Assembly (NCBI GenBank): GCA_008501635.1 | Contig: QQUJ01000018.1 | Location: 523,286-587,285 of the forward strand | Source of the DNA: Pseudomonadota bacterium | GTDB lineage: Bacteria; Pseudomonadota; Gammaproteobacteria; QQUJ01 | DNA: 64,000 nt | Direction of reading: 5' to 3' | Shown: positions 1 to 64,000 of the stretch, one piece after another | Layout of the letters: each line of letters starts with the position of its first letter | Numbering within the stretch: position 1 is the first letter of the stretch | Program-made: the position numbers and the translations under genes | The notes under the pieces: generated by a model | Told to the model about the DNA's origin: nothing | Databases searched by the model: none | What the model saw: only the letters and a program-made list of their open reading frames with translations

Positions 1-1347
1 GAATTGGTCGGCGTTCTCGCTCAAGGCGCGCAGTTCGTCGAGTTCGCTGTCGTAACCGGGAGCGATGACGCCGCCATCTCGAATCAGGACTGGAGGGACC
101 TCGATCACAGCCGCACGCAACCGTGTCAGGGCCTCGGGGGATTCGTCGATTCGGTTGTGGAATTCCGCCAACTGGGGGGAATCGAGGGTCGCGAGCGAAC
201 ACCGCAATTCAGGAAGCAGTTGCAAGCTGTCGCGCAGCGCGGAGAGATCTCTGGGCCGCGCGGATCTCAGCCCGATTCGGGTGAGGATGCGTTCGATATC
301 TCCAATCCCCTTCAGATGCGTGTGCAAGCCCTCATAGGCGCGATTGTCAATCAGCGTTTCAACCGCTTGAAGCCGCTTGCGGAGCCGTTCCTGGTCGCGC
401 AGCGGCCGGTTCACCCAGCGCCGCAGAGCGCGGCTGCCCATTGCGGTGGCCGTGTGGTCGAGTATTCCCAGGAGCGTATGCTGCTGGACCCCCGCGAGAT
501 TGGTATCGATTTCGAGATTGCGACGGCTATTGGCGTCTATCTGGATCGCGTCGCCGGGATGCTCGATGCGCAGGCTGCGGATGTGCGGCAGCGAACTGCG
601 CTGTGTATCTCCAACGTACTGAAGCAGTGCACCGGCCGCCGCAATGGCCAGGGGCATACCTTCGCAACCGAACCCACTCAGATCACGGGTGCCCAGGTGG
701 TCGCAGAGCCGGCGCTCGGCGGTTTGCGGGGCGAAATGCCACGGGGGGCGCGTGGTAAGGCCGGAACGGCGACCGGCGGCTGCCGGCAATAGGGCGTCTT
801 CTGCGCATAAAAGCTCAGCGGGTTTGAGGCGTTCCATCTCCGCCAGGAAGGATTCCTCGCCACTGATCTGCTCGAGGCTGAAGCGGCCACCGGCCAGATC
901 CAGTATCGCGATACCAAAGTGGTCGTGGCGACAATGAACCGCCACCAGGAGTGTGTCCCGCCGTTCGTCCAACAGCGCCTCATCGGTAAGCGTGCCGGGT
1001 GTGACTATCCGCACAACCTCACGATCCACGGGGCCTTTGGATTTGGCCGGATCGCCGGTCTGCTCGCAGATGGCCACGGATTCGCCAAGACGTACCAGGC
1101 GCACCAGGTAGTTATCCACCGCATGAACCGGTACACCGGCCATGGGAATGGGTTTGCCCGCCGATTGACCGCGACTGGTCAAGGTTATGTCGAGCAGCTT
1201 CGAACCTCTGATCGCGTCGTCATAGAAAAGCTCGTAGAAATCGCCCATGCGATAGAAGACCAGGACCGTGGGATGCTCGCTCTTGATGCGCAGGTATTGC
1301 CGCATCATCGGTGTATGAGCAGCCAGGGTTTCTTGGACTACGGCCAT
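1..1347 (-). CDS. mutS: DNA mismatch repair protein MutS, N-terminal half (runs off the left edge)
   Basis: MutS recognises mispaired bases and small loops and starts methyl-directed mismatch repair with MutL. The reverse frame from the ATG at 1347 is open to base 1 and gives 449 residues of a protein that is usually about 850. The start of the protein carries the mismatch-recognition motif [11 protein letters not shown] (Phe of the Phe-X-Glu wedge), followed by TLTSRG and [10 protein letters not shown], the typical domain I of MutS. At the window edge the frame reads [16 protein letters not shown], the core-domain segment expected at this distance. The C-terminal ATPase is outside the window. 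It is divergent from the PrkA operon and near pncC and recA, the usual mutS neighbourhood in Gammaproteobacteria. Identification is secure; only the exact start is an inference. Confidence 0.95.
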
Positions 1348-1799
1348 GCGCGATCGATTCCTGCATCCTGCTGCAACGCCCACCGGCGGCGTTCGACGAC
1401 GGGACGCCGCTGCGGTTTTCAGCGTAAATCTTTGAAAACGTGGATTCGGTACCGGCAGCGGCACAACTTTTTCGACGCCGCCGTTACGCTTTGTAGTACG
1501 TGGGCTAGGATTATAGCAAGGCCCGCCCCCCGAACGGCCAGCCCGCTTGCAGTTACCCGCGGCTTGGACCTGATTGCTAAAAAACACCAATAAAATCAAC
1601 ACGAAAAGCGATCGTCTGCAGGAGAGGCGCGGCAGCATTGATAGTGCATGAGTGGTTTAGGGAAACCTTGGCAGCGGGTTGAACTCTGTGTCCGCGCTTG
1701 CTGTCTAGAGTCTTGCGGGCAGCGGTTCTCTCATGGGGAACGTTCAATGATGGTTCAGCCCGGGGATAAGTTCCGAAATCCAAGCTGGAGGTAACAGCC
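1348..1799. other. Divergent intergenic region between mutS and prkA
   Basis: This 452-bp gap should hold the promoters of mutS (leftward) and of the prkA operon (rightward). The only clear signal is the strong ribosome binding site GGAGGT just before the prkA ATG. An A/T-rich stretch around 1577-1605 could contain a promoter, but no convincing -35/-10 pair was found. No open frame in it looks coding. Confidence 0.5.
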
Positions 1800-3731
1800 A
1801 TGGGGCAGGATAAGAGCGAGTTTGCTGAACTGATAGAACGCGATCGGATGGAACGCACCACTAAAAAGTGGAGCGGTACATTGATCGACTACCTGGATGT
1901 GGTCAAAAAAGATCCTTCGATCACCAAATTGGCGCACGCACGCATGTACGAGCTGATCCGTGGCGCGGGCGTACGCGATATCGCAGAGTCGGAGAATCCC
2001 AAAGTCAAACGCCTCTTTGCCGATGATCCGGTGAAGGTATACGGGTTCTTCGAACACGAGTTTTTCGGTGTTGAGACGACATTGGCGCAGATCGTGCGCT
2101 ATTTCCAATCGGCTGCGCTGCACGGCGAGGAGAGCCGTCAGGTGCTCTACCTGATGGGGCCCGTAGGCGCCGGCAAAAGCTCGCTGGTGGAAAAGTTGCA
2201 GGGCGGCTTGGAGCAGGTCGATCCCATTTACGCCATTGCCGGTTGCCCGATCCACGAGGAGCCCCTGCACCTCATTCCGCGGCATCTGCGTATCGAGTTC
2301 GAGAAGATGCTGGGCGTTCATATCGAGGGTGACCTCTGCCCGGTTTGCCGCTACCGCCTGAAGAACGAATTCAACGGCAAGTACGAAACCATGATGGTGG
2401 AGACCATCGAGTTCTCCAAACGGGACCGGCGCGGCATCGGCGTCGTACCCCCGGTCGATCCCAACAACCAGGATACATCGGTGCTGATCGGATCGGAGGA
2501 TATCTCCAAGCTGGATATCTATTCAGAAGGCGATCCGCGCGTGCTCGATCTCAACGGGGCGTTCAACGTCGGCAACCGCGGCATGGTCGAGTTCATAGAG
2601 GTTTTCAAGAATGAGACGGAATACCTGCATGCCATGATTACCGCAACGCAGGAGAAATTCGTGCCCGCACCGGGACGCCACGGCACAGTGTATGTCGATT
2701 CGGTCATCGTTGCACACTCCAACGAAGCCGAATGGCAGCGGTTCCGCGCCGACAATACCAACGAAGCCATTCTCGATCGTATCGTTGTCGTCAAGGTGCC
2801 GTACAACCTGCGGGTCACCGAAGAGGTCAAGATCTACAAGAAAATACTCGGCAAATCCGATTTCGACGCCCACATAGCGCCCTACACGATAGAAATCGCT
2901 TCGCTGTTCGCCATTCTGTCGCGCCTCGAGCAGAGTCCGAAGGTGGATTTGATGACCAAAGTGCGGCTCTACGACGGTGAGGAGGTGGTAGAGAAGGGCA
3001 GGACCAAGCGACTTAGCGTTCGCGAATTGCGCGAGGATGCAAAATCGGAGGGCATGAACGGCATCTCGACGCGGTTCATCATGAAGGCGATCGACAATGC
3101 GTTGTCCAACAATCCCGAATGCATCAATCCGATCAATGTGCGCGAGGCGTTGGTCAATATGGTCAAAGCGTCGGATTACTCCGATGATGTGCGCAAACGC
3201 TATCTCGAGTTTCTTCAGGACATGATCCACAAGGAGTACCTGGAGATGCTCGAGAAGGAGATTACCAAGGCGTTCGTATACTCCTACCAGGAACAGGCGG
3301 AATCGTTGTTCCAGAACTATCTCGACCACGCCGAGGCTTTTGTCAACAAGAGCAAGGTGAAAGACCGCAACACCAACGAAGAGTTGGAACCGGACGAGGA
3401 GTTTCTCAAGTCCATTGAGGAACACATCGCCATTATCGGCAGTGCCGCAGAGGGTTTCCGCCAGGAAGTGATCGCCTTCCTGTGGGCCAGTCAGCGCCGC
3501 GGCGAGACGATCAACTACCAAAGCTACGAGCCTTTGAAGTCGGCGATCGAAAAGAAGTTGATGAGTTCGGTTCGTGAGATCAGCCGCATCATAACCAAAT
3601 CCCGCACCCGCGACGAAGAACAGAAACAAAAATACGACGGCATGGTGCAGAATCTGATGGACAACGGTTACTGCGAACACTGCGTTGATGTAATTCTCAA
3701 GTACGCGGCCAACAATTTGTGGAAGGACTAG
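1800..3731 (+). CDS. prkA: PrkA (YeaG) family serine protein kinase / AAA+ protein
   Basis: PrkA/YeaG is a cytoplasmic AAA+ protein with a C-terminal kinase-like domain that works in starvation and stress adaptation together with YeaH and SpoVR. The 643-residue product has the normal family length. A Walker A motif GPVGAGKSS is seen at about residue 120, followed by the conserved segments FNVGNRGMVEFIEVFKNE and ITATQEKFVPAPGR that are typical of PrkA, and a helical C-terminal third. The ATG is 6 bases after a GGAGGT ribosome binding site. It is the first gene of a three-gene set with yeaH (64 bp downstream) and spoVR, the order seen in Escherichia coli and many other proteobacteria. Function by family is well supported; the substrates are unknown. 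Confidence 0.95.
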   Translation: MGQDKSEFAELIERDRMERTTKKWSGTLIDYLDVVKKDPSITKLAHARMYELIRGAGVRDIAESENPKVKRLFADDPVKVYGFFEHEFFGVETTLAQIVRYFQSAALHGEESRQVLYLMGPVGAGKSSLVEKLQGGLEQVDPIYAIAGCPIHEEPLHLIPRHLRIEFEKMLGVHIEGDLCPVCRYRLKNEFNGKYETMMVETIEFSKRDRRGIGVVPPVDPNNQDTSVLIGSEDISKLDIYSEGDPRVLDLNGAFNVGNRGMVEFIEVFKNETEYLHAMITATQEKFVPAPGRHGTVYVDSVIVAHSNEAEWQRFRADNTNEAILDRIVVVKVPYNLRVTEEVKIYKKILGKSDFDAHIAPYTIEIASLFAILSRLEQSPKVDLMTKVRLYDGEEVVEKGRTKRLSVRELREDAKSEGMNGISTRFIMKAIDNALSNNPECINPINVREALVNMVKASDYSDDVRKRYLEFLQDMIHKEYLEMLEKEITKAFVYSYQEQAESLFQNYLDHAEAFVNKSKVKDRNTNEELEPDEEFLKSIEEHIAIIGSAAEGFRQEVIAFLWASQRRGETINYQSYEPLKSAIEKKLMSSVREISRIITKSRTRDEEQKQKYDGMVQNLMDNGYCEHCVDVILKYAANNLWKD

Positions 3732-3795
3732 CGATACGGATCTTTTATGACGATTTTGGGATTCCGCGGTGAAACCCCATCAAATGGAGTGAAAG

Positions 3796-4995
3796 GTGAG
3801 CAACAGCGAAACCATTTTCAGGCCCTACTCTCCTTCTGAGTCGTTACGCTCCGATCGCAGCGCCGGTGATCGCCAGAGACACCGTGGCAAAGTGCTGGAA
3901 TCGATCCGTGACAACATCGCCGATCTTATTGCCGAGGAAGCGATTATTGGTCAATCCAGTGATCGCGTCGTAAAAATACCCATTCGTTCCATACGCGAGT
4001 ATCGCTTTGTCTACGGTGAAAACACGCCGGGTGTGGGTACCGGTGATGGCGATACCGAGGAAGGACAGGTCGTGGGTCGCGCAAAGGGCGGCGAACCCGG
4101 CCCGGGGCCGGCCGGCAATCAGCCGGGCTTTGACTATTACGAAACCGATGTAACGCTGGATGAACTCATCTCTATCATGTTTGAGGATCTGGCACTTCCC
4201 GATATGGAACAGAAACGTTTGCGTCAGGTGATGTCGGAGCGCACCTCCAAAAGGCGCGGTTATCGTCAGGTCGGAGTGCATGTGCATCTGGACAAAAAGC
4301 GTTCGGCACGCGCTCGCGTGCGGCGCAAACTGGCTACAACCCGAGCCGGACGAGCGCGCGACGATGGGCGTTTCCCGTTTCATCAGGACGATTTGAAGTT
4401 CCGCCATCGCGTGCCGGATATGAAGCCTTCTTCCAATGCGGTGGTGATCTGCATCATGGATACATCGGGTTCGATGGACATGATGAAGAAATATCTGGCA
4501 CGCAGCTTCTTCTTCTTGTTGCATCGTTTCGTCTGCACCCGCTATCAACATGTCGAACTGGTCTTCATCGCCCACCATACCCAGGCACGTGAAGTTACCG
4601 AGGAGGAGTTCTTTCACAAGGGCGAATCGGGTGGCACGATGATCTCATCGGGTTATAACAAGGCGCTGGAGGTGATACGCGATCGCTATCATCCTGAACA
4701 TTGGAACATCTATGCATTTCATTGTTCGGACGGCGACAACTTTGCCAGTGATAATGAGCAGACGTTGCGCGCGGCCAAACAGCTGTGTGAGGTATGCAAT
4801 CTGTTTGGCTACGGTGAGATAAAACCCTATTCGCTCCATTATGAGAGTTCTCTGATAGAGGCGTTTGAGAAGATTGATGCCGAAAACTATCAGGCCGTTC
4901 TTATAAAACGTAAGGATGATGTCTGGCCGAGTTTCAAGGCGTTGTTGAAACGTGAGCGCCTCCCGGAGACAGGAGACGGGGAGACGCCCGCATGA
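3796..4995 (+). CDS. yeaH: YeaH/DUF444 family von Willebrand-type protein
   Basis: YeaH proteins form a functional set with PrkA and SpoVR in stress and nitrogen-starvation responses; the biochemical role is not known. The GTG start at 3796 follows GGAGTGAAAG at a proper distance and gives 399 residues. A basic N-terminal region is followed by a glycine-rich low-complexity stretch (residues about 75-110) and then a von Willebrand A fold with the metal-ion site DTSGSMD at about residue 221 and the later motif HCSDGDN. Its last four bases overlap the spoVR start (ATGA), which implies translational coupling. The family call is secure. Confidence 0.93.
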   Translation: MSNSETIFRPYSPSESLRSDRSAGDRQRHRGKVLESIRDNIADLIAEEAIIGQSSDRVVKIPIRSIREYRFVYGENTPGVGTGDGDTEEGQVVGRAKGGEPGPGPAGNQPGFDYYETDVTLDELISIMFEDLALPDMEQKRLRQVMSERTSKRRGYRQVGVHVHLDKKRSARARVRRKLATTRAGRARDDGRFPFHQDDLKFRHRVPDMKPSSNAVVICIMDTSGSMDMMKKYLARSFFFLLHRFVCTRYQHVELVFIAHHTQAREVTEEEFFHKGESGGTMISSGYNKALEVIRDRYHPEHWNIYAFHCSDGDNFASDNEQTLRAAKQLCEVCNLFGYGEIKPYSLHYESSLIEAFEKIDAENYQAVLIKRKDDVWPSFKALLKRERLPETGDGETPA

Positions 4996-6449
4996 GCGGC
5001 GAATTGGATATTGAGGAACTGAAACGATGGGATGAGCGGATCAGAGAGAAAGTGGATGCTTTCGGGCTCGAGTGTTATCCGCAAGAGTACGAGGTCAGCG
5101 ATCATCTTCAGATGTTGAGCTACATGGCCTACTCGGGTATGCCCGCGCACTATCCGCATTGGTCCTACGGGAAATCCTATGAAAAATTGAAGACGACCTA
5201 TGACCATGGTGTGTCGGGTTTGCCCTATGAGATGGTGATCAACTCCAATCCGTGCATTGCCTACCTGATGCGGGAGAACTCCCTCGCGCTGACCGTGCTC
5301 ACCATGGCACATGTCTACGGCCACAACGATTTCTTCAAAAACAACTTCACCTTCGCCCATACCCGGGCCGAATTGACGGTGAGCAACTTCAAGCTGCACG
5401 CTGAACGGGTGCGCCGCTATGTGGAGGATCCCTCGATCGGGCGCAAGGAGGTTGAACTGACCCTGGACGCCGCGCATGCGCTTTCGTTGCAACTCAACCG
5501 CAACCGCGCGCTGCGCAAACGTTCCCCGCAGGAGCAGATCGCCGCGGCTGCGGAGCGCTCCTATCCGGCGCGAGATGCCTACCAAACGATTCACAAGGGA
5601 CAGGAGGCCAGCGCCGTCGATCTGGACAGGATTCCTCTGGAACCGGAAGCGGATCTACTGCTCTTCATTCGGGACAACAACCGGCAATTGACGGAATGGC
5701 AGCGCGATTTACTGACCATCGTTCACGAAGAAGCCGAGTATTTCCTGCCGCAAATAGAAACCAAGATCATGAATGAGGGCTGGGCCAGCTTTTGGCATCG
5801 CACCATCATGAATAACCTCGAGCTTCCCCAATCGATGCACTTGGAGTTCCTGGTTCATCATAATCAGGTAGTGCGACCCATCACCGGCGATCTCAATCCC
5901 TACCATCTGGGTTTGAAGATCTGGGATGACATATGGCGACGATTCGGGGATACCGGCGGCGTACTGCCGTCGCCCGATGTACCGCCGGACGGACAGGCGT
6001 TGGCGAAACTGTTCGAGGTCCGGGAAGTGGATCGAGATGCGTCGTTCTTACGCCGGTTTCTGAGCAATGAGCTGATCGAAGAGTTGGATCTTTTCCGCCA
6101 CCAGGCGCGCGGCAAAGAGCAGGTCGTCACCCACGTGGCTAACGACGAGGGTTGCGATGCGATTCGACAGACGCTCATCAGCAATGTAGGCATGGGCGCC
6201 GTGCCGGTGATCAAGGTCGAGGACGCCGACTACGATCGCGACCGCTCGCTTTATCTCAAGCACTATCACGATGGGCGCGAACTCAAACTCGATTTTGCCG
6301 AGAAAACTCTGGAGCATCTCTATCGTCTGTGGGGGCGGCGTGTCGTTCTGGAAACGACTGTTCACGACCGTGGCGTGTTGTTATGCTTCGATGAAGATGG
6401 TTTCGACAGCAAGGAACACAAGCGTGACCCCGACGATCTGTTCCACTGA
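4992..6449 (+). CDS. spoVR: SpoVR family protein (YcgB type)
   Basis: SpoVR-family proteins are cytoplasmic and occur with PrkA and YeaH; in Bacillus the founder is needed for spore cortex formation, but proteobacterial members act in stress adaptation by unknown chemistry. The 485-residue protein has the normal length. Family hallmarks are YPQEYEV and YGKSYEKLKTTY near the N-terminus and the segment IVHEEAEYFLPQIETKIMNE, with NEGWASFWH in mid-protein. It starts in the ATGA overlap with yeaH, and its end is followed by a 48-bp gap before pncC. Confidence 0.95.
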   Translation: MSGELDIEELKRWDERIREKVDAFGLECYPQEYEVSDHLQMLSYMAYSGMPAHYPHWSYGKSYEKLKTTYDHGVSGLPYEMVINSNPCIAYLMRENSLALTVLTMAHVYGHNDFFKNNFTFAHTRAELTVSNFKLHAERVRRYVEDPSIGRKEVELTLDAAHALSLQLNRNRALRKRSPQEQIAAAAERSYPARDAYQTIHKGQEASAVDLDRIPLEPEADLLLFIRDNNRQLTEWQRDLLTIVHEEAEYFLPQIETKIMNEGWASFWHRTIMNNLELPQSMHLEFLVHHNQVVRPITGDLNPYHLGLKIWDDIWRRFGDTGGVLPSPDVPPDGQALAKLFEVREVDRDASFLRRFLSNELIEELDLFRHQARGKEQVVTHVANDEGCDAIRQTLISNVGMGAVPVIKVEDADYDRDRSLYLKHYHDGRELKLDFAEKTLEHLYRLWGRRVVLETTVHDRGVLLCFDEDGFDSKEHKRDPDDLFH

Positions 6450-6497
6450 CCGTGATGCGCCAATCGCACAGGACGTCGTCACTCTTCTCAACGAGCC

Positions 6498-7016
6498 ATG
6501 AAGCAAACCCCCGCGCCGCCCTCAGAGCGCAGGCTCCATGATCTGGCCTGCGAGGTTGGCGACAGGCTCCGGGATCGTGGATGGCAACTGGCGACAGCCG
6601 AGTCCTGCACCGGTGGCTGGATCGCCAAACTGATCACCGATCGGGCGGGGAGTTCGGCGTGGTTCGACCGGGGTTTTGTCACCTATTCCAACAACGCCAA
6701 ATGTTCGATGCTCGATGTGCCTGAAGAGGTGCTCGCGAGGCAGGGTGCGGTGAGCGCAGCAGCGGTCACGGCCATGGTGACCGGCGCACTACGCAACAGC
6801 ACCGCGCAGGTGGCGGTGGCAGTGAGTGGTATCGCAGGGCCGGAGGGGGGTACGGCCGAAAAACCGGTGGGGACGGTGTGGTTTGGATGGGGAACCGAGG
6901 CCGGCGAAGTGCTGACCGAGCGCAGGGAGTTCACGGGAAACCGGGATGCCGTTCGACGACACGCGGCAGCCCATGCATTGCAGGGCGTGATCCAACTGTT
7001 CACGGATGAAGGTTGA
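6498..7016 (+). CDS. pncC: Nicotinamide-nucleotide amidohydrolase PncC (CinA C-terminal domain protein)
   Basis: PncC deamidates nicotinamide mononucleotide to nicotinate mononucleotide in NAD salvage. The 172-residue product is the stand-alone C-terminal domain of CinA. It shows the family core TAESCTGGWIAKLIT (with the catalytic Ser and Cys region), VTYSNNAKCSMLDVP and VSGIAGPEGGTAEKPVGTVWFG. In Gammaproteobacteria this gene often lies directly before recA; here about 10.8 kb, including the beta-oxidation cluster, lies between them. It overlaps thpR by 11 bases, so the two are probably co-translated. Confidence 0.95.
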   Translation: MKQTPAPPSERRLHDLACEVGDRLRDRGWQLATAESCTGGWIAKLITDRAGSSAWFDRGFVTYSNNAKCSMLDVPEEVLARQGAVSAAAVTAMVTGALRNSTAQVAVAVSGIAGPEGGTAEKPVGTVWFGWGTEAGEVLTERREFTGNRDAVRRHAAAHALQGVIQLFTDEG

Positions 7017-7548
7017 CCACGAGAGGCTGTTCTTCGCGCTCTGGCCAAGCGATGCTTGGCAGGAAGCCTGCCAGGCACAGGCAACAAAGCGGTTGCCGCG
7101 CGCAACCGGCCGCTGGATACCGCAACAAAACCTCCATGTCACGCTGGCCTTCCTGGGTGCGGTGAGCGGCACGCAGCGGATCTGTCTGGAAAGGGCGGCC
7201 GATCAGATCGCTGCCGAGGCCTTCACACTGGCGTTCGAGAGGCTGGACTACCGGTCGCGCAACAGGATCGTTTGGGCCAGCACCCAACAGATCCCTCCCG
7301 CGCTCATCAGGCTGGTCGATCAACTGCGCGCCCTGCTGCCGGGGTGCGGGCTGAGCGCCGAGAGCAGGGTATTCACACCGCACCTCACGTTGCTGCGCAA
7401 GGCCGATCGTGTAGAGACAGGATCTTCTGCGGCGATTCCACCCTGGCCGGTGACGTCCTTTTCACTCGTGCGCTCGCAAACCCTCCCGAGCGGTGCGTTG
7501 TACGAGACCCTGCGCAGTTGGCCGCTGCGGAGCCCGGCGGAACACTGA
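7006..7548 (+). CDS. thpR: RNA 2',3'-cyclic phosphodiesterase ThpR (2H phosphoesterase, LigT family)
   Basis: ThpR hydrolyses 2',3'-cyclic phosphate ends of RNA and was first described as a 2'-5' RNA ligase. The 180-residue protein has the two HxTx motifs that define 2H phosphoesterases: HVTLAFLG near residue 45 and HLTLLRK near residue 125. The start ATG lies inside the end of pncC (11-base overlap). The stop is only about 7 bases before a PsrA-type operator, so this transcription unit probably ends here. Family assignment is strong; the biological RNA target is not known. Confidence 0.92.
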   Translation: MKVDHERLFFALWPSDAWQEACQAQATKRLPRATGRWIPQQNLHVTLAFLGAVSGTQRICLERAADQIAAEAFTLAFERLDYRSRNRIVWASTQQIPPALIRLVDQLRALLPGCGLSAESRVFTPHLTLLRKADRVETGSSAAIPPWPVTSFSLVRSQTLPSGALYETLRSWPLRSPAEH

Positions 7549-7554
7549 CGCAAC

Positions 7555-7572
7555 TTTAAACGAACGTTTGAA
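7555..7572. promoter_or_regulatory. PsrA-type operator in front of psrA
   Basis: The palindrome AAACGAACGTTT fits the published PsrA consensus (G/C)AAAC-N2to4-GTTT(G/C) with TAAAC-GAAC-GTTTG. It lies 20 bp before the psrA start. A good -10 hexamer TATACT (7579-7584) follows, so a bound repressor would cover the promoter. A near-identical site occurs before fadE. Negative autoregulation is an inference from position. Confidence 0.75.
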
Positions 7573-7592
7573 CTCGTCTATACTCGATTGTG

Positions 7593-8261
7593 ATGAACGT
7601 GCGCGCTCGAAACGAATTGGGGGACAACGTTGCGACCAAGGCGCGTATTCTCGACGCTGCCGAAAGGCTGTTTGCGGACAAGGGTTTTGACGCCACTTCG
7701 CTGCGCACGATCACCGCCGCCGCTGCGGTCAACCTGGCGGCGGTCAATTACCATTTTGGCTCCAAAATAGGGTTGCTGGAGGAGGTCTTTCGGCGCCGTG
7801 TCGAACCGCTGAATGCGGAGCGACTGCGGCAGCTCGACATGCTGGATGAAGCCGCGGGTTCGGGGGCTGCGTCTGTCGCCGCCATTTTGCGTACCTTTAT
7901 CGAACCCGCTCTCCAGGTGAGCCAGGATCCCGCGCGCGGCGGTATGGTGTTCATGCGTCTCCTGGGACGCTCCTACGTGGAACCCAACGAGCATCTCCGA
8001 CGTTTCATGCCGGGTCTCTATCAGGACATCAAGCTGCGGTACGGTGAGGCGCTGGGCGCGGCACTGCCGCAGCTGGGTGCCGAAGATCTCTATTGGCGGA
8101 TGCATTTCGTGATCGGCACCATTGCCTACGCCATGGCGGGAACCGATGCACTACACCTGCTCGCGGCCTGCCCCTACTGTGATCCGGACGATGTGGATGG
8201 CATGACCGAGCGGCTGGTCGAATTTCTCTCGGCGGGTATGAAAGCCGAGAAACCCGCATAG
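7593..8261 (+). CDS. psrA: TetR-family fatty-acid-responsive regulator, PsrA-like
   Basis: PsrA-type regulators repress beta-oxidation genes and release DNA when bound to long-chain fatty acids. The 222-residue protein starts with a TetR helix-turn-helix: ILDAAERLFADKGF, then AAVNLAAVNYHFGSK, a segment nearly diagnostic of PsrA and close relatives. The remainder is a helical ligand domain. The chosen ATG (7593) is directly preceded by an in-frame GTG; the -10 box TATACT at 7579-7584 would place the transcription start within a few bases of the ATG, so the mRNA may be leaderless. The gene is directly upstream of fadE, and matching operators precede both, which supports the job. Other TetR regulators of fatty-acid genes remain possible. 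Confidence 0.8.
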   Translation: MNVRARNELGDNVATKARILDAAERLFADKGFDATSLRTITAAAAVNLAAVNYHFGSKIGLLEEVFRRRVEPLNAERLRQLDMLDEAAGSGAASVAAILRTFIEPALQVSQDPARGGMVFMRLLGRSYVEPNEHLRRFMPGLYQDIKLRYGEALGAALPQLGAEDLYWRMHFVIGTIAYAMAGTDALHLLAACPYCDPDDVDGMTERLVEFLSAGMKAEKPA

Positions 8262-8346
8262 TTTGCGAGGTTCGGAGGTTGCCGAGCGCGGGAAGGGCAG
8301 CCGCCGATTGAAATAGCGCGGCGACAGTCTGGGTCCGGATGCTGAA

Positions 8347-8364
8347 TTGAAACGAACGTTTGAA
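8347..8364. promoter_or_regulatory. PsrA-type operator in front of fadE
   Basis: GAAACGAACGTTTGAA at 8349-8364 is the same palindrome as at 7558-7572 and fits the PsrA consensus GAAAC-N4-GTTTG exactly. It lies about 130 bp before the fadE ATG in the psrA-fadE gap. Repression of the fad operon by the neighbouring TetR protein is inferred. Confidence 0.78.
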
Positions 8365-8491
8365 TTAATCCACCGTATGAAGGTATGCTGTGGCGGTAGC
8401 CGGTCACCCCGGTCGAGGGGTTGAGCGGCGCGGGGCGAACGCAAGAGTCACTCCGGCGGCGCCTTGGGTACTTTGGAGGCAGGAGGAGGCA

Positions 8492-10963
8492 ATGGCCAGC
8501 GGTTTGATTTGGCTACTGGTGGCGTTGGCGTCGGTTTGGACGCTGGCGATGCTGCGCGCCCCGGGGTGGGGCTGGTGGGCTGCCTTCGCTGTTCTGATCG
8601 CCTGCGCGCGCCTGGTGGGCGGGATCGGCGATACCACTGCCCTTGTCCTGCTGGCCGTCTCCCTGCTGTTGGTTGTGCCGCTCGTGGTCGCGCCGTTGCG
8701 CCGTCTTCTGATCAGCCGTCATGTTCTGGCCGCCTTTCGCAAAGTGCTACCGGAGGTCTCCCGTACCGAGCAGGAGGCGCTCGACGCGGGAACCGTCTGG
8801 TGGGACGGCGATCTGTTCAGCGGCAATCCCGACTGGAACAAACTGCTGGATCTGCGTTTGCCGGCATTGACGGCCGAAGAACAGGCCTTCCTCGACGGTC
8901 CGGTCGAAGAGCTTTGCGCGTTGATCGATGACTGGAAGGTGACCCACGAGTGGCAGGATCTTCCGCCCAACGTCTGGGAGTTTCTGCAGGACAAGGGATT
9001 CTTCGGGATGATAATTCCCAGGCGCTACGGGGGCCTGGAGTTCTCCGCGCTGGCGCATTCCGCCGTGGTCGTCAAGCTTGCCAGCCGCAGCCTCACAGCC
9101 GCGGTGACAGTCATGGTGCCCAACTCGCTGGGCCCCGCCGAATTGCTGCTGCATTACGGCACCGACCAACAGAAGGCACACTATCTGCCGCGTCTCGCCA
9201 GGGGTGAAGAGATCCCCTGCTTTGCCCTGACCGGGCCGACCGCCGGCAGCGACGCAGCAGCGATCCCAGATACCGGCGTGGTTTGTCACGGTGAATACGC
9301 TGGCAAGAGCAACGTTCTCGGCATCCGCCTCAACTGGAACAAACGCTACATCACCCTGGGACCGGTCGCCACGGTGATCGGGTTGGCGTTCCGACTCCTC
9401 GATCCCGATCATCTGCTGGGCGAGGAGGACGATCTGGGCATTACCTGCGCGCTGATCCCGGCGGACACTCGCGGTGTGGTCATCGGGCGGCGCCACCTGC
9501 CGCTGAATGCCGTGTTTCAGAACGGCCCCACCCAGGGCCACGATGTCTTCATCCCCCTGGAGTGGATCATCGGCGGGCTCGAACAGGCGGGCAATGGCTG
9601 GCGCATGCTGATGGAATCGCTGGCCGCGGGGCGTTCCATCTCCTTGCCCGCGCTCAGCGTGGGTGCCGCCAAAGTGGCGAGCCGCGCCACCGGCGCCTAC
9701 AGCCGTGTGCGCAAGCAGTTCAAGACCCCCATCGGCCGCTTCGAGGGGATTCAGGAACCCCTCGCCCGTATCGGCGGTATGACCTACATGATGGATGCCG
9801 CGCGGGTCATGACCTGCGGTGCGCTCGATCTGGGCGAAAAACCCTCGGTGATCTCGGCCATTCTCAAGTACCACCTGACCGAGATGATGCGCCAGATCGT
9901 CAACGATGCCATGGATATCCAGGGCGGCTCGGGTATCTGCCTGGGACCGCGCAACTATCTGGGACGGGCGTATCAGGCGGTGCCGATCAGCATCACCGTG
10001 GAGGGGGCCAACATCCTGACGCGCAGCCTGATCATCTTCGGGCAGGGCGCGATTCGTTGCCATCCCTACCTGTTGCGCGAAATGCGCGCGGCCCACGCCG
10101 CGGACGGAAAGCAGGCGCTGACCGACTTCGATCAGGCCTTCTTCGGGCACATTCGCCACGCCGTGGCAAGCGGGGCACGAACCCTGTTCTACGGATTGGG
10201 CGGCTGGCGTTTGGTGCGCGTTCCCGAAGGCGGCCCCGTGCGGCACTACTATAAGCATTTCACCCGGGTGAGCTGCGCTTTCTCGCTGTTGACGGAGATG
10301 TCGATGATGACCCTGGGCGGCGAACTGAAGCGACGTGAACGCCTGTCCGCTCGCTTGGGCGATGTGCTGAGCTGCCTCTACCTGGGTTCCGCCATTCTCA
10401 AGCGCTTCGATCACGAAGGGCGCATGGTCAAGGATCTGCCCTTTGTGCACTGGGGGTGTCAGCAAGCGCTCTACCTGGCCGAGAAACGGATGATCGAGGC
10501 GCTGATCAATCTACCCTCGAGGGGACTGGCGCGCATTCTGCGTGGCTGGATCTTCCCCGCCGGGCGTACCTACTTCCCGCCTGACGATCGGCTCGAAACG
10601 CAGGTGGCGGAGCTGTTGCTGCGGGATTCCGGCAGTCGTGATCGGCTTACCGCCGGGTTGTATATCCCCGCGGAAGCCGACCATCCGCTGCGGCGCTTGG
10701 AGCAGGCGCTGCATCTGGCCGATGGCACCGAGGAGACGGAACGTCAGCTGCGCCACGCCCAGCGTGATGGCATCATCGCGGGAGCGGATGAAGAGGAACT
10801 CCTCGTGCGGGCGCTTGCAGCGGGTGTGGTGAGCGAAGCGCAGGCGAAGTCGCTACGGGAGTATTGGGCCTTGGTCTGGGAGATCATCCAGGTCGATGAC
10901 TTCCCGCCCGATTTTGGTCGCGAGAACCAGGAGGCGCCATGTGCGCAGCGCGAACAGGCGTGA
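8492..10963 (+). CDS. fadE: Acyl-CoA dehydrogenase FadE
   Basis: FadE carries out the first step of beta-oxidation, FAD-dependent oxidation of acyl-CoA to trans-2-enoyl-CoA, at the inner membrane. From the ATG at 8492 (after a GGAGGAGG ribosome binding site) the protein has 823 residues, close to the 814 of E. coli FadE; an upstream in-frame ATG at 8390 would add 34 unlikely residues. Two N-terminal hydrophobic segments (WLLVALASVWTLAML and the following WWAAFAVLIACA) are followed by the dehydrogenase core with CFALTGPTAGSDAAAIPD, and by KTPIGRFEGIQEPLARIGG and IVNDAMDIQGGSGICLGPRN. The C-terminal third is the FadE-specific DUF1974 extension. Its end overlaps the thiolase gene by 25 bases. 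Confidence 0.93.
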   Translation: MASGLIWLLVALASVWTLAMLRAPGWGWWAAFAVLIACARLVGGIGDTTALVLLAVSLLLVVPLVVAPLRRLLISRHVLAAFRKVLPEVSRTEQEALDAGTVWWDGDLFSGNPDWNKLLDLRLPALTAEEQAFLDGPVEELCALIDDWKVTHEWQDLPPNVWEFLQDKGFFGMIIPRRYGGLEFSALAHSAVVVKLASRSLTAAVTVMVPNSLGPAELLLHYGTDQQKAHYLPRLARGEEIPCFALTGPTAGSDAAAIPDTGVVCHGEYAGKSNVLGIRLNWNKRYITLGPVATVIGLAFRLLDPDHLLGEEDDLGITCALIPADTRGVVIGRRHLPLNAVFQNGPTQGHDVFIPLEWIIGGLEQAGNGWRMLMESLAAGRSISLPALSVGAAKVASRATGAYSRVRKQFKTPIGRFEGIQEPLARIGGMTYMMDAARVMTCGALDLGEKPSVISAILKYHLTEMMRQIVNDAMDIQGGSGICLGPRNYLGRAYQAVPISITVEGANILTRSLIIFGQGAIRCHPYLLREMRAAHAADGKQALTDFDQAFFGHIRHAVASGARTLFYGLGGWRLVRVPEGGPVRHYYKHFTRVSCAFSLLTEMSMMTLGGELKRRERLSARLGDVLSCLYLGSAILKRFDHEGRMVKDLPFVHWGCQQALYLAEKRMIEALINLPSRGLARILRGWIFPAGRTYFPPDDRLETQVAELLLRDSGSRDRLTAGLYIPAEADHPLRRLEQALHLADGTEETERQLRHAQRDGIIAGADEEELLVRALAAGVVSEAQAKSLREYWALVWEIIQVDDFPPDFGRENQEAPCAQREQA

Positions 10964-12258
10964 GGCCGCAATCCGTCTACGTGGTCGATGGGACGCGTAC
11001 CCCGTTCCTCAAGGCACGCAATGGGCCGGGCGCGTTCAGCGGCAGCGATCTGGCCGTCGCCGCCGGGCGTGCGTTGCTGATGCGACAACCGTTCGCGCCC
11101 GATGCAATCGATGAAGTGATTCTGGGGTGCATGATCCCCAGTCCGGATGAGGCCAACATCGGGCGTGTTGTGTCACTACGCATGGGTTGCGGTCACCGGG
11201 TGCCCGGATGGACGGTGCAGCGCAACTGCGCTTCGGGCATGCAGGCCATCGACAGCGCGCTGCACAATATCGCCTCCGGCCGTGCCGATCTGGTGCTGGC
11301 CGGCGGCACCGATTCCATGAGTCATGCGCCGGTGCTGTGGGGGCGGGCGATGGTCGAGTGGCTGGTCGCTTGGCAGACCGCGCGTGATCTGCCCACGCGG
11401 CTCAAGGCGATCGGCCGCCTGCGTCCGCGTCATCTGGTGCCGGTGATCAGCCTCTTGCGCGGATTGACCGACCCCACCGTGAATCTTTCCATGGGCCAGA
11501 CGGCGGAGATTGTCGCCCAGCGCTTCGCTATCGATCGTGATGCGATGGACGCCTTCGCCGTGACCAGCCATCAGCGCCTGTCTGCAGCCCAGGCCACCGG
11601 GAGCCTCGACGAGATCACGCCGCTATTCGACGAGAAGGGTGGTCTGTACGAAACCGACGACGGGGTGCGGCCCGATTCATCGCTGGACAAACTCGCCAAA
11701 TTGAAGCCGGTCTTCGATCGCAAGTTCGGCAATGTCACGGCCGGCAACAGCGCACAGATCACCGATGGCGCGGCCTGTCTGCTGCTCGCTTCCGAGGCGG
11801 CGGTCAAGCGCCACCAGTTGCCGGTCATCGGGCGCATCGTCGATGTCGCCTGGGCCGGCCTCGATCCTGCGGAGATGGGTCTGGGGCCCGCGCATGCCGT
11901 GCCGATGCTGCTCAAACGCCAGCGCATCCGTCAGGAACGTATCGATTACTGGGAGATCAATGAAGCCTTCGCCGCGCAGGTCCTGGCGGTGCTCGCCGCC
12001 TGGGAAGACAAAGCCTACTGCCGTGATGTGCTCGGATTGTCCGGCACGTTTGGCACTATCGATCGGGATCGATTGAACGCCGACGGTGGCGCCATCGCCC
12101 TCGGGCATCCGATCGGCGCCAGCGGCGCGCGCATCGTGCTGCATGCGCTCAAGGTGTTGCAGCGCGAGGGTGGGCGTTACGCGGTGGCTTCGCTGTGTAT
12201 CGGCGGCGGCCAGGGCGGCGCCACGCTGATCGAGGCCCTGGGGTCGTCCCATGGCTAA
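10939..12258 (+). CDS. fadI: Acetyl-CoA acyltransferase (3-ketoacyl-CoA thiolase), FadI-like
   Basis: This enzyme cleaves 3-ketoacyl-CoA with CoA in the last step of beta-oxidation. The 439-residue length fits FadI (436 in E. coli) rather than FadA (387). Catalytic features are visible: the nucleophile in QRNCASGMQ at about residue 98, NEAFAAQ, the active-site His in GHPIGASGARI, and the second Cys in CIGGGQGG near the C-terminus. A ribosome binding site AGGAGG precedes the ATG inside the end of fadE. It overlaps fadJ by 8 bases, and the order thiolase then multifunctional enzyme is that of E. coli fadIJ. Confidence 0.9.
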   Translation: MCAARTGVRPQSVYVVDGTRTPFLKARNGPGAFSGSDLAVAAGRALLMRQPFAPDAIDEVILGCMIPSPDEANIGRVVSLRMGCGHRVPGWTVQRNCASGMQAIDSALHNIASGRADLVLAGGTDSMSHAPVLWGRAMVEWLVAWQTARDLPTRLKAIGRLRPRHLVPVISLLRGLTDPTVNLSMGQTAEIVAQRFAIDRDAMDAFAVTSHQRLSAAQATGSLDEITPLFDEKGGLYETDDGVRPDSSLDKLAKLKPVFDRKFGNVTAGNSAQITDGAACLLLASEAAVKRHQLPVIGRIVDVAWAGLDPAEMGLGPAHAVPMLLKRQRIRQERIDYWEINEAFAAQVLAVLAAWEDKAYCRDVLGLSGTFGTIDRDRLNADGGAIALGHPIGASGARIVLHALKVLQREGGRYAVASLCIGGGQGGATLIEALGSSHG

Positions 12259-14293
12259 AGCACCACAACATTGGCGTCTCGAACGCGACGCGGGTGGCGT
12301 CGCCTGGCTCTACCTGGATCAGGCGAACAGTGCCACCAACGTGCTTTCCAGCGAAGTGCTGGAGCAGCTCGCCTCGATGCTGGATCGCTTGCTCGCCGAA
12401 CCGCCCGCGGGTCTGGTGATCGCCTCCGGCAAAGAACACGGATTCATCGCCGGGGCCGATGTCCACGAGATTGCGACGGTGACCGAGTTCGATGCCGCGC
12501 TGCTGATGGTGAAGCGGGTGCAGGCGCTGTTCGATCGTATCGAGCAGCTGCCTTTTCCCACGGTCGCCGCCATCAATGGCTTCTGCCTGGGCGGTGGTCT
12601 CGAATTGGCCCTCGCCTGCCGTTACCGCGTTGCCGACGATGCGCCTGCCACCCGTCTTGGACTGCCCGAGGTGATGCTGGGCTTTCATCCCGGCTGGGGC
12701 GGGACCGTGCGACTCACCCGGTTGATCGGAGCCCCTGCGGCGCTCGATTTAATGCTGAGCGGTCGCACCGTCGACGCGCGCCGCGCGCAGAAGATGGGCA
12801 TGATCGATTACGCCGTGCCGCGGCGCCATCTGCAGCGCGCAGCGCTTGGCCTGCTGCGGGAGTTGCCCGCGCATCGCTTGCCGTGGTGGTTGAAAGCCCT
12901 CGAGCTCAAGCCCGGGCGCGAGTTGCTCGCATATTGGGTCAAGCGCCAGGTGGCAGAACGTGCCCGGGAAGAACACTACCCGGCCCCTTACGCCGTCATC
13001 GAGCTGTGGCGCGGTCATGGTGGCGATTGGTCAAGGATGATGGAGCGCGAGGCGGAATCCGCCGCGCGCCTGGCGATGGGCGAGACGGCGCGCAACCTGA
13101 TCCGCGTGTTCCTGCTGCGCGAGCGCCTGCGCGAGCTCGGCAAAGCGAGTCCGCTGCAAGTGCGCCATGTGCACGTCGTCGGCGCTGGAACCATGGGCGG
13201 TGATATCGCGGCATGGTGCGCGCTGCGCGGACTCAGCGTAACACTGCAGGATCGCGGTCCGGCACAGATCGCCCCGGCCATTGCCCGGGCGGCGACCCTG
13301 TTTCGCAAGCGGCTCAAGCAGCCGCATCGTGTGCAGGCGGCACTCGACAGGCTGGTGCCGGATCCTCACGGTGATGGCGTTGCGCGTGCCGATCTGGTCA
13401 TCGAAGCCATCGTCGAGGATCTGCAGGCCAAGCGAGACCTGTTCCGCAGTGTGGAAGCGCGTGCCCCGAGTACTGCGCTGCTGGCGACCAACACCTCCAG
13501 TATTCCGTTGCAGGAGATCGCCCAGGCGCTGGAGGATCCGCAGCGTTTGGTTGGGCTGCACTTTTTCAATCCCGTTGCCAGGATGCAGCTCGTCGAGGTG
13601 GTGAGCACCCCAGAGACGCCGCCGGAGTTGATCGAGCAGGCTGCGGCGTTCGTCCGCGCCATCGATCGTCTCGCCCTGCCGGTACGCAGCGCGCCGGGAT
13701 TCCTGGTCAACCGCCTGTTGATGCCCTATCTGATGGAGGCGGTCGAATTGGTTGAGCAGGGCGTCGCACCGGAGGTGGTCGACGAGGCGGCACGGCGTTT
13801 CGGCATGCCTATCGGCCCCGTGGAATTGGCCGACACCGTCGGTCTGGATGTCTGCCTTTCCGTGGCGCGAGTGTTGACTCAGCACTACGGTGGTGAAGTG
13901 CCCCAGCGGCTGGAGAGCCTGGTCTCCCAGGGACGGTTGGGGCGTAAATCCGGTGAGGGTTTCTATACCTACACCAAGGGCCGGCGCACCCAGCGTAAAC
14001 ACGAAGGCATCGACGAGCAGGAGTTGCTGGCCATGGCGGACCGCATGGTGCTGCGCATCATCAATGAGGCTCAGGCCTGTCTTGCGGAGCAGGTGATTGA
14101 TGATGGTGATCTGCTCGATGCGGGTATGGTGTTCGGCGCTGGATTCGCGCCTTTTCGCGGCGGCGTGATGCACTATATGAATCGGCGCGGTCGTACCGAC
14201 ATCGTCAGGGCGATGGAGCAATTGGCAGGGCGAATAGGATCACGGTTTGCACCGCACCGGTCGCTGACCGCGGCGGTAACCAAAGAGGACTGA
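12251..14293 (+). CDS. fadJ: Multifunctional enoyl-CoA hydratase / 3-hydroxyacyl-CoA dehydrogenase, FadJ-like
   Basis: The alpha subunit of the fatty-acid oxidation complex hydrates enoyl-CoA and oxidises 3-hydroxyacyl-CoA with NAD. The 680-residue protein has an N-terminal crotonase domain (GKEHGFIAGADVHEI; NGFCLGGGLELALACRYR; LGLPEVMLGFHPGWGGT) and then a Rossmann dehydrogenase domain (VHVVGAGTMGGDIAAWCA near residue 312), with ATNTSSIPLQEIA and LVGLHFFNPVARMQLVEVV, and C-terminal dehydrogenase repeats ending in GAGFAPFRGG. It is slightly shorter than FadJ (714) and FadB (729). Partner is the overlapping thiolase gene. The split between FadB and FadJ naming is based mainly on the thiolase length and gene order. 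Confidence 0.9.
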   Translation: MAKAPQHWRLERDAGGVAWLYLDQANSATNVLSSEVLEQLASMLDRLLAEPPAGLVIASGKEHGFIAGADVHEIATVTEFDAALLMVKRVQALFDRIEQLPFPTVAAINGFCLGGGLELALACRYRVADDAPATRLGLPEVMLGFHPGWGGTVRLTRLIGAPAALDLMLSGRTVDARRAQKMGMIDYAVPRRHLQRAALGLLRELPAHRLPWWLKALELKPGRELLAYWVKRQVAERAREEHYPAPYAVIELWRGHGGDWSRMMEREAESAARLAMGETARNLIRVFLLRERLRELGKASPLQVRHVHVVGAGTMGGDIAAWCALRGLSVTLQDRGPAQIAPAIARAATLFRKRLKQPHRVQAALDRLVPDPHGDGVARADLVIEAIVEDLQAKRDLFRSVEARAPSTALLATNTSSIPLQEIAQALEDPQRLVGLHFFNPVARMQLVEVVSTPETPPELIEQAAAFVRAIDRLALPVRSAPGFLVNRLLMPYLMEAVELVEQGVAPEVVDEAARRFGMPIGPVELADTVGLDVCLSVARVLTQHYGGEVPQRLESLVSQGRLGRKSGEGFYTYTKGRRTQRKHEGIDEQELLAMADRMVLRIINEAQACLAEQVIDDGDLLDAGMVFGAGFAPFRGGVMHYMNRRGRTDIVRAMEQLAGRIGSRFAPHRSLTAAVTKED

Positions 14294-14391
14294 GCGGCAT
14301 CGCTGCTCAATGCGGGCAGCAATAGTGGAACGAAAAAACTTGGGGCGAAACGGTTCCAGCGGTGAGTTGAATCGCTGAAGGAGAAAACGAA

Positions 14392-16203
14392 ATGGGCAAT
14401 AACGACAAGCAGAATGTCATAACAGTGGCTGAGGCTGGAACCCTGGGCGGGCTGTTCCGTGCGCGTGTGGCGAGATCACCCGACTGGGTCGCGTATCGGC
14501 ACTTCGACGAAGCCAGCGGCCAATGGAAAGACACCACCTGGGCGCAGATGGCCGCCGAAGTGGGTCGCTGGCAGATCGCCATGGAGCGCGAGGGTCTGGT
14601 GGCGGGTGACCGCGTGGCGATCATGATGCGCAACTGTCGCGAGTGGGTCATGTTCGATCAGGCGGCGATGGCATTGGGGCTGATTACCGTGCCGGTCTAC
14701 GCTGATGATCGTGGCGGGAATGTCGCCTACATACTCAACAATTCGGGCGCCAAGCTTCTGGTCATAGGGGGTGCTGAAGAGTGGGAACGTGTCGCTGATG
14801 TACGTCAGGAGATGTTGGGTGTACGGCGCATAGTAGCCGTTCGCAGTTTGGGCATACCCTTGCCGGACGATCGTCTGACGACCAGGGACGAGTGGTTGCC
14901 CTCTGAAACCACTGAAGTCCGCACATCGAGTGCGAAACCGGGAGATCTGGCCTCCATCGTCTATACGTCAGGCACGACGGGTTTCCCCAAGGGGGTGATG
15001 CTGAGCCACAACAACATGGTCACCAACGCGTATGCCGCCTCCAAACTGATCCATGTCGATGAAAATGATCTGATGCTCTCGTTCCTGCCGCTCTCGCATA
15101 CGCTTGAGCGCATGGGTGGCTATTATTTCCCCCTGATGGTCGGTGCCACGGTGGCTTACGCACGTTCAATCCTGTTGCTGGGTGAAGATCTGCTGACGAT
15201 ACGCCCCACCGTGCTCATCAGCGTACCGCGTATCTACGAGCGGGTGTACGCCAAGATAATGGCGGGACTGGAGGAGAAGGGTGGGCTGGCAAAGAAGCTG
15301 TTTTTTGCCGCCGTCAACGTCGGTTGGACCAAGTTCCTACGCGAACAGGGAAGAGGCCCCTGGAAGCCGTCGCTGCTCGCCTGGCCGATACTCAAGGCGC
15401 TGGTTGCCGGCAAGATCACCGAGAAACTGGGCGGGCGCCTCAGGGTGGCGATCAGTGGTGGAGCACCGCTGACGCCCGATATTGCCCGCACCTTTATTGG
15501 CCTCGGCGTCCCCATACTTCAAGGCTACGGCCTCACCGAAAGTTCACCGGTCATTTCCGGCAACCGTATCGAGGACAATGTGCCCGAAAGCGTGGGAACC
15601 GTCATCATCGATGTGGAGGTAAAGATCGGAGACAACGATGAACTGCTGGCGCGTGGTCCCAACATCATGCTCGGCTACTGGGGTAATGAAGAGGCGACCC
15701 GGCAGGTGCTCACCGAGGATGGGTGGCTGAAAACCGGTGACAAGGCGCGCATCGATGAAACGGGCCATATTTACATCACCGGCCGTATCAAGGAGATTCT
15801 GGTATTGAGCAACGGTGAAAAGGTATCGCCCGCCGATATGGAGATGGCGATTGCGATGGATCCATTGATCGAACAGGTGATGATCCTCGGCGAACAACGC
15901 CCCTACCTGAGCGCCCTGTGTGTACTGGACGCGGAAAGATGGCGGGAGTTTGCCGTTGAAAACGGTCTCGATGCTAACAATCCCTCGGTGTTGCAGGATG
16001 AGAAGACCGAAAAACTGGTGCTTGAGCGCATCGCAGGGCAGGTGCGCATGTTCCCGGGTTACGCGCAGATCCGGCGTATCTATCTGAGCCTGGAACCTTG
16101 GACAGTCGACAACGGGTTGCTCACGCCAACGCTGAAGTTAAAGCGGAATAAAGTAATGGAACGCCTTGCAGAACCCGTGAAAGAACTCTACCAGGGGCAC
16201 TGA
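14392..16203 (+). CDS. Long-chain acyl-CoA synthetase (AMP-binding enzyme)
   Basis: The enzyme activates fatty acids to acyl-CoA through an acyl-adenylate. The 603-residue protein shows the ANL-superfamily motifs YTSGTTGFPKGVMLSHNN (P-loop, about residue 191), the later QGYGLTESSPVISGNR, and GWLKTGDKARIDETGHIYITGR (A8 hinge). The sequence is closer to the eukaryote-like FAA1/FadD15 type of about 600 residues than to E. coli FadD (561). It lies 98 bp after fadJ on the same strand and probably feeds the beta-oxidation cluster. A ribosome binding site AAGGAG precedes the ATG. Confidence 0.88.
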   Translation: MGNNDKQNVITVAEAGTLGGLFRARVARSPDWVAYRHFDEASGQWKDTTWAQMAAEVGRWQIAMEREGLVAGDRVAIMMRNCREWVMFDQAAMALGLITVPVYADDRGGNVAYILNNSGAKLLVIGGAEEWERVADVRQEMLGVRRIVAVRSLGIPLPDDRLTTRDEWLPSETTEVRTSSAKPGDLASIVYTSGTTGFPKGVMLSHNNMVTNAYAASKLIHVDENDLMLSFLPLSHTLERMGGYYFPLMVGATVAYARSILLLGEDLLTIRPTVLISVPRIYERVYAKIMAGLEEKGGLAKKLFFAAVNVGWTKFLREQGRGPWKPSLLAWPILKALVAGKITEKLGGRLRVAISGGAPLTPDIARTFIGLGVPILQGYGLTESSPVISGNRIEDNVPESVGTVIIDVEVKIGDNDELLARGPNIMLGYWGNEEATRQVLTEDGWLKTGDKARIDETGHIYITGRIKEILVLSNGEKVSPADMEMAIAMDPLIEQVMILGEQRPYLSALCVLDAERWREFAVENGLDANNPSVLQDEKTEKLVLERIAGQVRMFPGYAQIRRIYLSLEPWTVDNGLLTPTLKLKRNKVMERLAEPVKELYQGH

Positions 16204-16266
16204 TCGAGCAGTGCCGCCGCGGTAGGGAAGTGGAAAGAGCAAACCGGTGTAAAGGAGATCGATGTC

Positions 16267-16839
16267 ATGAGACGCTGGCTACATGCGGTCACTCTGGTGC
16301 TGTTGGCGCAAAGCGCGGGTTGGGCCGCCGCCGTGGAGATAAAAGGGGTTTCGGTTCCCGAAACCGCAAGGATCGAAACCGTGGATCAGGTGTTGTCGCT
16401 GAACGGTGCGGGCATACGCAAGAAGTTTTTCGTCAGCGTCTATATTGGTGCGCTGTATTTGGTGGAGAAAAGCACATCCGCAGATGCCATTATCGCTGCC
16501 GATCAACCGCGCCGTATCGCCATGCACTTTCTCTACGACAAGGTGGAAGCCGCCAAATTGCAGGAAGCGTGGTTAGAGGGCTTTCAAGCCAACATGAAGG
16601 CGGAGGAGTTCGAGCGCGTGAAACCGCGGCTGGAGAAGTTCAATGGCTATTTTGGCGATGCGGTGAAAGGCGACGTGATTCATCTCGACTATATCCCTGG
16701 CGTCGGGACACGGGTGCTGGTCAACAGTGAAGTGAAGGGCACCATTCCGGGGGCGGATTTCAGTCGTGGACTCATCAGCGTGTGGTTGGGCAGCCAACCG
16801 GTCACCGAAGGTTTGAAAGAGGCGATGCTGGGGAAATAG
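16267..16839 (+). CDS. Periplasmic chalcone isomerase-like protein
   Basis: The 190-residue product begins with a signal peptide (basic MRRW, hydrophobic AVTLVLLAQSAGW, cleavage near AAA) and has the fold signature of bacterial chalcone-isomerase-like proteins: VSVPETA, GAGIRKKFFVSVYIGALYL, then KGTIPGADFSRGLISVWLG at the end. In bacteria these are thought to bind fatty acids or lipids rather than chalcones; catalysis is unproven. It follows the acyl-CoA ligase by 63 bp and is probably the last gene of the fatty-acid cluster, which is consistent with a lipid-related role. A REP hairpin follows its stop codon. Confidence 0.8.
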   Translation: MRRWLHAVTLVLLAQSAGWAAAVEIKGVSVPETARIETVDQVLSLNGAGIRKKFFVSVYIGALYLVEKSTSADAIIAADQPRRIAMHFLYDKVEAAKLQEAWLEGFQANMKAEEFERVKPRLEKFNGYFGDAVKGDVIHLDYIPGVGTRVLVNSEVKGTIPGADFSRGLISVWLGSQPVTEGLKEAMLGK

Positions 16840-16841
16840 CC

Positions 16842-16894
16842 GTAGGAGCGGCGATGGGTACCGGCACTGCATTCGCGGCTTCCGCCGCTCCTAC
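16842..16894. repeat. Inverted REP pair between convergent genes
   Basis: GTAGGAGCGGC (16842-16852) and its exact complement GCCGCTCCTAC (16884-16894) flank a short spacer. It is the GTAG-type REP found in an array near 63 kb. It lies between convergent genes and may act as a bidirectional transcription barrier. Confidence 0.8.
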
Positions 16895-16904
16895 GAATTG
16901 ACCG

Positions 16905-17603
16905 TCACGAATTGAGCGGAGGCGGCGGATCAAACGCCCGATCTTCCTGGCCTTCGATAATCGGCTTGATCACGATATCAACCCGTCGATTCAGGCGCCG
17001 GCCTTCGGGATTGCTGTTGGAGGCACGCGGTTCGCGCTCGCCGCGCCCTTCCATCAATACACGGTCCCGCGGGACGCCCTGCTGTATGAGGTGGCTGGCC
17101 ACGCTCGACGACCGCCGCTCGGAGAGTCCCTGATTGTAGGCGTCCGAGCCGGTACTGTCGGTATGGCCGACGACGTGGATCACCGTCTTGTCGTAACTTT
17201 TCAGCACTCCGGCGATCTTGTTGAAGGTATTGAGCGAGCTGGATTTGAGATCGGAGCGATCGACGTCAAAGGTGGCCTCGCTGGCGACCCCTACCTTGAG
17301 ACTGTTGTCGGATAAGCGGGTGATCCGAAGCTCCTCGCGTTCCTGCTCGGCCTGGAGTTTGGCCTCCAGCTCCGCCTGCTGCTTGTCCATGTAGCTGCCG
17401 ACGGCGGCGCCGGCCATGGCGCCGATAGCGGTGCCTATGATGCGGCGCTTCTTCCTGTCGTGGCTGGACTGATTAGCCAGCACGGCTCCGACCAATGCAC
17501 CTACAGCTGCCCCGGTTTTGGCGCGTTTGTTGGGATCGTCCGCGGCACAGGCCACCAGACTGACCGCGATGCCGAATACCGCGGCTTGTTTCCATAGATT
17601 CAT
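16905..17603 (-). CDS. OmpA-family lipoprotein with glycine zipper domain
   Basis: The likely start is the ATG at 17603, preceded by GGAGG, giving 232 residues; an earlier in-frame start would add 21 residues before the signal peptide. The N-terminus is a lipoprotein signal with lipobox VSLVAC. A glycine-zipper segment (GAAVGALVGAVLANQ and GTAIGAMAGAAVGSYMD) spans about residues 35-85, followed by a coiled stretch and a C-terminal OmpA domain (about 110-220) with the peptidoglycan-binding motif VVGHTDSTGSDAYNQGLSERR. Such proteins sit in the outer membrane and bind peptidoglycan. It is divergent from recA. Confidence 0.88.
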   Translation of the reverse strand: MNLWKQAAVFGIAVSLVACAADDPNKRAKTGAAVGALVGAVLANQSSHDRKKRRIIGTAIGAMAGAAVGSYMDKQQAELEAKLQAEQEREELRITRLSDNSLKVGVASEATFDVDRSDLKSSSLNTFNKIAGVLKSYDKTVIHVVGHTDSTGSDAYNQGLSERRSSSVASHLIQQGVPRDRVLMEGRGEREPRASNSNPEGRRLNRRVDIVIKPIIEGQEDRAFDPPPPLNS

Positions 17604-17867
17604 AGATTCACTCCTCCAGAGGAATTGATGTGCCAACGGGTGGATACCCGATGGTCCGAATAGCATGGGGTAAACACCCTGAACAGTCGGTGAATGGTCT
17701 CTTGGGTCAAAGATAACGCATTCGGTGAGGTGCTCGATACGACATATTTCCCCAGGATTTGCCGTGCGACTAGGCCCCCTCTCGGCATCTATGGAATAAT
17801 TGCCCCCTTCGTGCCGCCGATAACGCGATACGGCACACAGTTCACAGTATAGGAGCGGATCAACACA

Positions 17868-18896
17868 ATGGACGAGAACCGGAAAAAGGCGCTCTCAGCG
17901 GCGCTGACCCAGATTGAACGGCAGTTCGGCAAGGGGTCGGTGATGCGCATGGGCGACGTAGGCGCCATAAGGGATGTGGAGGTGATATCCACGGGTTCAC
18001 TGGCCCTGGATATCGCACTGGGTGTCGGTGGGCTGCCCCGGGGCCGTGTGGTGGAGGTCTACGGACCGGAGTCCTCCGGCAAGACGACTTTGACCCTGCA
18101 GGTGATTGCCGAAGCCCAGAAACTGGGTGGCACCGCGGCCTTTGTCGACGCTGAACACGCGCTCGATCCGGGATATGCCGAGAAGCTGGGGGTCAACGTC
18201 GACGAGCTCCTGGTTTCGCAGCCCGATACCGGCGAGCAGGCGCTGGAGATCGCCGACATGCTGGTACGTTCCGGCGCGGTCGATATTGTGGTGGTCGACT
18301 CGGTCGCCGCCCTGACCCCCAAGGCCGAGATCGAAGGCGAGATGGGTGATACGCACGTGGGGCTGCAGGCGCGTCTTATGTCCCAGGCGCTGCGCAAGCT
18401 GACCGCCAATATCAAGCGCTCCAATACCCTGGTGATCTTCATCAACCAGATCCGCATGAAGATCGGCGTCATGTTCGGTAATCCGGAGACGACGACGGGC
18501 GGAAATGCGCTCAAGTTCTACTCCTCGGTGCGGTTGGATATCCGCCGCACCGGCGCCATCAAAAAAGGCGACGAGGTGGTCGGTAACGAAACCCGTGTCA
18601 AGGTGGTCAAGAACAAGGTGGCCCCGCCGTTCCGTCAGGCGGAGTTCGAGATACTTTACGGCGAAGGCATCTCGCGCGAAGGCGAGATCATCGATCTTGG
18701 CGTGCAACACGGTTTTGTCGACAAGGCGGGCGCCTGGTACAGCTGCAATAGCGACCGGATCGGCCAGGGCAAAGACAATGCCCGTCAGTATCTGAAGGAG
18801 CATCCCGAACTGGCAGCGGAGATCGAAGGCAAAATCCGTGAGAAATTGCTGGTCAAGGTGCCGCCCAGAACCCGTGAAGAAGAGGTCGAAGCCTAG
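17868..18896 (+). CDS. recA: Recombinase RecA
   Basis: RecA forms ATP-dependent filaments on single-stranded DNA, drives homologous recombination and stimulates LexA self-cleavage. The 342-residue protein has the standard length and motifs: [21 protein letters not shown], Walker [10 protein letters not shown] at about residue 66, the region STGSLALD, and the L2 loop [11 protein letters not shown] ribosome binding site TAGGAG precedes the ATG. I could not find a clear CTGT-N8-ACAG LexA box in the 264 bp upstream, so SOS control cannot be asserted from sequence. recX overlaps its 3' end. Confidence 0.98.
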
Positions 18897-19359
18897 CGCG
18901 GAAGAGCCACCGACCTCCGACGAGGTGCGGGAGGCGGCACTGCGTTTACTGGCCAGGCGTGAACATTCCCGCAAGGAGCTGGGCTGGAAGCTCGAGGCGC
19001 GGCACTGGCCGGCCGAGCTGGTGATTCCAGTCCTTGACCGATTGGAGGGCGAGCGTCTGCTGAGCGATGCGCGTTTTACCGAGGTCTTCGTCTGGTCCCG
19101 TCGCGAGCGCGGCTATGGCCCGCTCCGCATCCGCGCCGAGCTGAGGGAGCGGGGCGTGGAGGCAACGCTCGTCGAAGCGGCGCTCGAAGGTGATGACGCG
19201 GAGTGGGGAGGCAGGGCCAGGGAGCTGTGCCGGCGGCGCTTCGGTGATAAGGCGCCCGCCAATTGGGACGAGCGCGCCAGGCGGGGCCGCTACCTCGCGC
19301 ATCGCGGATTTTCTTCCGAACAGATTCGTTACGCATTGGATACGCGTGATGTCGATTGA
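18874..19359 (+). CDS. recX: Regulatory protein RecX
   Basis: RecX binds RecA filaments and limits their extension. The 161-residue protein (from GTG 18874) has the RecX helical repeat pattern: [19 protein letters not shown] at the N-terminus, [27 protein letters not shown] in the middle, and [21 protein letters not shown] at the C-terminus. The start is uncertain because no start codon has a strong ribosome binding site; the chosen GTG gives a 23-base overlap with recA and would mean coupled translation. A later GTG at 18928 is the main alternative. The recA-recX order is canonical. Confidence 0.88.
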
Positions 19360-19408
19360 CCTATAGGATTGCAGATTCGCAATTACGTATGTGGCTGACG
19401 GGTAGGGT

Positions 19409-22033
<2,625 letters not shown>

Positions 22034-22101
22034 GTCTGTGATCCCTTTATTCCGGATGGGTTTTATCGTTTAATACCCCCCTTTTTGGCGCGGCGCATTC
22101 C

Positions 22102-23331
22102 ATGGCACTCATCGTACAGAAATATGGCGGTACCTCGGTAGGCACCACCGAGCGTATCGAGCTCGTGGCCGAGAAGGTCATCGACTACCGCAATCGCGGC
22201 AACGACGTGGTCGTGGTCGTCTCCGCCATGAGCGGGGAGACCGACAGGCTGATTGGACTTGCCAGGCAGATCGAGCAACGCCCCACGCCGCGTGAGTTGG
22301 ATGTTCTGCTCTCCACCGGTGAGCAGGTCACTATCGCGCTGCTCAGCATGGCGTTGGAGAAGCGCGGCTGCCCGGCCCGCTCCTACACCGGGTACCAGGT
22401 CCATATCCAGACCGACAACGCCCACAACAAAGCGCGCATCCAGAAGATCGAGGCCGAGCGTATCCAGCGCGATCTGAAAGAAGGGCGTGTCGTGGTGGTC
22501 GCCGGTTTCCAGGGGGTGGACGAAGAGGGGAACATCACCACGTTGGGACGCGGTGGCTCCGATACCACGGCCGTGGCGCTTGCCGCCGCCCTCAAAGCCG
22601 ATGAATGCCAGATATTCACCGATGTGGATGGCGTCTACACCACCGACCCGCGCATCGAACCCAAGGCACGGCGTCTGGCACGTGTCACCTTTGAAGAGAT
22701 GCTGGAGATGGCGAGCCTGGGATCGAAAGTGCTCCAGATCCGCTCGGTCGAATTCGCGGGCAAATACAATGTCCCGCTCCGCGTGCTTTCCACCTTCCAT
22801 GAGGGGGAAGGGACGCTGATCACTTATGAGGAAGAACAGATGGAAGAGGCACTCGTTTCCGGCATCGCGCACAATAAAGACGAAGCCAAGCTCACCGTCA
22901 TCGGAGTGCCGGATCGCCCCGGTATCGCCGCCAGTATCCTGGGCCCCATTTCCGCGGCCAACATCGAAGTGGACATGATCGTCCAGAACGTGGGGCAGGA
23001 GAACACCACCGATTTCACCTTCACCGTGAACCGCAACGATTTCGAGAGAGCCGCTGAGATTCTCAACGCGACCGCCAAGGAGCTGGGTGCCAAAAACGTC
23101 GTCGGTGACGCGGGTATCGTCAAGGTCTCGCTGGTGGGTGTGGGAATGCGCTCCCACGCCGGAATCGCCAGCAAGATGTTTCAAGCCCTGGCCAAGGAGG
23201 GCATCAATATCCAGATGATCTCCACCTCGGAGATAAAGATCTCAGTGGTTGTCGATGAGAAGTATCTGGAGTTGGCGGTTCGAACCCTGCATCAGGCGTT
23301 TGAACTGGACAAGGGTCCGGTGGGAGCGTAA
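22102..23331 (+). CDS. lysC: Aspartate kinase (lysine/threonine pathway)
   Basis: Aspartate kinase phosphorylates aspartate in the first step to lysine, threonine and methionine. The 409-residue protein starts with the catalytic motif VQKYGGTSVG, followed by STGEQVT and GRGGSDTTAVALAAAL. Two C-terminal ACT domains (about residues 265-405), with PGIAASILGPISAANIEVDMI and GMRSHAGIASKMFQALAKE, suggest feedback control by lysine and threonine as in the Pseudomonas type. There is no strong ribosome binding site before the ATG. The alaS-lysC-csrA order is common in Gammaproteobacteria. Confidence 0.96.
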   Translation: MALIVQKYGGTSVGTTERIELVAEKVIDYRNRGNDVVVVVSAMSGETDRLIGLARQIEQRPTPRELDVLLSTGEQVTIALLSMALEKRGCPARSYTGYQVHIQTDNAHNKARIQKIEAERIQRDLKEGRVVVVAGFQGVDEEGNITTLGRGGSDTTAVALAAALKADECQIFTDVDGVYTTDPRIEPKARRLARVTFEEMLEMASLGSKVLQIRSVEFAGKYNVPLRVLSTFHEGEGTLITYEEEQMEEALVSGIAHNKDEAKLTVIGVPDRPGIAASILGPISAANIEVDMIVQNVGQENTTDFTFTVNRNDFERAAEILNATAKELGAKNVVGDAGIVKVSLVGVGMRSHAGIASKMFQALAKEGINIQMISTSEIKISVVVDEKYLELAVRTLHQAFELDKGPVGA

Positions 23332-23526
23332 GTACCTATTTTTCCGGAAGATAAGTAGGTTTTATCGAATAGCCGCCAGGCAGGGTTTATTTGCCACGCA
23401 TGCGCTATTAGCGGATATACTGATAGATGTAATAGGTTGCGGGAACAACACCAACTAATACCCGCGTGTTGCGCCAAGGCGCTAAGTTGACATAGCTGAC
23501 AACGGGAAACCTGGGTGGAGACCCGG

Positions 23527-23535
23527 ACAAGGAGT
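23527..23535 (+). promoter_or_regulatory. Candidate CsrA-binding site overlapping the csrA ribosome binding site
   Basis: The leader reads ACAAGGAGT directly before the csrA ATG, matching the CsrA RNA consensus core ACARGGAUG, and further GGA triplets lie just upstream (GTGGAGACCCGGAC). This arrangement would let CsrA block its own translation. It is an inference from motif and position. Confidence 0.5.
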
Positions 23536-23540
23536 GAACA

Positions 23541-23738
23541 ATGCTGATACTCACTCGCAGAGTAGGTGAAACCCTCATGATCGGGGATGAAGTGACGGTC
23601 ACCGTACTTGGAGTAAAAGGCAATCAGGTACGCATTGGAGTTAACGCTCCGAAAGAGGTAGCGGTACATCGCGAAGAGATCTACGAACGTATTCGTAAGG
23701 AACAGGACGACGACGCAAAAGGCAATTACGGCGCGTAG
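23541..23738 (+). CDS. csrA: Carbon storage regulator CsrA/RsmA
   Basis: CsrA is a homodimeric RNA-binding protein that controls translation by binding GGA motifs in leaders. The 65-residue product begins [20 protein letters not shown] and contains [28 protein letters not shown], the full family signature including the RNA-contact Arg in VHREE. Its position between alaS/lysC and tRNA-Ser matches other Gammaproteobacteria. The ribosome binding site AAGGAG lies 6 bases before the ATG and overlaps a candidate CsrA site. Confidence 0.97.
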
Positions 23739-23821
23739 TCATCGGTAGCAAAGGTCACGAAAGCAGTGATCAAATAGGCTTTACGAACTGCAGCTGCCTC
23801 GCTATCCTTTGCAGCCTGTAC

Positions 23822-23850
23822 GCCAGCTTCCATGCTGGCGGCTTCTTTTT
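23822..23850 (+). terminator. Hairpin with T-run between csrA and tRNA-Ser
   Basis: GCCAGC-TTCCAT-GCTGGC forms a stem loop followed closely by CTTCTTTTT, a Rho-independent terminator for csrA. It ends exactly where the tRNA starts, so the tRNA either has a promoter inside this segment or is processed from read-through. Confidence 0.7.
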
Positions 23851-23943
23851 GGAGAGATGGCCGAGCGGCTGAAGGCGCTCCCCTGCTAAGGGAGTATGGG
23901 GTTTATAGCTCCATCGAGGGTTCGAATCCCTCTCTCTCCGCCA
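23851..23943 (+). tRNA. tRNA-Ser (anticodon GCU)
   Basis: A 93-base class II tRNA with a long variable arm. The acceptor stem GGAGAGA pairs with TCTCTCC, the anticodon arm CTCCC-CTGCTAA-GGGAG gives anticodon GCT (serine AGC/AGT codons), and the T-arm is GAGGG-TTCGAAT-CCCTC. The 3' CCA is encoded. It marks the right end of the conserved core block and the left end of the accessory region. Confidence 0.97.
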
Positions 23944-23952
23944 AATTAAAAT

Positions 23953-23977
23953 GGGACCCGTAGCGGTCCCTTTTTTT
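23953..23977 (+). terminator. Rho-independent terminator after tRNA-Ser
   Basis: GGGACC-CGTAGC-GGTCCC followed by seven T residues lies 10 bases after the tRNA CCA. It is a textbook intrinsic terminator for the tRNA transcript. Confidence 0.9.
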
Positions 23978-24066
23978 ATTCAGCTGGCGGTACTGGATTC
24001 GAATCCTCGATGGAGCGTCTCAATCAGCCGGGTTCGATCAGGAGCGTAGACGCCACAGCATGAGCC

Positions 24067-24098
24067 GCACAGCTCGCGAGGGGTTTTGAGATAGGTTC
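24067..24098. repeat. Solo copy of a 32-bp terminal-repeat sequence at the left side of the accessory block
   Basis: This 32-bp sequence, running from GCACAGCTCGCG to GATAGGTTC, matches 47,180-47,211 at 29 of 32 positions in the same orientation. There it is the right end of a small element with terminal inverted repeats. Here no partner end is visible, so this is probably a decayed element. The two copies bracket almost the whole accessory block. No gene is evident between the terminator and 24,228. Confidence 0.6.
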
Positions 24099-24228
24099 GA
24101 ATTACGAGGCGCCCGTTGCTTTTCTTGCAGGACAATGCACAACGATGCATAACTGGACCCCGCAAATCTTCCGCACAATGAACACCCTCAAGGTGCGGAT
24201 CAAAGAGCAGAGATGACAATTTCACATT

Positions 24229-25650
24229 TCATGATAACGATGCGAGGGGTCTCGGCAGCGTGGCGGGAACGGGCTTCCAGTTTGGTGCTGGTATTGCTGC
24301 GGCGATCCGTTCCGCCAGAGCACAACCTCGGGCAATGCGATCCCGGACCGAGACCCCACCCTGGTAGTTTGCCTCTAAATGCAACCCGGGCAGTTGTTGC
24401 AACTGTCTCGCTATCGCCTGTAGCCGTGCCCGATAGGTACCATGATAAAGCGGCAAGGCTTGCCGGTGGCGTTCAATACGAACCATTTCAGGATCACCCT
24501 TGAGCCCCAGCAGCGGCTGCAAAGCGCCCATTGTTTCGTCAATCATGCGTTCATTGTCCCACGCCAGTGCCTGAGGCAGGCGTGCGCCCCCCACATAAGC
24601 CGTTAGCAATGCCTTACCGGGGGGTGCCCGGTCCGGAAACAGACTGCTCATCCATAGGTTACCGCTGATGGATAGCCCCGCCTGCCGAGGTGTGAGAAAT
24701 CCAGTTCCGTCCAATGGATGATCAATTGCGGCACGATCAAAGCCTAAATGGACAACACCCAATGGTGCGTATCGAATGCCTTGCAGCAATGCCGCCAGTT
24801 CGCTATCCAAGGGATCGAGTAAGCGCGCTGCGACGGGGGCTGGTGTTGCCAGCACAACCTGGCGTGCGTTTACCGTTTGTTCACCACTGGCGGTGGCAGC
24901 CGTTACCTGCCAGTGGTCATGTCGCTTGATCAAACCCCGTACACGGTGCCCGGTGCGCACAAAGATGCCTGGGGTCTCAGCCAGGGTATTCACCAAGGTG
25001 CTCATACCACCTTGAAATGAGAAGGTGTCCGTGACACAGCCCGTTTTTCGTCGCAACAGGCGGTTCATTAGAATCCCGCCAGCGATACTGCCATAGCGAT
25101 ACTCTAATGCGGTCAGCCGGGGTAGAGTTGCGGTAGCACTGGCGTGGTTGGCGTCAGCTGCCAGGGTGCCGGCGACAAAGGGCTCAAAGGCCTTATCCAG
25201 AGCCTCTGACCCCAGGCGCCGGGTAATGAACTGGCTGACGGATTCCTCTACATCGTGGCCCGCTGGCATAAAGGGTTCAGCCAACAGACGTAGCTTGCCA
25301 CGCAGACTCCACAACGGGGAACACACCAGCCCCCCAAGGCGCATCGGTAAGGCCTTTAATTCACCTTGATCCAGCAAGTAGCGGCGCGCCTCGACAGTTA
25401 TGTTGCGGCGGGTCTTTTTCGACTCCAGCGCTGCGCCCCGAATTAGTTCGCTGACCTCGGGACGGAAGTTCATGAGCAGCGCAGCGGAACGTTCGGTCTG
25501 ATAACCATCCTGACAATTGCTCTGAATCTTGCCGCCGACACGATGGTCGGCCTCCCAGACTGCAACGCGATAGCCGTGTTGTACCAACCACCAGGCCAGG
25601 GACAGCCCGGAGATACCACCACCTGCAATCAATACATCAGTGTCACGCAT
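24229..25650 (-). CDS. hemY: HemY-type protoporphyrinogen/coproporphyrinogen oxidase
   Basis: HemY-family flavoenzymes oxidise protoporphyrinogen IX (or coproporphyrinogen III) in late heme synthesis. The 473-residue protein starts with an FAD dinucleotide-binding motif VLIAGGGISGLSLAWWL, then EADHRVGGKIQS, and has family features in the middle (YGSIAGGILMNRLLR; SFQGGMSTLVNTLAE) and the C-terminal LEANYQGGVSVRDRIARGCALAERIA. Many Gammaproteobacteria use HemG or HemJ for this step, so this copy may belong to the accessory module, where it would help supply heme for the many cytochromes. It lies downstream of the radical SAM gene on the same strand (238-bp gap). The exact substrate cannot be told from sequence. 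Confidence 0.85.
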   Translation of the reverse strand: MRDTDVLIAGGGISGLSLAWWLVQHGYRVAVWEADHRVGGKIQSNCQDGYQTERSAALLMNFRPEVSELIRGAALESKKTRRNITVEARRYLLDQGELKALPMRLGGLVCSPLWSLRGKLRLLAEPFMPAGHDVEESVSQFITRRLGSEALDKAFEPFVAGTLAADANHASATATLPRLTALEYRYGSIAGGILMNRLLRRKTGCVTDTFSFQGGMSTLVNTLAETPGIFVRTGHRVRGLIKRHDHWQVTAATASGEQTVNARQVVLATPAPVAARLLDPLDSELAALLQGIRYAPLGVVHLGFDRAAIDHPLDGTGFLTPRQAGLSISGNLWMSSLFPDRAPPGKALLTAYVGGARLPQALAWDNERMIDETMGALQPLLGLKGDPEMVRIERHRQALPLYHGTYRARLQAIARQLQQLPGLHLEANYQGGVSVRDRIARGCALAERIAAAIPAPNWKPVPATLPRPLASLS

Positions 25651-25887
25651 GTTTCATAATTGGTCGAGAATAGCGATCTGTGGGTTGCATCGTAGGTATG
25701 AGTCACATTCAGTGTGCTGTCCCAAAATCAGCCTTCGTTGACCTGACCGACCGGAGGAGATCTACCGGAAAAACCTGCTGTAAATACGTCCTGGTACGCT
25801 CGACGGTCGCATCCCTGCGGCCGATGGTTCTCTGCGGTGTGTCCCGGCCGATCACGGAAATCGACAAGTCATTAAGGTAACAGTAAA

Positions 25888-27156
25888 TCAGGTAACGACC
25901 TTTCCTCGCGGTCTGTCTTTTCCAAAACGTTTCTCAGCCAAGGTGGTGAGATGTTGCGCGGTGACCTCATGTCCACCACGCTCGCGCACGTAACCCTCCG
26001 CGCGCTTTTTCACCATCTTGCGCAAGAAGCCTGGGATACGCGACAAACGCCGTTGCGCCTCGCTACTCCAGGCAATTTCCGTCTCCCGCTCAACATGGGG
26101 GCTGATTACCTCACCACCCACCGGCACGTAACTGCACCAAGGATCGGAGGCCATTAGTCCCCCTTCATGAGCCAAGGCGCGGGCGCGGCAACCACCGCAT
26201 AATTGGGTGTACTCGCAGCGGCCGCATTTGCCACTGAGCTTGGGGATACGCAATTGTTGGAATACCGGGGTTTGATCCCAAATATCCCAGAATGGCTGGC
26301 GGCGAATATTGGCCATCTCATCGGCAATATAAGGACAGGCGGTAATGCCACCCTCCGGGGTGACGCGGCAGTAATGGGTACCGGCGAGGCAGCTTGCGCC
26401 GTCGTAGCCCTGCACCCTGGTCAGCAATGAATCCGGATTGCGCTGATGGGCAACGCGCTGGAAATGGGGTGCGCAGCGGGCGCGGATGATCAAGTCCGCG
26501 CTGTTTTCCTGGGCCTCCAGTATCTGCTTCAATACCCGCTCATAGGCGGCCGGGCCGATGTCGGTCATGGACTCGCCTCGTCCGGTGCATACCAGGAAGA
26601 AAAAGTTCAGCACCTTGGCGCCGGTAGCGCGGGCAAATTGGATCATGCCCGGTACTTCGTAGGCGTTGTCCTCGGTGACGGAGCAATGGATCTGGAACGA
26701 CAGGCCATGACGGCGGCAAGCCTCGATGCCATTCAGGGTTTTGTGCCAGGCACCGGGGCGACCGCGGAAGTCATCGTGTTTTTTCGGATCAAGTGAATCC
26801 AGGCTGATACCGCAACCCATGGCACCCGCAGCTTGCAACGACTGTACCCGTTTGTCAGTGAGCAGCACGCCATTGGTACCCACCACCATGAACAAGCCCA
26901 GTGCGCTACCGTGTTTCAGCAGGGCTTCCAGATCACGGCGCACCAGCGGTTCTCCGCCGGTCAACACCACCATGGTCTCGACACTACGGGAGGCCACTTC
27001 GTCCAGCAAATGGCTCACCTCCTTGGTGGTTAGTTCATCCGCAGTGCCGTACCGCAAGGTATCCGCATCTAAATAGCAGTGGGCACAACGCAGATTGCAG
27101 CGACGGGTGAGGTTTACTGCCAGCAGGTAGAGATCGTTGTCAGTAGATAGGCTCAT
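25888..27156 (-). CDS. Radical SAM/SPASM protein with C-terminal PCP_red module (AhbD/NirJ-like)
   Basis: The 422-residue protein (ATG 27156) opens with a radical SAM domain carrying the cluster motif CNLRCAHC (CxxxCxxC) and TGGEPLVRRDLEALL, then a SPASM domain with CRVTPEGGITACPY and CGRCEYTQLCGGCRARA, which would bind auxiliary 4Fe-4S clusters. This layout is that of heme-modifying enzymes such as AhbD (heme b from iron-coproporphyrin) and NirJ (heme d1), but other SPASM maturases are possible. The last 65 residues (IAWSSEAQRRLSRIPGFLRK onward) form a PCP_red-like module, also found five times in the neighbouring protein at 27,314. Both genes run leftward. A link to heme or cofactor maturation is inferred. 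Confidence 0.8.
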   Translation of the reverse strand: MSLSTDNDLYLLAVNLTRRCNLRCAHCYLDADTLRYGTADELTTKEVSHLLDEVASRSVETMVVLTGGEPLVRRDLEALLKHGSALGLFMVVGTNGVLLTDKRVQSLQAAGAMGCGISLDSLDPKKHDDFRGRPGAWHKTLNGIEACRRHGLSFQIHCSVTEDNAYEVPGMIQFARATGAKVLNFFFLVCTGRGESMTDIGPAAYERVLKQILEAQENSADLIIRARCAPHFQRVAHQRNPDSLLTRVQGYDGASCLAGTHYCRVTPEGGITACPYIADEMANIRRQPFWDIWDQTPVFQQLRIPKLSGKCGRCEYTQLCGGCRARALAHEGGLMASDPWCSYVPVGGEVISPHVERETEIAWSSEAQRRLSRIPGFLRKMVKKRAEGYVRERGGHEVTAQHLTTLAEKRFGKDRPRGKVVT

Positions 27157-27313
27157 GACCAATTGTTACGTGAAAAAAAACAAGTTGTCGTAGGGTCTAA
27201 CCGGTGAACTGTTTTAACTTGGCAGGTGGTGCGTGAAACGCGCCCTGCTAAACAATGAGGGCTTTTCATTTGTACGCCATCCTGCAAGTTCAATCCGATG
27301 TACCGGTTGCACC

Positions 27314-29563
27314 CTACGCGGTCCGACGCGGGTCACTGGGGTCCAGATGAAACTGTCCCTGCTCCGCCCACTGATTCTTCACGGTTTGTACCGCCTCTTC
27401 TTCGACCCGCTCGAACCCCTGGCGCTGAGCCCAGGCCTCAATTTCTTTTACCAGCATGCCGCGGATCATGTCGGGGGCTTTGGCAATGCGTGCCCGTGCG
27501 GCGTTGTCCCAGGGCATGGTTTCCTCCGCGACCTTGGCGCCGGCCGCGAAGGTTTGCATAAACTCCTGTACGAAGCTCAGCTCTATTGTACTTACGCCCC
27601 TTTGCCGGGCGATGGTCTCCGCTGCCTTACGAGTCATGTCACGACAGAAGCCTGGTGGAACCCGCGCAAGCTCGGCGGCGGCCTTTTCTGTCCATGGAAG
27701 AGTAGGATCGGATTCGACGATCGATTTTTTATTATTCGAATCTGACCCTATTTCTGTACTGGTGAACGGGCATTTGCTTGGTTTGGGACCGGATTGCGGC
27801 GCGGGCGCCGCTCCGGCAGATCTCGATTGTTCATTCTCCTGCTGCGCCGTCTCCATGGACTTGCGTGCTTCGACTAAGCCGGCTTCAGCAATCTCCAGCG
27901 AGATTTCACTAATGTTGCGGCTGCGCGCATACGACTCGATTCGGTCTTTGGACTTGTCGCGCATGAAGCCTTCAGGCACACGCATCAGACGTGCCAACGC
28001 AGCGGCTCGCCAGTGCAACGGAAAAACGTGGTCAGATTCAATAATTGGTTGTTGGCTATTCGCGCCTGACCCTTTTCTCGTCCTACCCAGAAAACCCTGG
28101 ATATGTCGTTTCTCTACCCGACCTGCACCTTCTGTGCGTGCTTTCTTCTCCGCGCGCATGCGCAGATTTACCCGTACCGCCGTATCACTGACCGTACCGA
28201 GGAGGGTCTGTGCTTCATCACTCCAGGCCATAGTTGTGCCGATTTCCGGTTGGCGTTCGCGCGACTGGCCGATCTCTCCGGCATCATAGGCCGTAACAAT
28301 TTCTTCCATCGCCTTTTCCGCATGTCCCGGCATGAGTTGTGCGGTTGCCGCTTCGACAATGCGTTCGGTAATGACCGTGTGTCCGTGTGCTTGCGCATAG
28401 CGCAAAATGGCCATACGCGCCATGTTCTGCACAAACGACGGCACTTTGCTCATGCGCTGCTCGGCTTCGGTGGTCCAGGATGTCGTTATCTCGGCAACGA
28501 CATCGACGCGTGGTTGATGTGTGCGTTGACTGAGCAATACCGCGCAGTCTGCGTCGCTGAGCAGATTTTCCGCATTGCCGCCGATGTCCAAATCGGGATC
28601 GGCATGAATGCCCACCTTGCCCAATACCAATAATGATGGCTTGATCTTGCGCAGGTACTTGGCGATGGCGTCGTGGGGTTTGCCCGTCAGCAGCTCGGTC
28701 TCCACTTTCAAACCATGTTCGAGGGCAATCGTCTCGGCAACTTCCAGATGTCCCTGATAGATCTTGGCAAGTCCGTTATCGATGATTTCTTCGTGTAGTT
28801 TTTCCTGTTCCTTGAAGCGGAATACCTTGCCGGCCTCTTCCGACAATACGCTGGCGATGCGGTTGAATGCGACATAGTGATAATAGGGATCGAAGGCCGC
28901 AACGATCTTTATCCCCATATGCCACTGTTGCGCAAAAGACAGGGCGGTCAGCAAACCGCCATAGGACCGTGAACTCCCATCCACCGCAACTACAATCGGG
29001 CCTGCAGCGATCGACCTGTCCGGATCTTTGATCACCAGTGTGTCGATATCGGAGCGACGTACCACACGCTGGCACACGGTGCCGAGGCGGCTGTCCTGCA
29101 CCGCGCCTAAGCCCGATGCGCCGATGACCAACAGGTCATAGCGACCACTGTTGGTTTCGTTGACTAACTGACGGTAGTTCTTTCCTTCCAAGGCGCAGCG
29201 CACGAACGGGACGCCGGCGTCGCCGCAAATGTGTTCCACCTGATCCAGATAAGAGTCTGTGATAATGGACAGACCCCGGCTGATCAGATCATCGTGTGTA
29301 TCCCGCTGTCGTTCCAACTCCTGTTCTTCACGGAACTGTTGCGGCAGGCCGCCCTCCATTTGCCGGAAACGCACATCGTGCATCTTGGCGGCATATACAT
29401 GGGCGCCGGTGATCTTTGCGCCGTAGGCCTTTGCCAACGTAGCGGCTTCCTGGGTAGCTCGGTTGGCATGATCCGAGGAATCGGTCGCCAGCAATATCCG
29501 TTGATAGCGGGGTAGCCGGGCCTGCTCGGTTTCTTGTTTTTCTACTTGGGTCAATGTCTGCAC
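27314..29563 (-). CDS. Double UspA protein with five PCP_red-like modules
   Basis: The 749-residue cytoplasmic protein (GTG start at 29563 after GGAAGGA) has two universal-stress-protein domains: residues about 20-178 (ILLATDSSDHANRATQEAA; LLVIGASGLGAVQDSRLG) and about 186-345 (IVVAVDGSSRSYGGLLTALS). They are followed by five modules resembling the C-terminal PCP_red domain of light-independent protochlorophyllide reductase, starting near residues 360, 443, 514, 622 and 683, each with the pattern W-x5-A-x5-P-x3-R-x-M/A. Linkers before modules 3 and 4 are encoded by GGGTCAGA-type repeats. It runs after two small genes behind the leftward copy of the island promoter element. Function is unknown; small PCP_red modules may bind metal or tetrapyrrole, which is inference. 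Confidence 0.8.
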   Translation of the reverse strand: MQTLTQVEKQETEQARLPRYQRILLATDSSDHANRATQEAATLAKAYGAKITGAHVYAAKMHDVRFRQMEGGLPQQFREEQELERQRDTHDDLISRGLSIITDSYLDQVEHICGDAGVPFVRCALEGKNYRQLVNETNSGRYDLLVIGASGLGAVQDSRLGTVCQRVVRRSDIDTLVIKDPDRSIAAGPIVVAVDGSSRSYGGLLTALSFAQQWHMGIKIVAAFDPYYHYVAFNRIASVLSEEAGKVFRFKEQEKLHEEIIDNGLAKIYQGHLEVAETIALEHGLKVETELLTGKPHDAIAKYLRKIKPSLLVLGKVGIHADPDLDIGGNAENLLSDADCAVLLSQRTHQPRVDVVAEITTSWTTEAEQRMSKVPSFVQNMARMAILRYAQAHGHTVITERIVEAATAQLMPGHAEKAMEEIVTAYDAGEIGQSRERQPEIGTTMAWSDEAQTLLGTVSDTAVRVNLRMRAEKKARTEGAGRVEKRHIQGFLGRTRKGSGANSQQPIIESDHVFPLHWRAAALARLMRVPEGFMRDKSKDRIESYARSRNISEISLEIAEAGLVEARKSMETAQQENEQSRSAGAAPAPQSGPKPSKCPFTSTEIGSDSNNKKSIVESDPTLPWTEKAAAELARVPPGFCRDMTRKAAETIARQRGVSTIELSFVQEFMQTFAAGAKVAEETMPWDNAARARIAKAPDMIRGMLVKEIEAWAQRQGFERVEEEAVQTVKNQWAEQGQFHLDPSDPRRTA

Positions 29564-29581
29564 AGTCGTGTCCTTCCGACC

Positions 29582-29728
29582 TCAACGCAACACCCAATGC
29601 ATGATGATCAAGCTCACAACAATCATGTTAATCAGACCGCCGGTGAGCACGACATAGTCGAATGCGGTAAGACCTGACAATCGTCTCAACCCTAGTTTGC
29701 AGGCTATCGAAAAAAATATATTTGTCAT
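29582..29728 (-). CDS. 48-residue single-span membrane microprotein
   Basis: A short frame from ATG 29728 to TGA 29582 encodes 48 residues. A basic N-terminal half with CKLGLRRLSGLTAFDYVV is followed by one hydrophobic span (LTGGLINMIVVSLIIMHWVL) and a C-terminal Arg. It lies between the 64-residue gene and the Usp/PCP_red gene on the same strand with short gaps (63 and 18 bp), so it is probably part of that operon. The ribosome binding site is weak. I do not recognise a family; the regular amphipathic/hydrophobic layout and tight spacing argue that it is real. Confidence 0.6.
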   Translation of the reverse strand: MTNIFFSIACKLGLRRLSGLTAFDYVVLTGGLINMIVVSLIIMHWVLR

Positions 29729-29791
29729 TTTCTAGGACGCTCTTTTGAACCCGTCTCAACACGTGGTTCGGCTGTCAAGACCTGGTGCAGG

Positions 29792-29986
29792 TCAGGTGGT
29801 AGGGCCGGGTACGTCACTTACCTGTTCCAGGAATTCACGCATCTCCCCAAGACCTTGAAAGTAGGCCTCACGGCCGTTCTGGACATGCCGGATATGCCCG
29901 CGCCACATGGTTACGCCATCCCGCCCGCGTTCCAGCCAGATCCGGGCAACGAAGGATTCCAAGTTGCGTTGTTTCTGCTCTCCCAT
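29792..29986 (-). CDS. 64-residue small soluble protein, first gene of the Usp/PCP_red operon
   Basis: The product reads SFVARIWLERGRDGVTMWRG followed by HIRHVQNGREAYFQGLGEM, a compact beta-beta-helix layout seen in small uncharacterised bacterial proteins; no function can be given. The ATG at 29986 is preceded by GAGGG and lies about 30 bp after the leftward copy of the 11-bp-periodic element. This suggests it heads an operon with the 48-residue membrane protein and the Usp/PCP_red gene. Confidence 0.65.
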   Translation of the reverse strand: MGEQKQRNLESFVARIWLERGRDGVTMWRGHIRHVQNGREAYFQGLGEMREFLEQVSDVPGPTT

Positions 29987-30014
29987 GAACCGTCAGACCC
30001 TCGAAAAATTTGTT

Positions 30015-30049
30015 GTTATCACGTGCCGGTGACAATCCGGTAACACCCG
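30015..30049 (-). promoter_or_regulatory. Island regulatory element, copy 1 (leftward)
   Basis: Read on the minus strand, this copy has TTACCGG (30043-30037), TCACCGG (30032-30026) and TGATAAC (30021-30015), three heptamers spaced exactly 11 bp. It lies 29 bp before the 64-residue gene and points toward it. The same element precedes the alpha-subunit gene and the CydA-like operon in the same relative orientation. The third heptamer may double as a -10 box. Confidence 0.72.
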
Positions 30050-30147
30050 GAACAGGGAATTTGCGTATAGCAACAGATGGTTTGACCCGGGTGACCATCA
30101 TTCGGCCCAGGGGCGGTAAAGGCTGTTAGGGAGGGATGGAAGGCTGC

Positions 30148-30179
30148 GTGTTACCGGATTGTTACCGGCACGTGATACC
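30148..30179 (+). promoter_or_regulatory. Island regulatory element, copy 2 (rightward, before nxrA-like gene)
   Basis: TTACCGG at 30151-30157 and again at 30162-30168, followed by TGATACC at 30173-30179, gives an 11-bp period. The element is the inverted counterpart of copy 1 across a 100-bp spacer and lies 66 bp before the alpha-subunit ATG. Heptamer repeats at 11-bp spacing are the known binding pattern of SARP/BTAD activators, and a gene for one is in this block. Confidence 0.75.
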
Positions 30180-30244
30180 AACCTTACTCTGGAAAGGTGG
30201 GATAGGCAGCGTTTAATAGCACGAACTAAAGGGGTGCGAAACCG

Positions 30245-33200
30245 ATGTCAGACGAAAATCAGCCCAAAGACGGTCCCAATCCTGGAGCAGGAGACACCAA
30301 CGAAAATCAAACGGTGCTCAGTCGGCGTCGATTCCTGCAGCTCCTCACCGCAGGGTCCGCGGGCGTGGCGGCTGGTTTCACCCACATGGATGTGTTGGCG
30401 TCACTGGTGGCGATCCCAGATATCAAAAATCCCCTTAAATACTATCCAGACCGCGATTGGGAGAAGGTGTACCTGGACCAATACCGGTATGACGACAGTT
30501 TCACCTGGATCTGTGCCCCCAACGATACCCACATGTGCCGTATGCGGGCGTTTGTCCGCAACGGGGTCATGATCCGTAGTGAACAGAATTATGATGCTGA
30601 TCGCTGCGGCGATCTTTATGGCAACAAGACCACCCAATCCTGGAATCCGCGCGGGTGCCTGAAGGGCTACACGTTTCAACGTCGGGTTTACGGTCCCTAT
30701 CGTCTCAGTGGACCGGTGATCCGCAAGGGGTGGAAAGAGTGGGCCGATGCGGATTTCCCCTCGCTCTCCGACAATCCGAAACTGCGCTCCAAATACCGCT
30801 TCGACGATCGTGGCAACGACACCTTTGTGCGCATGTCGTGGGAGGAGGTATCGGAGTATTGCGCCCGCGGCTTGATGGCCGTGGGCCGTACCTATAGCGG
30901 TGATGAGGGTAAACGCCGACTCATGAAGGACGGCTACGAAGAGGAGATGCTCGAACACTGGCACGGTGCGGGCACGCGCACCATGAAGATCGGCTCCTCA
31001 CTTCCAATCCATGGGATGGTCGGTAAATTCGGCCTGTTTCGCTTTGCCAATATGATGGCCCTGGTGGATCACCACGCCCGTGGCGCCACACCCGAACAAG
31101 CCCAGGGTTCGCGCGAGTGGACAGAATATACCTGGCGTGGCGACCAGGCCCCCGGCCAGCCGTTTGTCCATGGTTTGCAGACCTCCGACATCGATATGTC
31201 CGATCTGCGCTTTTCCAAATTGACCATTCAGGTGGGCAAGAACCTGGTGGAAAACAAGATGCCGGAGTCACACTGGCTCAACGAGATGATGGAACGGGGC
31301 GGCAAGATTGTCACCATCACCCCGGACTATAACGCGCCGTCGGCCAAGGCCAATTATTGGATCGGAACGCGACCCGGACTCTCGGACATCTCGGTGCTGC
31401 TGGCGGTCTCCAGGATCCTCATGGACAACGATTGGGTCGATAAGAAATTCGTTAGACAGTTCACCGACTTCCCGCTGTTGGTGCGCACCGATACGCTACG
31501 CCGCTTGCGGCCCGAAGAGGTCATCAAGGGCTATCAGGCCAAGGATCTTCGCAACGGCCCCTCGTATAAGATCCAGGGCCTGAGCGATGAGCAGCGGGAA
31601 CGCATCGGTGATTTCACCCTCTGGGATGAAAAAACGGGCCAAGTGGTCGCTATCAGCCGTGAGGAGGTGGGTGACAAGGCGAACATGAACGCCGCCCTGA
31701 CCGGAACCTTCACTGTCCACACCGTGGACGGCAACAAGGTTGAAGTCATGCCGGCCTACGAGATGTACAAGCGCCATCTCAAAGACTACGACCTTAAGAC
31801 GGTAGAGGAGATCAGCGGCGCGGACCCAGAACTCGTGGAACGCCTGGCACGAGATATCTGGGAGACCAGCAAAGCCGGGCATCCCGTTTCTGTGCACCAC
31901 GGCGAGGGCACCAATCATTATTTCCACGGCACCCTGCACAACCGGGCCTGCCATCTGCCGTTGATGTTAACCGGCAACTTCGGCAAACATGGCGCCGGCG
32001 TCTTTACCTGGGCCGGCAACTATAAAGGCGCGCTGTTTCAGGCCTCATCCTGGAGCGGCCCCGGTGTCGGTTCCTACAGCCACGAGAACCCGTTCAAGCC
32101 GGTGCTCGATGAAACGATTCGCATGGATCATCACGAGCACCTGCACAATTACACTTATGGTGAAGACGTGGCCTTCTGGGGTCACGGTGAGAGGCCGCTA
32201 ATCGTTAATACTCCCAAGGGAGGAAGAAAGGTCTTCACCGGCAAGACCCACATGCCCACACCCACCAAAGTGATGTGGTACAACAATGCCAACCTGATCA
32301 ACCAGAGCAAGTGGATCTACAACCTGATCGTCAACGTCTTTCCCAAGATCGATATGATCGTCGATCAGCAGGTGGAATGGACCGGTTCGGCGGAGTACTC
32401 CGATGTCGTGCTGCCGGCCAACTCCTGGGCCGAGTTCGAGGATCTGGAGATCGGCGGCTCCTGTTCCAATCCTTTTATCCAGGTCTGGGGTGGCAAGGGC
32501 GTCAAGCCGGTCCACGACTCCAAGGACGATGCTGAAATCTTTGCCGGTGTCGGCCGCGCCTTCGCCAAGCTGACCGGGGATCGCCGCTTTGCCGACTACT
32601 GGAAATACATCACCGAGAAAAAGGCCGGGGTTTATATCCAGCGGGTGCTGGACAACTGCACCACGACCCGCGGCAAAGACGGCCCCTACCAACTCGACAA
32701 GATACTCAAAGGTGAGTACGGCGGAGAACCGGGCTCCGCCTTGATGTTGTTCCGCACCTACCCACGGGTGCCATTTTACGAACAGCTTAATGACAGCATA
32801 CCGTTCTATACGGATCACGGCCGGATGTCGGCCTATTGTGATCTGCCCGAGGCCATCGAGTACGGCGAGAACCTGATGGTCCACCGGGAGGGGACCGAGG
32901 CAACACCCTACCTGCCTAACGTCATTGTCTCCAGCAGTCCCTACATTCGCCCTAATGACTTTGGCATTCCCCTGGATGCGATGGACCCTGATCTGCGTAC
33001 CGTACGCAACGTCAAGATGCCGTGGAGCGAGGTCAAGAATACCGTTAATCCACTTTGGAAGCAGGGATTCCGTTTTCTCTGCTCGACGCCCAAGAGTCGG
33101 CACTCCACCCATTCGTCCTGGTCGACCGTGGACTGGAACTGGATCTGGAGCACCAGTTTCAGCGATCCCTACCGCAAGGACAAACGGGCCCCCGGCGTTG

Positions 33201-33793
33201 GTGACCGGCAGATCCAGATGAATCCCCAGGCGGCCAAGGACAGTGGTTTTAATGAGGGTGACTACGTCTATGTGGATGCCAATCCCGTCGATCGCCCCTA
33301 TGTGGGTTGGAAGTTGAATGACAGCTTTCGTGCCAGGGCGTTCCGTTGTCTGGTGCGGGTCAAATTCAACCTATCCCTGCCTTACGGGATGACGATCATG
33401 AAACATACCGGGTGGATTGGCACTGAACGCACGGTCAGAGCACACGAGACCCGTGCGGATGGCCGCGCACTGGCCAAGGATACCGGCTACCAGTCCAGCT
33501 ACCGCTATGGTTCCCACCAAAGCATTACCCGAAGCTGGCTCATGCCCATGCACCAAACGGATACCCTGTTTCACAAGGACACCGGGGGCATGAATTTCGT
33601 ATTCGGCTTCGCCGTCGACAACCACGGCGTCAACACGGTTCCCAAAGAGACCCTCATTCGCATCACCAAAGCGGAAGATGGTGGGCTGCATGGCAAAGGT
33701 GTTTGGCACTCCGCCGCCACGGGGCACTCGCCGGGGGCCGAATCCGAGGAGATGCGCAAATACCTCGCCGGCGGTTTCATTACGGAGGCATAA
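30245..33793 (+). CDS. nxrA: Periplasmic nitrite oxidoreductase-like molybdopterin alpha subunit
   Basis: The 1,182-residue catalytic subunit belongs to the type II DMSO-reductase superfamily (Nar, NXR, Ser, Clr, Ddh, Ebd). A twin-arginine signal SRRRFLQLLTAG at residues 26-37 predicts a folded, Tat-exported periplasmic enzyme. Candidate ligands of the first Fe-S cluster are Cys90, His96, Cys98 and Cys138. Asp300 in WRGDQAPG aligns with the Mo-binding Asp of NarG (CDLPPAS). The segments YGPYRLSGPVIRKGWKEWAD, GAGTRTMKIG and DFPLLVRTDTLRRLRPEE resemble the Nitrospira/anammox-type NxrA, which is also periplasmic and about 1,150 residues. It is headed by the 11-bp-periodic element and followed by beta, chaperone and gamma-type genes. 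Direction of catalysis (nitrite oxidation or reduction of nitrate or another oxyanion) cannot be read from sequence. Confidence 0.78.
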   Translation: MSDENQPKDGPNPGAGDTNENQTVLSRRRFLQLLTAGSAGVAAGFTHMDVLASLVAIPDIKNPLKYYPDRDWEKVYLDQYRYDDSFTWICAPNDTHMCRMRAFVRNGVMIRSEQNYDADRCGDLYGNKTTQSWNPRGCLKGYTFQRRVYGPYRLSGPVIRKGWKEWADADFPSLSDNPKLRSKYRFDDRGNDTFVRMSWEEVSEYCARGLMAVGRTYSGDEGKRRLMKDGYEEEMLEHWHGAGTRTMKIGSSLPIHGMVGKFGLFRFANMMALVDHHARGATPEQAQGSREWTEYTWRGDQAPGQPFVHGLQTSDIDMSDLRFSKLTIQVGKNLVENKMPESHWLNEMMERGGKIVTITPDYNAPSAKANYWIGTRPGLSDISVLLAVSRILMDNDWVDKKFVRQFTDFPLLVRTDTLRRLRPEEVIKGYQAKDLRNGPSYKIQGLSDEQRERIGDFTLWDEKTGQVVAISREEVGDKANMNAALTGTFTVHTVDGNKVEVMPAYEMYKRHLKDYDLKTVEEISGADPELVERLARDIWETSKAGHPVSVHHGEGTNHYFHGTLHNRACHLPLMLTGNFGKHGAGVFTWAGNYKGALFQASSWSGPGVGSYSHENPFKPVLDETIRMDHHEHLHNYTYGEDVAFWGHGERPLIVNTPKGGRKVFTGKTHMPTPTKVMWYNNANLINQSKWIYNLIVNVFPKIDMIVDQQVEWTGSAEYSDVVLPANSWAEFEDLEIGGSCSNPFIQVWGGKGVKPVHDSKDDAEIFAGVGRAFAKLTGDRRFADYWKYITEKKAGVYIQRVLDNCTTTRGKDGPYQLDKILKGEYGGEPGSALMLFRTYPRVPFYEQLNDSIPFYTDHGRMSAYCDLPEAIEYGENLMVHREGTEATPYLPNVIVSSSPYIRPNDFGIPLDAMDPDLRTVRNVKMPWSEVKNTVNPLWKQGFRFLCSTPKSRHSTHSSWSTVDWNWIWSTSFSDPYRKDKRAPGVGDRQIQMNPQAAKDSGFNEGDYVYVDANPVDRPYVGWKLNDSFRARAFRCLVRVKFNLSLPYGMTIMKHTGWIGTERTVRAHETRADGRALAKDTGYQSSYRYGSHQSITRSWLMPMHQTDTLFHKDTGGMNFVFGFAVDNHGVNTVPKETLIRITKAEDGGLHGKGVWHSAATGHSPGAESEEMRKYLAGGFITEA

Positions 33794-33799
33794 GCGACA

Positions 33800-34144
33800 A
33801 TGAGCCATCGGCAGAAACTCAAGGTGCGCCAAGCCGGCGCTGCGGCGCTTGGTAGCGGTTGCCAAAAACCGGCGGATTCCGATGACCCCCTGCAAATGCA
33901 CGCCGAACCGGTCAGCGGGGACCAAGGGGTGATGCTGGAATGCCTGATCGAGGAGTTCGCCCGCATGGGATGGAACGCGCAGCAGATTGCTCAGCTGTTT
34001 GAAGACCCATTTTTTCTGGCCTCGCATAGCCTGGCCAATCGCTTGGGCCGCAACGCCGTCAACGAATGCATCGAACGAACATTACGGCGATGCGGCGTAT
34101 TGCGTTGTTCAATCAGCGAATCCAACAAGACCCAAAGAACCTGA
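33800..34144 (+). CDS. 114-residue protein between alpha and beta subunit genes
   Basis: The ATG follows GGAGGC, itself overlapping the end of the alpha gene, so translation is probably coupled. The N-terminal 40 residues are low in order; the C-terminal part (MLECLIEEFARMGWNAQQIA then LFEDPFFLASHSLANRLG) reads as a compact helical domain with a Cys pair near the end (RRCGVLRC). No signal peptide or membrane span is seen. I do not recognise a family. Its place inside the structural-gene operon suggests a maturation or accessory role, which is inference. Confidence 0.65.
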   Translation: MSHRQKLKVRQAGAAALGSGCQKPADSDDPLQMHAEPVSGDQGVMLECLIEEFARMGWNAQQIAQLFEDPFFLASHSLANRLGRNAVNECIERTLRRCGVLRCSISESNKTQRT

Positions 34145-34223
34145 TTTATCAACCTTGCGACGAGCGGAGACCCTTCCCGCGCGTTAACAGGAAACCGCTA
34201 CAACCTTGATGGAGATTGAGACC

Positions 34224-35510
34224 ATGGCTGACGTCTACAACTGGCAACTCGGACGGGGAATGAGTTATCCCCACGAAGAGGCCCATCCAGAACGGCAGTT
34301 CGCCTTTGTCTTTAACATTAATCGTTGTATTGCGTGCCAGACCTGCACCATGGCCTGCAAGTCAACCTGGACCTTTGCCAGGGGGCAGGAGTACATGTGG
34401 TGGAATAACGTGGAAAGCAAACCCTATGGTGGCTATCCGCAAAATTGGGACGCCAAGCTGCTGGCGATGCTGGAAAATAAGAATCCCGATGGACAGGTGT
34501 GGCGGGCCAATGGTCAGGCCCCCGAAAAACCCTATGGGGAATTCGCCGGTAAGACCATTTTTGAGGCCGCTCCAAACCATCTTTCCACCGACGGGTCCAT
34601 GCGCGCCCTGGGTTACATCCCCTCCGATGAGGAATGGGAAAGCCCCAACATCCACGAAGAGACTGCTACCGGGAAGATCAGGGCCAAAGACCAGTGGGGT
34701 TATTCCGCCCAGTTGCCCGAGCACCGGGTTTGGTTCTTCTATCTGCAACGCCTGTGTAACCACTGCACCTATCCCGCTTGCCTGGCCGCCTGCCCCCGCA
34801 ATGCCATTTATAAACGGCCCGAAGATGGCATCGTTCTCATCGACCAGGAACGCTGCCGGGGATACCGCAAGTGTGTGGAGGCCTGTCCGTACAAGAAACC
34901 CATGTACAACTCCACCACCCGGATCAGCGAGAAGTGCATCGCCTGCTACCCGCGTATCGAGGGCAAGGATCCGACCCTGAGTCCGGACCAGGCCCCGTTG
35001 GAAACCCGCTGTATGTCCGCCTGCGTGGGCAAGATCCGTCTGCAGGGCCTGATTGAGAAGAGCGCAGACGGCAAATGGGCAAAGAACCCTGACAACCCGA
35101 TTAATTATCTGGTGCGGGAGCGCAAAGTGGCATTGCCACTCTATCCCCAGTTTGGTACTGAGCCCAATGGCTATTACATCCCACCGCGCTGGGTGCCGCG
35201 CAGTTATCTAACCCAGATGTTTGGTCCCGGTGTCGGTCATGCCATCGAACAATACAGCAGTCCCGATCGGGAACTGCTGGCGGTGTTGCAGCTGTTTCGC
35301 GCCACCCAGCAGATCATCTTTAAGTTCAGGATTGAACAAGGTCCCAAGGTCGCCGAGATCGAAAATACACTCCCCTCGGGGAAAAAGGTGGTGCAAGAGA
35401 TATTCAACGACACCATCTACGGTTACAACAAGCTGGGTAAGGAAGTGGTCCGCATCACGGTGGAAGAACCCACCTTCGAGCGGTCCAAAAATCATGTCAA
35501 CTCCATTTAG
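34224..35510 (+). CDS. nxrB: Nitrite oxidoreductase-like iron-sulfur beta subunit
   Basis: This electron-transfer subunit carries four Fe-S clusters. The start at ATG 34224 (428 residues, GGAG nine bases upstream) is preferred because MADVYNWQLGRGMSYPHEEA matches the usual N-terminus of Nitrospira-type NxrB of about 429 residues. Cluster motifs are CIACQTCTMAC (Cys35, 38, 41, 45), CNHCTYPACLAACP, CRGYRKCVEACP (Tyr where a cubane ligand would be, a Trp in NarH, implying a 3Fe-4S cluster) and CIACYPRIEG with the distal RCMSACVGKIR. It has no signal sequence and would be co-exported with the Tat-bearing alpha subunit. The alpha-beta-chaperone-gamma order is that of ser, clr and ddh operons. Confidence 0.85.
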   Translation: MADVYNWQLGRGMSYPHEEAHPERQFAFVFNINRCIACQTCTMACKSTWTFARGQEYMWWNNVESKPYGGYPQNWDAKLLAMLENKNPDGQVWRANGQAPEKPYGEFAGKTIFEAAPNHLSTDGSMRALGYIPSDEEWESPNIHEETATGKIRAKDQWGYSAQLPEHRVWFFYLQRLCNHCTYPACLAACPRNAIYKRPEDGIVLIDQERCRGYRKCVEACPYKKPMYNSTTRISEKCIACYPRIEGKDPTLSPDQAPLETRCMSACVGKIRLQGLIEKSADGKWAKNPDNPINYLVRERKVALPLYPQFGTEPNGYYIPPRWVPRSYLTQMFGPGVGHAIEQYSSPDRELLAVLQLFRATQQIIFKFRIEQGPKVAEIENTLPSGKKVVQEIFNDTIYGYNKLGKEVVRITVEEPTFERSKNHVNSI

Positions 35511-35519
35511 GTACCTAAG

Positions 35520-36392
35520 ATGAATCTCTCCGCGCCTGTGGCAAACGAAAAGAAATTGAATCCAGCCTATAGGGGTGCGAAGGAGGACACCAGCGTCCTT
35601 GATCAAGCCAGATTGACTCTCTACCAATTCCTCTCCTTGGCCACTTCGAAGCCGTTGTCTTCACGGTGGCCACAAATTCTCGATCGAGATTTCCAGGAAC
35701 TGGTTCGGGCGGCGGCTGAGGTCATCCAAAAAGATCCCCGGGCCTGTCCCGATTGTCTGGCGCCCGGCGAGATCGCCTTGGAGGCGCTGGATCTTGCGCC
35801 GTCAATCTCCTTTCTTCGGCAAACTAAAGAGGACTTCAGCGAAGAATTTGACCGCGTGTTCGGCCTCCTCATTTCCCAGGAGTGTCCCCCTTACGAAACC
35901 GAATATTGTCCCCAGACCTTTTCCGTTTATCGTTCCCATCAGCTGGCGGATATCGCCGGTTTTTATCGCGCCTTCGGCTTGGAGCCGTCGCGCAAATCCC
36001 CGGAGCGCCATGACCACATTGCCCTGGAACTGGAATTCATGGCCTGGCTGAACGCCAAGACCCTATATGCCTTGGAACAGGGCGACGAAGACCACGCGAA
36101 GCTCTGCCAGGACGCTCAAGTGCATTTTTTTCGCGATCACTTAGCCTGGTGGACAACGGCGTTTGCCCTGGCGCTGCGTAGAAAAGCGGATGGGATCAGG
36201 GATGATTCACCGCCGCAGAGTTTTCAAGGCGCGATCGGCGCCCTCCTGGCGGCATTTGTCCCCGCTGAACGAAGCATTCTTGGCATTGCTCCGCCCACCA
36301 CGCTCATCGCCGTCAAGGTAGGAGATACGCAGGACGGTGACGGGGAAGACTGCGAGGCATGCGCATTAGGTGTGGATTCAACCTTCGAGTAA
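35520..36392 (+). CDS. TorD/NarJ-type molybdoenzyme chaperone
   Basis: Dedicated chaperones of this family bind the alpha subunit before cofactor insertion and Tat export. The 290-residue all-helical protein contains ARLTLYQFLSLAT at the start, the region SEEFDRVFGLLISQECPPYETEYC, and HIALELEFMAWL (the helical core motif with E-x2-F-M-x-W-L), followed by FFRDHLAWWTTAFALAL, all typical of the TorD/DmsD fold. No signal peptide. It lies 9 bases after the beta gene, and its end is separated by 11 bases from the next gene, so it is in the middle of the operon. Confidence 0.85.
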   Translation: MNLSAPVANEKKLNPAYRGAKEDTSVLDQARLTLYQFLSLATSKPLSSRWPQILDRDFQELVRAAAEVIQKDPRACPDCLAPGEIALEALDLAPSISFLRQTKEDFSEEFDRVFGLLISQECPPYETEYCPQTFSVYRSHQLADIAGFYRAFGLEPSRKSPERHDHIALELEFMAWLNAKTLYALEQGDEDHAKLCQDAQVHFFRDHLAWWTTAFALALRRKADGIRDDSPPQSFQGAIGALLAAFVPAERSILGIAPPTTLIAVKVGDTQDGDGEDCEACALGVDSTFE

Positions 36393-36403
36393 TCACGAGA
36401 GAG

Positions 36404-37924
36404 ATGAAGATCATGCGACAAACCGTGCTTTCCACCCTGGTATTGGCCGGATTCTTTCTACCCTCTGCACTCACCTTTGCGGCTAGTCCGGAGATCAATG
36501 AACTGTATCAGCGACACTGTAGTTCCTGTCACGGGGAAAAGGGTGACGGGCAAGGCCCTGCGGCTTATTTGCTGTGGCCTAAGCCGCGGGATTTTACCCG
36601 CGGCGTGTATAAATTCCGCAGTACACCGACCGGGGCGCCGCCGACTGATCAGGATCTGCACCGTACCCTGCAACGTGGCGTCGCCGGCACCTCCATGCCT
36701 TCCTGGGATCGTCTGTCCGAACAGGAACTCACCGATGTTATCAATTATGTGAAATCTTTTTCGGATATCTTCACCTACGAGGATGCGATTGAACCGCCGA
36801 TTGCGATTGCGTCAGCCCCGAAGTCGACCGAAGCAAGCGTGCAGGCGGGGAAACAGGTCTATATCGAGATGGAGTGCGAAAAATGTCATGGTCCGCGTGG
36901 CAAGGGTGACGGATCCGCGGCTTCAACCCTCACGGATGATCTGGAACGTCCTATCCGTCCCTACGATTTCACCCGTGGTCCCGGACTGATGAAAGGCGGC
37001 GTATCACCCGAGGATATCTACCGCACCTTTATGACCGGTCTTGACGGGACGCCAATGCCGTCGTTTATCGATGACCTGACAGAGGAGCAACGCTGGCAGC
37101 TGGTCCATTATATCCAGTCCCTTTCATCCACGGGCGATGAACCAGCACCGGCAGGGCCAACAGCAACCCCAACCCTGCAAGCCGTTAAGATATCGGCCGA
37201 TCCATCCCTCGACATTGATGATCCGATCTGGGAACAGGCGACCGCGACGATTGTCCCGTTGCGTCCCCTTTGGGCAAGAGACGCTTGGGTGGACACCGTG
37301 AAGGTACAGGTCGCAATCGGTAAAAAAATGGCTGCATTTCGACTCCAGTGGCACGACACCAAAAAGAATGAGGAGGTCATACGGTTAAGGGATTTTCGGG
37401 ATGCGGTAGCGATTCAGTATGTGCCTCAGGGGGAACCCGGTGACTATGTCGGTATACCGTTTATTGGTATGGGAGACGAGCAGGACGTGGTAACTATCTG
37501 GCACTGGAAGGCCGACTGGGAAGCCGATATGGCCGCAGGGTTTGGCGACGTGGTGCAGAAATACGGTGTCACCATGGACCCGATGTCACCGCATGCCGAT
37601 CATACCAGCGATGAGATTTACCTTGCGGGTCGTGCGGCGGCCAATCCCCTCTCAGCCAATCAGCACCGCACCCCAGTCCAGGTGCTGGCGGCAAAGGGGT
37701 TCGGCACGCTGACCAGTCTGCCGGCTGCGGATCAGACCGTAGAAGGACACGGTGTGTGGCGCAACGGCATGTGGACGGTGGTCATGCGGCAGGCCCTTGA
37801 TTCAAGCTCGGCACTGGGCCAAAAGAAAATACTCCCGGTCGCCATCGCAGCATGGGACGGCAGCGATCATGACCGCAATGGGCAGAAATCCGTTTCACAA
37901 TGGATGGAATTGAGGATTGAATAA
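36404..37924 (+). CDS. Diheme cytochrome c fused to gamma-type (ethylbenzene-dehydrogenase-like) heme-b domain
   Basis: From ATG 36404 the protein has 506 residues; ATG 36413 is an alternative. A signal peptide (TVLSTLVLAGFFLPSALTFA) is followed by two cytochrome c domains with CSSCHG (about residue 41) and CEKCHG (about residue 163), then a C-terminal domain of about 240 residues with DPIWEQATATIVPLRPLW, DVVTIWHWKADWEAD and GHGVWRNGMWTVVMRQAL. This is the gamma-subunit domain of ethylbenzene dehydrogenase, DMS dehydrogenase and selenate/chlorate reductases, where it binds one b heme. Fusion of diheme c with this domain would link the FeS chain to a soluble acceptor in one polypeptide. The missing separate gamma gene supports its role as the third subunit. 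Confidence 0.85.
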   Translation: MKIMRQTVLSTLVLAGFFLPSALTFAASPEINELYQRHCSSCHGEKGDGQGPAAYLLWPKPRDFTRGVYKFRSTPTGAPPTDQDLHRTLQRGVAGTSMPSWDRLSEQELTDVINYVKSFSDIFTYEDAIEPPIAIASAPKSTEASVQAGKQVYIEMECEKCHGPRGKGDGSAASTLTDDLERPIRPYDFTRGPGLMKGGVSPEDIYRTFMTGLDGTPMPSFIDDLTEEQRWQLVHYIQSLSSTGDEPAPAGPTATPTLQAVKISADPSLDIDDPIWEQATATIVPLRPLWARDAWVDTVKVQVAIGKKMAAFRLQWHDTKKNEEVIRLRDFRDAVAIQYVPQGEPGDYVGIPFIGMGDEQDVVTIWHWKADWEADMAAGFGDVVQKYGVTMDPMSPHADHTSDEIYLAGRAAANPLSANQHRTPVQVLAAKGFGTLTSLPAADQTVEGHGVWRNGMWTVVMRQALDSSSALGQKKILPVAIAAWDGSDHDRNGQKSVSQWMELRIE

Positions 37925-37957
37925 ATACCTTTCGACGACTCACCTTAGGAGTAGCAG

Positions 37958-38692
37958 ATGAAAAAAATACGGTGGGATATTCTGATCCCCGTGGGGGTGT
38001 TTGTTTTCGCGATCAATTCCGCACAGGCCGCCAGCTACAAGGTGCTGGCGGACGGCGTCGCAAATGGCGGTATTGTACAGGGCCGGATTACCTTCGAGGG
38101 TACCCCGCCAACCCCAAAGATGTTGACGGTGGATGAAGATGTTGAGGCCTGCGGCGGCGACCGGCCTTCCGACGAGCTACTGGTTAATAAGAGTGGCGGC
38201 ATAATGAACGTCGTGCTGAGTATTACAGAAATTGCATCCGGTAAAGACTGGGGCTTTCCGGAAGAATTTGTGTACGATCAAAAGCAGTGTACATTCATTC
38301 CCCGTATATTGTTGATCAAGCCAAAGAGCAAGGGGGTGGTACTGAACAGCGATACCGTGGGACACAATTTCCACACGGTTAGCAAAGGGATCTATAACGT
38401 CAACAAGAAAATCGCCGCCGATACCAAGATGGTCGTGGCGGCAAACAAGCTTAGGAGGCCAGGGACCATTCGGGCTAAATGTGATATCCACTCATGGATG
38501 GGTGGATACTGGATCGTGGCAGAAACCCCCTATACGGTTCTCTCGGACGAGGATGGTAAATTTTCCATTACGGATATTCCTCCGGGCACCTATAAACTCA
38601 AGATCTGGCATGAAACATTGGGAGAAAGCGAACAGCAGGTGGTAGTCAAGGCCAAAGAGGCCACAGAAATCAATGCCAGCCTGAAACTTTGA
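37958..38692 (+). CDS. Exported cupredoxin-like protein with C-terminal carboxypeptidase-regulatory-like domain
   Basis: A 244-residue protein with a signal peptide (DILIPVGVFVFAINSAQA). The central part has the ligands of a blue-copper site: GHNFHT (His) and, about 45 residues later, CDIHSWMGGYW (Cys, His, Met), in the spacing of plastocyanin/azurin-type sites. The last 55 residues (EDGKFSITDIPPGTYKLKIW) are a small beta-sandwich of the carboxypeptidase-regulatory type. It follows the gamma-type cytochrome by 33 bp with RBS GGAG. A role as a periplasmic one-electron carrier is inferred from fold and neighbours; copper binding is not proven. A methylamine-utilisation-like family name would also fit. 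Confidence 0.75.
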   Translation: MKKIRWDILIPVGVFVFAINSAQAASYKVLADGVANGGIVQGRITFEGTPPTPKMLTVDEDVEACGGDRPSDELLVNKSGGIMNVVLSITEIASGKDWGFPEEFVYDQKQCTFIPRILLIKPKSKGVVLNSDTVGHNFHTVSKGIYNVNKKIAADTKMVVAANKLRRPGTIRAKCDIHSWMGGYWIVAETPYTVLSDEDGKFSITDIPPGTYKLKIWHETLGESEQQVVVKAKEATEINASLKL

Positions 38693-38784
38693 TCTACCTC
38701 TGCAGGATTATTCGAACTCAGTGCCCTGGCGGTATACAGTCATTAGGGAAGGTGAATAAGCCAGTCTTGGAGTTATCGGGCCAC

Positions 38785-38817
38785 AAAAACCGAAAAGTGT
38801 GATTTTCGGTTTTCTTC
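38785..38817. terminator. Bidirectional hairpin between the two convergent operons
   Basis: AAAACCGAAAA and TTTTCGGTTTT form a stem with loop GTGTGA, followed by C-TTCGTTT on the right. It lies 92 bp after the cupredoxin gene and should stop rightward transcription. Confidence 0.7.
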
Positions 38818-39123
38818 GTTTGCCAACGACTTGGCGTCCTTGGTCAATGGCAGCACGTATTTTATATTGCCCGTCCTGTATTCACCAACGCAGAGCAATA
38901 AACAGGTACGATTAACAACATTTGGTTTACTGGAACCTATTTCAAAAACCCATCGATAAGGGATTCGACGTAGCCACCGGTTGACTCTGAAAAACTGCTG
39001 CGGCGGATTGTGCGTGTGGCACCTTCCGGCATTTTTGTTGTGGATGAGAACAGGCCTGTTTTTCCGGTGGAGCTCTGTTTGCGCGATGGGTTCCGGGTAC
39101 CATCGCCAAAACTGTCGCACAAG
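38818..39123. other. Convergent intergenic region, possible gene remnant
   Basis: About 300 bp between the terminator and the end of the leftward cytochrome operon. From 38977 the plus strand can be read as VDSEKLLRRIVRVAPSGIFV and on to KLSHKLYRAN, which looks protein-like, but the frame is closed by a TAG just upstream and no start is present. It may be a decayed gene end; no family is recognised. Confidence 0.3.
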
Positions 39124-41559
39124 CTATACCGAGCCAACACCATTTGTTGTCGAGCGGTGTTTTTGACGTTGATTCCGGACTAACAAAATACCTGCCAGGA
39201 AGGTAACCATGATGGTCCCGAAGGGTGCGCCGTAGACCAGAGTGTTGTTGGTGTCAGGTGGCAGCAGCAGCCAGTACCACGTGGTCAAGGTGTGCTTGGA
39301 GCCGATCTCGCCGTTGTTCCCCTCCCAATTCGCAAACGACACCGGGATGAATTGTCCTTCAGGAAAGCTCAGATCCAACGAGCCGTCACTGTTGCTGCGG
39401 GGGCGTTTCATGAGTACACGCCAACGGCCATCTTGCCACTGGCCCTGCGCCACCAGGTCATTGCCACTGTCACGCACCACCAACTTGTTATCGGGGCCAC
39501 TGGCATCCAGTAATACCGCACGCGGCTCAATGGGCGGTTCAACCGAGCCGGCATTCCAGTACCAGATGGTGGTGGGATGCTCTGGATCCCCGTGGCGGTA
39601 CAGGGGTTTTTCAACCGGTGCCGTTGAATAGGAATTCTGTTTGGGAAATTGAATGGCGAAGGCGTCAGCGAACATGGTCTGGTCATCACCATCCGGGAAA
39701 TATTTGATCACTGGCCCGCCGGGAATACTTTCAGTCGGATCGTTCACCTCTAGTAAAAAGGCGATCTCCTCGTCGTTGTAGAGGGCCCGCACGGTGATTG
39801 CATCATTGAGCGGAGTGAACAGACGCTCCTCTTTGATAATGTTGGGCACCAATCGGAAAGTGACGGCCGGCGCTTGATTCCATGCTGCATCCTCTACATC
39901 GTCTGGCAATCCATTCGCCACTTCCACCCCTTCGATGACCGTACTTTTGCCCGGCGCGGATGCATTTGTGCGTAACGACCAGACGTAGTTGGCAACGTGC
40001 CAGCGGTCCTCCAGGGTGATCGAGTCCTCCTCCTCCTCGCTTACCGACCGATGCGAGGGCATCGGGGTGCCTGGTATCCCCACCGAGAGGCGCGTGTAGA
40101 TGTTACGGATTGTTTCATCCCGGCTGCGCTCATCATTTCCGGCCTGTGCTTCAGTTATTCGCCAGGTCCAGGGCTCGGTCAGGTCACGGGGCCAGGTACG
40201 GTAGCCCCAGTCATCGTCCAGAAACTCGCCAGAGGTGAGATCGCCACGACCTTCCGCTCCGTGACATTTTTTACAGTTTTCCTCGAAGACCTCTTTACCC
40301 CGGGAGACGGATTCCGGCGAGTAGGAAATCTGGCCACCGGTCGGTTCCTGATCGGTGATGACCCTGAAATCGGATTTCAGATAATGGCCTTCATCGTCAA
40401 AGGCCTCGTCTGCCGCATCCAGCGGCGCCCAGGTGTAGGAGATATCAAGCCGTTTCATAACCGGGATCAGGCCCTTGATCTGGGTATCGGTAAGCACACT
40501 CGACCAACCGGGCATGCTGGTCCCCGTTAATCCGAATTTGATAATGCTGAATAGATCCTCGTCCCGGGGCGGCAGACCCCCGGCGGCGGTCTTGAATTTC
40601 ATTAAGCCCTGGGTGAAATCCCGGGGCCGCGGATAGAGAAACTCCGCCGCCGGTCCATCCCCCGCGCCGTCTTCGCCGTGGCACACGGCGCAACGAAACC
40701 GGTAGATCTCCTCACTGCTCATCTTGGCCCGCTGCGAGGTGATCATATCTTTCATGCCGGTTACCGACTTGGAGATCGCTTGGTCCCACATGCGCGGTAC
40801 CTGCTCCACATAGTCATAGAGAAAGGTGATCACCTGCCACACTTCTTCCTCGTTCAACATCTCGTGCCACACTGGCATGGCCGAATTCCAGGGCATTCCA
40901 CCCGTGGGTAATCCGGGTCCGCCGGTGGTGATACGCCAGAACAGGAACGACTCCTGCAATTGAGCAATTGTGCCCACGTCCTGGAAATTGGTGGGAAGAG
41001 GATTAAACCCCTTGGCGAAATGACCCTTTCCACCCAGCATGTCGCCATGGCAATAAAAGCAATTTTGATAATAAACTTCGCTACCGGCGCGCACTGTCTC
41101 CTTATAGGTTTCCCACGCTGACTCCGGATCGCTGTTGAGTTGGTCCAATATCTCTAACCGTAGTGGGTTCTCGAGTGTCGCCAGGTCATAACTTTTGTCG
41201 TAAACCTGTATGGAGGCGGGCGGAGCAGGATGAACCTGACGCAATTCCATAGGCGTCTCGAAGGAGGGTTTTACGGCATTGTATGCGGTATAGCCCAGCA
41301 ACAGCGGTATAAAGAGCAGCAAGGCCCAGCGCAGCACCTGCTTGTTGTCGTCGCGCAATGTGGCAATGATTGGCGTCTTGAATTCCGTCCAACGCCGATC
41401 CTCACTGGAGAAGTAAAGGGTTACGCCGAGAATGGTGATGATCATATACGTGATCATCAATGACCTCGGCATAAACGGTGGAAAGGCCCAGTTGAATATC
41501 GCCCAGGCGAAGACAATTATAATGACCGCCTGCCAGAAAGCGGAAACCCTCCAATTCAT
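39124..41559 (-). CDS. Membrane-anchored triheme cytochrome c with gamma-type heme-b domain
   Basis: The 811-residue protein has two N-terminal membrane spans (residues about 9-48, AVIIIVFAWAIFNWAF and LMITYMIITILGVTLYF) plus one at about 75-92, then three cytochrome c domains with CFYCHG (about 168), CAVCHG (about 292) and CKKCHG (about 432). A C-terminal domain of about 250 residues resembles the heme-b gamma subunit of ethylbenzene dehydrogenase, followed by a last membrane span (GTIMVTFLAGILLV). It is the third gene after the CydA-like and diheme c genes; starts overlap by ATGA. It could collect electrons from the NXR-like enzyme and pass them to the CydA-like protein, or the reverse. The role is inference from domain content and operon. 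Confidence 0.82.
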   Translation of the reverse strand: MNWRVSAFWQAVIIIVFAWAIFNWAFPPFMPRSLMITYMIITILGVTLYFSSEDRRWTEFKTPIIATLRDDNKQVLRWALLLFIPLLLGYTAYNAVKPSFETPMELRQVHPAPPASIQVYDKSYDLATLENPLRLEILDQLNSDPESAWETYKETVRAGSEVYYQNCFYCHGDMLGGKGHFAKGFNPLPTNFQDVGTIAQLQESFLFWRITTGGPGLPTGGMPWNSAMPVWHEMLNEEEVWQVITFLYDYVEQVPRMWDQAISKSVTGMKDMITSQRAKMSSEEIYRFRCAVCHGEDGAGDGPAAEFLYPRPRDFTQGLMKFKTAAGGLPPRDEDLFSIIKFGLTGTSMPGWSSVLTDTQIKGLIPVMKRLDISYTWAPLDAADEAFDDEGHYLKSDFRVITDQEPTGGQISYSPESVSRGKEVFEENCKKCHGAEGRGDLTSGEFLDDDWGYRTWPRDLTEPWTWRITEAQAGNDERSRDETIRNIYTRLSVGIPGTPMPSHRSVSEEEEDSITLEDRWHVANYVWSLRTNASAPGKSTVIEGVEVANGLPDDVEDAAWNQAPAVTFRLVPNIIKEERLFTPLNDAITVRALYNDEEIAFLLEVNDPTESIPGGPVIKYFPDGDDQTMFADAFAIQFPKQNSYSTAPVEKPLYRHGDPEHPTTIWYWNAGSVEPPIEPRAVLLDASGPDNKLVVRDSGNDLVAQGQWQDGRWRVLMKRPRSNSDGSLDLSFPEGQFIPVSFANWEGNNGEIGSKHTLTTWYWLLLPPDTNNTLVYGAPFGTIMVTFLAGILLVRNQRQKHRSTTNGVGSV

Positions 41560-42380
41560 GATTGACCCTTGGTTTGTTTCGCCAGAAACTGCACGATTAT
41601 TTCCAATTCTTTGATGGTCATTCTTTCGGAAAGATCGGGCATGATGGGTGGGTATCCCTCAGCGATCACCGCAGTCGGCGCGATGATGCTGTCCCGGATC
41701 TGGTCGATGCTGAGCCGCGTGGCGACATCATTCAGGTTGGGCCCCACGGTCGATTCTGTCTCCAAAATGGAATGACAGGCCGCGCAACCGAATTTTGCGA
41801 TTGCTTCCTCGGGACTTTGGGCAAGCGGCGGTATTTCCGCCACGGTTTTTTCTTGTGCGGCCGCCACCGAAGATGTCTCTGTGGGCAGGGCCACCGTCAC
41901 CGTATTGCCATCCTTGTGCTGCAGATAAGCGATGATGGCGTCGATTTCCATTGCGGAGAGTTGCACAGGAGGTTTATCGATGGCGGGCATGGGCGACTCG
42001 GTATCGTTGGAGCCCTTTTTGCCAAACCCGCTGACAACATAGATATTCGGATCCAGCATGGACTCGCGCAGATAACCTTCGGTGTCCTTGGCTTTGCCTT
42101 GGTAGCGAGAATCCGCCATCCGCTGCAGTGATTCTTTTTCCACGTTGAATGCCAGCAGATCCGGCGCCCGGCCCAATTGATTGTGGCACAGCGTGCAGGT
42201 TCCCTTTCCTTGGTATAAATCCTTTCCCAGGGCGATGAAGGAGTCCATGGTCAATGCCCCCACGTCCACCTCTCTGTCCACCGGCGCCTCGCCTTTCATC
42301 TGTGGAAGTACATAGCTGACGGCGGTAAATACCAGGATCAGCGCAACACTGAAGCCCAGGGTTTTTAGCAACACAGTCAT
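41556..42380 (-). CDS. Membrane-anchored diheme cytochrome c
   Basis: The 274-residue protein starts with one membrane span (TLGFSVALILVFTAVSYVLP) that anchors two periplasmic cytochrome c domains, with CTLCHN at about residue 61 and CAACHS at about residue 199. A Pro/Ala/Glu-rich linker (residues about 160-185) separates the domains. Axial Met candidates are in SPMPAIDKPP and YPPIMPDLSERM. Its start overlaps the end of the CydA-like gene by ATGA and its end overlaps the triheme gene the same way, so the three are co-translated. It is a natural electron-transfer partner of the CydA-like protein. Confidence 0.85.
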   Translation of the reverse strand: MTVLLKTLGFSVALILVFTAVSYVLPQMKGEAPVDREVDVGALTMDSFIALGKDLYQGKGTCTLCHNQLGRAPDLLAFNVEKESLQRMADSRYQGKAKDTEGYLRESMLDPNIYVVSGFGKKGSNDTESPMPAIDKPPVQLSAMEIDAIIAYLQHKDGNTVTVALPTETSSVAAAQEKTVAEIPPLAQSPEEAIAKFGCAACHSILETESTVGPNLNDVATRLSIDQIRDSIIAPTAVIAEGYPPIMPDLSERMTIKELEIIVQFLAKQTKGQS

Positions 42381-44251
42381 GCCGCACTTTCTGCCGGTAC
42401 GGATTTGTTCGCGGGCGCAGGAGGTATCTGCTTAATGCCGCTCAGGTTGGCGATCCAGAAGATAAATAACAAAAAGATCAGGAACAAAAGGGTTACACCG
42501 GTGACCGTGTTGCCGACGGTTGCAAGGGTGGGGATGTAATTATCGGGGGAGTTGTCCTTCATCACCGTGTACACGTGCCAGTGGGTGCGCACAGACGAGC
42601 GAATATAACCCATCAGCGCCATCAACCAGGTAAAGGCAATCGGCAACGCGAACAGGGCATATTGGGAGCGGTCGGAGACCTTGCCCCAAGAGGATGGCAA
42701 GGTCTTTGCTCCCTTGAACATGAGGCTGTCGATCACTACGCCGGCTACAATCACAACCAACGTCGATGTCACCTGTATGACGCTGGAGCCCACCTTATAG
42801 ACAGTGTTAGTGAAATAGCCGTAGTAGATACCGGCAAAGATCACGTTTCCGATCGCCACGATGTAGATGGCAACCATCAAGGCGTTACCCCAATCTTGCC
42901 AGGAGACGGTGATGACCTTATCGGCGCGCCGATAGATCTGGAAGGAAAGGAACGTAACGATGAGCATCAGAAACACGGCGATATTCTTTGCCGGCATGAT
43001 ACCCAAAGGGCTCAGCACGGGGTGATTTACACCGCCCAGTTTTGCGATTTCATTGGACGTGTAGATCACGTTGTGGGGCGTCACCCAGACGAGAAAACCA
43101 AGCACCAGAATGACAGCGATATACTTGATAAGCCACTGGTAACGACTACTGCCCTCGGTGCGCGCCATACCGGACCAAAGATAGTAATTGCCGGCGAACA
43201 AGATAGTGCAGATCAGCACCGCCTGGATCACGAACAGCCACGCCAGAATGCCACCCATTGCCAGGATTCCCATCTGCTGGGAGTATGCATAGACTTCAGC
43301 CATCAGCCAGTAACCGGCAAACGGCAACGGCAGGAACGCGAGTATCGCAATAAAATTCGAGGTATAGCCCATCCAATCGTAGTGGGCCTTCGCCGCGGCG
43401 GTCTTCGCGCTGAGAAACTTAAAGGCCGCGTACGCTCCCACTACCGCGCCGCCAAAAGCGATATTGGCGATAAAACGATGCAGGTTTAGTGGGTTCCACA
43501 GGGGTCCTTTCATCACCTCCCAGATATTGCCGATCACAGCACCTGCGCTATCGACCCCGGAAGGCGCCATCATAAAGGTTGTCCAGGAATTGGCGACCAC
43601 CAGCAGTGTGGTGCCGACGGCGTTTAGCAGTAGTCCCAAGGTCAAGTGGACCCACTTGCTATTGCCGTAGCGCAGGGCATCCCATCCGTAGTAGTAGATA
43701 TACAGCAGCATGCTCTCGAGAAAGAACAAAACCGCATAGACCAGCATCTGCGAGCCGAACACCCGCATCATATAGTTCATAAAATCGGGATAGAGCAAAA
43801 ACAGGCACAGCGCCAGGGCGCCGCCGAACAACGCCGTTATAGCGTATGCGGTAAGGCTGATCTTCATAAACTCATGGGCCATATCGTCGTAACGATCATC
43901 GTTGGTCTTGAAACCGATGAATTCGATGACCAGTACGAAGATGGGAACCGCCAGCACCAGTGCGCCAAAAAACAGATGCATCTGGGCGACAACCCAGACA
44001 ATGGTGCGGCTGCTCACGCCAATGTTTGGATAATTCGAGCGTTTGGGTTTTGGCGCGGGGATTAAGGCCGCCCTGGTTTCTTCGCGGATTTCGTCTTTGT
44101 CGACGGCAGCATCGTGCGCCTTTGCGTCGACCTCGGCAGCCGCAGCGGCCGGTAGAAACCCGTCACCATTCAGCCCGACAATTGCCATCATCAGGACGAG
44201 CAGCACAGCACGCCATGCCCGTAGCGAGGGGTAATATAAGATCGAACTCAC
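42377..44251 (-). CDS. CydA-like (cytochrome bd oxidase subunit I-like) membrane protein without a CydB partner
   Basis: The 624-residue protein (GTG start) has a cleavable-looking N-terminal hydrophobic segment, a charged linker, and then about 14 membrane spans. Family signatures of CydA are present: MHLFFGALVLAVP (His of the first helix), FFLESMLLYIYYYGWDAL (matching FFLEST-x5-GW of E. coli CydA with the conserved Glu), NSWTTFMMAPSG, and LHRFIANIAFGG (His on helix V). The quinol-binding GRQPW motif is absent; the equivalent segment reads AEVYAYSQQMG. No cydB follows; instead a diheme and a triheme cytochrome c gene do. This resembles the unusual bd-like proteins reported in Nitrospira. An oxidase fed by cytochrome c is plausible but unproven. 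Confidence 0.8.
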   Translation of the reverse strand: MSSILYYPSLRAWRAVLLVLMMAIVGLNGDGFLPAAAAAEVDAKAHDAAVDKDEIREETRAALIPAPKPKRSNYPNIGVSSRTIVWVVAQMHLFFGALVLAVPIFVLVIEFIGFKTNDDRYDDMAHEFMKISLTAYAITALFGGALALCLFLLYPDFMNYMMRVFGSQMLVYAVLFFLESMLLYIYYYGWDALRYGNSKWVHLTLGLLLNAVGTTLLVVANSWTTFMMAPSGVDSAGAVIGNIWEVMKGPLWNPLNLHRFIANIAFGGAVVGAYAAFKFLSAKTAAAKAHYDWMGYTSNFIAILAFLPLPFAGYWLMAEVYAYSQQMGILAMGGILAWLFVIQAVLICTILFAGNYYLWSGMARTEGSSRYQWLIKYIAVILVLGFLVWVTPHNVIYTSNEIAKLGGVNHPVLSPLGIMPAKNIAVFLMLIVTFLSFQIYRRADKVITVSWQDWGNALMVAIYIVAIGNVIFAGIYYGYFTNTVYKVGSSVIQVTSTLVVIVAGVVIDSLMFKGAKTLPSSWGKVSDRSQYALFALPIAFTWLMALMGYIRSSVRTHWHVYTVMKDNSPDNYIPTLATVGNTVTGVTLLFLIFLLFIFWIANLSGIKQIPPAPANKSVPAESAA

Positions 44252-44293
44252 CCTTTTTGCCTTAGTCGTTTCACAGTAATTAGGGGGTAATTG

Positions 44294-44446
44294 TTACTGC
44301 GCCGGGGTCAGATTCCAGTTAAGAGGCAGACCCTGGATGCCCATAATGAAATGGTCCAAACCATAAAACACCGCTAGCGTGATGACGATCGCGATTACCC
44401 AGGTCATTACGTTGCTTGATTTCCGTGCATTATTTTTTGCGCCCAT
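44294..44446 (-). CDS. 50-residue single-span membrane microprotein before the CydA-like gene
   Basis: ATG 44446, directly after a run of eight G residues that can serve as ribosome binding site, to TAA 44294. A short basic N-terminus (KNNARKSSN) is followed by one span, MTWVIAIVITLAVFYGLDHF, and a short tail ending NLTPAQ. It ends 43 bp before the CydA-like start on the same strand. Small single-span proteins such as CydX stabilise bd oxidases; sequence similarity to CydX is not evident, so this is an analogy only. The last codons overlap a GGGTCAGA repeat motif. Confidence 0.65.
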   Translation of the reverse strand: MGAKNNARKSSNVMTWVIAIVITLAVFYGLDHFIMGIQGLPLNWNLTPAQ

Positions 44447-44502
44447 ACCCCCCCCGCAGACGGTTCAGCCACAACCTGGAAGTCAGTTAAAACATCATCC
44501 GT

Positions 44503-44672
44503 GTTAAGGAACCTCTGATTAAACCGTGCCCAGTGATTCTGTTGCCCGGAAGCGACGATTTCGGTGTTGTAAAGCTTGGCAATAGCGGGCTATTAGCTGC
44601 ACTTTCCGCCTTGACCTCACCGCCTCTGAACAACACTCTCATCTGAACAGACTTGATCAGGGGTTCCTTAAC
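44503..44672. mobile_element. MITE-like element (170 bp) with 19-bp terminal inverted repeats
   Basis: GTTAAGGAACCTCTGATTA (44503-44521) and the complement of TGATCAGGGGTTCCTTAAC (44654-44672) match at 17 of 19 positions. The interior has no open frame. It looks like a non-autonomous derivative or end remnant of an insertion sequence. It sits between the two microprotein genes of the CydA-like operon. Confidence 0.65.
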
Positions 44673-44688
44673 TATTGAGACTCAAACA

Positions 44689-44814
44689 TAAATGACAATC
44701 GTCATATGTGGCGGTTGCCATTCCCGCGAAAGCGGAAATCCAGAATGTCCTTTCCACACCTGGATTCCGGCTCACGCCCGCTTGGCCGGATTGATGATGA
44801 ATAAACGTCATTTA
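44689..44814. repeat. Palindromic intergenic repeat
   Basis: TAAATGAC (44689-44696) and GTCATTTA (44807-44814) bracket an interior with TTCCCGCGAAAGCGGAAATC and GGATTCCGGCTCACG arms, the look of a dispersed palindromic unit common in gammaproteobacterial intergenic DNA. No coding content. Confidence 0.55.
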
Positions 44815-44937
44815 CGTATAAAATTTTAATTAATACCCCCTGTCCCCGGTGCGGATTCAGTCATCTGTATTCTGGCAATTGAATAATAAAAACCCGATAA
44901 TCACCGAATCTGACGAGACCTCAAGATACTCAACAGA

Positions 44938-45105
44938 CTATCCATGATGTCCGCTGACACCGCCTGAATAAATGAGCAGCCACCAAAAGAACGCCAGTAC
45001 CGCGAACAGCACACCAAGAAAGAGCCCGGCACCCCAATTTGAATGCTGTTTCGCATTATTTGCAGGTTCTTCGGTAGTCGCACTTTCTCCATAAACGTCG
45101 TTCAT
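44938..45105 (-). CDS. 55-residue single-span membrane microprotein, promoter-proximal in the CydA-like operon
   Basis: ATG 45105 to TAG 44938 encodes 55 residues: a hydrophilic N-terminus (MNDVYGESATTEEPANNAKQ), one strong span (AGLFLGVLFAVLAFFWWLLI), and a short tail SGGVSGHHG whose His-His could bind a metal. It is the first coding unit after copy 3 of the island regulatory element (about 150 bp upstream), and is separated from the next small gene by two repeat elements. The clean hydrophobic design and position support a real gene; the function is unknown, possibly a small subunit of the bd-like complex. Confidence 0.65.
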   Translation of the reverse strand: MNDVYGESATTEEPANNAKQHSNWGAGLFLGVLFAVLAFFWWLLIYSGGVSGHHG

Positions 45106-45251
45106 AGCTTTAACACCCCGGTAGAAATGGCGTCACGAAGCGAGATCTACCCTGAAACCGCTCGTTAACCGGCCATCCTTCCTGAATTCTTCCATGTCTA
45201 CGGTATTGCCTCATCGCAAGCATTGGAGCTTGGATATCGGGATATAGCGTT

Positions 45252-45286
45252 GGTATCACGTGTCGGTGACAATTCGGTAACACTCG
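45252..45286 (-). promoter_or_regulatory. Island regulatory element, copy 3 (leftward, before CydA-like operon)
   Basis: On the minus strand: TTACCGA (45280-45274), TCACCGA (45269-45263) and TGATACC (45258-45252), again 11 bp apart. It points toward the 55-residue gene and the CydA-like operon. TATATC, 5 bases beyond the third heptamer, is a possible -10 box. Confidence 0.7.
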
Positions 45287-45425
45287 GGGCCGGCACCCGG
45301 TGAATACCGCCGGTGGGAGCGGCGTCTCGCCGTAAAAGAGAGTTAATTTGCCGCGTATCAGCGCTGGATAAAGAAAGGGGCGGTTCCCACCAATCAGGGA
45401 ACAGATTTTAGACCCCTAATTTTAC

Positions 45426-45506
45426 GGTAGGTCGGGCTTCGAAGGCCCAGCTCAAGCTACGGGAATTGGCTACGGGTATCGTTGGGCTTCGTATGCTCGG
45501 CCCAAC
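45426..45506. repeat. REP-like hairpins after the regulator gene
   Basis: Two GGGCTTC-type palindromes follow each other: GGGC-TTCGAAG-GCCC near 45,434 and GTTGGGC with GCCCAAC at 45481-45506. The latter abuts the stop codon of the regulator gene. They may stabilise or terminate its transcript. Confidence 0.5.
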
Positions 45507-46718
45507 CTACGGTTTGACGTGAATCCTTGGGGTGATGCACTGTGCGGTTTTGACATTTGTCTTTCCCGCCAGGATATTCTGATACAGGTGCTGTGTCTCT
45601 GGCATCGGATCCACAGCAAGTTCCTGGGCCAAAATGCGTTTGCAGGCGTGAAACTGGGCCAAGGCCTGATCTGGGCGACCGAGTCTAACCAGGTGTTCCA
45701 TGAGCGTACGGTGAACGCTTTCCCGGCACGGCTCGCGAACCAGGGCCGTGCGGCAGACCCGTGCTGCCTCGGCGTAGCGGCCACATTCCGTGTAGCATTG
45801 TGCCATGTCGGCAAGCATTTCCAGGTAGAGTTCGCGCAGCCGCTCGCGCTCTTCGGCACACCAATCCGCGTAGACGTCTTCTTCCAGGTAGTCGCCCCGG
45901 TAGAGAGATTCGGCTTCGTTGTAGCGGTGTAGTGCTTCGTCCCACTGCTGTCGACGCTGTAGCGCCCAACCTTCTGCGGTCAGGGTTTCAAAGGTCTCCG
46001 CATCCACCGTAACCGCGTCACGCCTGAGCAGGTAGGCGTTTCCGACGGTCTTTAGAATGCCTTCGCCCATGCCGGTGGTACGCAACTGTCGTCTCAAGTA
46101 GCACATCGTCACTTTAAGCCGATCCCACCCGCGGCCTTCGTCGATATTGGGCCATATGCAGTCAAAAATACGTTCCCGGTGGATCGGACGACCGACCTGG
46201 GTGACGAGAAATTTCAGTAGTGTCACAGCCTGCTTACGTTTCCATTTTTGGAGCGTGACATCACGCCCCCCCACGGCCAGCCCAAAACTTCCGAGTGTGG
46301 AGACCTGGAGCTTTCCGCGCGGCAGCATCTGAATGTGCTCTTGCTCTTTTTCGTGCAGAAAAACAATGGCCACCACCGAACCGGTGTGCGACTCCCGGAG
46401 CTGCTTTGATATGACGAGTGACGAGATGCTTACCGTGACCCAATTGCCATCCTTGCAGCGTATGCGGCAGGTCGGCACACCGTAAGGCAGATAACTCTGG
46501 AAACACCGGAAGAATTCACAATTATTGACACACAAGGGCTCGCCGCCGGGTAGCACCGCCTGCAAAACTTCGCCGCAGGATCGGTCGATCACTTCGCGGA
46601 ATGCGTAGCCGATTAGCTGTTCTGCCTGTCGGTTCCAAGCGGTGACTTGACAGCGGTGGTCGATAGCGAAGGCCGCATCGGAAGCGAGGTCAATCAATTC
46701 ACGCACCCTAGTATCCAT
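45507..46718 (-). CDS. PAS-domain transcription regulator with OmpR-type DNA-binding and BTAD domains (SARP-like)
   Basis: The 403-residue protein combines an N-terminal PAS domain (residues about 5-120, LIDLASDAAFAIDHRCQVTA), an OmpR/PhoB-type winged helix (about 135-240, VSTLGSFGLAVGGRDVTLQK and YLRRQLR) and a C-terminal bacterial transcriptional activation domain (about 245-385, LYRGDYLEEDVYADWC, GRYAEAARVCRTALVREP, LGRPDQALAQF). The last two define SARP-like activators. The PAS part has an unusual set of Cys (23, 48, 63, 67, 72, 84, 88) that could hold an Fe-S cluster or redox switch. SARP proteins bind heptamers repeated every 11 bp, exactly the pattern found three times in this block, so it is the best candidate regulator of the module. 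That link is inferred. Confidence 0.82.
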   Translation of the reverse strand: MDTRVRELIDLASDAAFAIDHRCQVTAWNRQAEQLIGYAFREVIDRSCGEVLQAVLPGGEPLCVNNCEFFRCFQSYLPYGVPTCRIRCKDGNWVTVSISSLVISKQLRESHTGSVVAIVFLHEKEQEHIQMLPRGKLQVSTLGSFGLAVGGRDVTLQKWKRKQAVTLLKFLVTQVGRPIHRERIFDCIWPNIDEGRGWDRLKVTMCYLRRQLRTTGMGEGILKTVGNAYLLRRDAVTVDAETFETLTAEGWALQRRQQWDEALHRYNEAESLYRGDYLEEDVYADWCAEERERLRELYLEMLADMAQCYTECGRYAEAARVCRTALVREPCRESVHRTLMEHLVRLGRPDQALAQFHACKRILAQELAVDPMPETQHLYQNILAGKTNVKTAQCITPRIHVKP

Positions 46719-46849
46719 TCGCCCTCCTGACTCATATTCCTTAATGAGTGAGATCTCGGCCCATCAGTGGTTATTTCAGTCTCTAGCAAGTGGGCCGGTA
46801 ATTGAAATAATGAATCGCTCCGGTTTCTCCGGAGACTGTCATGCTTGAG

Positions 46850-46981
46850 TCAGGCCACTTTGGCTGATTCTTGCTTTTTATGATCATACGCCTCTTCGAC
46901 TTCGGTGGGCAAAATGTTGCCAATCGACTCGAGCAACGGACAGTTGTTGAACTAGTCAATCCAATCGATGGCCGCATATTT
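46850..46981 (-). pseudogene. C-terminal remnant of an IS3-family transposase
   Basis: Read on the minus strand, the segment gives KYAAIDWID, then TAG where Trp is expected, then FNNCPLLESIGNILPTEVEE and AYDHKKQESAKVA with a stop. This is the C-terminal end of an IS3-group OrfB integrase. No N-terminal part is present and the internal stop shows it is dead. It marks past IS activity at the right side of the accessory block. Confidence 0.75.
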
Positions 46982-46982
46982 A

Positions 46983-47211
46983 GAACCTATCTAAGAATCC
47001 CCCGCGTGCTGTGTTGTACCCCAGAGGCGCGCTGGGTAGGCTGAGAACACCGCCAGCGCGCCTCTGGGGCCAACCCGCAGGGGCCGGGTGCGCGCGGCTC
47101 CAGCGCGGTGTTGCAGCTCACTCATTGGGAGTGACCTAAGCACGATCACCGCGCCGGGCGCTGAAACCACGAGCGACCGGCACAGCTCGCGGGGGATTTT
47201 GGGATAGGTTC
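46983..47211. mobile_element. MITE-like element (229 bp) with about 31-bp terminal inverted repeats and a perfect internal hairpin
   Basis: The left end (from GAACCTATC, 46983-47013) and right end (47181-47211) are inverted copies that agree at about 27 of 31 positions. Inside, CCCCAGAGGCGCGCTGG (47019-47035) and its exact complement (47053-47069) form a 17-bp stem. No coding frame. A solo copy of the right end lies at 24,067. No transposase gene of this type is in the window. Confidence 0.65.
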
Positions 47212-47674
47212 CAGCGACACTCCGATCAAATGTGTCGCGGCCCTCATGAAACCCGAGGGGACGTCCGAGTAGGCCCTCGGGAAACCGGGCCGCCTGACAA
47301 CCGGGTTGGTCGATTGCCAGCGAGCCATGCCTTGCGGCTAAGCGCTTTTCGGCCTGCTGAAAGTTACATTATGAGTTGCGGGGTACACCAGGGGTGGATT
47401 CAGACACCCCCGCGGGCTGCTGCGACCCCTCTCTGGTACCTACCAGGGACTACCAGCCTTCACTTCGCTCTCCATCGCAGGCAGGGTCCGCCAAGGATCA
47501 TGGTGATGGATCAGCGGTTCCTTAATTTATACGTCCGGAAGGATTATTCCCCCGTTGAACGGGCTCACCCCTTCGGGGCCGCCACTGCGCGGCGTTCTGC
47601 GCGGGCTGCACCCGCTGGTCGAACCGTCTGATTGAGAGTCGGAGGTTCGAATGCGCTGGTGTCAAAGGCCACAT
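47212..47674. other. Non-coding stretch with no assigned gene
   Basis: G/C-rich DNA with several short hairpins (for example CGAGGGGACGTCCGAG then GGCCCTCGGG near 47,250-47,283). A 133-residue open frame on the plus strand has no protein-like features. The look recalls a structured RNA or intron remnant, but no group II domain V or other diagnostic part was found. Confidence 0.3.
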
Positions 47675-47700
47675 AGAAAAGGGGACCACAGTGGGTCCCC
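47675..47700 (-). terminator. Rho-independent terminator of tRNA-Arg
   Basis: On the minus strand GGGGACC-CACTGT-GGTCCCC is followed by TTTTC, seven bases after the tRNA 3' end. It is a clear intrinsic terminator. Confidence 0.85.
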
Positions 47701-47707
47701 CTTAAGC

Positions 47708-47784
47708 TGGCGCGCCCGGAAGGATTCGAACCTCCGACCACCTGGTTCGTAGCCAGGTACTCTATCCAACTGAGCTACGGGCGC
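47708..47784 (-). tRNA. tRNA-Arg (anticodon ACG)
   Basis: A 77-base tRNA with encoded CCA. The acceptor GCGCCCG pairs with CGGGCGC, the D-arm is TAGCTCAGTTGGATAGAG, the anticodon arm CCTGG-CTACGAA-CCAGG gives ACG, and the T-arm is TCGGAGG-TTCGAAT-CC. It has its own strong promoter and terminator. It lies at the right border of the NXR-like block. Confidence 0.97.
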
Positions 47785-47797
47785 TTGAAAGGCGAGC

Positions 47798-47826
47798 ATT
47801 ATCGGGACCACGCCAAATCCTGTCAA
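47798..47826 (-). promoter_or_regulatory. Sigma-70 promoter of tRNA-Arg
   Basis: Minus-strand TTGACA (47826-47821), a 17-bp spacer and GATAAT (47803-47798) lie 13 bp before the tRNA 5' end. This is a near-perfect sigma-70 promoter. Confidence 0.88.
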
Positions 47827-48251
47827 CTGCAGCCCCTGAAACTTATCCATTGGCCATACGAGTCCAGCACTCGCGAATTCATGCTTTCATAATCCAGCTA
47901 TAGCCCGCGAGATATGCGGTCTCGAAAGCACCCCGATCGCGATCGACACGTCTTTGCAGCTTGACAAACCGAATCACACCCGAATAATGCGGGTATGGCA
48001 GGAAGCCTAGGGAAGCTCACATTCCAATCGACAGGAGCCAGGATGGCATGTCATCGAGTCTCACTCTCAAGTTTCATCACTCTCTCCACTCTTTGCTTAT
48101 GCTGGCGGTCGCCGAGTGCGCGCGCCACAGCCGACGATTGAGAAACCGGGTCGGAGAAACCCGGGACAGAGAGCAATTTTCGCAAATATAAGCACAGGCT
48201 AATGCGAGAGCTCTGATTCGTTGGAGATTAAAAATCACACGGAGGTGATAC
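47827..48251. other. Intergenic region before the RAYT gene
   Basis: About 425 bp without a plausible gene. The final bases hold a strong GGAGGTG ribosome binding site for the transposase. No repeat or promoter could be assigned with confidence. Confidence 0.4.
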
Positions 48252-48953
48252 ATGCCAAGGAAACCGCGCTTCAATCTTCCCTACCACACGCAGCATGTCA
48301 TTCAACGAGAAAACAAAAGGGAACCCTGCTATTTCTCTGAACAGGACTATCGACGTTATCTCGAGGATCTCAAAGAGACATCAGCAAAGTATGGCTGTCG
48401 AATCCATGCTTACGTATTGATGACCGATCATGTGCATTTGTTGGTAACGCCAGATGATGCGCAGGGTATTGGGCAAACGATGCAGGCGCTAGGACGGCGG
48501 TATGTTTGCTACGTAAACAAGACTTACCGTCGAATGAGAACCTTGTGGGATGGTCGCTACAAAGCAAGTTTGGTGGATAGTGACAATTACCTGCCCACAT
48601 GCATGAGCTACATTGAGCTCAATCCTGTGCGAGCACAAGTGGTGTCACATCCTGGTGAGTACCGATGGTCGAGCTGTGGATTCAATGTGCAGGAGTTCGA
48701 AAACGAGTATCTAACACCCCATGGCATCTACCAGGACCTGGGCGGTTCCCCATCTGAAAGATGCAGGGGCTATCGAGAATTGTTTCCGTCTCATTTGGAT
48801 GATGAGATGCTCAACGATCTCCGGGAAGCGCTAAATCATGAGCTGATACTAGGGCGGTCGCACTTCACGGACAAAATAGAACGGGTAACAGGACGTCAGA
48901 CAAAACCGGGGCGACCATGTGTTGAGGAAGGCATGGCTCAATACGGGGTGTAA
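48252..48953 (+). CDS. REP-associated tyrosine transposase (RAYT, Y1/TnpA-REP family)
   Basis: RAYTs are single-copy HUH nucleases related to IS200/IS605 TnpA that act on REP hairpins. The 233-residue protein has the HUH motif in YVLMTDHVHLLV (about residue 60), a basic N-terminus PRKPRFNLPYHTQHVIQREN, and SYIELNPVRAQVVSHPGEYR with the candidate catalytic Tyr. A C-terminal extension of about 60 residues is typical of this subgroup. RBS GGAGGTG lies 5 bases upstream. No IS ends are seen around it, as expected for a domesticated RAYT. Confidence 0.9.
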   Translation: MPRKPRFNLPYHTQHVIQRENKREPCYFSEQDYRRYLEDLKETSAKYGCRIHAYVLMTDHVHLLVTPDDAQGIGQTMQALGRRYVCYVNKTYRRMRTLWDGRYKASLVDSDNYLPTCMSYIELNPVRAQVVSHPGEYRWSSCGFNVQEFENEYLTPHGIYQDLGGSPSERCRGYRELFPSHLDDEMLNDLREALNHELILGRSHFTDKIERVTGRQTKPGRPCVEEGMAQYGV

Positions 48954-48957
48954 CTGA

Positions 48958-49224
48958 ATGGCGAATATTAGAAACAATTGCTCTCTGGCCCGGGTTTCTG
49001 AACGGGAGCAGACGTGGACGCTGGAAGATGCAGCGGGAGGCAGTTTCGACCTCGATCAGTCTACTGCGTCCGGCTTGATCGGTTTCGATGTCGGGGGAAC
49101 GGTTGCCGAGATTCATCAAGGCTTCAGCGATTGGGCTCACGCGTACTACTCCGGCGCCCTGTTTGACAATGGGTATCGCGAGGCAGAAGCCGCGCCACCG
49201 GCTATGCAACTGGAGGCGGCATGA
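48958..49224 (+). pseudogene. Orphan fragment of the RTX protein's internal module
   Basis: The 88-residue frame contains a stretch (from about residue 15) that closely matches residues about 1178-1237 of the large RTX protein, in both protein ([11 protein letters not shown] type; [22 protein letters not shown]) and DNA (48997-49185 against 53327-53515). It lacks signal, repeats and lipase parts. It starts 4 bases after the RAYT stop and overlaps the next gene by 4 bases (ATGA). It is most likely a leftover of a duplicated or exchanged 3' end of an RTX gene; it could still be expressed. Confidence 0.7.
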
Positions 49225-49802
49225 AGGGACTGCTTGGGTTTTTGTTTCTGATTTCGCCGGCAATCATCGTAGTCGGATGGATCATAGTGACGTGGTTGGG
49301 AATCAAATATGGGGCACGGTTTATACGTGGTGCTAGAAGCGGTCGGTCAGCACGAATTGCGCTGCTTATAGTGGGTGTAATTGTTTGGATTTCCGCGTCG
49401 TTTTGGTATGGCGGGGGACGGAAGGTCTACTATGACGCGCAGGTTAGGCAGTTGTGCGCCAAGGACGGGGGGGTGAAGGTGTATGAGCAGGTGGTGTTAC
49501 CGACGGAGTGGTTTGATAAGTGGGAGAACCTGCGAATTCCTGAAAAGACCCGTATGATTTCCAACGATGAGTACTATTATGAGTCGACAACCACTTACTT
49601 GCGTCAAGGCAACCCGAAAGTGGTGCGTTACTATACGAAAATAGTTCGAAAGAGTGACGGAAAAGTGTTAGGCGAATCGGTGTATTACGGCAGAGGTGGT
49701 GGTGATCTGCCTGGGCCTTGGCACCCGTCGAGTTTCACTTGTCCTAACCCAACAGAGAAACCGTACCTTGAGCCATCTATCTTTCAGAAAGGGAACTTCT
49801 GA
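49221..49802 (+). CDS. Two-span membrane protein preceding the RTX lipase-like gene
   Basis: The 193-residue product has two hydrophobic spans ([20 protein letters not shown] and [20 protein letters not shown]), followed by a likely periplasmic domain with [20 protein letters not shown] and a second Cys near the end (FTCPNP), so one disulfide is possible. Its start overlaps the RTX fragment (ATGA) and its stop overlaps the RTX start (TGATG). The tight coupling with a secreted lipase-like protein makes a self-protection or secretion-accessory role worth considering, but no known immunity family is recognised. Confidence 0.7.
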
Positions 49803-52800
49803 TGAACACCATCAATCAGTATTACGAGCACTCCGAGCTTGCGTTTGGCGCCTATGCTAACCTGAGTGGACAGATGTCAGACGATGCTTATCGCGTAGCT
49901 TTACAACAAGACGGTGACGGTATGTCCTCCACCCAAGCCGCCAACTTCGCGTCACATTGGCGCGTTGTGGAGCAGTACAACCACAGCGAGATGATCCCCG
50001 AATACGACGAATACGGCATTCCGACCGGGAACCTGGTCGAGTACTCGAACGGATTGTCGGTAACACTTTTTGAAGAGGTGGGGACGGGCAAACAGGTCGT
50101 CGCAATTCGTGGCACACAGGACATGCAGGATTTGGGTACGAACGTCATCGATATCGGAATACTTGGCACGCCGGAGCATCAGGATCAGTACAAGGCGCTT
50201 GTAGCGAAAATCGATGAATGGCTTGACGGCGGCAAGCTTCACGATGGGTTTGATGTAAGCGGGCATTCATTGGGGGGGTTTCTCGCCACTGGATTGGCGA
50301 TTCAATACGGCGGTTCTGTGAATGAAGCGTACCTCTACGATGCCCCAGGTTTGGGCGGTCTCACCGGCAACCAAACCGTGGCCGAGCAGGTCTGGACGGC
50401 GCTATCTCCAGATGGCGGTTTGTCTGGCGGGGAGACGACACCGATCCACAATATCGTCGCAACCTGGGATCCGGTGTCCGAAATCGGACTCGCGGTGGCG
50501 GAGCCGGTTACTATTTCGATCGAATCGAATGCCAACCCCATACACAACCACTCCATAGTGACACTCACCGATGCCCTGGCCGTCTACAATCTTTTCTCGC
50601 GGATGCAGGCGACAATTGAGACTGAAATGGTCAGCGATGTCCTGCGCGCGGTGTCAAGTTCAAATGCCAATACTCTGGAAGCGACAGTAGCCGCGATTGG
50701 CGGGTTGTTCGGCCAGCAGTACCCGGCGACCGAATACGACCGTGACACGCTTTACCAGAACATTGCGAATCTGCGCACGATGCTGCCGGCCGAAGCCACC
50801 CTGCAGGTGAACTCGCTTGTTAACAGTGACGCCTCACAGACAGCCAATCTGGCCCAGACCGACATCGCCTACCGCTACGCCCTGGTTCATCTCAACCCCT
50901 TCGCCGTGATCGGCGCTGACTATACAACCCACAACCAGAACGGCGAGCTGGACTTGTACGATCCGCAGACGGGTCACGGCAGGCTCACCGGGCAGTACCT
51001 CGAAGACCGCGCCAGGTTCCTCGCGGTGAAGAACGCCTGGTGGATTGCAGATGGCCCGGCGGATGCGGCGCCCACCCGGGACTTGGCGGGACAGTACCGC
51101 GACAAGACGCAGCTGTTGACGCTCACAAACGCAGCGAGCGGCGCGACGGTCTATCCCAAGTACGTCTTCGGTGACGTGGGGGATGATCGGGATATTCGAG
51201 GGGGGGAGTTCGGTACCTATGTCGATCACCTCTACGGTGGTGGTGGCAATGACACGCTGCAAGGCTATGGCGGCAACGATTACCTCGAAGGCGGCACCGG
51301 CAACGACAGGTACATCTACAACCGCGGTGATGGTATCGACACCATTGTCGACATCGACGGTGTGGGCAGCATAGTCGTTGACGGGTTGGCGTTGAGCGGC
51401 GGCTCACGGATTGCTGAGAACCTCTGGCAAAGCAACGACGGTGAGCACACCTATGCCCTCGATGGTGATCTCGACAACGGCGGTACGCTGATCATCGATA
51501 GTAAGTTGCGGGTCGAGCATTTTCGCAACGGTCGACTGGGCATCACGCTTAGCGATGAGGTTCAGCCGTTGCCAAAACCGCATGAGCTGATCGGAACCGA
51601 GAGTAACGACCTACGCTACGACGGGTACTTGTTCTCCACGCCGGATGAGCTGGATGCCCATCTCTATGACGACATCTCCGCCGAGGGATTGGGTGGCAAC
51701 GATTGGATCGGGACGTTGTATGGTAACGACCGCATCAATGGCGGATCTGGCAACGACTGGATTGTCAGCTACGAGGGCGACGATGTCGTTGTAGGCGGTA
51801 GCGGGAACGATGCCATCTTCACGGCCCTCGGCAAAGACATCGTGGATGCGGGTGAGGGCGACGATGTGGTGGTCGATGCGCACGAGTACATTGAAGAGAT
51901 TACCGATCGCGGCGGGTGGCTTACCTTCCCCAGCATCCATGAGTTGGTGTGGCAGGATGCCGGCTGGCGATTCGCGATCGACCGTGATCCCGATCTGGCG
52001 CTCAACTCGCAGAGTGAGATGGACTTCACCTACCGGCTGCTGCCGCCGCAAACTGAGTTCAGTGGGATCTCAACAGATCATCATGCGATGCCCTTCACCT
52101 ATGCACCCACCACGGGTCAGAGCGGGGTGATCAGCTACCAGTCCGGTTCGTCGCCGGATTTTTACACTCTGACCAGCATCCGTAGAGAGACATTGGATAC
52201 AGAGCCAAACTGGTTCTCGGGCGGCAGCGGCGATGATCTGCTGATCGGCAACGCGGGGGACGATACATTGCTCGGTGGCGCGGACAATGACCGGTTAGCC
52301 GGTTTCTATGGGGCAGATATCTTGTTGGGAGGCGCGGGGGACGACGAGCTGTTGGGGCAGCAGGGAAATGACCATATAGACGGGGGCGCCGACAACGATA
52401 CCGCCTACGGTGGTTCCGGATGCGACACCCTCTACGGCGGCAGTGGGAACGATACGCTGTACGGCGACAACGGCAACGACAGTGCGGGTTCCGATGATCA
52501 TCTCTATGGTGGTGTGGGCGACGACCGTTTGTATGGAAATGGCGGCAACGACATGTTGCAAGGCGGGACGGGTAACGACGAGCTGTATGGCGGCAACGGC
52601 GACGATCAACTCTACGGTGGTGACGGCAACGACCGGCTGAACGGGGGCGCGGGCAATGACGTGCTGGTGGGTGGTCCGGGGAACAATGTACTCACGGGAG
52701 GCAGCGGCGCGGATACTTTCATCATTCAAAGCGGATCGGGTAACGACGTCATTACCGATGGCGATCGCAGCGACACGATCGTTCTCGGCGCAGTCGATGC

Positions 52801-55800
52801 GTCCGCGTTGCAAGCGACACTCGCTTACGGTGCGGACGGCAATGCCGTACTCAATCTCAATCTGTCTCAGAGTGGTACGCTGCAAATTGCAGGCGGTATT
52901 GCGGGCGCGGTTCAGAACTACCAACTGGGCGCACAGAGCCTGACCCCCGCCGAGTTGATCGGCACCTACATGACGCAATCGTACGAGTTCTCGTTAAGCG
53001 AACCCGGGGAGGCCTGGCTGGGAAGCGGTGATGACACGCTGATCGGCAGCGCGGGCGATGATCATCTGCATGCCCACGGGGGAAACGACATCCTTGTAGG
53101 CGGCGCGGGCGACGATCACCTGTTCGGAGGTGACGGCGTGGATCGCTACCGCATTGGCCCGGGATCGGGGCGCGATGTAATCGACGAAACTCAAGGCGGG
53201 TCATCGGTTCTGGAATTACTGCCGGGCGTGACGCTCGATGAGTTGTCGTACATGCGCATTGGGCAAGATCTGATTGTCAGTCTGCCGGGTGCGAATGATG
53301 GCGCGGTATTGCGTGGTTTTTTTGAACGCGACCAGTCGTGGGCGCTGGAAGATGCAGCGGGAGGCAGTTTCACGCTCGATCAGGCTGCTGCTTCCGGCTT
53401 GATCGGTTTCGATATCGGGGGAACGGTTGCCCAGATTTATCAAGGCTTCAGCGATTGGGCTCACGCGTACTACTCCACCGCCTTGTTTGCCAATGGGTAT
53501 CACCAGCAAGCGGACGGTGCGTACCAGAAGGAGAATGTCGCTGTGTTCCAGGATGACGACGGCACGGGGATACTGCATTCGACCTATCACGTGACCATCG
53601 ACACAACGATAGAGACACCCACAGAGTCGCTGTACGAGCGCACACTACCGGCCACATCGACCACCTTCCTTGGCGAAGCCGTTCAGGTTGAGCTGGGTGT
53701 CCGGCACAAATATCGTGATTATGAAGCGGTCCAGCAGATTGTCGATGTGCGCTTCGGGGAGGCAGACGATACCTTTCGCTTTCACAATACGGGCTACGGC
53801 GCGTTCAATCTGGTCGACGGAGGTGCGGGCAACGACACATTGGATGCCGGGCTTATGGAGTCATCGAAGCACGTCTACTCCAATTCCGGTGTCATGACAG
53901 TGCCTGGCAGCGATTGGGTCGACGCGGAATATATGCCCGGCAGTCTGCTGTGGGGCAATGAGGGTGACGACCGACTCTATGGCAGCATCGGCATGGATGT
54001 GCTGATGGGCGGCGATGGCGATGACTCTATGTTTGGAGGCATGGGCGGCGATGTTTATCGCATCCAGAGCCTGACCGGGATGGATACGCTTTTTGAGGAC
54101 GGTTGGGAGGCCTCGCCGGATTCCGGAATGGATACATTGGTTCTGCCCGAGGGGGTCACCGAAAGCGATCTGAGCTATTCCCTCGGTACGACCATGGCTT
54201 CGAGCTTGTACATGCCTGATAGCGCCAATGAGCGTGTCTGGTCGGAGCACGCGACCTTCACAATCAACTGGACCGACAATGATGGGATCACGATCGTGCT
54301 GCCCCACAGCGATCAGCGGGCGGGGCTTGGTCTGGACTATGTGGAGTTCGCCGATGGCCACCGAATAGCGTTTGCCGGTCTGCTGGACATTGCGGGTTTT
54401 GCGCCCGAGTTGGATGCACACTCGGACGGGGACGTTCTGACGGGTAGCGGTATCGTGTATGGAGGGGCCGGTGACGATGTGCTGACGGCGGTATCCCTGG
54501 GAGGGCCCTCTTCGTCACGCGTGGACGGTCCTGTATCGGATATTGCCGTGCTGGCGGGGGGCGAAGGAAGGGATGTTCTCGTCGGCAGCGAAAGCGGCGA
54601 TGTGTTGCTCGGAAGCTCCCTCATAGAAGATTTTTCACTGGATTTTCGTCGATTCGTTACAGACCTTTCCGACGAAGGCAATATTTATCAGGGTGGTGGG
54701 GGCAATGACAGTATCTGGGCCACTGCCGGATCGGATCTGTTTCTGTTCGATGTGGGTGACGGGTATGACCGCATTACCGATCTGTTCCATGATGAGGCGC
54801 TCGGAAACTGGGACGACGCCGAGGCGGTGGAATCAGGGCTCATGGAGCAGTTGCTGGCCGGCAGCGATATCCTGCGCTTTGGCAGCTCAATTGCGGCATC
54901 GGATATCGAAGTTCTGTGTCTGGAGAATCATCTTATCTTCCAGCACACAAACGGACAGGATGCCGTGGAGTTCGAACACTGGGGCGATGCCGTGATCAAT
55001 CAACTGACGCGTGTCGAGTTCGCCGACGGAACCGTGTGGGATCGCGAAGATATCGCGGCATTGCTCGACGGTCGGCCAATAAACGTTGCACCGGTTGTCG
55101 GTGCTGCGCTGCCTGAGTCCCTCACCGTGCGGGAGGACGAAGCCTTCCAGTTCACCATCCCGAGCGATGCATTCATCGACGAGGATGGCGACACTTTGAC
55201 GCTGGCGGCAACCCTGACCGACGGAGGCACGCTGCCCGGATGGCTGAACTTCGATGCCGCCACTGGAATGCTGACCGGTACACCGGCGCAGGGCGATGTC
55301 GGAGGTCTGGGTATCACCATAATCGCCAGCGACCCGAGTGGAGCCAGCGCGTCTCAGGAATTGACGCTCGATGTGCAGAACGTCAACGATGCACCGGCGG
55401 CGAACGCGCCGCTGCCCGCATCGCTGTCCATCAACGAGGACGAGACCTTTGCCTTTGTCGTTCCAGCCGACACCTTCAACGACGAAGACGGCGAAGCATT
55501 GACGTTGACGGCGGCGCTGACCGACGGCGGTGCGCTTCCCGACTGGCTGGACTTCGATGCCGCCACCGGTACCCTGTCCGGCACGCCGGCACAGGGCGAT
55601 GTCGGTGGGCTGGCCCTCCGCATCACCGCCAGCGATCCGAGCGGAGCCAGCGCGTCCCAGGATCTGACGCTCGATGTGCTGAACGTCAACGACGCACCAG
55701 TGGCGGACGTGACCATTTCCGATCAGCAGGCCCGGGGAGGCGATCCGTGGAGTTTCAGTCTGCCCGCGGACAGTTTCGTGGACGAAGATCCCGGTGACGC

Positions 55801-56530
55801 GTTGACCTATGAAGTGATCCGGGCAGACGGCCAACCGTTGCCCAACTGGCTGAGTTTCGATGCGGCAACCCATACCTTGAGCGGTACGCCACCCCTCGAT
55901 CAGGCGGGCGGGTTTTCTCTGCGCGTCACAGTGACGGATCAGGCAGGTGCCGTGGCCAGTCAGACCTTTACCCTGGAGGTCCAACCGGGCTTGCCGTTGG
56001 TGGAAGGTGATGCCGGCAACAATTTCCTCTGGGGCGGAAACAACGCGGCGCTGATCAAAGGAGGTGCCGGCCACGATACCCTGATCGGTGGGCGCAGTGA
56101 CGATATCCTGGATGGCGGAACCGGCAACGATCTCCTCACCGGAGGTTTGGGTGGCGATCGTTATCGTTTCGGACGCGGTGGGGGGCACGACCGGATTGTC
56201 GAGTTCGACCTATTGGGCAGTGATACCGATGCGCTGCTTTTCGGCACGGACGTTGGTGCCGAACAGCTTTGGTTCGAGCGCAACGGACTCGATCTGAACA
56301 TTGGCATTATTGGCACGGACGACCGGATCGGCGTGACCGGCTGGTATCTCTCTTCGAGGATGCAGGTCGAGGCGTTCCATACCGCCGATGGCCACACTCT
56401 GTTGAGCAGTCAGGTCGACGCCCTGGTGAGTGCGATGGCCGCCTTCTCACCGCCGGCGGCGGGCCAGACCACGTTACCGCCCGAGTACCAAACCGCGCTC
56501 AGTCCGGTCATTGCCGCTAACTGGCAGTAG
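49802..56530 (+). CDS. Giant RTX protein with N-terminal class-3 lipase-like domain and three Ig-like domains
   Basis: The 2,242-residue protein is predicted to be exported by type I secretion. Residues about 1-270 form an alpha/beta-hydrolase domain with the nucleophile elbow GHSLGG (Ser156) and candidate Asp and His in VATWDPVSE and [10 protein letters not shown]. Calcium-binding GGxGxDxxx repeats occur in blocks near residues 474-513, 628-687, 807-980, 1073-1120, 1338-1420, 1548-1653 and 2067-2127. Residues about 1760-2063 hold three cadherin/Ig-like repeats ([20 protein letters not shown] type), two of them nearly identical. There is no N-terminal signal peptide, as expected. The ABC transporter and HlyD genes follow. 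Substrate and target are unknown; lipase or esterase activity is an inference. Confidence 0.88.
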
Positions 56531-56683
56531 TTCACCCGCCCGGAATGGCTGCCGGGAGATGATCATGAATCGATTCGCTTTTATGGAGAGGATCATCAAG
56601 CAGTAGCCATTTCAATCGCGAAAACCCGGTGAATCGACCGCAGGGGGATCGCGAGTGAAAGAACCACGGATGGCAGGGAAGGC

Positions 56684-58876
56684 ATGGCCCCAGGGACGCA
56701 TACAAAAAACGAGTTGAATCTTGTCGAACCGCCGACGGACCGGATTGCCGCTCCGGTAACGAAACCGGACGCCGGCCTCACCTGTTTGGTGATGATGGCC
56801 CGGCTGCACGGCGTGGCGGCCGACCCCGCTCAACTGGCACACGAATTCGCTGTGGATGGCGAGCCGTTTCGTACTGCCGATATCCTGCTCGCCGCGCGGA
56901 AACTGGGGCTTAAGGCCAAAGCGGTCAAAACCGATGTAACCCGGCTCGGCAGAACACCGTTGCCTGCCATGGCGGTCGGAGAAAAGGTTGGGGGTACGCC
57001 CGAGTTTTTCCTCCTGGCCCGGGTCGACGCCGATCAGGCGCTGATCCAGTCTCCGCTCGCGGGGCGCCCCGAGACACTCAGCCTGCCTGACTTGCAGGAT
57101 CGCTGGAGCGGCGAGCTGATCCTGTTCGCCTCGCGCGCGTCGTTGGCCGGAGAGCTGGCCAGGTTCGATTTCACCTGGTTCATACCGGCGATCGTGAAAT
57201 ACCGCAGGCTCCTCGGCGAGGCGCTGCTGGTCTCCTTCGTGCTGCAACTCTTTGCGCTTGTTACTCCTCTGTTCTTTCAGGTGGTGATGGACAAGGTGCT
57301 GGTGCATCGCGGCTTTACTACGCTGGATGTGATCGCGGTCGGACTCACCGTGGTGGTGCTTTTCGAGGTCACGCTCACGGCGCTGCGCAGCTACGTGTTC
57401 GCCCATACCACAAGCCGCATCGACGTGGAGCTGGGAGCTCGACTGTTCCGTCATTTGCTCGATCTGCCGCTGGCCTATTTCCAGGCCCGGCGCGTGGGTG
57501 ACTCGGTGGCGCGGGTGCGTGAACTGGAGAACATCCGCTCGTTTCTCACCGGTAACGCGGTCACTCTGGTGCTGGACCTGCTCTTTTCTGTCGTGTTCAT
57601 CGCCGTGATGTTTCTCTACAGCGGCTGGTTGACGCTGATCGTGGTGCTCTCGCTGCCCATGTATGTCCTGCTTTCGCTGATCTACACACCCGTTCTGCGC
57701 GCCCGCCTGCACGAGAAGTTCAATCGCGGCGCGGAGAACCAGGCCTTTCTGGTGGAGACCATCAGCGGCATCGATACCGTAAAGAGCATGGCGGTCGAGC
57801 CCCATTGGACGCGCAAGTGGGACAATCAACTCGCCGCCTACGTGGCGTCGAGTTTCAGAACCGCAACAGTCGGAACGCTGGCCAACGGCGGGGTGACATT
57901 GATCTCCAAATTGGTGACGGTGGCCACTCTGTATCTGGGTGCCAAGCTGGTTATCGAGGGTCAGCTCACCGTGGGTCAGCTTATCGCCTTCAACATGCTC
58001 GCGGGTCAGGTGGCTCAGCCGGTGATGCGCCTGGCGCAGTTGTGGACCGATTTTCAACAGACCGGGATCTCTGTGCAGCGCCTGGGCGATATTCTCAACA
58101 CCCGTACCGAGGTGGCTGGCAATAAGGGTGCCCTGCCTCCGTTGGCGGGACGGGTAACCTTTGATGGGGTGTTCTTCCGCTACCGGCCCGAAAGCCCGGA
58201 GGTGCTGAAGAATATCTCACTCGGTATTGCACCCGGCGAGGTGATCGGCATCGTCGGCCGTTCCGGCTCGGGCAAGAGCACGCTCACCAAGTTGATTCAA
58301 CGCCTTTACGTACCTGAGCGCGGCCGCGTGCTGGTGGACGGCATGGATCTGGCGTTGGCCGACTCCGGTTCCCTGCGCCGGCAGATCGGCGTGGTGCTGC
58401 AGGAGAACGTGCTGTTCACCAGATCGATCCGCGACAATATCGCCCTCGCTGATCCAGGGGCACCGCTGGAAGCGGTAATTCAAGCGGCGAAACTGGCCGG
58501 TGCCCATGAGTTCATCCTGGAGCTGCCCGAGGGCTATGACACCTTGGTCGGCGAGCACGGTTCGACACTCTCCGGTGGTCAGCGTCAGCGCATCGCCATT
58601 GCCCGCGCGATGATGACCAATCCGCGCATCTTGATCTTCGATGAAGCGACCAGCGCGCTCGATTACGAGAGCGAGCGAGTTATCCAGAACAATATGAAAG
58701 CGATCTGTCGTGGGCGCACGGTGATTGTCATCGCGCACAGACTTTCTGCGGTGCGCGAGTCCAACCGCATTCTGGTGATGGATCACGGACAGATCGTGGA
58801 GTCGGGTACTCACGTTGAGCTGCTGCGTCATGAGGCGGGGCACTACGCGCGACTCCACCGATTGCAGACGGGTTAG
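56684..58876 (+). CDS. Type I secretion ABC transporter with C39-like domain (HlyB type)
   Basis: The 730-residue inner-membrane protein has an N-terminal C39-peptidase-like domain in which the catalytic Cys position is Ala (PDAGLTCLVMMARLHG), so it is the inactive docking domain of HlyB-like exporters. A six-span membrane domain (about residues 165-440) and a nucleotide-binding domain follow with Walker A GRSGSGKST (about 526), signature LSGGQRQR and Walker B ILIFDEATSALD. It lies 153 bp after the RTX gene and 172 bp before the HlyD gene, forming a T1SS set. The outer-membrane TolC is not in the window. Confidence 0.93.
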   Translation: MAPGTHTKNELNLVEPPTDRIAAPVTKPDAGLTCLVMMARLHGVAADPAQLAHEFAVDGEPFRTADILLAARKLGLKAKAVKTDVTRLGRTPLPAMAVGEKVGGTPEFFLLARVDADQALIQSPLAGRPETLSLPDLQDRWSGELILFASRASLAGELARFDFTWFIPAIVKYRRLLGEALLVSFVLQLFALVTPLFFQVVMDKVLVHRGFTTLDVIAVGLTVVVLFEVTLTALRSYVFAHTTSRIDVELGARLFRHLLDLPLAYFQARRVGDSVARVRELENIRSFLTGNAVTLVLDLLFSVVFIAVMFLYSGWLTLIVVLSLPMYVLLSLIYTPVLRARLHEKFNRGAENQAFLVETISGIDTVKSMAVEPHWTRKWDNQLAAYVASSFRTATVGTLANGGVTLISKLVTVATLYLGAKLVIEGQLTVGQLIAFNMLAGQVAQPVMRLAQLWTDFQQTGISVQRLGDILNTRTEVAGNKGALPPLAGRVTFDGVFFRYRPESPEVLKNISLGIAPGEVIGIVGRSGSGKSTLTKLIQRLYVPERGRVLVDGMDLALADSGSLRRQIGVVLQENVLFTRSIRDNIALADPGAPLEAVIQAAKLAGAHEFILELPEGYDTLVGEHGSTLSGGQRQRIAIARAMMTNPRILIFDEATSALDYESERVIQNNMKAICRGRTVIVIAHRLSAVRESNRILVMDHGQIVESGTHVELLRHEAGHYARLHRLQTG

Positions 58877-59048
58877 ATGAAGTGTCTATCACCTCGCTTT
58901 TCAATGCCCCCGTAAAGCTTGCCCGCTCCCTGGGGCGAGAGGGCAACCGGATTGCGTCAACTCACTGGATTTCCGCCTGTGCGGGAAAGACCGACACAGG
59001 TGTCTTTAAGACCGTTTGTGCAGTAGTGATAACCGGTAGTGCAGGCGA

Positions 59049-60680
59049 ATGAACAGTCTGCGCTGGTGCGTCACCCGCGATGTCCTGAGGCGCTACGTCG
59101 AGGCGTTCCGGCTAGCCTGGTGTCGCCGGGGTGAGATGAAACCCATCGAACGGCTGCCGCACGAAGCGCAGTTTCTGCCTGCCGTGCTCGCCCTGCAGGA
59201 GACACCAATCTCCCCTGCGCCGCGTGCGGCGATGTGGATGCTCATTGCCTTCGCTGCTGTTGCGTTGTTATGGGCGAGCTTCGGACGTATCGATGTCGTG
59301 GCCACGGCTCAGGGGCGGATCGTACCCAGTGGTCGCACCAAGACCCTCCAGCCCTTTGAGACCGCGGTCGTCACGGCTATCCATGTCAGCGATGGGCAAT
59401 CGGTAAGGGTGGGGGAGATTCTGATTGAATTCGATGCAACGGTTGCGCGTGCCGACGAGTCCCGTATCCGGAACGATTTGGGCGCTGTGCGCCTGCAGGT
59501 GGCAAGGGGGCAAGCGTTACTCGCAGTTCTTGCACGCCTTTCCCACCCAGTTACTATGAACGCCGAGCCGTACGTTTCGTGGCAACCAATTCGCCCCGGG
59601 TGTAAGGCAGCTATCCGTCGCGAACAGAATGCTGGAACCACATACATCTCGGCGCACGCGGCTCCCGAGGCCAGCTTTCCGGAACGTCAGTACGGCCTGT
59701 TTTCTGATGGCGGCGATAACTGTGGAATGACGGCTGTGGACGCCGCGGGAGGGGAAGAGCTGGCACGTCCTGCGGGGGTGGACGATGCGGTGTTCGCTGA
59801 AGCACGGAGGTTGCTGGCGGGGCAGATTGCTGAGTTCGTCGCCAAACTGAAAAGGATCGAGGCTGAAATAGCACGTCGCGAGGCTGAACTACGCTCAACA
59901 CGGGAGTTGGTGGGTAAACTGGAAAGGACGGCGCCAATCGCCCGGCAGTTGGCAGACGATTTCAGGCGCCTCGCGGAACGCAAAGCCGTTGCCAGCCACG
60001 TTGCACTGGAACACGAGCGGGTGCGCATCGAACAGGAGGCCGATCTCGCCAGCCAGAGGAGCCGTCTGAATGAAATTCGCGCGGCCCTGCGAGCAATTCG
60101 TGGGCAACGCGCGGAACTAATTGCCGAGGCAAGCCGAATCACGCTGGACACAATCACCGAAGGTGAAAGGCAGGCCGCGGCACTGGAACAGGAGTTGATC
60201 AAGGCCGAAACCCGCACCCGGCTCATGCGCCTTACCTCTCCGGTGGAGGGCACGGTGCAGCAACTGGCAGTGCATACCGTGGGTGGCGTGGTAACGCCGG
60301 CGCAACCGTTGATGATCATTGTACCGCGCGATAATTCCTTGGAGATCGAAGCTCAGATTGACAACAAGGACATCGGGTTCGTCAGGCCGAATCAGCCGGC
60401 GGAGGTAAAAATAGAAACCTTCCCCTATACCCGGTATGGGACGATCCCGGCCACGGTGACGTCGGTTTCACGGGATGCGATGAACGACGAGCAACGTGGG
60501 CTGGTCTACTCGACCCGTGTCAGGATGGCGAAGCCGACAATCAACGTCGATGGTGCCGAGGTGAGGCTTGCCCCCGGTATGGCGACGTCGGTGGAGATCA
60601 AGACCGGAAAACGGCGCGTGATAGAGTATTTTCTCTCGCCGCTGATCCAGTACGCCAGGGAGAGCTTTCGCGAGCGGTGA
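59049..60680 (+). CDS. Type I secretion membrane-fusion protein (HlyD family)
   Basis: The 543-residue adaptor has one N-terminal membrane span (MWMLIAFAAVALLWASFG), a lipoyl/beta-barrel half (VVATAQGRIVPSGRTKTLQP, SDGQSVRVGEILIEFD), a long coiled-coil hairpin (about residues 135-390), and the returning barrel with MRLTSPVEGTVQQLAVHTVG and APGMATSVEIKTGKRRVIEY, the C-terminal HlyD signature. It is longer than usual because of an insert of about 70 residues after the first helix. The start may be the later ATG at 59136. It works with the upstream ABC transporter to export the RTX protein. Confidence 0.9.
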   Translation: MNSLRWCVTRDVLRRYVEAFRLAWCRRGEMKPIERLPHEAQFLPAVLALQETPISPAPRAAMWMLIAFAAVALLWASFGRIDVVATAQGRIVPSGRTKTLQPFETAVVTAIHVSDGQSVRVGEILIEFDATVARADESRIRNDLGAVRLQVARGQALLAVLARLSHPVTMNAEPYVSWQPIRPGCKAAIRREQNAGTTYISAHAAPEASFPERQYGLFSDGGDNCGMTAVDAAGGEELARPAGVDDAVFAEARRLLAGQIAEFVAKLKRIEAEIARREAELRSTRELVGKLERTAPIARQLADDFRRLAERKAVASHVALEHERVRIEQEADLASQRSRLNEIRAALRAIRGQRAELIAEASRITLDTITEGERQAAALEQELIKAETRTRLMRLTSPVEGTVQQLAVHTVGGVVTPAQPLMIIVPRDNSLEIEAQIDNKDIGFVRPNQPAEVKIETFPYTRYGTIPATVTSVSRDAMNDEQRGLVYSTRVRMAKPTINVDGAEVRLAPGMATSVEIKTGKRRVIEYFLSPLIQYARESFRER

Positions 60681-60884
60681 GCTGCGGTGCGTCGCGCCAA
60701 GGCATGCTCCTGTTGACTTGTCACCCAGCCTGGGGACAGGCACCGTGGGAACGGTGATCCGCCTGTGCGTACCCACTAACCCATCACCCCTCGGCAGCCC
60801 GGCTTTGTTGCGACGCCGCAATTGCGGTTAAACTACACCGCTCGTTCAACTGCATGTATCACCCGGTGCGACTCAAAGGCATTT

Positions 60885-61955
60885 ATGAAATACCAAACCG
60901 ACGATCTACGAATTCGCGAACTCAAAGAACTGGCTGCGCCTGAGCAGCTTGTCAGCGCCTTTCCCGTTACCGAGAAGGCTTCCGAGACGGTCTATCAGGG
61001 GCGACGTGATATCCATCGTATTCTGCGCGCGGAGGACGATCGCCTCGTGGTGGTGGTGGGGCCGTGTTCGATTCACGATGTCGAAGCGGCACGGGAGTAT
61101 GCGCAGCGCCTGGTCAAGGTTCGTGGTCGAGTCGGGAAAGAGCTGTGCATTGTTATGCGGGTCTATTTCGAGAAGCCCCGGACCACCGTCGGCTGGAAGG
61201 GTTTGATCAATGACCCGCATCTGGATGGCAGCTTCGAGATCAACGACGGGCTGCGTTTGGCGCGTCACCTGCTGGTGGACCTGGCCGACATGGGATTGCC
61301 GGCGGGCACCGAATACCTGGATCTGATCAGCCCCCAGTATGTGGCCGACCTCATTGCCTGGGGTGCGATCGGGGCGCGTACTACGGAGAGCCAGGGTCAC
61401 CGCGAACTGGCTTCGGGTCTGTCGTGTCCGGTGGGCTTCAAGAACGGTACGGCGGGTGCGGTGCAGATTGCCGTCGATGCCATTCGATCCGCGGCGCACT
61501 CCCATCATTTCCTCTCGGTGACGAAAGAGGGGCACTCGGCGATCTTTGCCACCTCCGGTAACGACGATTGCCACGTGATACTGCGGGGGGGGTCGCATCC
61601 GAACTACGATCCGGCCGGCGTGGACGATGCCGCGGCGCTGCTGGCGACAGCGGGGTTGCCGGCGCGCATCATGATCGATTGCAGTCATGCCAACAGCCGC
61701 AAACGGCCGGATCGCCAGGTCGACGTGGCGCGCGCGGTGGCGATGCAGGTCGCCCGCGGCGATCAGCGCATCTTCGGGGTGATGCTGGAGAGCCATCTGG
61801 TGGCGGGCAGCCAGTCGGTGGAGGCGGGCAAAGAACTGATCTACGGGCAGAGCGTCACCGATGCCTGCATGGGCTGGCAGGATACCGAAATGCTGCTGGG
61901 TGAACTGGCGGAGGCGGTGCGTGCCCGCCGGCAGTTGGTAAAGTCGAGCGGTTAA
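60885..61955 (+). CDS. aroG: 3-deoxy-7-phosphoheptulonate (DAHP) synthase, class I
   Basis: DAHP synthase condenses phosphoenolpyruvate and erythrose-4-phosphate in the first step of aromatic amino-acid synthesis. From ATG 60885 (MKYQTDDLRIRELKELAAPE) the protein has 356 residues, the normal length; the longer frame from 60822 adds an unlikely N-terminus. Key segments are VVVGPCSIHD, MRVYFEKPRTTVGWKGLIND, GAIGARTTESQGHRELASGL, KNGTAGAVQIA and MIDCSHANSRK. Which feedback isoenzyme (AroF, AroG, AroH) it is cannot be fixed by eye. The next gene starts 1 base after its stop. Confidence 0.93.
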   Translation: MKYQTDDLRIRELKELAAPEQLVSAFPVTEKASETVYQGRRDIHRILRAEDDRLVVVVGPCSIHDVEAAREYAQRLVKVRGRVGKELCIVMRVYFEKPRTTVGWKGLINDPHLDGSFEINDGLRLARHLLVDLADMGLPAGTEYLDLISPQYVADLIAWGAIGARTTESQGHRELASGLSCPVGFKNGTAGAVQIAVDAIRSAAHSHHFLSVTKEGHSAIFATSGNDDCHVILRGGSHPNYDPAGVDDAAALLATAGLPARIMIDCSHANSRKRPDRQVDVARAVAMQVARGDQRIFGVMLESHLVAGSQSVEAGKELIYGQSVTDACMGWQDTEMLLGELAEAVRARRQLVKSSG

Positions 61956-61956
61956 C

Positions 61957-63006
61957 ATGATAGGAAAGTGGATGAAAGCGCTTGGCTTGGTGGCCCTGAG
62001 TGGTCTGGTACTGCTGGCGGAATCGGTGTCAGCAGACGCGGTGGTCTTTCTCTATCATCGCTTCGGCGAGGATCGTCACGCCTCCACCAATGTGCGCCTC
62101 GAACAGTTCGAGGCGCATCTCGATTATCTGGATCGCAAGGGCTTTGCAATCTGGCCGCTTGACCGAGTCGTCGCGCATCACCGCGAAGGCCGCGATATCC
62201 CGGATCGGACCGTGGTGATCACGGTCGACGACGCCTATCTCTCTGTCTACACCGAGGCCTTTCCGCGGCTTAAGGCGCGCGGCTGGCCCTTCACCGTCTT
62301 CGTCAGCACCCAGGCGGTCGACCAGCGCCTGGCCGGTTTCATGACATGGGAGCAGATGCGCGAGATGGGCGAGCATGGCGTGAGCTACGGCAATCACGGC
62401 GTCACGCACGACTATCTGGTGCGCCGAAAAACAGGCGAAACCGATTCCCAGTGGCGCGAGCGCATGCAGTGGGAGCTCGACCGGGCGCAACAGCGGCTGA
62501 GCGAGGAACTGGGTGTAGAGGAGAAGCTCTTCGCCTATCCCTACGGTGAGTACGACGAACCGCTGGCCAACCTGGTACGGGATTCCGGTTACGTCGCGTT
62601 TGGTCAACATTCCGGCGCGGTGGGTCGCTACGCAGACCCGAGAGCGCTGCCGCGGTTTCCTATGGCGGAGGCTTTCGCGCCGATTGAGCAATTCGCGAAC
62701 AAGGCAGACAGTCTTGCCTTGCCCGTACGGCAGGCGACACCGTGGAATCCCATTATCGCGAATGAGAATCCACCCCGACTGGAACTGCAGTTGGAGAAGC
62801 GCCTGCCGCGCGCGAAAGAGATGCGCTGCTATGTAACCGGTCAAGAACCTGCCGAGTTGCAGTGGCTCGATACTGCGTACACCAGGATCGCGGTACGCGC
62901 ACGCGCAGCCCTGGCTCAGGGACGGAGTCGTTACAATTGCACGGTTCCCGGTCCCCAGGGACGTTTCTACTGGTACAGCCACCTGTGGTTGGTGGTGAAA
63001 CAGTAG
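61957..63006 (+). CDS. Exported polysaccharide deacetylase (NodB domain, PgaB-like)
   Basis: A 349-residue protein with a signal peptide (ALGLVALSGLVLLAESVSA). The NodB homology domain (about residues 28-240) has FLYHRFGEDRHASTNVRLEQ, the metal-binding region VVITVDDAYLSVYTEAFPRL (Asp pair), GNHGVTHDYL (His-x3-His) and FAYPYGEYDEPL. This is the layout of PgaB/IcaB-type N-deacetylases of poly-N-acetylglucosamine and related cell-surface glycans. The last 100 residues form a beta-rich tail of unknown role. It is tightly linked to the DAHP synthase gene but not functionally related to it. Substrate is not known. Confidence 0.88.
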   Translation: MIGKWMKALGLVALSGLVLLAESVSADAVVFLYHRFGEDRHASTNVRLEQFEAHLDYLDRKGFAIWPLDRVVAHHREGRDIPDRTVVITVDDAYLSVYTEAFPRLKARGWPFTVFVSTQAVDQRLAGFMTWEQMREMGEHGVSYGNHGVTHDYLVRRKTGETDSQWRERMQWELDRAQQRLSEELGVEEKLFAYPYGEYDEPLANLVRDSGYVAFGQHSGAVGRYADPRALPRFPMAEAFAPIEQFANKADSLALPVRQATPWNPIIANENPPRLELQLEKRLPRAKEMRCYVTGQEPAELQWLDTAYTRIAVRARAALAQGRSRYNCTVPGPQGRFYWYSHLWLVVKQ

Positions 63007-63011
63007 GTCTG

Positions 63012-63118
63012 GATCGCGATTGAAATCGCCCCTACCAAATCACTGGCATCGCCTGTAGGAGCGGCTTCAGCCGCGAAGGGTTTCAATACGGTGGTGTAGG
63101 AGCGGTTTCAACCGCGAA
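63012..63118. repeat. GTAG-type REP repeats upstream of the RAYT gene
   Basis: Three REPs: one minus-strand copy (63012-63035) and two plus-strand copies beginning GTAGGAGCGG (63055-63077 and 63096-63118). Each is a short palindrome with the GTAG head recognised by RAYT nucleases. They flank the transposase gene with the larger array on the other side. Confidence 0.85.
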
Positions 63119-63186
63119 GAGCATGCCGTAATACGGTGCCGTATTACGATCAGAAATGAATTTTCGCCAAGGAGGGCGATAGCGAT

Positions 63187-63666
63187 ATGCCGGTCAAACC
63201 ATGGGGCACGGGTCCCGGTCATCGTTCGTTACGACGTGGCCGGTGGTCTTTACCGCATCATGCCTATCTGATTACGACGGTCACCCACGAACGAAATCCT
63301 ATTTTTCGCGACCTGTGTGTCGCGCGCATTCTGATCCACGAAATGCGTTACCACGAGCAGTCAGGCTGGCTTCGGTCCTTGGCTTGGGTGGTGATGCCGG
63401 ATCACCTGCATTGGCTGTTCATATTGGAGCGATCCTGTTCGCTCGCGCAGTTGATCAAGTCACTCAAGGGGAGATCGGCCCGCAGCATCAATGGGGGCCT
63501 GCGGCGCAGTGGTCGTGTCTGGCAACAGAGCTTCCATGATCACGGTGTGCGCGATGACGAAGACCTGCGGGTGCTGGCGCGATACGTGGTGGCCAACCCG
63601 CTGCGGGCCGGATTGGTTGAGAGGTTGGCGGAGTATCCCCATTGGGATGCTGTCTGGCTGGATTGA
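63187..63666 (+). CDS. REP-associated tyrosine transposase (RAYT) inside a REP array
   Basis: The 159-residue protein is a compact RAYT with the HUH motif in WVVMPDHLHWLF (about residue 73), an N-terminal RRGRWSLPHHAYLITTVTHE, and LARYVVANPLRAGLVER with the candidate catalytic Tyr. It is flanked on both sides by GTAG-type REPs, the classic REPtron layout in Gammaproteobacteria. RBS AAGGAGG lies a few bases upstream. Its stop codon is adjacent to the first repeat unit of the array on the right. Confidence 0.92.
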   Translation: MPVKPWGTGPGHRSLRRGRWSLPHHAYLITTVTHERNPIFRDLCVARILIHEMRYHEQSGWLRSLAWVVMPDHLHWLFILERSCSLAQLIKSLKGRSARSINGGLRRSGRVWQQSFHDHGVRDDEDLRVLARYVVANPLRAGLVERLAEYPHWDAVWLD

Positions 63667-63963
63667 TCGCGAATGAATTCGCTCCTACGGGGAGCGTGCG
63701 GTTGTCGTAGGAGCGGTTTCAACCGCGAAAGGGGTGTGGGCGACGCACGGACGATAGGATCGCGAATGAATTTGCTCCTACAGGATGCGCGGTTGTCGTA
63801 GGAGCGGTTTCAACCGCGAAGGGGGTGTAGCAACGCTCGGGCGATGGGATCGCGAATGAATTCGCTCCTACGGGGAGCGTGCGGTTGTTGTAGGAGCGGT
63901 TTCAACCGCGAAAGGGGTGTGGCGACGCTTGGGCGATGGGATCGCGAATGAATTCGCTCCTAC
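63665..63963. repeat. Tandem array of inverted REP pairs, period about 92 bp
   Basis: Minus-strand REPs (GATCGCGAATGAATTCGCTC type) start at 63665, 63758, 63848 and 63940; plus-strand REPs (GTAGGAGCGGTTTCAACCGC type) start at 63707, 63798 and 63890. Each minus/plus pair forms one unit (BIME), repeated 3.3 times with nearly identical spacers. Confidence 0.92.
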
Positions 63964-64000
63964 GGCTCCGACAGCTCGGCCCACAGATCGTGCTCGTCCG
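63960..64000 (-). CDS. C-terminal end of a leftward gene (12 residues visible)
   Basis: On the minus strand the window edge reads DEHDLWAELSEP followed by TAG, with codon use typical of the host. The stop codon lies within the last REP. The length is too short to name a product; it may also be chance. Confidence 0.35.
   Translation of the reverse strand, partial: DEHDLWAELSEP

Follow-up and report, generated by a model that had tools for sequence, protein, structure and literature searches.

Bacteria with nitrite oxidoreductase (NXR), whose electrons from nitrite stand at about +0.42 V, must feed such high-potential electrons into the membrane and still obtain reductant to fix CO2. How they do so is not settled, and the locus described here brings the question to a gammaproteobacterium. 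The window (the whole stretch of DNA analyzed, 64,000 nucleotides) encodes a cytochrome bd-like protein, related to CydA, in an operon with c-type cytochromes (Table 1). We put at roughly 85% the probability that this bd-like protein serves, through cytochrome c, as the membrane partner of a periplasmic molybdoenzyme working at high potential. The locus is a variant, in a gammaproteobacterium, of the known NXR-linked bd-like cluster (likely OR-N type) and not a new kind; its surprising parts are the Kuenenia-type NXR neighbor in a gammaproteobacterium, the exchange of molybdoenzyme partners, and the linked tetrapyrrole-type genes.

Table 1. Features at the bd-like locus, by position in the window
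Feature	Position	Strand	Basis
PPOX-like (protoporphyrinogen-oxidase-like) flavoprotein	24229..25650	-	TIGR00562 above cutoff
Radical SAM protein, NirJ2/AhbD type, C-terminal PCP_red	25888..27162	-	family/domain matches
UspPCP, two Usp domains + PCP_red repeats	27314..29563	-	domain matches
NxrA, nitrite oxidoreductase alpha, Tat signal	30245..33793	+	full-length match to Kuenenia NxrA
NxrB, Fe-S beta subunit	34206..35510	+	TIGR03478, E 3e-77
TorD-type NXR chaperone	35520..36392	+	PF02613, TIGR03482
NxrC-type gamma, diheme c (two CxxCH) + EB_dh	36359..37924	+	PF09459, TIGR03477
Cupredoxin-like protein	37958..38692	+	GHNFH...C.IHSWM pattern in sequence
Triheme cytochrome c fused to EB_dh (NxrC-type) domain, 811 aa	39124..41559	-	3 CxxCH, domain match
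c2, membrane-anchored diheme cytochrome c, 274 aa, ATGA-coupled	41556..42380	-	2 CxxCH, 1 TM
CydA-like (bd-like) multi-helix membrane protein, 624 aa	42377..44251	-	PF01654 + AF2 model + CydA fold match
Microprotein mp1, 50 aa, single TM	44294..44446	-	conserved MQGLPLN..LTPAQ
Microprotein mp2, 55 aa, single TM	44938..45105	-	conserved FFWWLLIYSGGV..HHG
PAS + BTAD transcriptional regulator	45507..46718	-	domain matches

The bd-like protein, read from a GTG start at 44251 to a stop at 42377, matched the Pfam family Cyt_bd_oxida_I (PF01654) with an E value of 4e-20 and also matched CydA structures. An AlphaFold2 model built from 43 relatives (pLDDT 80, pTM 0.81) gave Z scores of 31 to 34 over ~350 residues against ten CydA chains, and profile alignment matched the five N-terminal helices to those of canonical CydA (97.5% probability, E value of 8e-12). 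The profile alignment also paired H92 (helix I), E179 (the FFLES Glu, helix III), and H258 (helix V) with CydA H19, E107, and H186, respectively, in agreement with the CydA signatures recognized in a preliminary description of this DNA; all three were kept across the 43 aligned relatives, the sole exception being E179 in the Nitrospira bd-like_4 paralogue. At the position of CydA E99, profile alignment placed Tyr172, which was invariant among the aligned relatives. The window's own 98%-complete genome held no other CydA homologue, and cydB (PF02322) was not found in it. Among 60 genomes with the bd-like gene, cydB scored above the cutoff in 8, one of which (G124) has it adjoining a canonical cydA, and in 52 there was none above the cutoff. 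The earlier claim of a missing CydB stood, and a cydB elsewhere that co-occurs with the bd-like gene, named beforehand as contrary evidence, was not found in these genomes.

Helices occupy the place of the Q-loop in the bd-like protein, where the canonical Q-loop quinol site (K252/E257) was not found, and compared with CydA its C-terminal half contains additional helices. The GRQPW motif was absent, as the preliminary description had noted. Its assignment of this motif to the Q-loop was wrong: in 22 canonical CydA ORFs, GRQPW directly follows the helix-VIII Glu (E445), ~55 residues past the Met of FWxFRxM. Nor does AEVYAYSQQMG (residues 319 to 329) stand at the GRQPW position, as had been proposed; the motif order of canonical CydA ruled this out together with the profile alignment, in which residues 538 to 564, FTWLMALMGYIRSSVRTHWHVYTVM, paired with the CydA E445-GRQPW helix in a colinear but weak match (E value of ~0.003) that puts the GRQPW counterpart near 551 to 564. 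For CydA E445 and M393, this weak C-terminal alignment offers a matched helix with no Glu and with two invariant methionines (M544 and M547), and E445 has probably been lost. No quinone site was identified in the protein, and an intact quinol site in another of its loops, named beforehand as contrary evidence, was not seen. Relative to canonical CydAB, then, the fold (Z up to 34) and the equivalents of H19, E107, and H186 are shared, whereas the window protein differs in having no Q-loop, GRQPW, or CydB and in having extra helices and c-type partners.

The partners are tightly linked. ATGA stop/start overlaps join the bd-like gene to c2 (42377-42380) and c2 to the triheme gene (41556-41559), and the CxxCH counts are two and three; the preliminary description had read this pair of coupled cytochromes correctly and had missed both the EB_dh domain of the triheme protein and the adjacent NXR operon. 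In 76 of 76 loci, c2 lay directly downstream of the bd-like gene; behind it came the triheme gene or its parts in 51 of 51. With the missing quinol motif, this linkage leaves the electron exchange with periplasmic cytochromes that had been suggested for the bd-like protein well supported, as far as gene order and motifs can speak to it. The triheme protein is predicted to have three N-terminal transmembrane helices and one at the C terminus. Its halves are separate genes in the Nitrospira-type locus L166 of G326, in L171 of G371, and in L163 of G124, which encode a monoheme cytochrome and a diheme-EB_dh protein (alt NxrC); the window protein would be a fusion of these two Nitrospira subunits, apparently a new one, and their fusion suggests that they act together. 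Upstream of the bd-like gene and on the same strand, mp1 was found in 53 of 67 loci, and mp2 was present in 57 of 64, the loci without one or the other being mainly non-gammaproteobacterial; overall, the bd operon and its microproteins were kept across ~80 loci. A homologue of the PAS + BTAD regulator stood beside the bd-like gene in L002, L010, and G537.

Several minor features surround the operon. The gap of ~490 bases between mp1 and mp2 (44446-44938) holds a REP-like palindrome (by eye, ~44715-44800). ORFs resembling transposases (RAYT/Y1) occur at 48252-48953 and 63187-63666. Positions 49802-56530 encode a 2242-aa protein that begins like a lipase and carries many glycine-rich repeats of the RTX type, after which come type I secretion-like genes (both by eye). 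Most loci elsewhere have a HEAT-repeat protein between the cupredoxin gene and mp2, which was not seen in the window's cassette; the example in L012 (6387-8924, minus strand) had its best family matches among NblB and phycobilin-lyase type HEAT proteins.

A complete Kuenenia/Nitrospira-type NXR operon (30245-38692, plus strand) lies divergent to the bd cassette, 0.4 kb past the triheme gene. NxrA matched Kuenenia NxrA (7b04_B) over its full length at 1527 bits, the next best match reaching 178 bits, and its Tat signal (SRRRFLQ) is close to the N terminus; the cupredoxin-like protein has a homologue in 41 of 48 bd-like loci. The closest copy of the operon, 91% identical, was in a Sulfuricaulis sp. 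MAG (the genome of L002). NxrA of at least 60% identity was found in four gammaproteobacterial genomes (3 of the 369 class genomes sampled, plus this MAG), all four of which have a bd-like gene within ~15 kb; the fourth, G537, again has it beside NXR. A tie to every NXR-like enzyme was rejected, since a clade of 39-41% identity (L179-L181) shows no bd-like gene in the fetched stretches; a possible NXR fragment in G186 (C52) proved to be a spurious short ORF. The host genome has six COX1-family matches, the cytochrome b of bc1, and RuBisCO. Because periplasmic NXR can work as a nitrate reductase too (PMC3578206), its sequence cannot tell nitrite oxidation from nitrate reduction; the organism is a candidate nitrite oxidizer via periplasmic NXR. 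PMC6050957 lists periplasmic NXR of this type for Nitrospira, Nitrospina, and anammox bacteria alone; the gammaproteobacterial NXR extends that list as far as the literature searched goes, although other descriptions may exist.

The closest known relatives of the whole arrangement are likewise NXR linked. The bd-like protein of the Nitrospina NXR cluster, shared with the anaerobic Kuenenia, lacks quinol residues, has 14 helices, and was called enigmatic in 2013, when an alternative-complex-III or reverse-flow role was already proposed for it (PMC3578206); Mundinger et al. described the same cluster, in Nitrospira, as bd-like_3/alt_NxrC_2 (PMC6606698). Both ideas, a cytochrome c-linked oxidase and reverse flow, had already been published for Nitrospira, Nitrospina, or anammox homologues (PMC3578206, PMC6606698, PMC10839748). 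Like these clusters, the window combines a CydA-like protein without quinol residues or CydB with diheme c, monoheme c, and EB_dh subunits, cupredoxins, a TorD chaperone, and NxrABC nearby. The Nitrospirota gene order of bd, diheme, monoheme, and diheme-EB_dh (Nitrospira-type L165/L166) is that of the window, where the last two are fused, and the window bd-like protein is 47-49% identical to the Nitrospira copy. It differs in that two microproteins and the radical SAM, PPOX, and UspPCP genes are adjacent and in that its host, a gammaproteobacterium, has RuBisCO and heme-copper oxidases. Papers that cite Murali et al. (2021) assign such bd-like proteins to the OR-N family of the cytochrome bd superfamily as likely cytochrome c linked, without experimental proof (PMC10839748, PMC12342949). 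With that family, as those papers describe it, the window protein shares its CydA-like nature, the absence of a quinol site and of CydB, and c-type cytochromes encoded beside it, whereas no CydA' pair was seen in the window. In a tree without named OR-N references, the protein and the bd-like proteins of Nitrospirota formed a group separate from canonical CydA (100/100).

Two further systems show more partial likeness. The TO complexes of “Ca. Manganitrophaceae,” putative terminal oxidase complexes, also unite bd-like and cytochrome-type subunits (PMC9040806), whereas the window has no Mrp-like subunits. G371 has a bd-like/c/EB_dh set (L188:4826-8113) behind two Mrp/Nuo-like membrane subunits (by eye), like Manganitrophaceae TO_2. 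Alternative complex III (ACIII) shares the fold of its membrane subunits ActC and ActF (Z scores of 19 to 23) and differs in sequence (<10% identity); no ActB- or pentaheme ActA-type gene was found in the bd operon, which consists of bd, c2, triheme-EB_dh, and the microproteins. The ACIII match was rejected as a special signal because a canonical CydA control also matched ACIII (Z score of 18.4). That canonical CydA resembles ActC/ActF and the membrane subunit PsrC (Z scores of 14 to 18) hints at a wider fold relationship.

Relatives of the bd-like protein came from 80 loci (54-88% identity), mainly in gammaproteobacteria, many of them named as sulfur oxidizers (including Sulfuricaulis, Sedimenticola, Thiodiazotropha, and Parabeggiatoa); the non-gammaproteobacterial hosts were alphaproteobacteria, deltaproteobacteria, and Nitrospirota. 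Behind the cassette in most gammaproteobacterial loci (27 of the 42 with enough flank) stood a pair of diheme proteins of the MauG/CCP kind, a Rieske subunit of arsenite-oxidase type, and an Aio/Idr-type large subunit, the idrP1P2 pattern by which iodate reductase clusters are recognized (PMC8692401). An Idr/Aio-type enzyme was encoded in 43 of 55 bd-like genomes (counts that ignore kinship); three of the 55 had NxrA of at least 60% identity and no Idr/Aio-type enzyme, and nine, several of them incomplete, had neither. It appears to be new that, in ~40 other genomes, the same cassette accompanies a molybdoenzyme of the Idr/Aio type and not NXR. In trees, NXR-linked bd-like proteins fell in at least two places, with window/L002 and G119/G537 as separate branches, which makes partner exchange or repeated association likely. 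Since NXR is found in few gammaproteobacterial genomes and Idr/Aio-type enzymes are found in many, the job of the module would not be nitrite specific, and it looks like a reusable electron connector. It would in turn be optional for the Idr-type enzyme, as Idr-type islands on Vibrio and Azonexus plasmids lack the bd-like gene; a requirement of the module for Idr was rejected on its absence from Vibrio, Azonexus, and Thiothrix plasmid records. Cultured Sedimenticola strains (L052 and L070, Sedimenticola hydrogenitrophicus) carry the module with an Idr/Aio-type enzyme and are culturable hosts for a test. An idrP1P2BA-like cluster follows the cassette in sulfur oxidizers at L012:15806-21661 and similarly in L030, L031, and L065, and the genome of L003 has, besides its window-like copy, a second, divergent bd-like protein (L168:13502-15628) close behind an Idr cluster.

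We propose that the bd-like cassette would supply the membrane part of an electron-transfer complex that is built of modules and belongs to the bd-like/OR-N kind. The CydA-like protein would hold b-type hemes within the membrane, and the diheme and triheme-EB_dh proteins would form a periplasmic wire whose NxrC-type end domain may dock the molybdoenzyme, here NXR. Electrons from nitrite would pass from NXR through the c hemes and enter the CydA-like core at its periplasmic face; quinol would not be their source. Gene content, conservation, the heme-ligand pattern, the lack of cydB and of the quinol motif, and the change of partner enzyme are observed, whereas the physical complex, the electron direction, and the acceptor are what we infer from these comparisons; a literature search for biochemistry of any close bd-like homologue found none.

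As to the acceptor, we take quinone, at slightly less than an even chance, to be likelier than the alternatives, reached by reverse electron flow driven by the proton motive force in an ACIII-like role. It is favored by the homologue that anammox bacteria, which are strict anaerobes, have in their NXR cluster (PMC3578206), by the host's own heme-copper oxidases, and by the apparent loss of the CydA active-site residues E99 and E445; the host's bc1 and RuBisCO were counted for it as well, and the bd-like model was nearer ACIII ActF (9ilt_F) than was the canonical CydA control, with Z scores of 21.5 versus 15.8. Against it, no quinone site was identified, the alignment behind the E445 assignment is weak, the host bc1 could run reverse flow, the likeness of the model to ActF is partly common to canonical CydA (18.4 to ActC), and the residues matching H19 and E107 are conserved, as an O2 site would require. 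This last point counts toward the main rival acceptor, O2 itself, which we hold somewhat less likely, with electrons from NXR or Idr passing through the c hemes to the CydA-like heme pair, as is assumed for OR-N. OR-N proteins are described as likely c-linked O2 reductases without experimental proof (PMC10839748), and COX1 is missing from four Nitrospirota genomes that carry bd-like genes. Yet the host has several heme-copper oxidases, which also makes the bd-like protein unlikely as its sole terminal oxidase; Tyr stands at E99, and the E445 helix lacks Glu in the weak alignment; the anammox homologue belongs to anaerobes (PMC3578206); and the Nitrospira paralogue proposed as a terminal oxidase is another, bd-like_2 (PMC6606698).

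A forward quinol:cytochrome c step, feeding NXR as a nitrate reductase or the Idr-type enzyme as an iodate reductase, is quite improbable: many hosts are named as sulfur oxidizers and clusters of the idrP1P2 type are regarded as markers of iodate reduction (PMC8692401), but the protein has no quinol motif, and the Vibrio and Azonexus islands indicate that the enzyme needs no such partner. Very improbable indeed is a CydA-like protein that has lost redox catalysis and, with its heme b, merely anchors the periplasmic enzyme in the membrane or offers a platform for its assembly; the changing enzymes and constantly linked cytochromes would suit it, but the strongly conserved heme-ligand positions argue for redox use.

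The c-linked membrane partner that we favor may also have a cofactor of its own. In the window, as in most loci from gammaproteobacteria, the cassette has radical SAM, PPOX-like, and UspPCP genes at its flanks (37 of 54, 34 of 44, and 40 of 54 bd-like loci, respectively), and some of the missing ones are flank cutoffs, as in the genome of L002, which has all three just past the locus. A literature search found nothing on tetrapyrrole genes together with bd-like proteins, and the association appears to be new. The linked genes are a lead to a special heme in the bd-like protein and offer a testable idea on its cofactor. We consider it unlikely, if worth stating, that the cassette is in full a plug-in respiratory module, swapped among unrelated periplasmic molybdoenzymes (NXR and the Idr/Aio type) with its own tetrapyrrole genes, a dedicated undescribed heme, and cytochrome c/quinone transfer; in such a module, the tetrapyrrole-modifying genes that the cassette brings along would point to a dedicated heme in the CydA-like core. 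Among 185 class genomes, UspPCP of at least 53% identity occurred in four, all among the five with a bd-like gene and each time next to it (Fisher p ~1e-7, relatedness ignored).
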